Assembly (NCBI GenBank): GCA_937942475.1
Contig: CALDEP010000154.1
Location: 1-37,056 of the forward strand
DNA length: 37,056 nucleotides
Direction of reading: 5' to 3'
DNA from: an uncultured Aureispira sp.
GTDB taxonomy: Bacteria; Bacteroidota; Bacteroidia; Chitinophagales; Saprospiraceae
Positions 1 through 37,056 of this stretch are shown here, piece by piece. The translations under genes were made by a program, and so were the position numbers. A model generated the notes under the pieces. The model had not been told where the DNA came from. It made no database searches and saw only the letters and a list, made by a program, of their open reading frames with translations. How positions within the stretch are numbered: the stretch's first letter is position 1; each line of letters starts with the position of its first letter.

Positions 1-424
1 TTCGAGTAGTAAAAGCCATCCAACCGTAATATAAGCCCTTGACTTTGGTTCTTTGGTCAAGCAAAGAACAAGAAAAAAGCAGTTTTTTTCCTTAAATTTA
101 GGATTAACACTGCTTGAAAATCAATACTCATTTTTTATAAAAAGCTATCGCTGAGAATTATAGAAACCTACAAAATTCTAGAACACAGCCAAAGCATCTT
201 GCATTAGTTTGATTATCAGCTTTTTAGTATTCTAATCAGTAAAAGCACATCTTGCTGATAATCAAACTAATACGATTTTTCAACGGAGTAATGATAAAGG
301 CAACAATTATTTATACTCCTTAGTTGTAGCCAATTAAAAGATAAACTATTCAACCTTATTACAGGATAAGAATTGACTAATTAATTTGTATTTTTCGCTT
401 ACCAAAAAAATCAATAATATAACA
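1..424. other. Gene-free leader region at window start
   Basis: No convincing coding region is seen here. It holds a short hairpin at 48-69 (GTTCTTTG, 6-nt loop, CAAAGAAC) and the long palindrome at 198-280 listed separately. The remainder is AT-rich. No clear TAnnTTTG promoter was found for the gene that starts at 425. Confidence 0.6.
198..280. repeat. Dispersed palindrome, family A, copy 1
   Basis: An 18-bp perfect inverted repeat: ATTAGTTTGATTATCAGC at 203-220 pairs with its complement at 254-271, around a 33-nt loop. A related element lies at 30703-30784 in the same orientation. The two share CTTGCATTAG at the left end, TAGTATT in the loop and CTAATACGATTT at the right end. Two copies in non-coding DNA suggest a small dispersed element (REP- or MITE-like) or a structured RNA. 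Confidence 0.75.
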
Positions 425-1186
425 ATGCAACCATTCAGCTACAGTCGAAAAGGAATTCCATTTTTCCATCAAAAAACAGACCTCGAATTTCAACAAGATA
501 TTTATGAGCGTTATCATGAAATGGTAGTTCGACAATCAGCATTACATACCGCAGATCAATTATGGGGAGGATACCCGTTTCAACCAACCTTTGATTTTGC
601 TGAAAAGCATTATCCAGAAGCAACGGAAATCAATATCTTAGAAATCGGTTGTGGTGTGGGCAGATGGATTGCAACATTGGCAAAACACTATCCGAAATCA
701 AATTGTTGGGGGATTGACTATAGCTATCAAATGCTAAAACGTGCTAATGAATTTTGGGTAGAAGGGCGAAACATTTCGATTGATTTGACTCCTAAAGGAT
801 TAGATCAACAATTCCAAAAGGGAGAAAAATTGAATAACTTAAAATTTGGTTTAGCAAAAGCAGAAAAATTACCTTTCGAAGATAATAGTCAAAAAATAGT
901 TGTGAATAGTTTCTTGCTGGACCGATTAGAAAATCCGATAAAAGGCTTGAAAGAAATGTATCGAGTCTTAAAACCAACTGGCAAGTTAATTGTAATCTCC
1001 CCTCTAAATTTCAAGAAAGTAGAACATTGGAAAATGTATTATCCACCCCGTCAATTATCAAATATTTTAAAAGAAATTGGTTTTAAGGTTTTGGATTGGA
1101 AAGAGGATATTATTGTTAATGAGCCTTTAGATGGACATGGGAATTTGGTGCGTTGGAAGTGTTTGGGTTTTGTAGTGGAGAAATAA
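425..1186 (+). CDS. Class I SAM-dependent methyltransferase
   Basis: A 253-residue soluble protein with a Rossmann-type methyltransferase core. Motif I reads ILEIGCGVGRW near residues 72-82, followed by the acidic strand end in GIDYS. A later stretch, LPFEDNSQKIVVNSFLLDRL, has the form seen before motif post-II in UbiE/methyltransf_11 proteins, and EMYRVLKPTGKLIVISP matches the usual MxRVLKPGG segment. The frame is open back to a TTG at 386, but the ATG at 425 is preferred because the added 13 residues look like leader sequence. The substrate cannot be read from the sequence. It stands alone on this strand; the next gene is convergent with it. Confidence 0.85.
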   Translation: MQPFSYSRKGIPFFHQKTDLEFQQDIYERYHEMVVRQSALHTADQLWGGYPFQPTFDFAEKHYPEATEINILEIGCGVGRWIATLAKHYPKSNCWGIDYSYQMLKRANEFWVEGRNISIDLTPKGLDQQFQKGEKLNNLKFGLAKAEKLPFEDNSQKIVVNSFLLDRLENPIKGLKEMYRVLKPTGKLIVISPLNFKKVEHWKMYYPPRQLSNILKEIGFKVLDWKEDIIVNEPLDGHGNLVRWKCLGFVVEK

Positions 1187-1247
1187 AGAGATGATCAACC
1201 ATAAAATCCCCTCTGCTCCTAATTTCTATGAAAAAATCAGAATCTGC

Positions 1248-2039
1248 TTAAAACAAAAAGTCTGGCACATCTACTTTTCTCATTAAAACCAATTTACCAA
1301 TTTCGTTCTCATGTATCAAAACCATTCCCTCATTCGGGCGTTTTCGCAACTCTTGTGCTAAATTGTGTGCTACAAAAACAATTTCTTGGTTTACCAATTC
1401 ATCCAATTTATATAATTTACCGACTCTACTAACCGTCTTATATTCCTTGCCATCTGCGAGGACTGTTAATTGAACAAAACGCTTCGTTCCACTAATTTCT
1501 TTTGCATCAATAATTTTTCCAGCTTTGAAATTCACCTCCGCATAAAAATCTGCATTGATGGCTCTTTTGATAGGATAATTTAATTTTCGTGTTAAAATTT
1601 CCTGCTGTAACCACAAGTCTTTTAGTTGCTCCTCTGGAGTTCTACTATTACAAATCACTCTTACAGGAAAGCCCGATGGGACATAAATTTGTGCAATGAC
1701 TTGATCTGTCAATGCAACTCCCTGCACACTTATTGCATGATCAATTTCTGGCATATGAATGCGCAAAATTTGATTTTTTCGTTTTCCTTTAACGCTATAG
1801 CGTCCATTTTGAGCCAACTTTCGCAATAACTCTTCAGGCATACTAAAGGATTCTATTTGTGTAAATGTTCGTACAATTTTCCGATCCCAATCAATGATTT
1901 CATAAGGAATTTGCAAATCAATTAAGATGGTATCACTATTCCTCAAAGAGAAAGAGCGAACATATTCTTTTAGGAATTGCGCAGAGCTGATTTCATTAAA
2001 TAAACATAAAGTAAAGAGAATTAGGAAAACTTTTTTCAT
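1248..2039 (-). CDS. Exported protein with C-terminal tRNA-binding (EMAP-like) OB-fold domain
   Basis: A 263-residue protein. Residues 1-20 form a signal peptide (basic start, hydrophobic core, SSA before Q21). Residues 25-160 are a beta-rich region I do not recognise. Residues 168-256 align by eye with the C-terminal tRNA-binding domain of the adjacent MetRS. Shared blocks include F-x-x-G-x-I near the start, L-T in the third strand, VA followed by NLA, then GMVL, EN and GKL in the same order. The gene lies 237 nt downstream of metG on the same strand. The domain is normally cytosolic (MetRS, Arc1p/EMAPII, CsaA/YgjH types), so export is unexpected. Function unknown. It could instead be an exported OB-fold protein that binds something other than RNA. 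Confidence 0.7.
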   Translation of the reverse strand: MKKVFLILFTLCLFNEISSAQFLKEYVRSFSLRNSDTILIDLQIPYEIIDWDRKIVRTFTQIESFSMPEELLRKLAQNGRYSVKGKRKNQILRIHMPEIDHAISVQGVALTDQVIAQIYVPSGFPVRVICNSRTPEEQLKDLWLQQEILTRKLNYPIKRAINADFYAEVNFKAGKIIDAKEISGTKRFVQLTVLADGKEYKTVSRVGKLYKLDELVNQEIVFVAHNLAQELRKRPNEGMVLIHENEIGKLVLMRKVDVPDFLF

Positions 2040-2168
2040 GGTAAAATTTTATATTTTAGAGTAAAAATTAGAGCATGGTCATCGGTTGATCTTTCTCCGT
2101 TCTCTTCACTCAAAACATAGAGATGAACTAGAGATTATCATGCATAGCTTTATAGAAGTTAAATTGGC

Positions 2169-2218
2169 TTTTTTGTAGAATTTATAGCAAAATATTCACC
2201 ATAAAATTCTACAAAAAA
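2169..2218. repeat. AT-rich inverted repeat between metG and its downstream gene
   Basis: TTTTTTGTAGAATTT at 2169-2183 is the exact complement of 2204-2218, with a 20-nt loop. The U-run lies in the arm rather than after it, so it is not a textbook intrinsic terminator for either strand. It sits just after the metG stop and could end or attenuate transcription into the exported-protein gene. Confidence 0.5.
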
Positions 2219-2276
2219 ACACCAAAACAGCTAAACCTTTATTAAAAGCAAGGCTTAAACCATAAAATTTTAATTT

Positions 2277-4484
2277 CTAACGAATTGCCCCTCCATTAAT
2301 AGCGACCTCTTTAGGGCTAACAAAGATCAGTTTACCTTCCTTATTTTCTGCCATTAAAACCATTCCTTGTGACTCAATCCCCATCATTTCTCGTGGAGCC
2401 AAGTTCGCTACTAAAGTCACCTGTTGTCCAATAATTGCTTCTGGTTCATAATGCAAGGCAATCCCTGAAACAACTGTTCGAGTTTCAAAGCCTAAGTCTA
2501 TGGTTAGTTTTAATAACTTTTTTGCTTTTTTGACTTTTTCTGCTGCGGTGATTGTCCCTGTACGAAAATCTATTTTTGTAAAATCATCAAAGGTACAAGT
2601 CTCTTTTACTGCTTCTGGCTCTTTATCTTCTTGAGCTTTTAAAGCAGCCATTTTTTTCTTTAGTAATTCTAATTTTTCTTTTTGAAGTTCGATCAAAGCC
2701 AATCTAGATTTATCTTTTCGGTCGTTAATTTTAGCGAACAACAACTCTGGTGGATTAATTTTGTGTCCAACAGGAATCAAATCACTCCCTTCTTTCAAGA
2801 CCTGTTTCAAGACTTCAAAATCACCTGCCTGCAAAGGTGCTAAGGCTAATAAATTTCTTAATTTTGATGCTGTAAAAGGTAAAAATGGCTGGCTCACGAC
2901 ACTCAAAACAGTGGCAATTTGCAAGCTTAGATTCATAATTCCTTTAACTAATTCAGAATCTGGCTCTCCTTTAAAAACTTTCCAAGGTTCGTTTCTTTGT
3001 AATAATACATTGGCATAAGCCGAAATATCCATCAAAGCTTGTACGCCATTCTTAAATTCATAATTCAGAATACAAGTCTCTAAATGCTCTACTTTTTCTA
3101 ACAAGACATTCATAGCGTCTCCCAAAGTAATCGTTACCCCTTCTTCCACATCTTTGATACGAATGGAAGCATCTGCTGCTGGCACTTCTCCTTCATAATA
3201 ATTCTGTGTCAAATTAATAACTCGATTAATCAAGTTACCTAAATTTGCGACCAACTCATTATCATGCAAAGCAACAAATTCATCCCATTTAAAATCGCCA
3301 TCTTTGTTTTCTGGCAAGGTACGAATGAGTGCATAACGCAAAGCATCTTCTTTATTTGGAAATGCTTCAAAATCATTCAAATACTCATGCTGCTCAATCA
3401 CCCATCCTTTAGATTTAGAAAACTTACGTCCTTCCAAATTTAAAAACTGGTTGGCAGGCACCGATTTAGGCAAGACATAATCGCCATGAGCATGCAACAT
3501 GGCAGGGAATACGATACAGTGAAAAACAATATTGTCTTTCCCTATGAAGTGTACCAATTCCACATCATCCCCTTTCCAATAAGATTCCCAATCTTTATTG
3601 TTCTCCAAAGCCCATTGCTTTGTAGCAGAGATATAGCCAATTGGCGCATCAAACCACACATACAAGACCTTTCCTTCTCCACCTTCTACAGGTACCGGAA
3701 TTCCCCAATCCAAATCACGTGTAATCGCTCTAGACTGTAAACCACCTGTTTCTTCTCCTGTTTCTTTATTAATTTTCTTTTCTAGCCAAGAATTACATTG
3801 CCCAAGTACGTGCGATTTCCAAGTAGCAGGATCATGTAATTGTTTGCCATCCACTTTTCCAGTATTCACCCATACTTTCAACCATTCCTCGTGCTTGTCT
3901 AATCTAAAATACCAATGTTTGGTCTTTCTAAGCACAGGCGTTTTCCCACTCATAGTAGAGCGAGGCTCAATCAACTCGATTGGCGACAAAGTAGACCCAC
4001 AACTCTCACACTGATCGCCATAGGCTTCTGTGTAGGCGCACTTTGGGCAAGTTCCAATGATATAACGATCTGCCAAAAATTGGTCAAAAGCTTCGTCATA
4101 ATATTGTTCTGTTTCTTTCACTTCAAATTCTCCCCCTTTCTCGACTAAGGTCTTAAAGAAATCTTGTGCCGTTTCGTGATGCAAAGGACTGCTTGTACGA
4201 TCGTATTTATCAAAAGAAATTCCCAAACGTTCAAACGTTTCTTTATTTAGATTATGATAAGTATCAATAATATCTTGAGGTTTTCTCCCTTCTTGTTTGG
4301 CACGAATCGTAATCGCCGCACCATGCTCATCTGATCCACAAATAAAGACCACATCTTTTCCTTGCAGACGTAAAAAGCGAGCATAAATATCTGCTGGTAA
4401 ATAAGCTCCTGCCAGATGTCCTAAATGCAAGGCACCGTTCGCATAAGGTAAGGCTGCTGTTATGGTATGTTTTTTATTAGTCAT
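2277..4484 (-). CDS. metG: Methionyl-tRNA synthetase with C-terminal tRNA-binding domain
   Basis: Charges tRNA(Met) with methionine in the cytoplasm. The 735-residue protein has the class I HIGH-type motif (HLGH, residues 20-23), the zinc-binding insert with two CxxC pairs (C146/C149 and C159/C162) and the KMSKS-type loop as KFSKS. A lysine-rich linker leads to the tRNA-binding OB-fold domain at about residues 631-735 (IDFRTG to the C-terminus). The length suits a MetG1-type enzyme with appended EMAP-like domain. The frame is open to a TTG at 4505, but the ATG at 4484 gives the normal N-terminus (TITAALPYANG). A strong hairpin ends 16 nt upstream of this ATG. Confidence 0.97.
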   Translation of the reverse strand: MTNKKHTITAALPYANGALHLGHLAGAYLPADIYARFLRLQGKDVVFICGSDEHGAAITIRAKQEGRKPQDIIDTYHNLNKETFERLGISFDKYDRTSSPLHHETAQDFFKTLVEKGGEFEVKETEQYYDEAFDQFLADRYIIGTCPKCAYTEAYGDQCESCGSTLSPIELIEPRSTMSGKTPVLRKTKHWYFRLDKHEEWLKVWVNTGKVDGKQLHDPATWKSHVLGQCNSWLEKKINKETGEETGGLQSRAITRDLDWGIPVPVEGGEGKVLYVWFDAPIGYISATKQWALENNKDWESYWKGDDVELVHFIGKDNIVFHCIVFPAMLHAHGDYVLPKSVPANQFLNLEGRKFSKSKGWVIEQHEYLNDFEAFPNKEDALRYALIRTLPENKDGDFKWDEFVALHDNELVANLGNLINRVINLTQNYYEGEVPAADASIRIKDVEEGVTITLGDAMNVLLEKVEHLETCILNYEFKNGVQALMDISAYANVLLQRNEPWKVFKGEPDSELVKGIMNLSLQIATVLSVVSQPFLPFTASKLRNLLALAPLQAGDFEVLKQVLKEGSDLIPVGHKINPPELLFAKINDRKDKSRLALIELQKEKLELLKKKMAALKAQEDKEPEAVKETCTFDDFTKIDFRTGTITAAEKVKKAKKLLKLTIDLGFETRTVVSGIALHYEPEAIIGQQVTLVANLAPREMMGIESQGMVLMAENKEGKLIFVSPKEVAINGGAIR

Positions 4485-4500
4485 TGTTATTTTTTGCTTT

Positions 4501-4535
4501 ACCAAACTGTTAGAGGCTTTGTCTGACAGTTTGGT
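4501..4535 (-). promoter_or_regulatory. Stem-loop in the metG leader
   Basis: ACCAAACTGT (4501-4510) pairs with ACAGTTTGGT (4526-4535). The next four bases on each side extend the stem to about 14 bp with one G-U-type pair, leaving a 7-nt loop. It lies 16 nt upstream of the metG ATG, close enough to affect initiation. I do not recognise it as a known riboswitch or T-box. Confidence 0.55.
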
Positions 4536-4631
4536 CTTGATAGTTTCTGTTATCGTTAATTGTAATGGGTTCTAGCTTTTCTGAATTAGTAAATACATCC
4601 AAAAAGGCATTTCAGTTCCCATAGGAACAAA

Positions 4632-4666
4632 AATAAACACTAGCCTTAAAAAAGCTAGTGTTTATT
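4632..4666 (-). terminator. Intrinsic terminator of the glycosyltransferase operon
   Basis: A 13-bp perfect stem (AATAAACACTAGC at 4632-4644 against 4654-4666) with a 9-nt loop lies just past the stop of the GT2 gene. On the minus strand it is followed by a T-rich run (TTTTTGTTCC). Confidence 0.75.
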
Positions 4667-4712
4667 GTATTTTTTATATAAAAATCTTGTTTTCTGTCGC
4701 TAAGCGTCTAGA

Positions 4713-6203
4713 TTAGCTCATCATTCTAGCATGTGCAAAAGAATAACCACTAATAATAGAGTAGCCTAAAAATACTAAAATGTGGAAAGGCAACATGCCT
4801 ACAATACCGTAAGAAATAGACACCACAATCGTAGATAAGAAGATTAGAGCAATCAATAATTCTACTTTAGCCGTTAAACTAACCCCTTTAGAGATATATT
4901 TATTGGCTTCCCATCCTTTTGCTTTTTTATCTTCCAAGTTGAATTTTGGCGTACGTACAAAAGGTGTTTTCTTACCCATGTATCCCTCAATTGCAGCCAT
5001 TGCATTATGCAAACCCATTCCCATAGACAAGGCGATAAAGAAAGGAAAACGAATGATAAAAGAGAAGACGTTTTTAATAGAAAAACCACCTCTAGTATGT
5101 TCGTAAGACAGCCAAAAGAACAAGGATACCATAATCATATTCAAAGACCCCAAAGCAGCATATCCTAATATATCGTTATAAATAGAAGCATCTCCTTGGT
5201 GAATATATTGTACCCAAACCAATGGAATACTACTAAACGTAAGCATTAAGATACAGATAAAGATTCCTGTATTCATTAAGTGAGAAATTGCATGTAATTT
5301 ATCAACAAATCCCATGTTTTTTGCTTTCATAACTCTAGGCAAGTTCTTCACAGCACACTCAGCAGCTCCTTTTGTCCATCTAAACTGTTGGCTTTTAAAA
5401 GCATTCATAGCTACTGGCAATTCTGCTGGAGTAGTTACATCTCCTAAGTATTTAAACTCCCAGTCTTTTAGTTGAGCACGGTAGCTCAAATCTAAATCTT
5501 CTGTTAATGTATCTGACGACCAGCCACCTGCATCTTCAATACAAGCACGTCTCCAAAGACCTGCAGTACCATTAAAGTTCATAAAATGACCAGACATATT
5601 ACGTCCCATTTGCTCTACAATAAAATGACCATCTAAAGCCAAAGCTTGCATTTCTGTTAAGAACGAATAGCCCTTATTCATGTGTTCCCAACGCGTTTGA
5701 ACAACGCCAACTTTATCATTATTAAAATAAGGAATCGTGCGCTTCAAGAAGTCAGTATTTGGAATGAAATCTGCATCAAATACAGCTACAAACTCACCTT
5801 CTGAAATGGTTAAGCCATAAGCTAATGCCCCTGCTTTGTAACCAACACGCTCTGGACGGCGTACTTGCTTCATGTCCCATCCATAATGTTCTAGTGCTTT
5901 AATTTTATTTGCAATGATTTGCACCGTTTCATCTGTAGAATCATCCAATACTTGGATTTCTACTTTATCTTTTGGGTAATCCAACAAAACGATGGCATCC
6001 AAAAGACGTTCTACCACATAAAGTTCATTGTAAACAGGCAACTGTATTGTTACCGTAGGCACAAAATCGTCCGTCATTACTGCATTATTATTTTCTTTTC
6101 TGCGTCTCCACCAGAAGTTAAGTGCAAGGTGTAATTGCACGCAACTATAAAGAAAGATAAAAATTAGGGGTAACACGTATAACGTAATGATAAATATTTC
6201 CAC
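4713..6203 (-). CDS. Membrane GT2 glycosyltransferase, cellulose/mannan synthase-like
   Basis: A 496-residue processive-type family 2 glycosyltransferase. One transmembrane helix spans about residues 5-30, followed by the cytoplasmic GT domain. It carries the full catalytic set: DDSTD (87-91), DAD (143-145), TED (234-236) and QQFRW (272-276). The C-terminal half has about four hydrophobic segments that would form the membrane channel. The set resembles CesA/CslA beta-glycan synthases. There is no BcsB, BcsC or PilZ domain nearby, so the polymer is unknown. It starts with GTG, 2 nt after the stop of the upstream glycosyltransferase, so the two are almost certainly co-transcribed. Confidence 0.9.
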   Translation of the reverse strand: MEIFIITLYVLPLIFIFLYSCVQLHLALNFWWRRRKENNNAVMTDDFVPTVTIQLPVYNELYVVERLLDAIVLLDYPKDKVEIQVLDDSTDETVQIIANKIKALEHYGWDMKQVRRPERVGYKAGALAYGLTISEGEFVAVFDADFIPNTDFLKRTIPYFNNDKVGVVQTRWEHMNKGYSFLTEMQALALDGHFIVEQMGRNMSGHFMNFNGTAGLWRRACIEDAGGWSSDTLTEDLDLSYRAQLKDWEFKYLGDVTTPAELPVAMNAFKSQQFRWTKGAAECAVKNLPRVMKAKNMGFVDKLHAISHLMNTGIFICILMLTFSSIPLVWVQYIHQGDASIYNDILGYAALGSLNMIMVSLFFWLSYEHTRGGFSIKNVFSFIIRFPFFIALSMGMGLHNAMAAIEGYMGKKTPFVRTPKFNLEDKKAKGWEANKYISKGVSLTAKVELLIALIFLSTIVVSISYGIVGMLPFHILVFLGYSIISGYSFAHARMMS

Positions 6204-6205
6204 GC

Positions 6206-6892
6206 TTATTTATATTTGAATATTGTTGTAATAATTTTATAACCTGCCAAAATAGTTCCTTTAATAGTCCCTGAGATTTTAGATTTACCAACTCGTACTC
6301 TGTAAGAGACTGGAATTTCAATAGATTTAAGTCCTTGCTTTGCAGCTTTAACTTGCATTTCTACTGTCCATCCGTAGGTTTCATCACACATATTCAAGTC
6401 TATCAGTCTGTCATATTTTATCGCTCGAAAAGGGCCTAAGTCGGTATAAACAACCCCATAAAACCACTTAATGAGCTTTGTTGCTAGCCAATTGCCAAAA
6501 ACTTGTTGAGGAGTCATCGAACCACGTTCTTTATCTCCCAATGCTCTTGAACCAATCACTAGCTCTACATCGCTTTCCAAAATTGGTGCCACGATTTGTG
6601 GCAATTCTTCAGGATGATCTGAATAATCAGCATCCAAGAAGACAACAATATCTGGTTTGCATTCCATTTTTTTTAAATAATCAATCCCCTTCAAACAAGC
6701 AAAGCCATACCCTTGGCGTAGTTCATTTAAAACAGTTGCTCCTGCTGATTTTGCTACAATTCCTGTCTTATCATTCGAATTATTGTTCACAACAATAACC
6801 TCCTTGACAAGATTTGTAGGAATATCTTTTATAACACGTCCTACTGAATTTTCTTCATTATAAGCAGGAATGATTACAACTATGTTTGCCAT
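6206..6892 (-). CDS. GT2 glycosyltransferase, polyprenyl-phosphate sugar transferase-like
   Basis: A 228-residue GT-A protein without clear membrane helices. It has IPAYNEENSVG at the N-terminus, VNNNSND in the nucleotide-binding region, the metal-binding DAD near residue 88 (VFLDADYSDHPEE), DLGPFRAI and ETYGWTVEMQ. The pattern is that of dolichyl/undecaprenyl-phosphate mannosyl- or glucosyltransferase-like enzymes. It is the first gene of a two-gene operon with the membrane GT2. A plausible division of labour is lipid-linked sugar supply by this enzyme and polymerisation or transfer by the next, but that is inference. Confidence 0.88.
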   Translation of the reverse strand: MANIVVIIPAYNEENSVGRVIKDIPTNLVKEVIVVNNNSNDKTGIVAKSAGATVLNELRQGYGFACLKGIDYLKKMECKPDIVVFLDADYSDHPEELPQIVAPILESDVELVIGSRALGDKERGSMTPQQVFGNWLATKLIKWFYGVVYTDLGPFRAIKYDRLIDLNMCDETYGWTVEMQVKAAKQGLKSIEIPVSYRVRVGKSKISGTIKGTILAGYKIITTIFKYK

Positions 6893-7514
6893 TTGTGTAA
6901 TTTAATGTTCTTTCGGGGGCACTGTAAAAAGCGTTTTTTGTCATTCCAAAACTACTCTAACATACTGTCTAGAACTATGTTAGAGCATCTAAAACAAAAA
7001 CAAACACTCCTCATTATTTCTTAAAAGTGGTTTAAATCTGCCGCAAAAGTAGTATAAAAAAAACAGTTTGCAATAAAAAATTAATCTTTTCTATCTATTC
7101 TTCTAAATAATACTCCAACTTGATTTTTTTAACTTTGAAGTTTAATCTAAAAAATAGAATCTATAACGTTTTAGGTCTAAAGTTTTACTAAATAAAAAAA
7201 AATCAAAAAATTTCTAATTGACTAAGTATTGGAAAGTAAATAGTTTATTCCTAACTTCCAGTATCAAATTCAGTATACAAAACATTTCAAGCTCTCTTAA
7301 ATAGGTCTATCTAAATATTATTTTTTAACTTTGTAATAAGGCTTCATAGCTTTTCAAGCTCTTATGTTTTCTTTATTCATACTTATATCCGTCAGAGAAA
7401 TCAGTTACCCTACAATCCATTGATAAAATATAAAATAATTTGATCGGACAAGATGAATCATGAATGCTACTGACCCCAACAATCTTTTTTTAAATAAAAA
7501 TAAACCATTATATT
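6893..7514. other. Divergent intergenic region
   Basis: About 620 nt of very AT-rich DNA between divergent genes. It holds the strong minus-strand promoter at 7044-7073 and, for the plus strand, two TAACTTTG boxes (7130-7137 and 7326-7333), neither with a TTG at the expected distance. No ORF or palindrome is convincing here. Confidence 0.6.
7044..7073 (-). promoter_or_regulatory. Bacteroidota-type promoter of the glycosyltransferase operon
   Basis: On the minus strand the sequence reads TTG (7073-7071), exactly 19 nt, then TACTTTTG (7051-7044). This is a full match to the Bacteroidota sigma consensus TTG-N19-TAnnTTTG. Transcription would start near 7038, giving a leader of about 145 nt before the ATG at 6892. 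Confidence 0.7.
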
Positions 7515-7934
7515 ATGAGTGCATTACTTCTTCCCTTAATAGCAATTGTTGCAGGAATGCTTGCCGCAGCTTCTGTTGTCATTAAAAAATCTCCAGATGC
7601 TGCCAATTTAATTAAAAAAATCAAACCTTACGAAGCTGGTATTGGCGCTGCGGCACTTGTTCTTGGAATTTTAAGGTTGTTTATAGTTACAGTAGCCTTC
7701 AAAATTGGTTTAATATGGGGACTTGTTTTTTCAGCTTGTGTTGCTTCTTGTATTGTTATGGGTTTCTTATTAGGTTATCCTGTTTTACAAAACTTATTAT
7801 TAGATGAGTTAAGTGAAGATGCTCAAGCCAAAAGTGAAGAAATGTATGAACGCCTTACGCCTTACAAAGTAACCTCTGGTTTAGTTGCTATGGGAACTGG
7901 TGTCTATTTACTGGTTATAGGGTTTATATTTTAA
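7515..7934 (+). CDS. Small integral membrane protein, unknown
   Basis: A 139-residue protein I do not recognise. Hydrophobic segments lie at about residues 3-22, 43-62, 66-92 and 115-138, so four membrane helices are likely. A charged loop (DELSEDAQAKSEEMYERL) lies between the third and fourth. Small residues (Gly, Ala) are abundant in the helices. The DinB-like gene follows after 22 nt, so the two are probably co-transcribed. Confidence 0.7.
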   Translation: MSALLLPLIAIVAGMLAAASVVIKKSPDAANLIKKIKPYEAGIGAAALVLGILRLFIVTVAFKIGLIWGLVFSACVASCIVMGFLLGYPVLQNLLLDELSEDAQAKSEEMYERLTPYKVTSGLVAMGTGVYLLVIGFIF

Positions 7935-7956
7935 TAAAGAATAGTTTAAGAATTTT

Positions 7957-8595
7957 ATGCCAAAAACTGTACAAACAAAGGAGCTATTAGCTGACTTAAA
8001 TCGACTGAATAAACGTTTGTCCGAAATTATTGCTAGAGATTTTCCAAATTTGAGCTCAGATCAATTAAACTGGCGGGCACAAGAAGATGAGTGGAGTATT
8101 GCAGAATGCTTAATGCATTTGAATTATGTTGCGGATTATTACTTTCCTTCAACACTCAATGCCATTAAAAATGCAAAAGCAAAAAAGAGCAAGCCTCAAG
8201 AAAAATTCACTAGAGGATGGTTAGGTCATCGTTATGCCAGTAAGTTTCGCCTGAATTTGGAGAATCAGATAAAAGGTAGAATCGAATCGCCTTCTAAATA
8301 TAATCCGAGAAGCATGTCTTCGAGTATATTGGATGGCAAAAAAATCATAGCAGATTTCTTAGAAAAACAGCAGGTAATTGACAAAATGCTGCAAGATGCT
8401 CAGACGATTAATCTACAGAAAACACGTGTTCATGCTGCATTTTGGGGATTGGTTAGTATTCAATTGGGCGACATGTTAAAGGTATTGGTCTACCATACAG
8501 AACGGCACAGTGTCCAAGCTCAACGAATTTTGTACCACGATTATTTTCCAGGTAACTTGCCTTTAAAAGATTTGCTGTCTAAAAAAGAAGCATAA
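7957..8595 (+). CDS. DinB-like four-helix protein
   Basis: A 212-residue soluble protein of the DinB/YfiT-like superfamily. The N-terminal segment DEWSIAECLMHLNYVADYY supplies H54. The C-terminal YHTERHSVQAQRI supplies H180 and H184. Together these make the three-histidine metal site typical of the fold. Members include thiol-dependent transferases and many of unknown function. The middle (residues 75-150) is longer and more basic than in minimal family members. Substrate unknown. Confidence 0.8.
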   Translation: MPKTVQTKELLADLNRLNKRLSEIIARDFPNLSSDQLNWRAQEDEWSIAECLMHLNYVADYYFPSTLNAIKNAKAKKSKPQEKFTRGWLGHRYASKFRLNLENQIKGRIESPSKYNPRSMSSSILDGKKIIADFLEKQQVIDKMLQDAQTINLQKTRVHAAFWGLVSIQLGDMLKVLVYHTERHSVQAQRILYHDYFPGNLPLKDLLSKKEA

Positions 8596-8614
8596 AATAT
8601 CAAGAAAAAACTTA

Positions 8615-8644
8615 TTGCAAGTTGAATTTTATTAGTTACTTTCG
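8615..8644 (+). promoter_or_regulatory. Probable promoter upstream of bioB
   Basis: TTG at 8615-8617, then exactly 19 nt, then TACTTTCG at 8637-8644, one mismatch to TAnnTTTG. The predicted start is near 8651, giving a long leader of about 200 nt that contains the boxA-like element at 8659-8683. Confidence 0.5.
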
Positions 8645-8658
8645 CTTTAGAAAACAAG

Positions 8659-8683
8659 TAAGGTTCTTTGAGAAATTGTTTGG
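8659..8683 (+). promoter_or_regulatory. boxA-like leader element, copy 1 (bioB)
   Basis: The core GGTTCTTTGAGAAATTG resembles the boxA-type sequence (GTTCTTTGA...) of Bacteroidota rRNA leaders. It begins about 10 nt after the predicted transcription start. A 25-nt relative with two mismatches lies at 17639-17663, in the direction of paaC. A complementary CCAAAGAAC at about 8708 could pair with the core. Confidence 0.45.
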
Positions 8684-8849
8684 CGTACTTAAAATATTAC
8701 CACTAACTTGCCAAAGAACAAAATATAATAAGAAATAGATAAGATCGAATATTTGCTTTATAAACGGTCTTAGTTAACGGATTTGAATGCTAAATAGAAG
8801 CACCGACAAATAATTCAAATCTTCAAACCTTCAAATTAAAATAAGTACT

Positions 8850-9839
8850 ATGAGTTTACGCAATGATTGGACAAGAGAAGAAATCGAAGCCATTTACAAC
8901 AAGCCACTTTTAGAGCTAATCTATGAAGCAGCTACAATTCATCGTAAAAACAATGATCCTAGTGAAGTACAGGTATCCACTCTTTTGTCTATCAAAACAG
9001 GGGGTTGTCCTGAGAACTGTTCTTACTGTCCTCAATCGATTCATCATAATACCGGTTTAGAGCCAGAACGCTTACTGACTTTGGATGAAGTAATGACTAA
9101 AGCAAGTATTGCTAGCCAAAATGGTTCTACTCGATTCTGTATGGGGGCTGCTTGGAGAAACGTAAAAGATAACAAACAATTTGATCGTGTTATTGATATG
9201 GTCAAAGGGGTAAATACCTTGGGTATGGAAGTTTGTTGTACTTTAGGTATGTTGACAAAACAACAAGCCGAACGTTTAAAAGAGGCTGGATTACATGCTT
9301 ACAATCACAACCTAGATACCTCGGAAGGACATTATGCTGAAATTATTACTACTAGAACCTACAAAGATCGTTTAGACACTTTGGAGCACGTTAGAGAAAC
9401 AGGCTTAAATGTTTGTAGTGGTGGTATTATTGGCTTGGGAGAAACGGCAGAAGATCGAATTATCATGTTGCACACCTTGGCTAATTTGCCAAAACATCCT
9501 GAGTCGGTTCCTGTAAATGCTTTGGTAGCCGTAAAAGGAACGCCTTTAGAAAATCAAGAACGTGTTTCTGTTTGGGACATGGTTCGCATGATTGCTACCG
9601 CTAGAATCATTATGCCAAAATCACAAGTGCGTCTTTCTGCTGGTCGTCAAGAAATGCCGATTACAGAACAAGCTTTATGTTTCATGGCTGGCGCTAGTTC
9701 TATCTTTGCTGGAGAGAAGTTATTAACGACTCCAAATCCAGATGTTAATCAAGATAAGATGATGTTTGAATTGTTGGGAATCAGACCTATGGCTGCATTC
9801 AAAGGTCAAGAAAAGGAATTGGAAGCAACAGAATTCTAA
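8850..9839 (+). CDS. bioB: Biotin synthase
   Basis: Radical-SAM enzyme that inserts sulfur into dethiobiotin, the last step of biotin synthesis. The radical-SAM CxxxCxxC cluster is C53, C57 and C60 ([10 protein letters not shown]). Other family marks are YNHNLDTS near residue 152, GLGET and SAGRQEM. The 329-residue length is normal for the family. No other bio genes lie in the window. It has its own promoter with a long leader and ends at a strong terminator. Confidence 0.97.
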
Positions 9840-9864
9840 TCAAAACGTATAAAAGAATATTTTC

Positions 9865-9899
9865 AAAGCACTACTTCAAAAAGGTAGTGCTTTTTTTAT
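9865..9899. terminator. Terminator after bioB (bidirectional)
   Basis: AAAGCACTAC (9865-9874) pairs with GTAGTGCTTT (9884-9893), with a 9-nt loop, and is followed by a T-run on the plus strand. It lies between the convergent bioB and the membrane-protein operon and may serve both. Confidence 0.85.
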
Positions 9900-9904
9900 T
9901 TCAC

Positions 9905-10309
9905 TTAGCCAAAGAAACCTCCATATATAATATAAGAAAGCGTGCCAAACAACCAGATAAACAACAAGGCTGTTGCTCGCCACAAACGACTATTATCCTC
10001 AAATAAGTGTTCTAAACGATTTGTGATAAGTTCAGGGTCATACCATTTTATGACTCTTGTATACTTAAATGCTGTATTGCTCCAATAAAACACAAGCCCC
10101 ACTAGTCCCATAAGCAGAACTCCTAACAAAAATACGCCTTCATTTTTATCTTCTAATGCAGACATAGCTACAAAAAAAAGACCAGCTCCTGCAATAAAAC
10201 CAAAAGCGGCTAATATACTCAACCAAATCTCCACTTTTCCAAGCTCTTTTAATAAGCTATTTCTATATTCTACATCAAGATTCTTATCGTCTAATAAATT
10301 AGGATCCAT
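9905..10309 (-). CDS. Small membrane protein, unknown
   Basis: A 134-residue protein, not recognised. A charged N-terminus of about 27 residues (MDPNLLDDKNLDVEYRN) is followed by hydrophobic helices at about 29-50, 60-78 and 110-130. A soluble stretch (KWYDPELITNRLEHLFEDNSR) lies between the second and third. It is the last of three genes on this strand, with a 2-nt gap to the preceding one. Confidence 0.65.
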   Translation of the reverse strand: MDPNLLDDKNLDVEYRNSLLKELGKVEIWLSILAAFGFIAGAGLFFVAMSALEDKNEGVFLLGVLLMGLVGLVFYWSNTAFKYTRVIKWYDPELITNRLEHLFEDNSRLWRATALLFIWLFGTLSYIIYGGFFG

Positions 10310-10311
10310 TT

Positions 10312-10698
10312 TTAGTTATAAGTGTTTATTAAGGCTGGAATTATCATAGCAATAAAAGCTAATAAAATAAGCATAAAGACTATTGGTCCCACCCTCCAAA
10401 AATGACGTTGTTTCTGAAATGCCAATTCTAAATCTAATTGCTCTTTTTCTTTTTGATAGGCTATTAAAAAACTTAAACTTTTTAATAGTAAATAGGCTAC
10501 ATAAGTACCTAATAAGCAAAAGGCTATATAAAATAGATGTTGCTCCTGAACCTCATCAAAGTAGCCAATCTCTAAGCTGAGATTTATCTCATATATTGTA
10601 AAACCCCAAGAGCTTAACAAAAATAGGGTAAAAATGAAGACTGTTAGCCGTTGCCAAAAGATAATTTTAGCTATGGCGCTTTCTTGTGTCGGTTCCAT
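10312..10698 (-). CDS. Small membrane protein, unknown
   Basis: A 128-residue protein, not recognised. It has hydrophobic helices at about residues 15-35, 52-78 and 102-124, and a charged linker rich in Lys/Glu/Gln (YQKEKEQLDLELAFQKQRH) before the last helix. It stands 26 nt after the coiled-coil gene and 2 nt before the next small membrane gene, so the three probably form an operon and perhaps one membrane complex. Confidence 0.65.
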   Translation of the reverse strand: MEPTQESAIAKIIFWQRLTVFIFTLFLLSSWGFTIYEINLSLEIGYFDEVQEQHLFYIAFCLLGTYVAYLLLKSLSFLIAYQKEKEQLDLELAFQKQRHFWRVGPIVFMLILLAFIAMIIPALINTYN

Positions 10699-10724
10699 GA
10701 AAAAGTGTTGGGTAAACCTTTATT

Positions 10725-11345
10725 TTAATCCAAATCCTTTTTTGAAAAACCAAGCTCTTTCAGATAAGCTTTCATTTCTTTCTTAAAACTAAATGTAGGA
10801 TGTTTACGAATCATATCGAAGGCAAAATCAAAATCTTTGTAACTGTATTGAATCGGTGCACTTGTCCCTAGCGTTGTCATCACTACAGGCGCATTGGTGG
10901 CTGCTAATACTTTTCTACTCGTGTCCAAAAAAGGAAAAATATAATTACGGACAAATTCTTGATATTTGGGTGGGTGCAATTCATAATATTGGTCCGCCAA
11001 ACGAGCATAACGATGCATGGTCTCTCTATATTCCATGACAAATACATTGCTCAATTCGTTTCGTCTAGAGGTAAGCATATTGACATCTTTGGCTTTTAGC
11101 TGTGCTTCCATATCTTTAAGAATAAGGCGCAAGCGTTCTTTTTTGAGTTTGTACTCATCTTCCAAGGAAAATAATTTATCGTTTTGTTGCAATTGAATTT
11201 GCTGGATTTGCGCTTGCAATTTAGCAATTGCTTCCATTTGTTGCCCTCGAACATACAACCAAGTGACCAAGACCACCACCACAAATACTAAAATATTAAC
11301 CACATAAAAAATCCAATCGGCTTGAATTGCTTCTATAAATGTCAT
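10725..11345 (-). CDS. Membrane-anchored coiled-coil protein, unknown
   Basis: A 206-residue protein. One membrane helix lies at about residues 11-32 (FYVVNILVFVVVVLVTWLYV). A coiled coil rich in Gln, Lys and Leu covers about 36-88, then a helical soluble domain runs to the end. The C-terminal segment (IRKHPTFSFKKEMKAYLKEL) is basic. It is the first gene of a three-gene membrane-protein cluster. No family assigned. Confidence 0.65.
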   Translation of the reverse strand: MTFIEAIQADWIFYVVNILVFVVVVLVTWLYVRGQQMEAIAKLQAQIQQIQLQQNDKLFSLEDEYKLKKERLRLILKDMEAQLKAKDVNMLTSRRNELSNVFVMEYRETMHRYARLADQYYELHPPKYQEFVRNYIFPFLDTSRKVLAATNAPVVMTTLGTSAPIQYSYKDFDFAFDMIRKHPTFSFKKEMKAYLKELGFSKKDLD

Positions 11346-11498
11346 TCTTAAAAGTTCTGGGTTATTAAATGCTTCGACTACTTTTCCTCTAGTTATTGAA
11401 CATTATTACGAATAAAAGGTAACAAAAGTTTATGATTCCAACAAGTAGTCCTGTATAAAAAGAACCGTCTTTATCAAAAAATAATTCCTTCTACAGAC

Positions 11499-11984
11499 TT
11501 ACTTTTTTCCACAACACTTTTTAAATTTCTTTCCACTCCCACAATAGCAAGGATCGTTTCGTCCTATTTTCACCGTTTTGGTCGCCGAAATTTTAGCTTC
11601 CGTTCCTTCTACAAAGTACCATTTTCCGTCCTCTTTTTTAAATAGAGAGTTTTCTGCATGCACTTTTAAGCTATTATTATACTTATAATGCGCTTTAAAA
11701 ACCACACGTCCTATCTGATCTTTTTCCAAGCCTTTTTCAGCACTAATGATTTCTAAGCGTTCCCAAACGGCTTCTTTTGCCCAACTTTCGATTGTTTTGC
11801 GATCGCTTTTTGCCCTATTGTCTGGATGTACGGTATTGATAATATAATCAATTTCCGCTTTAACATGCGCTGTATATCTAGAGCGCATCAAAGCTACCGC
11901 TGTTGGCGCTGCTGCCTTCCCCTCTAAATATGGAGCGCAACAATCTAGATATTCTTTTTGGCTATTACAAGGACATTTTTCCAT
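11499..11984 (-). CDS. YchJ-family SEC-C motif protein
   Basis: A 161-residue protein of the UPF0225/YchJ type. An N-terminal zinc motif ([13 protein letters not shown], from residue 4) leads into the NTF2-like middle domain, with RSRYTAHV and the WERLEI and VVFKAHY strands. The C-terminus is a second SEC-C motif ([20 protein letters not shown]), the same metal-binding element found at the SecA tail. Function of the family is not established. It follows the VF530-type gene by 5 nt and is probably co-transcribed with it. Confidence 0.88.
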
Positions 11985-11989
11985 TCTTA

Positions 11990-12208
11990 TTATTTTTCAA
12001 TGGTTTGAATATACAATTCTTCTACTTTTTTTCTTGCCCAAGGCGTTTTCCTCAAAAACTTCAAACTAGATTTTATACTAGGATCATAATTAAAACAACG
12101 AATGTCAATTTTATGCCCAAGATGTTCCCAGCCATAAGCTTCTACCAAATGTTCTAAAATGCTTAATAATGTTTTTCCATGTAATGGATTATTAGGTTGC
12201 TTTTCCAT
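11990..12208 (-). CDS. VF530-type small DNA-binding protein
   Basis: A 72-residue protein matching the VF530/DUF2132 family throughout: [50 protein letters not shown]. Family members are small helical proteins described as DNA-binding on structural grounds. The frame continues to a TTG at 12223, but the ATG at 12208 gives the family's normal N-terminus. First gene of a pair with the YchJ-like gene. Confidence 0.88.
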
Positions 12209-12494
12209 AATTTTATAAACCAATTTACTTTTTTTATTCTAAAATCCAAGTAATTAAATTCTTTACATCAACAATTGGCTCCTCCTACTCTTGTTTATTT
12301 TAGTGCTGATTGAAGGCGTATTTGTCACTTAACAAGAGAAGTGAAAGTTTAAAAGTACAGCTTTTCAGATTATGTTAGTATATTTAGGAACTGTAATTTT
12401 AAAATAAGAACCTAGGTTTAAACAAATGCCATTTTTGAGTGCAGGTATTTTGTTGTTACTAGGCTTCTAAGACCTTTAGCCGATTTACCCAATT

Positions 12495-15182
12495 ATGATG
12501 GAGACAAAAACAAAAGAACATGCGCTGCAATTAGAAGCCGTCTTTTTTTCAACCTTAGATTCTTTGCGTGGTGTTTGGGATGCCAACAATGCCAGCAGCG
12601 TTTTGCTTTCGTTAGTTTTTTTCAAACGAATGCTTGCCCTTCAGGAAGAGCAAGCCTTTGACTTTATCGAAACGCAGCCTAAAGATTACCTTTGGGCTAG
12701 TGAGTTTAGAAGTAAGGTAGTCGAGGATGCCGACTTAGCCATGCGAGCACTAATCGGAACATTAACGCAGTTTTCTAAGCGAAACAAACCGCTAAAAAAT
12801 ATTTTCGCTCCTTTGGGTTTGGCTTTGCAGGAAGAAAGTAATTTACAGTTATTGATTCAAGTCATTTTGGTTTTAGAAGATTTAGATTTTTCAACCAAGG
12901 CGATTTCTATCCTTGAATTTGGGACCTTTTTTAATGATAGTTTGTATCGAACTGCTTTGCGGGCGAGCAGTACGGGCATCAAAAGAACAACTCCTAAAAC
13001 GATTAATGAACTCCTAGTCAAACTGGTCCATCCCAAAGCCAATGAATCTGTTTATGACCCAACAGTAGGGCAAGGTTCTAGTTTGATTGCTTTTTTGAAT
13101 GAAGAACCTAATTTACATATCTTTGCACAAGAGCAAAACATTCATATTTGGGCACTTTGCAAAATGAATTTGTGGGCAAATGGCGCTTACAAAGCTCAAA
13201 TTAGCAACGGAAATACGCTTGTAGAAGATTTGCAAGAACAACTGAAAGTAGATATTGCCATTACCCATTTTCCTTTTGGGCAATACATTTCCACCGAAAA
13301 AATTAAAGAACAATCCTATACGTCTATTCCCTTTGATGTCAGTACGCCACACATTCCTTGTAATAGTTTATTTATTCAACTAGTACTTTCCAAGCTCAAT
13401 GCCAAGGGGCGTTTAGCGACCATCATTCCTATTCAAATGCTTGTGGAGGACAAGGAAGATCGCAAATTAAGAGAGTTTCTCATTCGTCGAGACCTTTTAG
13501 AAGCGGTCATTACCCTCCCCTATGGTTTGTTGCATTCTACGGGAATTCCGATTTGTATTTTGGTTATTAATAAAAATAAAAGTTACCAAAGAAAAGAACA
13601 AATTTTGTTTATCAATGGAGCTAATTTGAATGTCAAAACGCAGTCTAAATTAAGTCGAGAATTAACTTCTGAGCACGTGGAGTATATTAGTGCTGTTTTT
13701 CATCAATTGGACACCGAGTCTACGCCAGAATTAGAAGCCTGTGTTTCTAACATTCCTTTGCATCAAGTCATTTTAAATGATTATAATTTAGATGCCAAAC
13801 GATACGCCTCGCCTTTTATCGCTCAATTAAAATTGTTGGAGGATTATGGGCAATTAATTCGACTGAAAGAGATCTTTAAATCTGAACGCCCAGCGCTTTG
13901 GTTTGATGAAACACCTTATCAAGACATTCCTTACATTCGCCCTCAAAACTTAGGCAAGTCCATTACCAATTATTTGATTGATGTGACTCAAATCCCGAAT
14001 ACGAATGAAGTTCAACAAGTTGCAGGGCAGTTAATTAACGAGTCTATTCTCTTGGTCAATCGTTCTGGTCGAAGCCTCAGAACCAGCTATTTTGTTTTTC
14101 AAGGAATGTCCATTTTAGTCAATGAAGACATCATGACCTTTAGGGTAGACGAAGATAAAATTTTGATTGAATACCTCCTATTTCAATTGCACGATAGTCT
14201 ATTTATACAGCAACTCAATATGTATAAAATGGATTATCAACACAATACAATTACAGAAGAACATTTTGAAGGGCTTCAAATCAATCTACCTTCTCTAGAA
14301 GAACAAGCGACGGTTATTAAAGAAACCAAAATTCGCTTATTACAAGAAGAGGAAAAAAAGGTAGAACAATTGCGTAATGACCTTAATTTGGGCAAGCAAA
14401 AAGCGCAAAATGAACAGTACAAAATCATCTCTTCCTTACAACACGAATTAGGGAATCGTTTACCTGCTGTTTTAACAGAAATTAAAAATCTAAAATATCA
14501 TTTAAAAGATAAAGAAGAAGATCAAACGCCTATTAATTTTTCGGAGCCAATGTTCCCTATTTTTGAAGGAGAAGATGCTGATTCTATTGATAATTTAGGA
14601 ACACTAATAGAGCGCATTGAATCTATTTTGGTCCACTCCATTAATAGCTTGGATTCAACGGGAGATATTATTAAGGCAGATCGTAGCAAATTGAATCTAG
14701 AACGCATTAAAATCAAAGGGTTTTTAGAAGAAATTCAGCAATTTTATACGCAAGAAACTAGTTTTAGAATTCAAATTGAAGTAGAGGAAGATGCCAAAGG
14801 GCGAGAAATTCCAATTTATACACTCATTGATAAAACGCAACTAACGACCGTTATTACCAACCTGATTGATAATGCCAAACGGCATGGGTTTGTACAAAAA
14901 AACAAGCAATATACCATTCAGTTTAGAGTAGGATTATCTTCTGACCAACAGGAGGTTATTATTATTTATAAAAATGATGGAGAAAAATTCCCTGATAATT
15001 TTTCTTTTGAAGATTTTATCGGTTATGGTAATTATGCAGGTCAAACAGGACATTCTGGAATTGGTGGCTATTTAATCCATCAAATCATTGACAACCACAA
15101 TGGAAACATCAATTATCGAAAACTAACAGATCGTCGTGACCCCTTCAAAGTTCAATTTGAAATTGCCTTACCCATTTTGTAA
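12495..15182 (+). CDS. Fusion: N6-DNA-methylase-like, HsdS-like and histidine-kinase-like domains
   Basis: An 895-residue protein in four parts. Residues 1-165 resemble the HsdM N-terminal helical region (WDANNASSVLLSLVFFKRM). Residues 166-400 are an N6-methylase fold with SAM motif I DPTVGQGSS (188-196), but the catalytic NPPF position reads HFPF (258-261). Its end, AVITLPYGLLHSTGIPICIL, is typical of HsdM. Residues 450-610 look like one HsdS target-recognition unit, ending LPSLEEQATVI. After a coiled coil comes a kinase-like unit: candidate H-box SLQHELGNRLP (H650), N-box TNLIDNAKRHG (788-798), an atypical G1 (NDGEKFP) and a G2-like GHSGIGGYL (852-860). No HsdR or response regulator lies nearby. 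It probably heads an operon with the next two genes. Role unknown: DNA- or epigenome-sensing signalling or defence are possibilities. Confidence 0.85.
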   Translation: MMETKTKEHALQLEAVFFSTLDSLRGVWDANNASSVLLSLVFFKRMLALQEEQAFDFIETQPKDYLWASEFRSKVVEDADLAMRALIGTLTQFSKRNKPLKNIFAPLGLALQEESNLQLLIQVILVLEDLDFSTKAISILEFGTFFNDSLYRTALRASSTGIKRTTPKTINELLVKLVHPKANESVYDPTVGQGSSLIAFLNEEPNLHIFAQEQNIHIWALCKMNLWANGAYKAQISNGNTLVEDLQEQLKVDIAITHFPFGQYISTEKIKEQSYTSIPFDVSTPHIPCNSLFIQLVLSKLNAKGRLATIIPIQMLVEDKEDRKLREFLIRRDLLEAVITLPYGLLHSTGIPICILVINKNKSYQRKEQILFINGANLNVKTQSKLSRELTSEHVEYISAVFHQLDTESTPELEACVSNIPLHQVILNDYNLDAKRYASPFIAQLKLLEDYGQLIRLKEIFKSERPALWFDETPYQDIPYIRPQNLGKSITNYLIDVTQIPNTNEVQQVAGQLINESILLVNRSGRSLRTSYFVFQGMSILVNEDIMTFRVDEDKILIEYLLFQLHDSLFIQQLNMYKMDYQHNTITEEHFEGLQINLPSLEEQATVIKETKIRLLQEEEKKVEQLRNDLNLGKQKAQNEQYKIISSLQHELGNRLPAVLTEIKNLKYHLKDKEEDQTPINFSEPMFPIFEGEDADSIDNLGTLIERIESILVHSINSLDSTGDIIKADRSKLNLERIKIKGFLEEIQQFYTQETSFRIQIEVEEDAKGREIPIYTLIDKTQLTTVITNLIDNAKRHGFVQKNKQYTIQFRVGLSSDQQEVIIIYKNDGEKFPDNFSFEDFIGYGNYAGQTGHSGIGGYLIHQIIDNHNGNINYRKLTDRRDPFKVQFEIALPIL

Positions 15183-15201
15183 AATCGTAATTTAAACTCG
15201 T

Positions 15202-15381
15202 ATGCAAAACCTAAAAACAGCCTTAATATTACTCGGTTTTTTAGTCTATTTTCTGTATTCTTGCAGTAGTAATCGCGATACAGCTATACAGTCGGGTAGT
15301 TTGGTCATGGAATTGCATCCTTGGTATGGTTCTGCAGCTCTAGTTGAGGTTAATACAATTCATAATAAAATAAAGAAATAG
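15202..15381 (+). CDS. Small lipoprotein, 59 residues
   Basis: A short ORF from the ATG at 15202 to TAG at 15379-15381. It has a hydrophobic signal segment (TALILLGFLVYFLYSC) and a lipobox-like LYSC with Cys21 as the likely lipidated residue, followed by SSNRDT. The mature part is only about 39 residues. It begins 19 nt after the fusion protein's stop and ends 4 nt before the ROK kinase start, which supports a real gene in an operon. No family recognised. The reading-frame fit and lipobox are seen; export and lipidation are inferred. Confidence 0.65.
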   Translation: MQNLKTALILLGFLVYFLYSCSSNRDTAIQSGSLVMELHPWYGSAALVEVNTIHNKIKK

Positions 15382-15385
15382 TAAA

Positions 15386-16336
15386 TTGAAAGTATCTGTA
15401 GGAATTGATATAGGAGGAACAAATACCGTTTGGGGCTTGATCAATGAACAAGGGCAAGTCCAAGTAGAGGGTAGTATTAACACAAGGGAATACTCAAAAC
15501 CTAGTGATTTTGTTGCCAAACTAGCTTTAGATATAAAAAATGCCTTACTGGATTCTACATTTGAATTGGTGGGTATTGGGGTTGGTGCTCCTAATGGAAA
15601 CTATTTCAAGGGCACCATAGAATATGCACCCAACTTAGTTTGGGAGGGAATTATTCCCTTACAAAAAATGTTTCAAGCGCATTTTAATTTACCGATTTGG
15701 GTGACCAACGATGCCAATGCTGCTGCTATTGGAGAAATGTTGTTTGGTGTCGCTAAAGGAATGAAAGACTTTATTGTCGTTACTTTGGGCACAGGATTGG
15801 GCAGTGGTTTTGTCGTGAATGGAGAAGTAATTTATGGGCACGATGGTTTTGCAGGGGAATTGGGACACACCATTGTCGAACGCAATGGAAGAACTTGCGG
15901 TTGTTCTAGAAAAGGTTGCCTAGAAACCTATGCTTCTGCAACAGGCATTGTTCGTACAGCAAAGGAGCGATTGGAAAATTATCAAGGTAAAAGTTTGCTT
16001 CAGGAACAAGCAAAAATTAGTTCAAAAATCATTGCCGACTGTGCCAATCAAGGAGATGCCTTAGCTTTGGAAATATTTGATTACACAGGCGAACAATTAG
16101 GCTTTAGCTTAGCCAATACGGTTGCTATTTCTAGCCCAGAAGCCATTATTTTGTTTGGAGGTTTAGCCAATGCTGGTGCATTAATTGTTGATCCAACTCA
16201 GCATTATATGGAGCATTATATGCTCAATCTTTTCCAAAACAAAGTAAAATTACTCATCTCTACCGTACCACAACATCAAGCTGCTATATTGGGCGCAGGT
16301 GCTTTGGCTTGGAAAAATGTCAATGGCGCTTTATAG
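15386..16336 (+). CDS. ROK-family sugar kinase (glucokinase-like)
   Basis: A 316-residue ROK kinase, probably phosphorylating glucose or a related hexose. It shows the phosphate motif DIGGTN (8-13), the catalytic aspartate in NDAN (D109), the second phosphate motif TLGTGLGSG (133-141) and the ROK zinc site H161, C171, C173, C178 (ELGH and CGCSRKGC). The start must be the TTG at 15386: an in-frame stop lies at 15371 and no ATG or GTG falls between. It follows the 59-residue lipoprotein by 4 nt. ROK proteins with a DNA-binding N-terminus are regulators, but this one lacks an HTH, so it is an enzyme. Confidence 0.92.
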   Translation: MKVSVGIDIGGTNTVWGLINEQGQVQVEGSINTREYSKPSDFVAKLALDIKNALLDSTFELVGIGVGAPNGNYFKGTIEYAPNLVWEGIIPLQKMFQAHFNLPIWVTNDANAAAIGEMLFGVAKGMKDFIVVTLGTGLGSGFVVNGEVIYGHDGFAGELGHTIVERNGRTCGCSRKGCLETYASATGIVRTAKERLENYQGKSLLQEQAKISSKIIADCANQGDALALEIFDYTGEQLGFSLANTVAISSPEAIILFGGLANAGALIVDPTQHYMEHYMLNLFQNKVKLLISTVPQHQAAILGAGALAWKNVNGAL

Positions 16337-16689
16337 CATTATCATCTAAAGAAAAAGCGATTTAAAAATTTGAGGTTTTTTTATATCTATGGGATAACAG
16401 TTGTAACAAGGAAAATATAGAATCTGTTTAGCATTCTTTAGATTTTAGATCGCTGCGCTTGTAGATCCTAGATACTAGACCCTATTAAGCTGTAATAGAG
16501 TCTAGTATCTAAGAGTGAAACGATCTAAAATCTAAAAGCGAAGCGATCTGGACATAACTTTTAGATAAATTGATGCTCCATATGATTAACCAGCTACTTT
16601 TTGTCCTGTACATAGAGTTTTATGACAAAAAACCATTTTCAAATTTTCAAATCGCTCTATTTTTAACTTCTTTCAATAAACAGAACCGT
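16337..16689. other. Convergent intergenic region with a long hairpin
   Basis: Lies between the convergent ROK kinase and paaC. Apart from the 100-nt hairpin at 16437-16536 I see no gene. A weaker pair, TTTTTGTC near 16599 and GACAAAAA near 16624, precedes the paaC stop. Confidence 0.6.
16437..16536. repeat. Long imperfect hairpin built of TAGAT/ATCTA units
   Basis: Three nested perfect stems: 16437-16452 with 16521-16536 (16 bp, TTTAGATTTTAGATCG), 16469-16480 with 16500-16511 (12 bp, TAGATACTAGAC), and 16482-16487 with 16493-16498 (6 bp). The arms are internally iterative (TAGAT repeated). A trailing GCGAAGCGATC copies part of the left arm. It may terminate both convergent genes or be a dispersed element. 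Confidence 0.7.
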
Positions 16690-17448
16690 TTACCACTCCA
16701 TCCCAGGATAAGCCCGTTGCATCCACTGAATTTCAGCCAAAACAAAGCCCATTTGCTCTGTGTGTTTGCCTTGCTTCCCTCCTTTTTGAATCCAACCATC
16801 TTCTGGTTTATCTAAGGTTGCTTCTTTTAAAATTGCTGTTACACGTTCTTCCCACAATGCTTTGATTGCATTCAAATCTACGCCAATTCCTTCTGCAAGC
16901 ATTTGCTTATCAACTTCATCTGCTACGAACATTTCACCAGCATAATCCCAAATTTCATTCAAAGCACTTTGCATTTTTTCATGACTCTCCTCCGTTCCAT
17001 CTCCCAAACGAATCACCCATTCTGCACTGTATCGATAATGATAAGTTACCTCTTTAATTGACTTTTTGGCAATCGCAACCAAGTTTTCATCTTTGCTATT
17101 GGTCAATGCTGCAAAGAAATGATAGTTAAACGTATCAAATAAAAACTGACGTGCTATCGTATTTGCGAAGTTACCATTTGGCTGTTCGACCAATAGTACG
17201 TTTTTAAATTCACGAATGTCACGCAAAAACGCCAAATCATCATCTGTTCTTCCTTTGCCTTCTACATCGGCAGCATATTGCAACAAGACGCGCGCATGCC
17301 CTACCAAATCAAGTGCAATATTTGTCAATCCTATATCTGTTTCCAAACTTGGTCCATGACCACACAACTCAGAAACGCGATGTCCCAAAATCAATGCATT
17401 ATCAGCAATGCGCAAGACATAATCAAATAAAACTTCTTTATTTTCCAC
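16690..17448 (-). CDS. paaC: Phenylacetyl-CoA epoxidase subunit PaaC
   Basis: The structural, ferritin-like subunit that pairs with PaaA in the 1,2-phenylacetyl-CoA epoxidase. The 252-residue length and the landmarks YVLRIADNALILGHRVSELCGHGP, DIALTNIALDL-type helix, FNYHFF and the C-terminal EIQWMQRAYPG are characteristic. It begins with GTG at 17448. It is the last gene of the paa group and is separated from paaB by 254 nt that hold a palindromic element and a boxA-like sequence. paaD, which often follows paaC, is not present; the next gene is convergent. Confidence 0.95.
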   Translation of the reverse strand: MENKEVLFDYVLRIADNALILGHRVSELCGHGPSLETDIGLTNIALDLVGHARVLLQYAADVEGKGRTDDDLAFLRDIREFKNVLLVEQPNGNFANTIARQFLFDTFNYHFFAALTNSKDENLVAIAKKSIKEVTYHYRYSAEWVIRLGDGTEESHEKMQSALNEIWDYAGEMFVADEVDKQMLAEGIGVDLNAIKALWEERVTAILKEATLDKPEDGWIQKGGKQGKHTEQMGFVLAEIQWMQRAYPGMEW

Positions 17449-17510
17449 AAGCTATCAATTGTCGTTCTCTAACAAATAATGTGATACTATTTTAACAAAT
17501 TCCTTATTAG

Positions 17511-17605
17511 ACTATATGAGTCATAAGTTTTAAGTAGAAAGTCGTAAGTCGTTTATTATCAAAAGAGAACTTACGACTTTCTACTTAAAACTTATATCCT
17601 AATTC
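17511..17605. repeat. Dispersed palindrome, family B, copy 1 (inside the paa cluster)
   Basis: A 27-bp perfect inverted repeat at 17523-17549 and 17569-17595 (core TTTTAAGTAGAAAGTCGTAA) with a 19-nt loop containing TTTATTATCAAAA. The left flank ACTATATGAGTC is repeated, inverted, on the right flank of copy 2 at 31663-31760. It sits between paaB and paaC, so it would be within the transcript if these genes are co-transcribed. Confidence 0.85.
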
Positions 17606-17638
17606 AAGACTCGAAAAAGTAATCTATATTTTGAAATT

Positions 17639-17663
17639 CCACACAGTTTCTCAAAGAACCTTA
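17639..17663 (-). promoter_or_regulatory. boxA-like element, copy 2 (upstream of paaC)
   Basis: Read on the minus strand, it has the core GGTTCTTTGAGAAACTG and matches 8659-8683 at 23 of 25 positions. It lies about 190 nt upstream of the paaC start and points the same way as the gene. No clear promoter was found just upstream. Confidence 0.4.
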
Positions 17664-17702
17664 ATTCTTAATCATTTTTAATATCTAAACCTTTCACCCA
17701 AT

Positions 17703-17990
17703 TTACATATGTCCAATCTCATCAGGAATATCGTAAAAAGTAGGATGACGGTAAGGCTTTGTTTTAGCAGCATCAAACAACATATCGCCATCATCTGGAA
17801 CAGATGCTGTAATGTTCTTCGATTCTACCACCCAAATACTAATGCCTTCCTGTCTACGAGTGTAAACGTCCCGTGCATTTTCCATTGCCATTTCTTCGTC
17901 AGTAGCATGTAAACTTCCAGCATGTTTGTGATGCAAACCTGCTTTACTTCGGATAAATACCTCCCATAGAGGCCAGTCTTTCTTAGACAT
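17703..17990 (-). CDS. paaB: Phenylacetyl-CoA epoxidase subunit PaaB
   Basis: A 95-residue small subunit of the phenylacetyl-CoA epoxidase complex. Family marks are WPLWEVFIRSKAGLHHKHAG at the N-terminus, HATDEEMAMENARDVYTRR and ISIWVVES. PaaB bridges the PaaAC units rather than carrying catalytic residues. The length is typical. It lies 60 nt downstream of paaA on the same strand. Confidence 0.96.
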   Translation of the reverse strand: MSKKDWPLWEVFIRSKAGLHHKHAGSLHATDEEMAMENARDVYTRRQEGISIWVVESKNITASVPDDGDMLFDAAKTKPYRHPTFYDIPDEIGHM

Positions 17991-18050
17991 ATCTGTTTAT
18001 TTTAGATGAGGTTATAATAATAATTAACCCTACATTATATTTTTCTACAA

Positions 18051-18998
18051 CTAATTGTTTTTCTTTCTTTCAGCACGTTTTTCAGCATGTGCCATTGCCG
18101 CTTCACGAACCCAAGCACCTTCGTTGTAAGCTTTGTTTCTTACTTTCAAACGATCCTTATTACAAGGTCCACCGCCTTTTACCACTTGCCAGAATTCATC
18201 CCAGTCAATTGCACCATAGTCATAATGACCACGCTCCTCGTTCCATTTCAAATCTTTGTCTGGAAGTGTTAATCCCAAAAATTCTGCTTGAGGAACCGTT
18301 GCATCTACAAAAGATTGGCGTAACTCATCGTTTGATTTGCGCTTGATTTTCCAAGCCATAGATTGAGCAGAATGCGTTGATTCAGCATCACTTGGTCCAA
18401 ACATCATCAAAGACGGCCACCACCAGCGATTCAAAGCATCTTGTGCCATTTCCTTTTGTTCAGGCGATCCTTGTGCCAATGCCATTGTTATTTCATAACC
18501 CTGACGTTGGTGAAAACTCTCTTCCTTACAAATACGAACCATTGCACGAGCATAAGGTCCATAAGAAGCACGAGTTAACATCACTTGATTCATAATAGCG
18601 GCACCATCTACCAACCAACCAACAGCTCCAATGTCTGCCCAAGTTAGAGTTGGATAATTAAAGATACTGGAATATTTTGCCTTGCCAGAATTCAAATCTT
18701 CAAACATTTGATCTCTAGACGTTCCCAACGTTTCTGCGGCACTGTACAAGTACAAACCGTGTCCACCTTCATCTTGAACCTTTGCCAACAAGCCAATTTT
18801 TCGACGCAAAGAAGGCGCTCTAGTAATCCAGTTTCCCTCTGGCAACATACCTACAATCTCAGAATGCGCATGTTGCGAAATTTGTCGCACCAAGGTTTTG
18901 CGATACTTGTCTGGCATCCAATCCTTCGGTTCTATCTTAATTTCAGCATCTAGTTTTGCTTGAAATTTTGCCTCTAAATTTTCAATCGTATTTTCCAT
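18051..18998 (-). CDS. paaA: Phenylacetyl-CoA epoxidase catalytic subunit PaaA
   Basis: Di-iron ferritin-like monooxygenase subunit that epoxidises the ring of phenylacetyl-CoA. Both EXXH metal motifs are seen: EGGH (77-80) and ESFH (159-162). Other family segments are [28 protein letters not shown] and MFGPSDAES. The 315-residue length is normal. It is 225 nt downstream of paaE; a small palindrome (TCCAAA, 5 nt, TTTGGA at 19106-19122) lies in that gap, where a separate promoter might sit. Confidence 0.97.
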
Positions 18999-19223
18999 AA
19001 TAAGCTATCGTTTTAGCAGTTTGTTAGATCCTTTGTTTTCTGCTGAAAAGTCAAAAAAACGAAATCCTAGACTTGTATAAAATTGAGCATCAATTTCACA
19101 CAATTTCCAAACAAACTTTGGATTATTTAAACGCACAAATTATTGTCTAAAAACTTTTATTTAAACAACCTTTGGTCTCTTTCTTTTTCTATAATAATAA
19201 CACAAAAACAACAGATAGGTTTA

Positions 19224-20306
19224 TTAGACCGCATCAAAATCTACCACCACTTTATCTGTTGTAGGATAAGCTTGACAAGTTAAAATAAATCCTGCTTCAA
19301 CTTCCTCTTTTTCCAAGGCATAATTTAAAGCCATATCAACTGATCCTTCCGTAATTCTTGCTTTGCAAGTACAACAAACGCCTCCTTTGCAGGCAAAAGG
19401 CAAATCGGCACCTTGCTTCATAGCGGCATCCAACAAATTATCTGTTCCAAAAGGCAAATCAAATTGAAATGCCTTTCCATCTAAGTTAATCGTTATATTA
19501 GATGATTTTCCTTTATCTTCTTCCTTAACTTCAATTTTCTTTTCTACCCCCAATTTACCCAATGGAGAAGTAAACAATTCAAAGTGAATTTTTTCTTCGT
19601 CAAAACCATGTTCCATCAAAGCATCTTTAACCGCAAAGATCATAGACTCTGGACCACAAGAAAAACATTCGTCTACATCCGATACATCCAACAAAATATC
19701 AAAAATAGCATCACATTTTGGTTTATCAATTCGCCCATTCATCAAAGGCGCATCTAACATCTCACGGCTTAGGAAATAATGCACCGTCAAACGTTGCATG
19801 TAGGTGTTCTTTAAGGCTTCTATTTCTTCTTTGAAAATGATAGAACCTGTATTTTTATTTCCATAAAACAAGGTGAAACGGCTTTTAGGTTCCGTTTCTA
19901 GCGCTGTTTTCATAATAGAAATAATTGGCGTAATACCACTTCCAGCAGCAAAGCCAATGTAATGCTTTTCGTTCTCCTCCTTGAGTTCTGTATAAAAATT
20001 CCCCATTGGAGTCATCACGTCCAAAAAATCCCCTGCTTTCAATTCATGATTTGCAAAAGTAGAGAATCGTCCGCTTGGAACTTGCTTTACAGCAACCCTC
20101 AACTCCTTGTCCTTAGGACTGGTACAAATAGAATACGAGCGACGTGTATCCTCCCCCTTGATATCTGCTTTTAAAGTCAAATATTGCCCTTGTGTAAAAT
20201 CATAAGCCGACTTTAAATCTTCAGGAATTTCAAAAGCAATAGAACAACAATCGCGTGTTTCCTTACGAATTTCCTTAATTTTTAAGCTGTGAAATGTTGG
20301 TTTCAT
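19224..20306 (-). CDS. paaE: Phenylacetyl-CoA epoxidase reductase PaaE
   Basis: The 360-residue reductase passes electrons from NAD(P)H to the PaaA di-iron site. An N-terminal FAD domain carries RRSYS (55-59), the nucleotide domain carries GSGITP (122-127), and a C-terminal plant-type ferredoxin domain holds C306, C311, C314 and C344 for a 2Fe-2S cluster. It comes first in the paa group here, unlike the common paaABCDE order. A perfect 32-base-arm palindrome lies just upstream, between this gene and the universal stress gene. Confidence 0.95.
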   Translation of the reverse strand: MKPTFHSLKIKEIRKETRDCCSIAFEIPEDLKSAYDFTQGQYLTLKADIKGEDTRRSYSICTSPKDKELRVAVKQVPSGRFSTFANHELKAGDFLDVMTPMGNFYTELKEENEKHYIGFAAGSGITPIISIMKTALETEPKSRFTLFYGNKNTGSIIFKEEIEALKNTYMQRLTVHYFLSREMLDAPLMNGRIDKPKCDAIFDILLDVSDVDECFSCGPESMIFAVKDALMEHGFDEEKIHFELFTSPLGKLGVEKKIEVKEEDKGKSSNITINLDGKAFQFDLPFGTDNLLDAAMKQGADLPFACKGGVCCTCKARITEGSVDMALNYALEKEEVEAGFILTCQAYPTTDKVVVDFDAV

Positions 20307-20328
20307 TTATCTTCTAGTTAAACTTACG

Positions 20329-20365
20329 AATTCTATTCTACTACGAATTGTAGTAGAATAGAATT
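20329..20365. repeat. Perfect 16-bp palindrome upstream of paaE
   Basis: AATTCTATTCTACTAC (20329-20344), loop GAATT, then its exact complement (20350-20365). A T-run follows only on the plus strand, where there is no gene, so it is a poor fit for a terminator of the upstream minus-strand gene. It lies 23 nt before the paaE ATG and could be an operator or leader hairpin. Confidence 0.7.
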
Positions 20366-20407
20366 TTTGTTCTAAATAATATATTTCGATGATTCGATTT
20401 CTATCGT

Positions 20408-21235
20408 TTATTTATGAAACGCCAACAAAGGTAATTTTGTTTGCATTGTCATATTTTTAGTCATACTTCCTCCCTTGAAAACTTTTTCCCAAAGGCTTTT
20501 TTTACGGGTAAGCATGGCTAAAATACTTACCTTATTAATTCTACAAAAAGTCTCTAAACCATCTTCCACCTCATTGGCACTCCAAACAGAATAAGTGACT
20601 GGCAAATCAGAAAAATTCTCCTCAAATAATTTTCGAAACGCTAGTTCTTTTTTATCATCATAAGCCCCATCTGCCTGATTGATATGCACGCAATGTATTT
20701 GGGCTTTAATTGCAAGAGCAATCAAGGTCAATTGATACAACAACTCTGTATCTTCATTATCAAAATCCGTCGCATAGGCAATACTTTTTACGCCTTCGTA
20801 GGTTGCTCCAACAGGAATTGCCAAAACAGGACAAGTAGCGTCTTTAATAACATTAGCCGTATTGGTTCCCCAAACTTTGTCCAATGCTTTTCCAGAACCA
20901 TGAGTCCCCATAACAATCAAATCTGCTTTATTTTCAGCGGCAACCTCTGCAATTGAATTTTCAGAACCAGGTTGAATAACATAGCGTATTTTTACCGAGT
21001 TTTTATCCCCCAAAGGTTTTTGTGTCGCTGCTTTTAAGTGTTTTAAGACTTCTTTTTCTTTTTCATTGATAATAGACTGAATCATGTCCACAGGATAGGT
21101 TGACTCGACATAAGGTGGCCAGTACAAATGAACAACCACTAACTCTGATCCTGTTTCCTTTGCTATATTATAGGCATAATAAAAGCCCCAACTTGAAGCC
21201 GATGAAAAATCGACTGGTACTACTATCTTATCCAT
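20408..21235 (-). CDS. Tandem-domain universal stress protein (UspA family)
   Basis: A 275-residue cytoplasmic protein with two Usp domains. The first (about 1-142) has the ATP-binding pattern G-2x-G-9x-G-T in GTHGSGKALDKVWGTN, followed by CPVLAIP. The second (about 148-275) is degenerate in that loop and ends LPLLAFHK. It is a paralogue of the next gene upstream (same length, same ending). It lies 102 nt before paaE on the same strand. A link with phenylacetate metabolism is not shown by the sequence. Confidence 0.92.
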   Translation of the reverse strand: MDKIVVPVDFSSASSWGFYYAYNIAKETGSELVVVHLYWPPYVESTYPVDMIQSIINEKEKEVLKHLKAATQKPLGDKNSVKIRYVIQPGSENSIAEVAAENKADLIVMGTHGSGKALDKVWGTNTANVIKDATCPVLAIPVGATYEGVKSIAYATDFDNEDTELLYQLTLIALAIKAQIHCVHINQADGAYDDKKELAFRKLFEENFSDLPVTYSVWSANEVEDGLETFCRINKVSILAMLTRKKSLWEKVFKGGSMTKNMTMQTKLPLLAFHK

Positions 21236-21415
21236 GCTATTCCAAATTAGTAGTTCTTGCGCTTGGCTACTTTAGTCTTGTTTAGCTTCTAAATAAAAAA
21301 CTAAACAAGACTATTTATCTTAAATAGTAACTTATCCATCAGATAAATTTTCACAAAAACTATGGTCAAATAATTCTTTAATTGTTATCACAAAAAAACT
21401 TTCATAAAACTCATT

Positions 21416-22243
21416 CTATTCATGAAAAGCCAATAGAGGCAATTTATTTCTCATCGCCATTGATTTTGTTACACTATGCTCTCCAAATACCTTGTTCCAA
21501 GTAGAACGATTGTGCGTTAACATAGCCAAAATGTCAATTTGATTTACTCTGCAAAAGATCTCTAAACCATCTTCCACATTATGAGCACTCCAAGAATTAA
21601 AAATAACTGGCAAACCACCTAAACTAGTTTTCACTTCCGCTTCAAATTCAGCACTTTTGGTCGATTCTGCTTCTCCACTAAATAGATTCACATGAATACA
21701 ATGTAAAGTCGAGTTCGTTACCTTTGCCACTTGTCCCAATTGAGTAATTGATTCAATATCTTTAGAATCAAAATTAGTTGCATAAGCAATATTCTGTACA
21801 GATTTAAAAGTCGTACCACTTGGAATTGCCAATACAGGACAGTGGGCATTCTCAATAACGGTACTGGTGTTACTTCCTAATAGTTTGTTGACTAATTTGT
21901 CCGTTCCACTCGTTCCCATGACAATCAAATCCACATGCTCACGCTTGGCATAATCGGAAATTTTTTCTTTCTCTCCATAACCAAGATCATAACTTACTTT
22001 TACCGTTTTGGCATCAGTAGTGGTAGGATATTGAGTTGCTGCTTTTAAATGCGCTAATATTTCTGCTTTTCTTCTAGGAGAATCTGCTTGCAACTTCTCT
22101 AAAGAATAACTTGCTTCTGTTGCTACTGAATACATATTAACAACAATAAGCTCTGCACCAATTGAAGCTGCTAATTCATAAGCATAATAAAAACCCCAAC
22201 TTGAAGAAACAGAAAAATCGAATGGTACTAGTATCTTTTCCAT
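21416..22243 (-). CDS. Tandem-domain universal stress protein (UspA family), paralogue
   Basis: A 275-residue paralogue of the neighbour at 20408-21235. Both share SSWGFYYAY near the N-terminus, the first-domain ATP loop (here GTSGTDKLVNKLLGSN), CPVLAIP, a second domain with IAYAT.FD and VEDGLE.FCR, and the terminal KLPLLAFH. The two genes have clearly diverged and are separated by 180 nt, so this is an old tandem duplication. No promoter of the standard form was found just upstream. Confidence 0.92.
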   Translation of the reverse strand: MEKILVPFDFSVSSSWGFYYAYELAASIGAELIVVNMYSVATEASYSLEKLQADSPRRKAEILAHLKAATQYPTTTDAKTVKVSYDLGYGEKEKISDYAKREHVDLIVMGTSGTDKLVNKLLGSNTSTVIENAHCPVLAIPSGTTFKSVQNIAYATNFDSKDIESITQLGQVAKVTNSTLHCIHVNLFSGEAESTKSAEFEAEVKTSLGGLPVIFNSWSAHNVEDGLEIFCRVNQIDILAMLTHNRSTWNKVFGEHSVTKSMAMRNKLPLLAFHE

Positions 22244-22631
22244 AGTATTATTAGTAATTAAGTATTATAAAATTATTTCTTACAGTACAATATTATTACA
22301 ATTACTATTCATAAAAAAAGACCTTTCACAAGTAACAAGATGATTTAAATCATTAAACTAATATTTCTTCCTTATTTCAATTTGAATGGGTCTATAAACG
22401 CCTATTCTTTCCTAAATCCTTTTGATTTATTTGTTTATTAAGTCCTGTTACGCAAGATTTTTTCCGTTCAGTATTAAACGCATCATTACTTATTTAAGGA
22501 CTGTTTTAATGTTGAATGCTGTAATGCTGAACTTTTAATATTTGTTGTGCTATAAAGCATTCAACATTAAAAATTTAGCAGTAAGCATTAAGAACAAAAT
22601 TGATACAATAACAGGAGTTATTAAATGATTT
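22244..22631. other. Intergenic region with palindrome
   Basis: About 390 nt with no gene seen. It contains the palindrome at 22504-22573; the rest is AT-rich without a recognised signal. Confidence 0.6.
22504..22573. repeat. Palindrome built of AATG/GCTG units
   Basis: TTTTAATGTTGAATGCT (22504-22520) is the exact complement of 22557-22573, with a 36-nt loop. The arms and the sequence just after (GCAGTAAGCATTA) reuse short words such as AATGCTG. It lies downstream of the E1 dehydrogenase gene and may act in its termination. No strong T-run follows. Confidence 0.65.
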
Positions 22632-24746
22632 CTAGTACTCCAATAAATTCAAAATTGCATCTTGCACTTTTTGTGTAGAAGGCAACATTGTTTTTTCTAA
22701 AACTTCGTTTAATGGAATTGCTGGCATATCTACTGAACCTAAGGTTCGAACAGGCGCATCCAAGTATTCAAAACAATTTTCTTGAATTCGAGCCGACAAA
22801 CTTTGAGCAAAAGTACAATTAACAGCCTCCTCTGTTACCACCAAACATCTACCATGTTTCTTAACTGCTGCGAAAACAGTCTCTGTATCTAAAGGATATA
22901 TGGTTCGTAAATCTATAATCTCTACCCGTCCATCTAGTTTTTTAGCTGCATTCAAAGCCCAATGCACGCCCATACCATAAGTAATGACAGCAATAGACTT
23001 CCCTTTTTCTACTTGTTCAGCATCTGCTTCCAAAGTATGGGCAGCCTGTCCAAAAGGAATCATATAATCCTCATCTGGTAAGACAGTACGAGCAGTTTCT
23101 GTGCCTTTCACCTTTGACCAATACAAGCCCTTGTGTTCAAAAATGATCACAGGATTAGGGTCATAATAAGCGGCTTTCATCAAACCTTTCAAATCGGCAC
23201 CATTACTAGGATAAGCAATTTTCACCCCTTTGATATTGGCAACAACGGATTCTACGCTAGAAGAATGGTAAGGACCACCACTTCCATAAGCCCCAATTGG
23301 CACTCGCAAAATCATACTAACCGGCCATTTTCCATTCGATAAATAGCAAGAACGGCTCACTTCTGTAAACAATTGATTCAAACCAGGCCAAATATAATCG
23401 GCAAATTGAACTTCAACAATTGGTTTCAAACCTACTGCTGACATTCCTACTGTAGAACCAATAATAAATGCTTCCTGAATTGGTGTATTAAAAACTCGAC
23501 TATCGCCAAACTTTTGCGCCAAGGTAGCTGCTTCTCGAAAAACACCTCCTAAACGTCCTCCTACATCCTGCCCATACAATAAACACTCAGGGTGCTTACG
23601 CATTAACTCCTCTACTGCTGTCAAAGCACTATCTACCATTACGGTAGCTTCAGCGCCTTCTGGCTCTCTTGTTCCCGTTTCGACAAGAACAGGCGTTGGG
23701 GCAAAATCATGGGTTAATAAATCTTCTGGACGAGGATCTTCTGCTTCTATGGCACGTGCAAAATCTGCTAAAACTACTGCTTTAACGTCTGCTTCTATGC
23801 TTTCTATTTTCTTTTTAGTAAAACCGGCATCCAATAATTGCTGGATCAAAATTGGATAAGGATCACGTGTTTTGTGTTCCTCTAAATCGTCTCTATACCA
23901 TTCCATGCGCACACCAGAAGTATGGTGATTTAACAAAGGCACTTTAGCATGTACCAAGAATGGGCGACGTTCTTTTCTTATGGTTGCAATAATTTCTTTT
24001 AAAGCGACATAACACTCTGCAAAGTTATTTCCATTGAGTCGAACCGCCTCAATGCCTTTAAATCCTTGTATGAATTCATAGGCATCTTGTGCACGGATTT
24101 CATCTGCACTAGCAGAAATATCCCAATCGTTATCTTGTACCAAATACAAAATTGGCAATTGCTTTAAGGCTGCCATTTGAAACGCTTCAGAGACTTCACC
24201 TTCTGTAACAGAAGCATCTCCCAAAGAACAAACAACAATTGGTTTGTCAGCATCTTTGGTATAATCTACTAATTTTTGTTGCTCTTTATATTGAACGCCC
24301 ATCGCTAGACCTGTCGTTGGAATTGCCTGCATTCCTGTTGCCGAAGATTGGTGTGGAATTTTAGGCTTATCATCGTCCTTCAAACTAGGATGTGCATAAT
24401 AGGTTCTTCCACCAGAGAAAGGATCGTCTCTTTTTGCTAAGACTTGAAGCATCAAATCATAAGGCGTCATCCCAATTCCCAACAAAATAGCGTCATCTCG
24501 ATAATAAGGTGCTACAAAATCTTGCGATTTTAATTGCAAGCCTAAAGCTAACTGAACCGCTTCATGCCCTCTAGAGGTTGCATGAACATATTTCGAAGCA
24601 ACTTTTACATTTGCCTCATATGTCTCTGCCATTGTTTTAGCCGTTGCCATCAAACGAAAAGCTTCTTCTAAAGTCTTTTTAGTTAGCTTACTCGTTGATT
24701 TAGAAATCGTTTTGGTTCTTTTAGTTGGTATTTTGGTTTTTGACAT
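22632..24746 (-). CDS. Fused E1 alpha/beta subunit of a 2-oxoacid dehydrogenase
   Basis: A 704-residue thiamine-diphosphate enzyme in which the alpha and beta E1 subunits are one chain. The alpha part (about 25-350) holds the ThDP motif GDASVTEGEVSEAF (176-189) with the downstream N of VQDNDWDIS. The beta part (about 365-704) starts with ATVMVDSALTAVEELM and contains YGQDVGGRLGGVFR and PIQEAFIIG. This fused form is common in Bacteroidota and is usually annotated as branched-chain or pyruvate-type E1. The exact substrate is unclear. A Lys/Thr/Ser-rich stretch of about 24 residues precedes the alpha domain. No E2 or E3 gene is nearby. Confidence 0.92.
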   Translation of the reverse strand: MSKTKIPTKRTKTISKSTSKLTKKTLEEAFRLMATAKTMAETYEANVKVASKYVHATSRGHEAVQLALGLQLKSQDFVAPYYRDDAILLGIGMTPYDLMLQVLAKRDDPFSGGRTYYAHPSLKDDDKPKIPHQSSATGMQAIPTTGLAMGVQYKEQQKLVDYTKDADKPIVVCSLGDASVTEGEVSEAFQMAALKQLPILYLVQDNDWDISASADEIRAQDAYEFIQGFKGIEAVRLNGNNFAECYVALKEIIATIRKERRPFLVHAKVPLLNHHTSGVRMEWYRDDLEEHKTRDPYPILIQQLLDAGFTKKKIESIEADVKAVVLADFARAIEAEDPRPEDLLTHDFAPTPVLVETGTREPEGAEATVMVDSALTAVEELMRKHPECLLYGQDVGGRLGGVFREAATLAQKFGDSRVFNTPIQEAFIIGSTVGMSAVGLKPIVEVQFADYIWPGLNQLFTEVSRSCYLSNGKWPVSMILRVPIGAYGSGGPYHSSSVESVVANIKGVKIAYPSNGADLKGLMKAAYYDPNPVIIFEHKGLYWSKVKGTETARTVLPDEDYMIPFGQAAHTLEADAEQVEKGKSIAVITYGMGVHWALNAAKKLDGRVEIIDLRTIYPLDTETVFAAVKKHGRCLVVTEEAVNCTFAQSLSARIQENCFEYLDAPVRTLGSVDMPAIPLNEVLEKTMLPSTQKVQDAILNLLEY

Positions 24747-25176
24747 AGTGCTAGACGATTATTTTGTTTGTCCAAATATACGAACAAGTGTTCGCTTTTT
24801 TTGTTTTGTGATGCATTATTTTTTCAAAAAAACAGAGATAATATACAGTTTTTTCAACAGAATTAGAAAATAAAGGTTTAGATTTTCAATCTATTCCGCT
24901 TCCTTTCTGCTTTGGTAGTTCTTGTTATAATAACAAAAAATCACTTTTTATAAAAAATAAGCCTCATAAAAGAGTAGCAGCATAAATTAACAATACAATA
25001 ATTTATGTTAAAAAAGCGTTATAAGTGTAATCTGTGTTGGCTACTTTTCTTCCATAATAATCCACACACTTCTAACCCTTCATTGATACACTCATGCACA
25101 CACAAGTTTCTTAAATTCAACTAATCTATTTCCCCTTTTAGTACTGTTCGATATTTTTTCATAAAAACACCACACT
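24747..25176. other. Divergent intergenic region
   Basis: About 430 AT-rich nt between divergent genes. Apart from the E1 promoter candidate and its small palindrome at 24773-24794 I see no gene or strong signal. A TACTTTTC box at 25042-25049 is a weak candidate for the plus-strand gene. Confidence 0.5.
24773..24794 (-). promoter_or_regulatory. Candidate -7 box with adjoining small palindrome, E1 gene
   Basis: Minus-strand TATATTTG (24780-24773) matches TAnnTTTG 27 nt from the E1 ATG. No TTG lies at the usual 19-nt distance. Directly upstream is CGAACaagtGTTCG (24781-24794), which would sit in the promoter spacer and could be an operator. Confidence 0.4.
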
Positions 25177-25569
25177 ATGAACAGCTCAGAATATATCTGG
25201 AAGATAATTCTTGGGATATCATTTATCGTATTTTCTTCTTCCTTTGCTTATCGAATCATTCCAGTAGTCACCTTAAATGGTCAAACTGGTGGGTTTGTTA
25301 GTTCTCGTGAATTTTCTACTTATAATAATCTAGAGATTGACACCTTGAATCATGCTTGCACGGTATCTCAATACACCTTATATCATATTTCGCTCACCAA
25401 AGACGTTGAAGTATTCAAAGGAACTCGTGCTGCATTTTCTCCACCAGTCCAAAAATCCGTTTATCTTGCAGAAAAAGGAGATAAATACATTTTCATTAAT
25501 GTAATGGTTCAGTGTCATGGAGACAAAAGCCCTGTAGCTGTTAATCCTCTTAATTTTAATATTAAATAG
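25177..25569 (+). CDS. Stand-alone GldM C-terminal-like exported protein
   Basis: A 130-residue protein. Residues 8-28 form a signal or anchor helix (IILGISFIVFSSSFAY). The remainder resembles the C-terminal domain of GldM (gliding/T9SS motor): GGFVSSREFS, a central strand region with CTVSQYTLYHI, then GDKYIFINVMVQCHGD and the final PLNFNIK. In GldM this domain ends a periplasmic shaft. Here the rest of GldM is absent, so the protein may be a paralogue fragment or a partner. The assignment is by eye and moderate. Confidence 0.55.
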   Translation: MNSSEYIWKIILGISFIVFSSSFAYRIIPVVTLNGQTGGFVSSREFSTYNNLEIDTLNHACTVSQYTLYHISLTKDVEVFKGTRAAFSPPVQKSVYLAEKGDKYIFINVMVQCHGDKSPVAVNPLNFNIK

Positions 25570-25592
25570 GTTTAGGATTAGCCCTACAATAC

Positions 25593-25628
25593 AAAAGTGG
25601 CTGCCCTCTAAAGAGAACAGCCACTTTT
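25593..25628. terminator. Bidirectional terminator
   Basis: AAAAGTGGCTG (25593-25603) pairs with CAGCCACTTTT (25618-25628), with an inner CTCT/AGAG pair in the loop. It lies between the convergent GldM-C-like gene and the SprB-repeat gene and has A/T tracts on both sides. Confidence 0.85.
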
Positions 25629-25655
25629 AATTTAGAACAAAACTACTTGCTCTAC

Positions 25656-28211
25656 TTATTTTTTATCTACCACTAGCTTTTCTGTTACCATTTGCCCATC
25701 TATAACAAATTGTACCATATAAACTCCCGTTGATAAGTTCTCTGTATTCAATTCAACACGTCTTGATTCAGTTGCACTTAATTGGTTTTCTAGAACGGTT
25801 TGTCCAATTGCATTCACAACTCGAATAAGAACATCTGAACGTTGAGCCAAATCTAATTCAACAAATACAGTTGCATCTGCTGGATTTGGAAACATACTCA
25901 AACCATTCAAATTAGGAACATTCTCAATTCCTACAATCACTACGGTGACTGATGTATCATTTGTACAACCATTCGCATCTGTAATCGTTACGCCATAAGT
26001 CGTATTATTTGTTAAACCTGTAGCTGTTGCAGTCGTTTGACCACTAGCTGCCGCATCCCACAAATAAGTATATGGAGCAATACCACCTGTCGCAGAAGCT
26101 GTAGCTGAACCATTTCCATTGTCCAGAACTGAAGCTAACACTGCTGTTGGCTCTGTAATTGTTCCAGCTGTAATATCAGAACAACCATTGGCATCTGTAA
26201 CTGTTCCAGCATAAGTACCTGCTGTAAGCGCAAGAACATCTGGTGTTGTTACACCATTACTCCACAAATAAGTGTATGCACCTGTTCCCCCTGTTACCGA
26301 AATCATGATAGACCCATCATTACCTCCATTACAAGATACATTTACGGGAACACCTAAGTTGGTTACAACTGCTGCTGGTTCTGTAATAATAACGGTATCC
26401 ATTGTTAAACAACTCAATGCATCTGTAGTGGTAACCAAATAAGTACCTGCTGCTAAACCAGTTGCAGTAGCGGTCGTTTGGCTCCCTGCACTAGCATCCC
26501 ACATATAAGTATATGTACCTGTCCCACCTGTTGCAGAAACTGTTGCATTGCCGTCAGAAAGTCCATTACAGGTTATATCAGCACCATTATAGTTAGAAGT
26601 AACCGTTGCTGTTGCCGTTGGGCTATTTGGATTAGAAATAACAACACTACTAGTCGCAGAGACGCTATTTGCATCTGTATAAGTAAACATATAAGTACCT
26701 GCTGCTAAGCCAGTTGCTGTAGCGGTCGTTTGGCTCGCTGCACTAGCATCCCACATAAAAGTATAAGGAGCCTGTCCACCTGATGGCACTGCCGTTGCTG
26801 TTCCGTCTGAACCACCACAACTTGCATCTGTTGTTGCATTGGTTGTTGTTAAAACAACCGTTACACATGGGTTAGATACTACTATATCATCCACTTCTAA
26901 GATAAATTTATCAAAAGAATTATTACGGAAACCTACATAAACATCCTGACCTGCAAAAGCTGTCAGACTTACGGTATGCGCTACAAAAGAAGTATCTTCT
27001 GCTGCTATGGTAAATACCATTGTTCCTCCTGTTGTAAAATCCGTAATGACGGGCGTTGTTCCTGCAATGGTAGACGTTACCCATACTTCATAACCATCTG
27101 CATAAGTAGGGTCTCTAGCGACTGCCTCCCATGACAAACTAGCACCTGATAGAATTCCAGCCACTTGTGGTGTAATCAACCAGTCATCGCTTGCTCCTGC
27201 TGTCGCCAACCAAGAAGTTACTGCTGCTACAGAATCTAATGTTGCTGTTTCTGTGCTTCCTGAAAGTGTCCACAAATCAAACGTTACTACTGCTGCATTT
27301 GCTGCAGCATCATTGTCAATAATCGTCAGCCCAGTTGGCATCACACCTCCTGTACCTTCAAAATCTTCAGAGTAAATGACAATTCCATCACTTGCAACAA
27401 CAACACTACTAGTAGCAGATACATTGTTAGCATCTGTATAAGTAAACATATAAGTACCAGCAGCTAAACCAGTTGCTGTAGCTGTCGTTTGGTTTCCTGT
27501 ACTCCCATCCCACATGAAAGTGTAAGGTGTTGCTCCACCTGACGGTGTTGAAGTCGCTGTTCCATCTGAGCCATTACAAGTAGCATTTGTTGTTGTATTA
27601 ATTGTACTTAAAGTAACTACAGCATTGCTTTCGATAACAATATCATCAATCTCTAAGATAAATTTATCAAAAGAATTATTACGGAAACCTACATAGATAC
27701 TTTGTCCTGCAAATGTTGACAAACTTACGGTATGCGCTACAAAAGAAGTATCTTCTGCTGCTATGGTAAATACCATTGTTCCTCCTGTCGTAAAATCTGT
27801 AATGACAGGTGTTGTTCCTGCAATCGTAGACGTTACCCATACTTCATAACCATCTGCATAAGCAGGGTCTCTAGCTACTGCCTCCCATGATAAAGTAGTA
27901 GATGCCGCTATCCCAGCTACTTGTGGTGTAATCAACCAGTCATCGCTTGCTCCTGCTGTCGCCAACCAAGAAGTTACCGCTGCTACAGAATCTAGTGTTG
28001 CTGTTTCTGTGCTTCCTGAAAGAGTCCACAAATCAAACGTTGCTACTCCTGCATTTGCTGCGCCATCATTGTCAATGATCGTCAGCCCAGTTGGCATTAC
28101 ACCTCCTGTGCCTTCAAAATCTTCAGAATATAAAATTTGTGCTTGTGAAGATTGCGAAAAAATGGCTAAGGAGCACATTGTTAAAATAAAAAATTGTTGT
28201 ATTTTATTCAT
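25656..28211 (-). CDS. T9SS-sorted protein with duplicated choice-of-anchor J and five SprB-like repeats
   Basis: An 851-residue exported protein. The signal peptide covers about residues 1-25 (ends SSQAQ). Then come two copies of a module made of a choice-of-anchor-J-like domain (YSEDFEGTGGVMPTGLTI) plus one SprB-like repeat, and three more SprB-like repeats (pattern C-N/G-G-x-D-G ... Y-W/M-W-D ... TGLAAGTY). The C-terminal about 80 residues are a T9SS type A sorting domain (MFPNPADATVFVEL to EKLVVDKK). The anchor-J/SprB module is repeated with a 756-nt period and near-identical DNA. The frame is open to 28256, but the ATG at 28211 starts the signal peptide. Likely a surface or adhesin-like protein. 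Confidence 0.9.
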   Translation of the reverse strand: MNKIQQFFILTMCSLAIFSQSSQAQILYSEDFEGTGGVMPTGLTIIDNDGAANAGVATFDLWTLSGSTETATLDSVAAVTSWLATAGASDDWLITPQVAGIAASTTLSWEAVARDPAYADGYEVWVTSTIAGTTPVITDFTTGGTMVFTIAAEDTSFVAHTVSLSTFAGQSIYVGFRNNSFDKFILEIDDIVIESNAVVTLSTINTTTNATCNGSDGTATSTPSGGATPYTFMWDGSTGNQTTATATGLAAGTYMFTYTDANNVSATSSVVVASDGIVIYSEDFEGTGGVMPTGLTIIDNDAAANAAVVTFDLWTLSGSTETATLDSVAAVTSWLATAGASDDWLITPQVAGILSGASLSWEAVARDPTYADGYEVWVTSTIAGTTPVITDFTTGGTMVFTIAAEDTSFVAHTVSLTAFAGQDVYVGFRNNSFDKFILEVDDIVVSNPCVTVVLTTTNATTDASCGGSDGTATAVPSGGQAPYTFMWDASAASQTTATATGLAAGTYMFTYTDANSVSATSSVVISNPNSPTATATVTSNYNGADITCNGLSDGNATVSATGGTGTYTYMWDASAGSQTTATATGLAAGTYLVTTTDALSCLTMDTVIITEPAAVVTNLGVPVNVSCNGGNDGSIMISVTGGTGAYTYLWSNGVTTPDVLALTAGTYAGTVTDANGCSDITAGTITEPTAVLASVLDNGNGSATASATGGIAPYTYLWDAAASGQTTATATGLTNNTTYGVTITDANGCTNDTSVTVVIVGIENVPNLNGLSMFPNPADATVFVELDLAQRSDVLIRVVNAIGQTVLENQLSATESRRVELNTENLSTGVYMVQFVIDGQMVTEKLVVDKK

Positions 28212-28578
28212 ACTTTTTTTAATTAAAACACTAAATATAGGTTGTCTAAAATTCAATATTATCAGAAGGAAATTACTTTATAAATTCAATTACTTTCTAA
28301 TAATTTATCATTCTAACCTAAAATAATGCTTTTGTTCGTTTAAAATTAGGTTTAAATTTATAAGAAGACAAAAATAGTTCATTTTTTGATAAAAATCAAG
28401 CATGTCTAAAGTATTAACAATAAAAGTAAACTGATTTTTCAGTAAAAAAAATACATTTCAAAAAATATTGATTATCAATAAATTACATAGAAAGTAAATT
28501 GCACTAAGTTTTACAAACACAAATCATCCGAAGTAGATGTTTTAACAAAAAAAAATTGACCCGCATTTTAGCAAAGAA
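28212..28578. other. Leader region upstream of the SprB-repeat gene
   Basis: About 370 nt of very AT-rich DNA. It carries the promoter candidate at 28369-28399; nothing else is evident. It also includes the 3' flank of the arylsulfotransferase-like gene, without a clear terminator hairpin. Confidence 0.5.
28369..28399 (-). promoter_or_regulatory. Candidate promoter of the SprB-repeat gene
   Basis: Minus strand: TTG (28399-28397), 20 nt, TATTTTTG (28376-28369), a full -7 consensus with spacing one longer than usual. It predicts a leader of about 150 nt. Confidence 0.45.
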
Positions 28579-30210
28579 TTATCTCAATATAATTCTCTCA
28601 AAATGTACGTTTCCAATGGACAATATATAAGCTCCCTGTTCTAGACCTTTAGTTTTGATTGTCGTTTGAGTTCCTTCGATTCTACCTTGATAAAGTAATT
28701 GCCCAAAGGAATTATACCAATAATAGAGTTGACCTATCAATTCATTCTCTACCTCTAATGTTAAATCATTTATTACTGGATTAGGATAGACTTTAAAAAG
28801 CGGTTCTTTCGTAATTTCTGTTTCTGATACATCCGTATAGAGGTTGCAATGATTTGTATTATAATTCAGTTCAATTGGTAGGGTTGGCATTAAATTCTGT
28901 CCGTTAAAACCAGCATAATCCTCCCCGTAACGATAGGCTCTAAAAACAGTATTTTGGAGTAAACCTGGAATCTGCCCCTGTGTTGCTATTCCCGAGTTGA
29001 GAATAGGGTTAATGTATTCCCACACTGTATTTTTCATACTGTCTACTTCAAAAAAATATCCTGAAGTACCTGCACAGATCTGAACATTTCCATTAGGTAA
29101 TTGATGTGCCCCAGAGATTCTAAAAGCATAAAAAATTGGTGCAATCGTATCCACATAGGTCCAATGCAGATTACTGGGACCATAGTTGTTGTTTGTAAAT
29201 TGATAATTCCCAAACACATCAACAGGAGGAGCTATAATATCCACAGAGGACCAACCTCTAGTTCTACCATTATTAAAAATCATAATTTTCCCTGAATCGG
29301 GATTTGAGGCCTCTATCCAGTGTACATCATGCTGATCTTCCAATACCCTTGATCCTGCCCCATTGTAGGTAGAAGGATTTCCCCAACGATAGATTAAATT
29401 TCCTCCTTTGCCACTATTTCCACCTAAATCACTGGCCGCCTCTGCCGTTGTTGTACTGTGGTCAATGATCCAAAGTTCTGACCAATCTTTGCTACTCAAT
29501 ACAATTTGATCTAAATCTGGGTTATAATCAATTGAATTAACATGCATCCAATCTGCTCTACCTCCATTATTATTATAATTAACATTAAACAATCCTGGAT
29601 AACTAACTGTAGGCTGATAATTAGCTTTTGTACTGTCATGATTTTGAACCAGATGATCCCAAGAATGCCATTCCCAAACAATTTCACCACTATCAATCCC
29701 AATGGGTCTAACTTCTACAATAAACTCTGGCCAAAGCTGCCCCTCAATCAATTGTGTAGAATCTCTTCCTTCTGCAATACATTCTGCTTGTGATTTGATT
29801 TCTGTAGCCAATATTAAGACATTGCCATTGGGTAGATATTCAATGTCATGGTGTTGACAATATGTATTTGTCGAAAAAGTATAATCCCAAATAAGATTGT
29901 CATTCCAATCAAATCGCTGTACTTTTCCGCCTACACCTCCTTGATTAAAGAGTGGATTACTCGTTTTTCCAGTTCTCAAAAGGCTGCCATCTTCTAGCAG
30001 ATAAGCTGATACTCCAGGTCGAGTTGAGGTAGACCACTCCTTCACTAAATAACCACAGTTATCAATAAGATACGCACTTGTTGATGAATTAGGGGAAAAC
30101 AAGGTGTAGCCTGCAAAAGAATTAGGGCTGTTACTAATGACTCCCACTGTTTGAGCATTGGTCTTCCCGATTCCAAAAAAAAGTAACAGAAGTAGTAAAT
30201 ATTTTTTCAT
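28579..30210 (-). CDS. Arylsulfotransferase-like beta-propeller protein with T9SS sorting domain
   Basis: A 543-residue exported protein. The signal peptide covers residues 1-19 (ends TNAQ). The body resembles arylsulfate sulfotransferase (ASST) propellers: repeated W-D/E-Y/W blades (RFDWNDNLIWDYTF, GEIVWEWHSWDHL, KNTVWEYINP), paired with HHDIEYLPNGNVL, MHVNSIDYNPDLDQIVLSS, QHDVHWIEA and AHQLPNGNVQIC. These supply several conserved histidines. The last about 75 residues are a T9SS sorting domain (VYPNPVINDLTLEV to FERIILR). Whether it transfers sulfate is not certain: ASST-like propellers also occur in non-catalytic surface proteins. Confidence 0.85.
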   Translation of the reverse strand: MKKYLLLLLLFFGIGKTNAQTVGVISNSPNSFAGYTLFSPNSSTSAYLIDNCGYLVKEWSTSTRPGVSAYLLEDGSLLRTGKTSNPLFNQGGVGGKVQRFDWNDNLIWDYTFSTNTYCQHHDIEYLPNGNVLILATEIKSQAECIAEGRDSTQLIEGQLWPEFIVEVRPIGIDSGEIVWEWHSWDHLVQNHDSTKANYQPTVSYPGLFNVNYNNNGGRADWMHVNSIDYNPDLDQIVLSSKDWSELWIIDHSTTTAEAASDLGGNSGKGGNLIYRWGNPSTYNGAGSRVLEDQHDVHWIEASNPDSGKIMIFNNGRTRGWSSVDIIAPPVDVFGNYQFTNNNYGPSNLHWTYVDTIAPIFYAFRISGAHQLPNGNVQICAGTSGYFFEVDSMKNTVWEYINPILNSGIATQGQIPGLLQNTVFRAYRYGEDYAGFNGQNLMPTLPIELNYNTNHCNLYTDVSETEITKEPLFKVYPNPVINDLTLEVENELIGQLYYWYNSFGQLLYQGRIEGTQTTIKTKGLEQGAYILSIGNVHFERIILR

Positions 30211-30440
30211 AATTTATTGTTTTAGTAGACATTGAATACACTGTATTGGAGTTTAGAACTAAGTAATAATTAAATGTGAATCCTATTTTTTAGTATGCTA
30301 TTGAGCGATTTATTGAATCACACTTAATTGAATAGGAGCCTTAGCTTTTCCCCCATTCAAACGTTATCAAGATAAGTAGAGAAGGAAAGAGAAGAGAGGT
30401 ATTATTTTATATTTCGATAATTTTGTTTCTCTGACAAATG

Positions 30441-30512
30441 GTGTCGGAGCGATGCTCCTTTTTCCTTTTGTTTGTTTTTTTTTAGAAATAGTGTCAGGGC
30501 GATGCCCTTTTT
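30441..30512 (+). repeat. Two direct copies of a GTGTCrG-GCGATGC hairpin unit
   Basis: GTGTCGGAGCGATGCTCC followed by T5 (30441-30463) and GTGTCAGGGCGATGCCCT followed by T5 (30491-30512). Each has a compact stem (GGAGC/GCTCC or AGGGC/GCCCT) around a GAT loop. The stems differ at paired positions that keep pairing, which suggests the structure matters. Each looks like a miniature terminator on the plus strand. Confidence 0.7.
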
Positions 30513-30702
30513 AAAAAGGTTAGGCTTAATTCTAAAAAAAACATATTATTTAAAATCATTAATTACAAACAGCTTCATTATTCTAAAGGTTCTAGGAAGT
30601 TAATACTTTTCGTGGAGTTTAGCTACGCTGCTACTCCGTGGTTTAGTTTTTTTTGCAAAAAACATAAAAACACATCTCCCAAACAAGCTGGGAGTTTACA
30701 AC

Positions 30703-30784
30703 TTGCATTAGATTGGTTATCAGCTCATTAGTATTTTGAATACATGAAAGCAATCTGCCTAATAATCAATCTAATACGATTTAA
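30703..30784. repeat. Dispersed palindrome, family A, copy 2
   Basis: The left arm ATTAGATTGGTTATCAGC (30707-30724) pairs imperfectly with about 30757-30775. It matches the element at 198-280 across both arms, with the same TAGTATT in the loop and the same CTAATACGATTT end. The stem is less perfect than in copy 1. Confidence 0.7.
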
Positions 30785-30852
30785 CTGCGCTGTGACTACG
30801 TGATCTACACGAAGTATAGAGGAAGTAGAAATTAAGAAATTTAACAGGGCGT

Positions 30853-31452
30853 TCAAACTGCTAAACCATTCAAAAGCAAGCCTGCTATTTGTTCTTTTAA
30901 TAATTCAGGTTGAATACTTCGAGTTGGCTTGTACCAATCGTGTAACCAGCGAACAGAGGTTAATATAGTATAGAGGGCAATATTAGAATTAATATTTTTT
31001 AACGCTCCTTCTTTGATCCCTTGAATGATAATTTCTTGAAACCGATTTTCATAATCTTTACGAAGTTTCAAAAAAGCGCTTAAATTAGAATTTTTGCCCA
31101 CACTAGTTAAATGCTTCCATTCATCGTTAAATACGGTTACAGAAGTCGGATTTTTGACGGCAATATCGACATGCAGTGCGATCAATGCTTTTATTTTTTC
31201 GATGGTACTAATGGCTTGCCCTTCCACCAAATTCATTCCTTCCACGAACAATTGAGCATTATCAAAACAAATCTTTTGAAGCAATTCTTCTTTTGAACCA
31301 ATATGGCTATACAAACTAGATACTTTTAAATCAACCCGTTCCGCCAAGTCTCTCATGGAAGCAGCCTTGTAGCCTTTCTCTCTAAACAGCTGTGCTGCCG
31401 CTTCGTAAATCGCTTCCTTTTTACGCTTTTTAGGTTTCGTTTTTTCAATCAT
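30853..31452 (-). CDS. TetR/AcrR-family transcriptional regulator
   Basis: A 199-residue one-component repressor. The N-terminal helix-turn-helix covers about residues 12-58: AIYEAAAQLFREKGYKAASM, then DLAERVDLKVSSLYSHIGSKEELL. The C-terminal helical ligand/dimer domain is unassigned. TetR proteins often control fatty-acid or aromatic-acyl-CoA genes in Bacteroidota, and the paa genes are about 10 kb away, but no shared operator was identified. A TAAGTTTG box lies 30 nt upstream. Confidence 0.93.
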   Translation of the reverse strand: MIEKTKPKKRKKEAIYEAAAQLFREKGYKAASMRDLAERVDLKVSSLYSHIGSKEELLQKICFDNAQLFVEGMNLVEGQAISTIEKIKALIALHVDIAVKNPTSVTVFNDEWKHLTSVGKNSNLSAFLKLRKDYENRFQEIIIQGIKEGALKNINSNIALYTILTSVRWLHDWYKPTRSIQPELLKEQIAGLLLNGLAV

Positions 31453-31877
31453 ATGGTATAGAATAAATAATTGTTAGAACACAAACTTAATTAAAATTAG
31501 GGTGAATAATAAAAAACCATTAGTTTTGAGCCATAAAACAATCGTCTATAAAAATAAATCGTCTGTCAAGGTTTGAGTTTATTAAAATTTATGGTTATTT
31601 GACAAACTTCTCATGCAGTAAATTGTGTGGAGTTTTAAAATATGGGTTATTTTTCCGAGCTATAATCAGGTTATAAGTTTTAAGTAGAAAGTCGTAGGTT
31701 CTTTATTATCAAAACAAAAACATACGACTTTCTACTTAAAACTTACGACTCATATAGTTTAGAAAAGGTAAGGCTTAGATATTATCACATGAGTTGTCAA
31801 AAAACGAAATTTATTCAAACCCAAACAGGCTACAATACTTTTCATACTATTCATACTACTTACAAAAACAAATCAAG
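31453..31877. other. Divergent intergenic region with family B palindrome
   Basis: Between the TetR gene and the aldolase gene. It holds a minus-strand TAAGTTTG box (31489-31482) that could be the TetR gene's -7 element, and the palindrome at 31663-31760. The stretch from 31794 to 31877 is in frame with the aldolase but is judged to be leader. Confidence 0.55.
31663..31760. repeat. Dispersed palindrome, family B, copy 2
   Basis: A 23-bp perfect inverted repeat at 31674-31696 and 31723-31745 (core TTTTAAGTAGAAAGTCGTA). Compared with copy 1 (17511-17605) the outer flanks are inverted (GACTCATATAGT on the right here, ACTATATGAGTC on the left there), whereas the loop word TTTATTATCAAAA has the same orientation in both. 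Confidence 0.85.
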
Positions 31878-32534
31878 ATGAAATTTTTTGTTGATACTGC
31901 CAACTTAGCGCAAATTCAAGAAGCTTATGACTTAGGTATTTTAGATGGTGTGACAACCAACCCATCTCTAATGGCCAAAGAAGGTATTAGTGGTCAAGAA
32001 GCTGTATTAGAACATTACAAAAAAATCTGCGAAATCGCTGATGGTGATGTTAGCGCAGAGGTAATTGCAACCGATTTTGAAGGTATTGTCAAAGAGGGAG
32101 AAGCTTTAGCGGCATTGCACCCAAATATCGTTGTGAAAGTTCCAATGATTAAAGATGGTATTAAAGCAATCAAGCATTTTTCAGACAAAGGTATTCGTAC
32201 CAATTGTACGCTTGTCTTTTCTGCTGGTCAAGCACTTCTAGCGGCTAAAGCTGGTGCAACTTACCTATCGCCTTTTATTGGACGTGTAGATGACATCTCT
32301 TGGGATGGAATGGATTTGATTGATCAAATCGTTCATATCTATAATTTTTATGGCTTCGAAACACAGGTTTTGGCGGCCTCTATTCGCAACCCTTTGCATA
32401 TTGTAAAATGTGCTGAAGTTGGTGCTGATGTGGTAACTTGTCCTCTAAGCGCTATTTTAGCTTTGTTAAATCATCCTTTAACGGATATTGGATTGGCTAA
32501 ATTCTTAGCAGATCATAAGAAAGTAAATGGCTAG
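31878..32534 (+). CDS. Fructose-6-phosphate aldolase / small transaldolase
   Basis: A 218-residue TIM-barrel Schiff-base enzyme of the TalC/FSA (transaldolase subfamily 3) type. It has [14 protein letters not shown] at the N-terminus, [13 protein letters not shown], the Schiff-base lysine K87 in [25 protein letters not shown], and SPFIGRVDD. Sequence alone does not decide between transaldolase and fructose-6-phosphate aldolase activity. The frame is open to a TTG at 31794, but the ATG at 31878 matches the family start exactly and the extra 28 residues are unlike it. It ends at a strong terminator. Confidence 0.92.
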
Positions 32535-32575
32535 TTTGTTAATTCTATTTTTAATTCTAATTAACAATACATATA

Positions 32576-32612
32576 AAAAGACTCTAGAGAAAATTTCTCT
32601 AGAGTCTTTTTT
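32576..32612. terminator. Bidirectional terminator
   Basis: Long near-perfect palindrome: AAAAGACTCTAGAGAAA against TTTCTCTAGAGTCTTTT with almost no loop, and T/A tracts on both sides. It separates the convergent aldolase and aldehyde dehydrogenase genes. Confidence 0.88.
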
Positions 32613-32637
32613 GTATTTCAAGAACGGTGTTTTAAAC

Positions 32638-34053
32638 TTACAAAGCCCAATCCATGATCTTTTTAATTATTTTTAAGCTGAATTTGTAAGGCGCATAACG
32701 AATTGGTTCCTCAATTAAGAAAGAGCGATGCAAAACCGCTTTTTGATGAGAGAATAGGTCAAAAGAATGTTTCCCATGATAAGCTCCTATCCCACTGTCT
32801 CCAACCCCTCCAAAAGGTAAATGTCCATTTGCCATGTGCATCAAGGTGTCGTTAATACAGACCCCACCAGCAGACGTTTCATCTAATATTCGATCAATTT
32901 TCTTATCATTCTTAGAAAAGATATAAAGTGCTAGAGGCTTTGATTTTGAATTTACAAAATCAATGGCGTCTCGAAGATTTCCATATTCGATAATTGGCAA
33001 AATAGGTCCGAAAATTTCATCTTGCATGATTCCTTTTTCTAGATCTACATTTTCCATTAAAGTTGGCGCAATATACTTCTCTTCACGATCTGTTTGTCCA
33101 CCTACAATGACATCGCCATGTTCCAAATAAGTACTTAGGCGATCAAAATGACCTTCATTAATAATTCTACCCAAAGCTTCGCTATCCTTAGGATTTTCAC
33201 CAAAGAATTCTTTCATGTAGAACTTCATTTTTGCCACTAAAGCATCTTTGATTTTTTGATCGACCAACAAGTAATCTGGTGCAATACAGGTTTGCCCCAC
33301 ATTGATAAACTTACCCCAAACAATTCTCTTTGCCGTATAATCTAAATGAATGTCCGTGTCTACAATACAAGGACTCTTTCCGCCTAGCTCTAATGCGACA
33401 GGCGTCAACTGTTTTGCTGCCGCTTGGTAAACAATCTTACCTACATTCGTACTTCCTGTAAAGAAGATAAAATCAAACTTTTCATTGAGCAACAATTCTG
33501 TTTCTGGAACTGCTCCTTCAATCATTTTGATGTACTGTGCATCAAAAGTTTCGTTGACTAATTTTGTTAATAAATTAGAGGTATGCAGGGCGTATTCAGA
33601 AGGCTTTAGAATGGCCGTGTTTCCTGCGACAATCGCTCCAACCAATGGTGCCAACAGTAATTGCACAGGATAATTCCAAGGAGCAATAATCAGTACATTG
33701 CCATAAGGATCTGATTTGGTATAGCTGCTTGCCACATAATGAAATGGCGGTGTTTTCACCTTTCTTGGCTTTGCCCAAGATTTAAGGTTTTTGAGTGCTT
33801 TATTAATATCTGCCAAAACAAAACCAACTTCTGTTGCATAAGCTTCAAATTCATGCTTTCGTAGGTCTTTGTGCAGCGCATCCATAATAGCAACTTCATG
33901 GTCTATCATCATTTGCTTCAATTGCTCCAATTTCTTTTTTCTAAACGTTAAGTCTTTGGTTGCATTACTAGCAAAATAATCTCGTTGTGCTTGTAATATA
34001 GTTTGCACCTCTTCTGCTGTTAAATTTTTATTTGTTGCGGTCGTCGTATTCAT
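32638..34053 (-). CDS. Aldehyde dehydrogenase (class 3 type)
   Basis: A 471-residue NAD(P)-dependent aldehyde dehydrogenase. It has PWNYP (N127), the cofactor segment FFTGSTNVGK, the general-base glutamate in LELGGKSP (E222) and the catalytic cysteine in GQTCIAPDY (C256). The length and the hydrophobic-aliphatic C-terminal segment suit ALDH3-like enzymes acting on medium or long-chain aldehydes. The frame reaches a GTG at 34104, but the ATG at 34053 is preferred because the extra 17 residues lack family resemblance. Physiological substrate unknown. Confidence 0.94.
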   Translation of the reverse strand: MNTTTATNKNLTAEEVQTILQAQRDYFASNATKDLTFRKKKLEQLKQMMIDHEVAIMDALHKDLRKHEFEAYATEVGFVLADINKALKNLKSWAKPRKVKTPPFHYVASSYTKSDPYGNVLIIAPWNYPVQLLLAPLVGAIVAGNTAILKPSEYALHTSNLLTKLVNETFDAQYIKMIEGAVPETELLLNEKFDFIFFTGSTNVGKIVYQAAAKQLTPVALELGGKSPCIVDTDIHLDYTAKRIVWGKFINVGQTCIAPDYLLVDQKIKDALVAKMKFYMKEFFGENPKDSEALGRIINEGHFDRLSTYLEHGDVIVGGQTDREEKYIAPTLMENVDLEKGIMQDEIFGPILPIIEYGNLRDAIDFVNSKSKPLALYIFSKNDKKIDRILDETSAGGVCINDTLMHMANGHLPFGGVGDSGIGAYHGKHSFDLFSHQKAVLHRSFLIEEPIRYAPYKFSLKIIKKIMDWAL

Positions 34054-34180
34054 GATATAAAAATTGATTGATTGATTTTTTAATTTATTGTCTTTGGTGA
34101 ACACAATAAATTTAGTGGATCTTATTGCATCTTAACTATTCTCACAAAGAAAAGCTACTCACTAAACCCCGAAAAAAAGA

Positions 34181-34217
34181 AATGGTTCTTACAAATACAA
34201 TTTTTGTAAGAACCATT
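34181..34217 (-). terminator. Terminator of the DUF1571-like gene
   Basis: AATGGTTCTTACAAA (34181-34195) pairs perfectly with 34203-34217 around a 7-nt loop. It lies 40 nt past the stop of the exported protein gene. On the minus strand it is followed by TTTCTTTTTTTCG. Confidence 0.85.
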
Positions 34218-34256
34218 AAGATAAGATATCTAAGTTAAATTAACAAATTGTCACTC

Positions 34257-35102
34257 CTAAAAACCATAAGTAGAACAATCTGTTGTAAACTCATTGCTTT
34301 GGAATTTTGGATAAGCAACTACCTTTTTATATTCAAATTTTTCAAACAAGCCTTTTTCATCATACAACATTTGTACAATCGGCATGTAATTCTTTTTGTC
34401 GATATAAACAATTACTTTTTTTGCATAATTACTTGGCACCATCAAGGTCGTTCCCTTTTTGATCGTTCTTGCATAAGATAATTTATTCTTTGCTTTTATC
34501 AAGTAATCAGAAGCAACAATTCTGCGAGAAAGCTGCATCAAGTTTTGATCTCTATCGGTTGTATAAGAAATATACTTAAACTCAGTCGGTGGGTACAAGT
34601 ATAACTTATAACAAGCTTTTCCTTCATAAGTCACTTCCCCTTTGTACATGTAGAGAGAACTTCTTGGTTTCCCAGCTTTTTTTCCTGTTGATTCAAAACC
34701 ATCCAATAAGACATTAACAAAACCAAAACCTGCATCATCAACCGTGTGATGGTTTTCTGCTACAACCTTTGAATCGTAAATATTTAAACTAACATTCACC
34801 CAAGGAAATCCATTTGGATTAATATATGCCTTGTTGTTATTCCAACCCGAAACATACAACAACTCCACGCCTTTGTCTATGTCTTTCATATAGACTTTTC
34901 TTGGGCTTTCTTGGATATGAAATTTCATTTTCTTGTAAACGTACTTGTCTCCATAACGTTCTTTGGAATGTAATTCAAAAGATGATTGATTCATCTTTTT
35001 GATAGCAGCACGCATTTTGTCAATAATATCTACAGGGTTTTGTGCTGTAACTGAAGTAAGAAAACAAAAGCAGAGTAGAAAAGCGGTTAAGTGTAATTTC
35101 AT
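34257..35102 (-). CDS. Exported DUF1571-like protein
   Basis: A 281-residue protein with a signal peptide (about 1-20, ends SVTAQ). The body fits DUF1571: DIIDKMRAAIKKMNQSSFEL, KMKFHIQESPRKVYMKDIDKG, ELLYVSGWNNNKAYINPNG and a later YLYPPTEFKYISYT. The arrangement resembles LolA/outer-membrane-lipoprotein-sorting-like beta sheets, but no lipid-binding role is shown. Probably periplasmic. No operon partner; flanked by terminators on both sides. Confidence 0.75.
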   Translation of the reverse strand: MKLHLTAFLLCFCFLTSVTAQNPVDIIDKMRAAIKKMNQSSFELHSKERYGDKYVYKKMKFHIQESPRKVYMKDIDKGVELLYVSGWNNNKAYINPNGFPWVNVSLNIYDSKVVAENHHTVDDAGFGFVNVLLDGFESTGKKAGKPRSSLYMYKGEVTYEGKACYKLYLYPPTEFKYISYTTDRDQNLMQLSRRIVASDYLIKAKNKLSYARTIKKGTTLMVPSNYAKKVIVYIDKKNYMPIVQMLYDEKGLFEKFEYKKVVAYPKFQSNEFTTDCSTYGF

Positions 35103-35203
35103 TATTTGATTAAATATATTGTTTAAGTATTTGGTTAGTTCAACGATACTTGCTTAATAATTTTGTTTTTTTTAACAATTCATAAAATCATAAATTGTAA
35201 AAA

Positions 35204-35240
35204 ATAAACCATTCTAAAACATTAAGCTAGAATGGTTTAT
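35204..35240 (-). terminator. Terminator of the T9SS cargo gene
   Basis: ATAAACCATTCTA (35204-35216) pairs with TAGAATGGTTTAT (35228-35240), 11-nt loop. On the minus strand it is followed by TTTTTTACAATTT. It is just downstream of the stop at 35294. Confidence 0.8.
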
Positions 35241-35293
35241 TTATCTATTTTACAAATACGATACCAAGTTTTATTTAAAGGCGGTTTCGCATT

Positions 35294-36751
35294 TTATTTC
35301 TGAAGAACTATTTTTCTAGAAATCACATCACTTCCTACACGTAAATGAAGAATATAAATTCCATTTGCTTGACGACTTAAATCAATTGCTTGATTATAAG
35401 TACCATTGAAGTTTTTCATTTGTTGTACATAAACGCTTTGACCCAATACATCACTCACCATCAAGTCTACATCTTCACCACTACCATTCAATTGAAACTG
35501 TACATTTACAGCATCTGATGTTGGATTAGGATAAACAGACAAAGAACGATCTACACTTTTGATCTGGTCAACGCTTACATTACAATATTGAACCATCACA
35601 CTATCTACATAATTAATCGTATCAATATAGTGAGAAAGCGTTATTTCAATTGTCATAGAACCACTTGTCAAAGTATGTACTCCTACTCCCAAAGCAGAAC
35701 TAAAGGTAACAGGACCTGCACCACAAGGATCATCGTTATCCAATGGACCTAAGGCACTATCGTCATCCCATATCTCTAAGCTGTATGTTTGCCCAGTTCC
35801 TAATTCAATAGGACCAGGAAAAACCATCGTATCTCTTGGGTACTCATTATTTTGAGTATTACCAATCAAGGCAAAGTTAGGATCTGTATTTACCGTATCT
35901 CCATTACCAATCATGATAATATACATGTCTGGAGCGCCTGTAATTACTGCTGGAGGAAATCCAAAGTCATCATTACAAGTATTCCCTGGATCAGTTGCTA
36001 CAACGATAGATTCTAACAAATAAGGAAACGTATCAATGATAACTTGCTGTGTAATTGCTACAACCGTATCACTCGTAATATTAAAATCATACCATACTGT
36101 ATCAGGGTTTTCTAAAGTAGAAGTCATTCCATTTCCAAAATCCCAAGCATAAGAAAAACCAGCATTTCCATTACTTGGTATCAAGTTATTGATAATCGCA
36201 CCAAAAGGAGCACATCCTCCTGAAGTATCCAATGTAAAAGAAGCATTCGTATCAGGAAAAACAATAAATTCTAATGGAATTGGTGGAGAAGGGACAACAA
36301 AGCCCGCTATCCTAATCCCTAAATTCACATTAATGGTAAATACCCCAGAGGCACCTGGCACGCCACATAATGTAATACAGCCATCTCTAGTTTGTGGGGC
36401 TGCTTCGTCATAAACCATTGGCGCAGGACGATCTCCTAGCCATGATAAACCTGGAGGAAGACCTGTTACACTAAGTATTGTAAAATCATCAATACTTACT
36501 CCTGCTGGCACTGTTGTACCTGGAGGAGCAACTGCTGCTAGAGGATCTGTTGTATAAGGTAAACGGTAACTCATCCCTTCTTCATAATAAGCATTTTTGT
36601 ATGCTGGAGGCAAGGAATCAACCAGAATTGTATCTGCTGGAATTCCCGCAGGTAAAGCAATCGTACAATTTGGACATTGTGCATTTGCTGTATTTAGGAA
36701 ACCTAAACACAATAAAGACAACAAAACCAAAAATAAGTTATTGTTCTTCAT
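35294..36751 (-). CDS. T9SS-sorted exported protein with PKD-like domain
   Basis: A 485-residue protein. The signal peptide covers about residues 1-25 (ends TANAQ). Next is a Cys-containing region (CPNCTIALP) and a putative-Ig-like stretch with TGLPPGLSWLGDRPAP and CITLCGVPG. A PKD-like segment follows (PSNGNAGFSYAWDFGNGMTSTLENPDTVWYDF). A region rich in Asp/Gly (DDSALGPLDNDDPCGAGP) precedes the T9SS type A sorting domain (SVYPNPTSDAVNVQFQ to RKIVLQK, about the last 80 residues). Likely a cell-surface or secreted structural protein. No enzymatic domain seen. Confidence 0.88.
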   Translation of the reverse strand: MKNNNLFLVLLSLLCLGFLNTANAQCPNCTIALPAGIPADTILVDSLPPAYKNAYYEEGMSYRLPYTTDPLAAVAPPGTTVPAGVSIDDFTILSVTGLPPGLSWLGDRPAPMVYDEAAPQTRDGCITLCGVPGASGVFTINVNLGIRIAGFVVPSPPIPLEFIVFPDTNASFTLDTSGGCAPFGAIINNLIPSNGNAGFSYAWDFGNGMTSTLENPDTVWYDFNITSDTVVAITQQVIIDTFPYLLESIVVATDPGNTCNDDFGFPPAVITGAPDMYIIMIGNGDTVNTDPNFALIGNTQNNEYPRDTMVFPGPIELGTGQTYSLEIWDDDSALGPLDNDDPCGAGPVTFSSALGVGVHTLTSGSMTIEITLSHYIDTINYVDSVMVQYCNVSVDQIKSVDRSLSVYPNPTSDAVNVQFQLNGSGEDVDLMVSDVLGQSVYVQQMKNFNGTYNQAIDLSRQANGIYILHLRVGSDVISRKIVLQK

Positions 36752-36779
36752 TCTTTCTAATTTTTGAGAAACGATTTAT

Positions 36780-36787
36780 CAAATCTA
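36780..36787 (-). promoter_or_regulatory. Candidate -7 box of the T9SS cargo gene
   Basis: Minus-strand TAGATTTG, a full match to TAnnTTTG, 29 nt before the ATG at 36751. The position 19 nt upstream reads TAG rather than TTG. Confidence 0.45.
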
Positions 36788-37004
36788 TTTTAGTATAAAT
36801 CTAGACCTAATTTTTAAGTATATTTTTTGCTATAAGTACCAATGTAAAAATAAGTTTTTTTTTATTCTTTCACAATCCTTTTAATTATTTTGGTCTATTA
36901 ATATGATAATTAAAATTCATTAATTCATGAATTTTTTAGTTTTTAACCAAAAAAATAAATGGAGCTTAAACGCAAGTTCTAAGAAATAAAATCTATCAAA
37001 AGAA

Positions 37005-37041
37005 AAAATCCATAGACCGCAAAAAGCGCTCTATGGATTTT
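37005..37041. terminator. Probable terminator of a gene beyond the window
   Basis: AAAATCCATAGA (37005-37016) pairs with TCTATGGATTTT (37030-37041), with GCGC-containing loop sequence. A/T tracts lie on both sides. It probably ends a minus-strand gene lying past the window end. Confidence 0.7.
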
Positions 37042-37056
37042 ATTATCACTCATAAA

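Follow-up and report, generated by a model that had tools for sequence, protein, structure and literature searches.

The locus described here raises the question of what a protein would do that carries, in a single chain, the core of a type I DNA methylase, a target-recognition unit and a histidine kinase. The gene lies in the window (the whole stretch of 37,056 nucleotides analysed, from an uncultured Aureispira sp.), where a reading made from the letters alone, called the sequence-only reading below, had proposed such a fusion. The inputs known for two-component systems are light, ions, small molecules and stress at the envelope. The answer that is considered probable here is that the fusion serves such a system as its sensor kinase, with a type I methylase that reads DNA but is catalytically dead as the input.

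The open reading frame and its domains

The gene occupies 12495..15182 of the plus strand as a single frame of 895 codons that begins with ATG and, as had been claimed, is free of internal stops when the window is translated; the opposite strand is rich in stops in the one reverse frame translated. The next ORF on the same strand follows after 203 bp, and the upstream neighbour is divergent. Three parts of the protein are recognised by Pfam, each over its cut-off and, like all features given below, encoded on the plus strand: an N6_Mtase-like domain (residues 163–440, 12981..13814, E 2.2e-49), a single HsdS-type target-recognition domain matched by Methylase_S (residues 455–605, 13857..14309, E 7.2e-8) and a HATPase_c domain (residues 779–878, 14829..15128, E 9e-9). 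The HsdM-like core, the HsdS-like unit and the kinase ATPase that had been described were all recovered in this way, and the HMM search of each segment that had been suggested came out positive for three models and negative for the fourth, HisKA, for which no Pfam model matched in the scan of the fusion protein. HsdM_N was matched under the Pfam cut-off (E 0.026).

Within the methylase domain, alignment and a motif table place SAM motif I, DPTVGQGS, at residues 188–195 (13056..13079), and a HMMER alignment and the same kind of table place a degenerate catalytic motif IV, in which HFPF replaces NPPF, at residues 258–261 (13266..13277). A stretch reading LPSLEEQ, which we take to resemble HsdS, runs on into a predicted long helix and what is presumed to be the dimerisation and phospho-acceptor region (residues 598–720, 14286..14654), delimited by alignments, with the helix itself coming from a low-confidence model. 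In this region lies H650 (14442..14444, within HELGN), the candidate phospho-acceptor histidine. Alignments then place the N-box, NLIDNAKRH (residues 789–797, 14859..14885), the G1 box, NDG (residues 827–829, 14973..14981), and the G2 box, GIGG (residues 855–858, 15057..15068).

Occurrence of the fusion

Full-length copies at 58–100% identity are present in eight of the nine Aureispira genomes, the window's own included, so that the gene is not an assembly artefact; the closest loci in named genomes, at 88 and 91% identity, are both from Aureispira. In a search of the nine genomes neither the fusion nor its YchJ-like neighbour was found in G007, in which the receiver described below is present. 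Selection was followed in six pairs, of which only G000/G001 has a usable dS (three pairs have dS above 2.5 and two are saturated). For that pair dN/dS is 0.058 over the whole gene and 0.016–0.085 by domain; the three pairs with dS above 2.5 gave 0.027–0.058. This constraint, together with the eight full-length copies and a nearly uniform motif IV, argues that the gene is neither decaying nor an accident of assembly.

Beyond the genus, the fusion was searched for in 60 genomes (mostly relatives), in 395 Bacteroidota genomes, and in plasmid and phage records, which made up the coverage beyond Bacteroidota; gene calls in the genomes of the relatives are the open-frame calls of this analysis. Thirteen fusions were found outside Aureispira (L024, L055–L065 and L113), and at least 9 of the 395 Bacteroidota genomes bear one, with at most two candidates scored per genome. 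The L058 fusion is truncated at the contig start, L113 comes from an unverified gut scaffold deposited as phage, and the fusions of L057 and L062 start with HARE-HTH, which is over its cut-off in L062 only. Among 1311 matching plasmid records, three cover 80% or more of the protein, all of one Myroides plasmid type; 36 phage records have a match, one of the six matches listed reaching 79% cover, and no relative turned up in four scans of viral contigs. As a separate observation, a 1049-aa open frame in G010 matches residues 165–614 of the fusion and has no kinase match.

Loss of the catalytic motif in the methylase half

The consensus of the catalytic motif in type I methylases is NPP[FY], and that of SAM motif I is DPxxGxG. 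The fusion of the window departs from the first, reading HFPF, and conforms to the second with DPTVGQGS. That the NPPF position reads HFPF, as had been noticed, was confirmed by a HMMER alignment to the solved HsdM-like chain 7vru_A, in which the two motifs fall on each other, and by the orthologous copies: HFPF stands in seven of eight Aureispira copies and HFAF in the remaining one (L005, where Pro260 has become Ala), so that the Asn of NPPF is His in all eight. Motif I is kept as DPxxGQGS in the seven aligned Aureispira rows, as is the acidic residue E213.

Across 16 fusion lineages, the pattern [NDS]PP[YFW] is found only in L060, as NPPW, and there SAM motif I is gone. NPP is retained in three lineages, namely L060 and, as NPPL, L024 and L055; the remaining 13 read HFPF, TPPF, DLPS, DLPI, SPPI, DPF, DLPL, DLTL, DLPL, TPPI, YPPI, VPLT and NPRL, and L113 reads CPPF. 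Motif I or motif IV is off consensus in every fusion lineage, and motif I is eroded in most relatives. The separate HsdM proteins encoded next to fusions in the same loci served as a control, and these keep NPPF or NPPY in 8/8 cases and match the motif I pattern in 6/8. Homologues joining an intact NPPF to an HsdR partner, which the sequence-only reading had considered, were thus encountered in one respect only: HsdR neighbours do exist, but where this could be checked the intact NPPF or NPPY belongs to a separate HsdM and the fusion deviates. At the level of sequence, the loss of the catalytic motif is well supported.

It might be argued that the protein is nevertheless a still-working DNA methylase with an ATPase tail, i.e., an unusual type I modification enzyme, since its N-terminal half is best matched by HsdM and both motif I and E213 are kept in the Aureispira rows. 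Very little credence can be given to this, with His in place of the catalytic Asn in 8/8 Aureispira copies, Ala in place of Pro260 in L005, and motif I or IV deviating in every other lineage while the separate HsdM neighbours keep theirs. A different use of the methylase fold would be to sense not DNA but SAM, or a metabolite resembling it, with the result reported through the kinase, and the retention of motif I in Aureispira, where catalysis looks lost, fits such a sensor. The erosion of motif I in most relatives speaks against it, as does the recognition domain, needless for a pure SAM sensor and yet constrained about equally with the methylase domain (dN/dS 0.065 and 0.080 for G000/G001); a metabolite sensor is therefore considered unlikely.

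The kinase half

When a family profile was built from the C-terminal part, it matched sensor kinases of known structure (3a0r_A at 2.8e-18 and HK853 chains at 7e-16). In the alignment with the HK853 chains the candidate H650 stands opposite the His of 'ISHELRTPL', although this stretch taken alone scores 9.4 bits with an i-Evalue of about 6.5, and the significance of the HK853 match is due to the ATPase part and not to the H-box stretch. The proteins outside the genus are 20–27% identical to that of the window in a 16-row alignment in which H650, N793, H797, N827, G829, G855 and G857 are all invariant. In the family as a whole the H-box His is present in 22/22 rows; the Glu that follows it is not conserved family-wide. 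The G1 box of the fusion reads NxG, as it does in the kinase 3a0r_A. The H-box His and the N, G1 and G2 boxes of a sensor histidine kinase are thus in place as far as sequence can tell, and the candidate H-box at H650, the N-box and the G2-like box that had been pointed out were borne out by their invariance across relatives, with GIGG at 855. The partial NCBIfam matches of the fusion, all under cut-off, include sensor kinases.

Structure prediction was run with an alignment of three close sequences (window, L003 and L004), and gave a mean pLDDT of 33.4 for the whole fusion and, with the same three sequences, of 46.1 for residues 604–895. When the poor model of residues 604–895 was passed to Foldseek, 152 matches at E <= 0.001 were returned, with query TM-scores of 0.22–0.29, the 50 of these that were listed being histidine kinases, assemblies of CheA, and photoreceptors or complexes of a kinase-like kind. 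This may be taken as weak support, from a model, for a kinase fold. The absence of a kinase fold after residue 640, which would have spoken against the proposed kinase, is not what the sequence comparisons suggest, and the kinase assignment stands on them.

A receiver gene as the probable partner of the kinase

In all 13 loci that the fusion search had yielded (L024, L055–L065 and L113), the gene directly downstream encodes a receiver protein; the proteins adjoining fusions measure about 290–450 aa. Measured in 16 loci, the borders between the two genes range from an 11-nt overlap to a 15-nt gap, and L113 has a 4-nt overlap. The receiver signature (acidic pair, phospho-Asp, T/S and Lys) is found in 22/22 tabulated receivers, and the receiver profile matches CheY-like chains, at best at 2.9e-5; it is on these signature residues and the PDB profile match that the assignment is based. 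The Pfam cut-off of Response_reg was reached by none of the 14 receivers scanned, the model being listed under cut-off for two and absent for the others, and the record of the Myroides plasmid annotates the receiver as hypothetical; both may explain why it has escaped attention so far.

The association was also followed in the reverse direction. A search of the 395 Bacteroidota genomes with the receiver profile returned 13, nine of them the genomes already known to carry a fusion and four new, and in each of the four a kinase of the fusion kind lies upstream: three are full fusions (L104–L106, in three further genomes of the 395), and the fourth, L107, is a variant without a significant methylase match, its best stretch lying in the recognition region at E 0.25.

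This adjacency bears on whether the GHKL part acts in phosphotransfer at all. GHKL ATPases without phosphotransfer are common, no HisKA Pfam model was matched and the H-box stretch is weak by itself, all of which would suit a structural ATPase clamp of the MutL or MORC kind. A clamp nevertheless appears quite improbable against a His that is invariant in 22/22 rows, a receiver gene adjacent in 13/13 fusion loci, and the sensor kinases among the sub-cut-off NCBIfam matches.

For the phosphotransfer kinase preferred here, Aureispira itself presents a different arrangement. Each of the nine genomes has one long receiver homologue (in G005 the match consists of two pieces of one frame) that is unlinked to the kinase, at a distance of about 735 kb in G003 and G004 and of 17 kb in G006, so that the pairing in this genus rests on homology. 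The closest relative of Aureispira outside the genus is L062 for both the kinase (27%) and the receiver (37%), and the two are sisters in both trees, with a support of 0.989 for the kinase and 0.883 for the receiver. Over 17 lineages the kinase and receiver distances are correlated (0.56, a value reached in 0/5000 permutations). The shared sister placement and the correlation of distances make the unlinked receiver the likely partner of the fusion kinase in Aureispira, as judged from sequence comparison. The cognate receiver that a sensor histidine kinase calls for is accordingly found, adjacent in 13/13 loci and as an unlinked homologue in 9/9 Aureispira genomes.

The output side of the receiver offered fewer clues. 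Its C-terminal domain keeps Arg, Glu and His, and the R-x3-E ... H pattern suggested HEPN/DUF4145. An hhalign comparison with DUF4145, using DUF4145 sequences that had L056 among their sources, gave P 0.0062 and a probability of 6.1%, while five shuffled controls gave P 0.15–0.96 and one DHp control 0.68; this is only a hint of a HEPN/DUF4145-like fold. In L058 the receiver is joined to SLFN_AlbA_2, so that its C-terminal half is not homologous to those of the other receivers, and the protein was retained in the alignments despite this difference.

Genomic surroundings

Neighbouring genes were identified in 16 loci (L024, L055–L065 and L104–L107) by similarity to seeds identified with Pfam. 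WYL genes occur in eight of these loci, HsdM in eight, HsdS in seven, HsdR in six and GmrSD in three, and in nine of the 16 one or more restriction genes of the HsdM, HsdS, HsdR or GmrSD kinds are present. In L113, genes similar to WYL, fusion, receiver, HsdM, HsdS and HsdR follow one another in a row. Taking the 17 loci outside Aureispira together, 10 have restriction genes, one has CRISPR genes, and two have AAA_5 or the AAA_15/UvrD set: L058 contains an AAA_5 gene, and in L105 an AAA_15 ATPase is accompanied by a UvrD helicase. A NACHT gene occurs in L057. The CRISPR case is L107, the variant with a different sensor part, which lies in a type III locus with Cas10/Csm1, Csm4, RAMP, Cas6 and a sub-threshold Csx1-CARF match. 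The survey for defence islands that had been proposed was therefore rewarded in the restriction and CRISPR loci; four of the 17 loci (L062, L063 and L064, and L065 with WYL only) showed no recognised defence neighbour, and neither did the window.

The window resembles an ordinary chromosome, with biotin-synthase-like radical SAM, YchJ-like SEC-C, ROK-family, phenylacetate and methionyl-tRNA synthetase genes around the fusion. Of its 30 ORFs of at least 100 aa, 19 were scanned (the other 11 are shorter than 490 aa), and among these 19 there was no other restriction or phage gene and none of the HsdM, HsdS or HsdR partner genes of a type I methylase. A genome-wide search for N6_Mtase gave no second match in the contig of the window. 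The absence of HsdR, which the sequence-only reading had noted, thus applies to the window and does not extend to several relatives, in which HsdR, HsdM and HsdS adjoin the fusion.

These surroundings raise the question of whether the Aureispira pair has a part in defence at all, or is a domesticated chromosomal housekeeping regulator, a reading compatible with the same mechanism. Besides the lack of restriction and phage genes among the ORFs scanned, it would account for a constrained gene present in 8/9 genomes, and for G006, where there is no other strong N6_Mtase match (one further match stands at 3.8e-4). Most relatives sit in immune loci, which weighs on the other side, and we lean slightly against a pure housekeeping role.

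Comparison with known systems

The fusion is close in its parts to type I restriction-modification, in that its methylase core and single target-recognition domain are homologous to those of HsdM/HsdS/HsdR systems, and its relatives often adjoin hsdM, hsdS and hsdR. It differs in holding M and half of S in one chain, in having lost the catalytic motif and gained a kinase, and in having no HsdR in the window. With the HK853-type sensor kinases and their CheY-like regulators, the fusion and receiver share the His, N, G1 and G2 boxes, the receiver signature and the profile matches, whereas the input is derived from a methylase and no recognised DNA-binding domain forms the output part of the receiver. 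MADS was also considered, as the PADLOC model mad2 matches residues 10–404 at 3e-28 and mad5 matches at 3e-8, the best model being MTase_I at 5e-41. With 28.1 bits the fusion stays below the curated MAD2 cut-off of 720, and MAD5 is not listed for it, so that by these cut-offs it does not belong to MADS. In MADS, unlike the fusion, the methylase and specificity parts belong to separate models.

The nearest statement in print that was found is a remark in the consulted text of PMC11090510, according to which two-component genes are frequent in the operons of methyltransferase-associated NxD McrBC GTPases, a matter deferred there to a later paper. L058 likewise combines fusion, receiver and an AAA_5 gene, the last being only a candidate for an NxD McrB, whereas section 7 of that paper names no methylase-kinase fusion. 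The portions consulted of two further papers describe fusions of Schlafen to a histidine kinase that lie in BREX loci (PMC12839542) and the CapK/CapS pair, in which the target of CapK is a Ser in a STAS repressor (PMC13373217). These are, like relatives of the fusion, GHKL kinases inside immune loci, and the same portions describe no methylase or specificity input; Cam2, CapK/CapS and the Schlafen kinases can be grouped, from the text available, as immune GHKL kinases or receivers with inputs unlike that of the fusion. PMC8523701, in the part consulted, concerns a kinase and a regulator that influence how CRISPR is expressed. A methylase-specificity-kinase fusion is not named in the excerpts of the open-licence PMC literature returned by searches on the architecture and on MADS, nor in those consulted of PMC12839542, PMC10853773, PMC13373217, PMC11229360, PMC12255303 and PMC11090510.

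A possible mechanism and its implications

The interpretation given in the sequence-only reading is supported in part. Sequence comparison is good support for the fused architecture, for the lost catalytic motif and for the notion that an input derived from a methylase signals through a kinase, which gains further strength from the receiver partner that the letters of the window could not show; the kinase boxes and this partner are themselves supported by sequence. From these we infer that DNA is the signal and that the helix provides the coupling, and likewise which way the response runs, what the receiver has as its output and that the pair has a role in defence. In the mechanism proposed, the type I methylase core and the one recognition domain would bind a particular DNA sequence that they no longer methylate. 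Two fusion chains would dimerise via the HsdS-type helix, which would continue into the dimerisation helix of the kinase, so that DNA binding would alter autophosphorylation at H650. The level of this autophosphorylation may be set by binding to the site, by loss of binding, or by whether the bound site is methylated, and the phosphate would then pass from H650 to Asp62 of the receiver encoded elsewhere in the genome (G000:C484:11438-12280). Among relatives from other genera, where the two genes are adjacent and mostly in restriction loci, the pair probably gauges the site or its modification state for an immune response, and could there signal that DNA is foreign or lacks modification; the Aureispira pair would be a stand-alone, split and conserved system.

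A wider view can be put forward tentatively, the case for and against it being finely balanced and a shade on the doubtful side. It holds that these proteins form a class of DNA-reading phosphorelays, in which a dead type I methylase with its recognition domain senses the presence or modification of specific DNA sites. On this view such relays were taken up by type I restriction loci and, once the sensor had changed, by a type III CRISPR locus, and Aureispira later domesticated one as a core system whose two genes are split. Most members have the kinase gene next to the receiver gene, and the two should be simple to express and assay. If the proposal is true, there would be a direct route from the discrimination of self and non-self DNA to a phosphorylation signal, by way of a retired restriction enzyme, and it could be tested how restriction loci gauge the state of their own modification or the genome of a phage that enters the cell.

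Genes Around the Fusion in the Window

Two small proteins are encoded at 10312-10698 and 10725-11345, neither of which has a Pfam match, and genes resembling both (gene clusters 14 and 5) lie near the methylase–recognition–kinase fusion in several Aureispira genomes. Farther along, the gene for a protein that bears SprB repeats and ends in a Por secretion tail (25656-28256) is adjoined by one for an arylsulfotransferase-like protein (28579-30210) with a Por-type tail like that of its neighbor.

Relatives and Their Partners

At G010:C95:18269-19573 (genome:contig), a 1049-aa open frame is similar to the methylase and recognition part (residues 165-614) of the protein in the window, and this comparison gave no kinase match in the frame. 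In locus L058, the response-regulator-like receiver partner (2438-3385) is joined to a Schlafen AlbA_2 domain and adjoined by an AAA_5 ATPase gene. In L057 a NACHT-domain gene (5446-8328) lies immediately upstream of the fusion. L113 (MT835483.1 7347-27326), an unverified human-gut scaffold deposited as phage, carries consecutive WYL-, fusion-, receiver-, hsdM-, hsdS- and hsdR-like genes at 7620-18488.

A Csm-type CRISPR locus (605-12188 of L107, G123:C124:6000-25900) holds a kinase and receiver of the fusion's family, with a RAMP gene on one side of the pair and a Csx1-like gene on the other. The N-terminal candidate sensor part of this kinase differs from the methylase-derived input of the fusion, and the locus possibly represents a branch of type III CRISPR signalling that runs through a two-component system.
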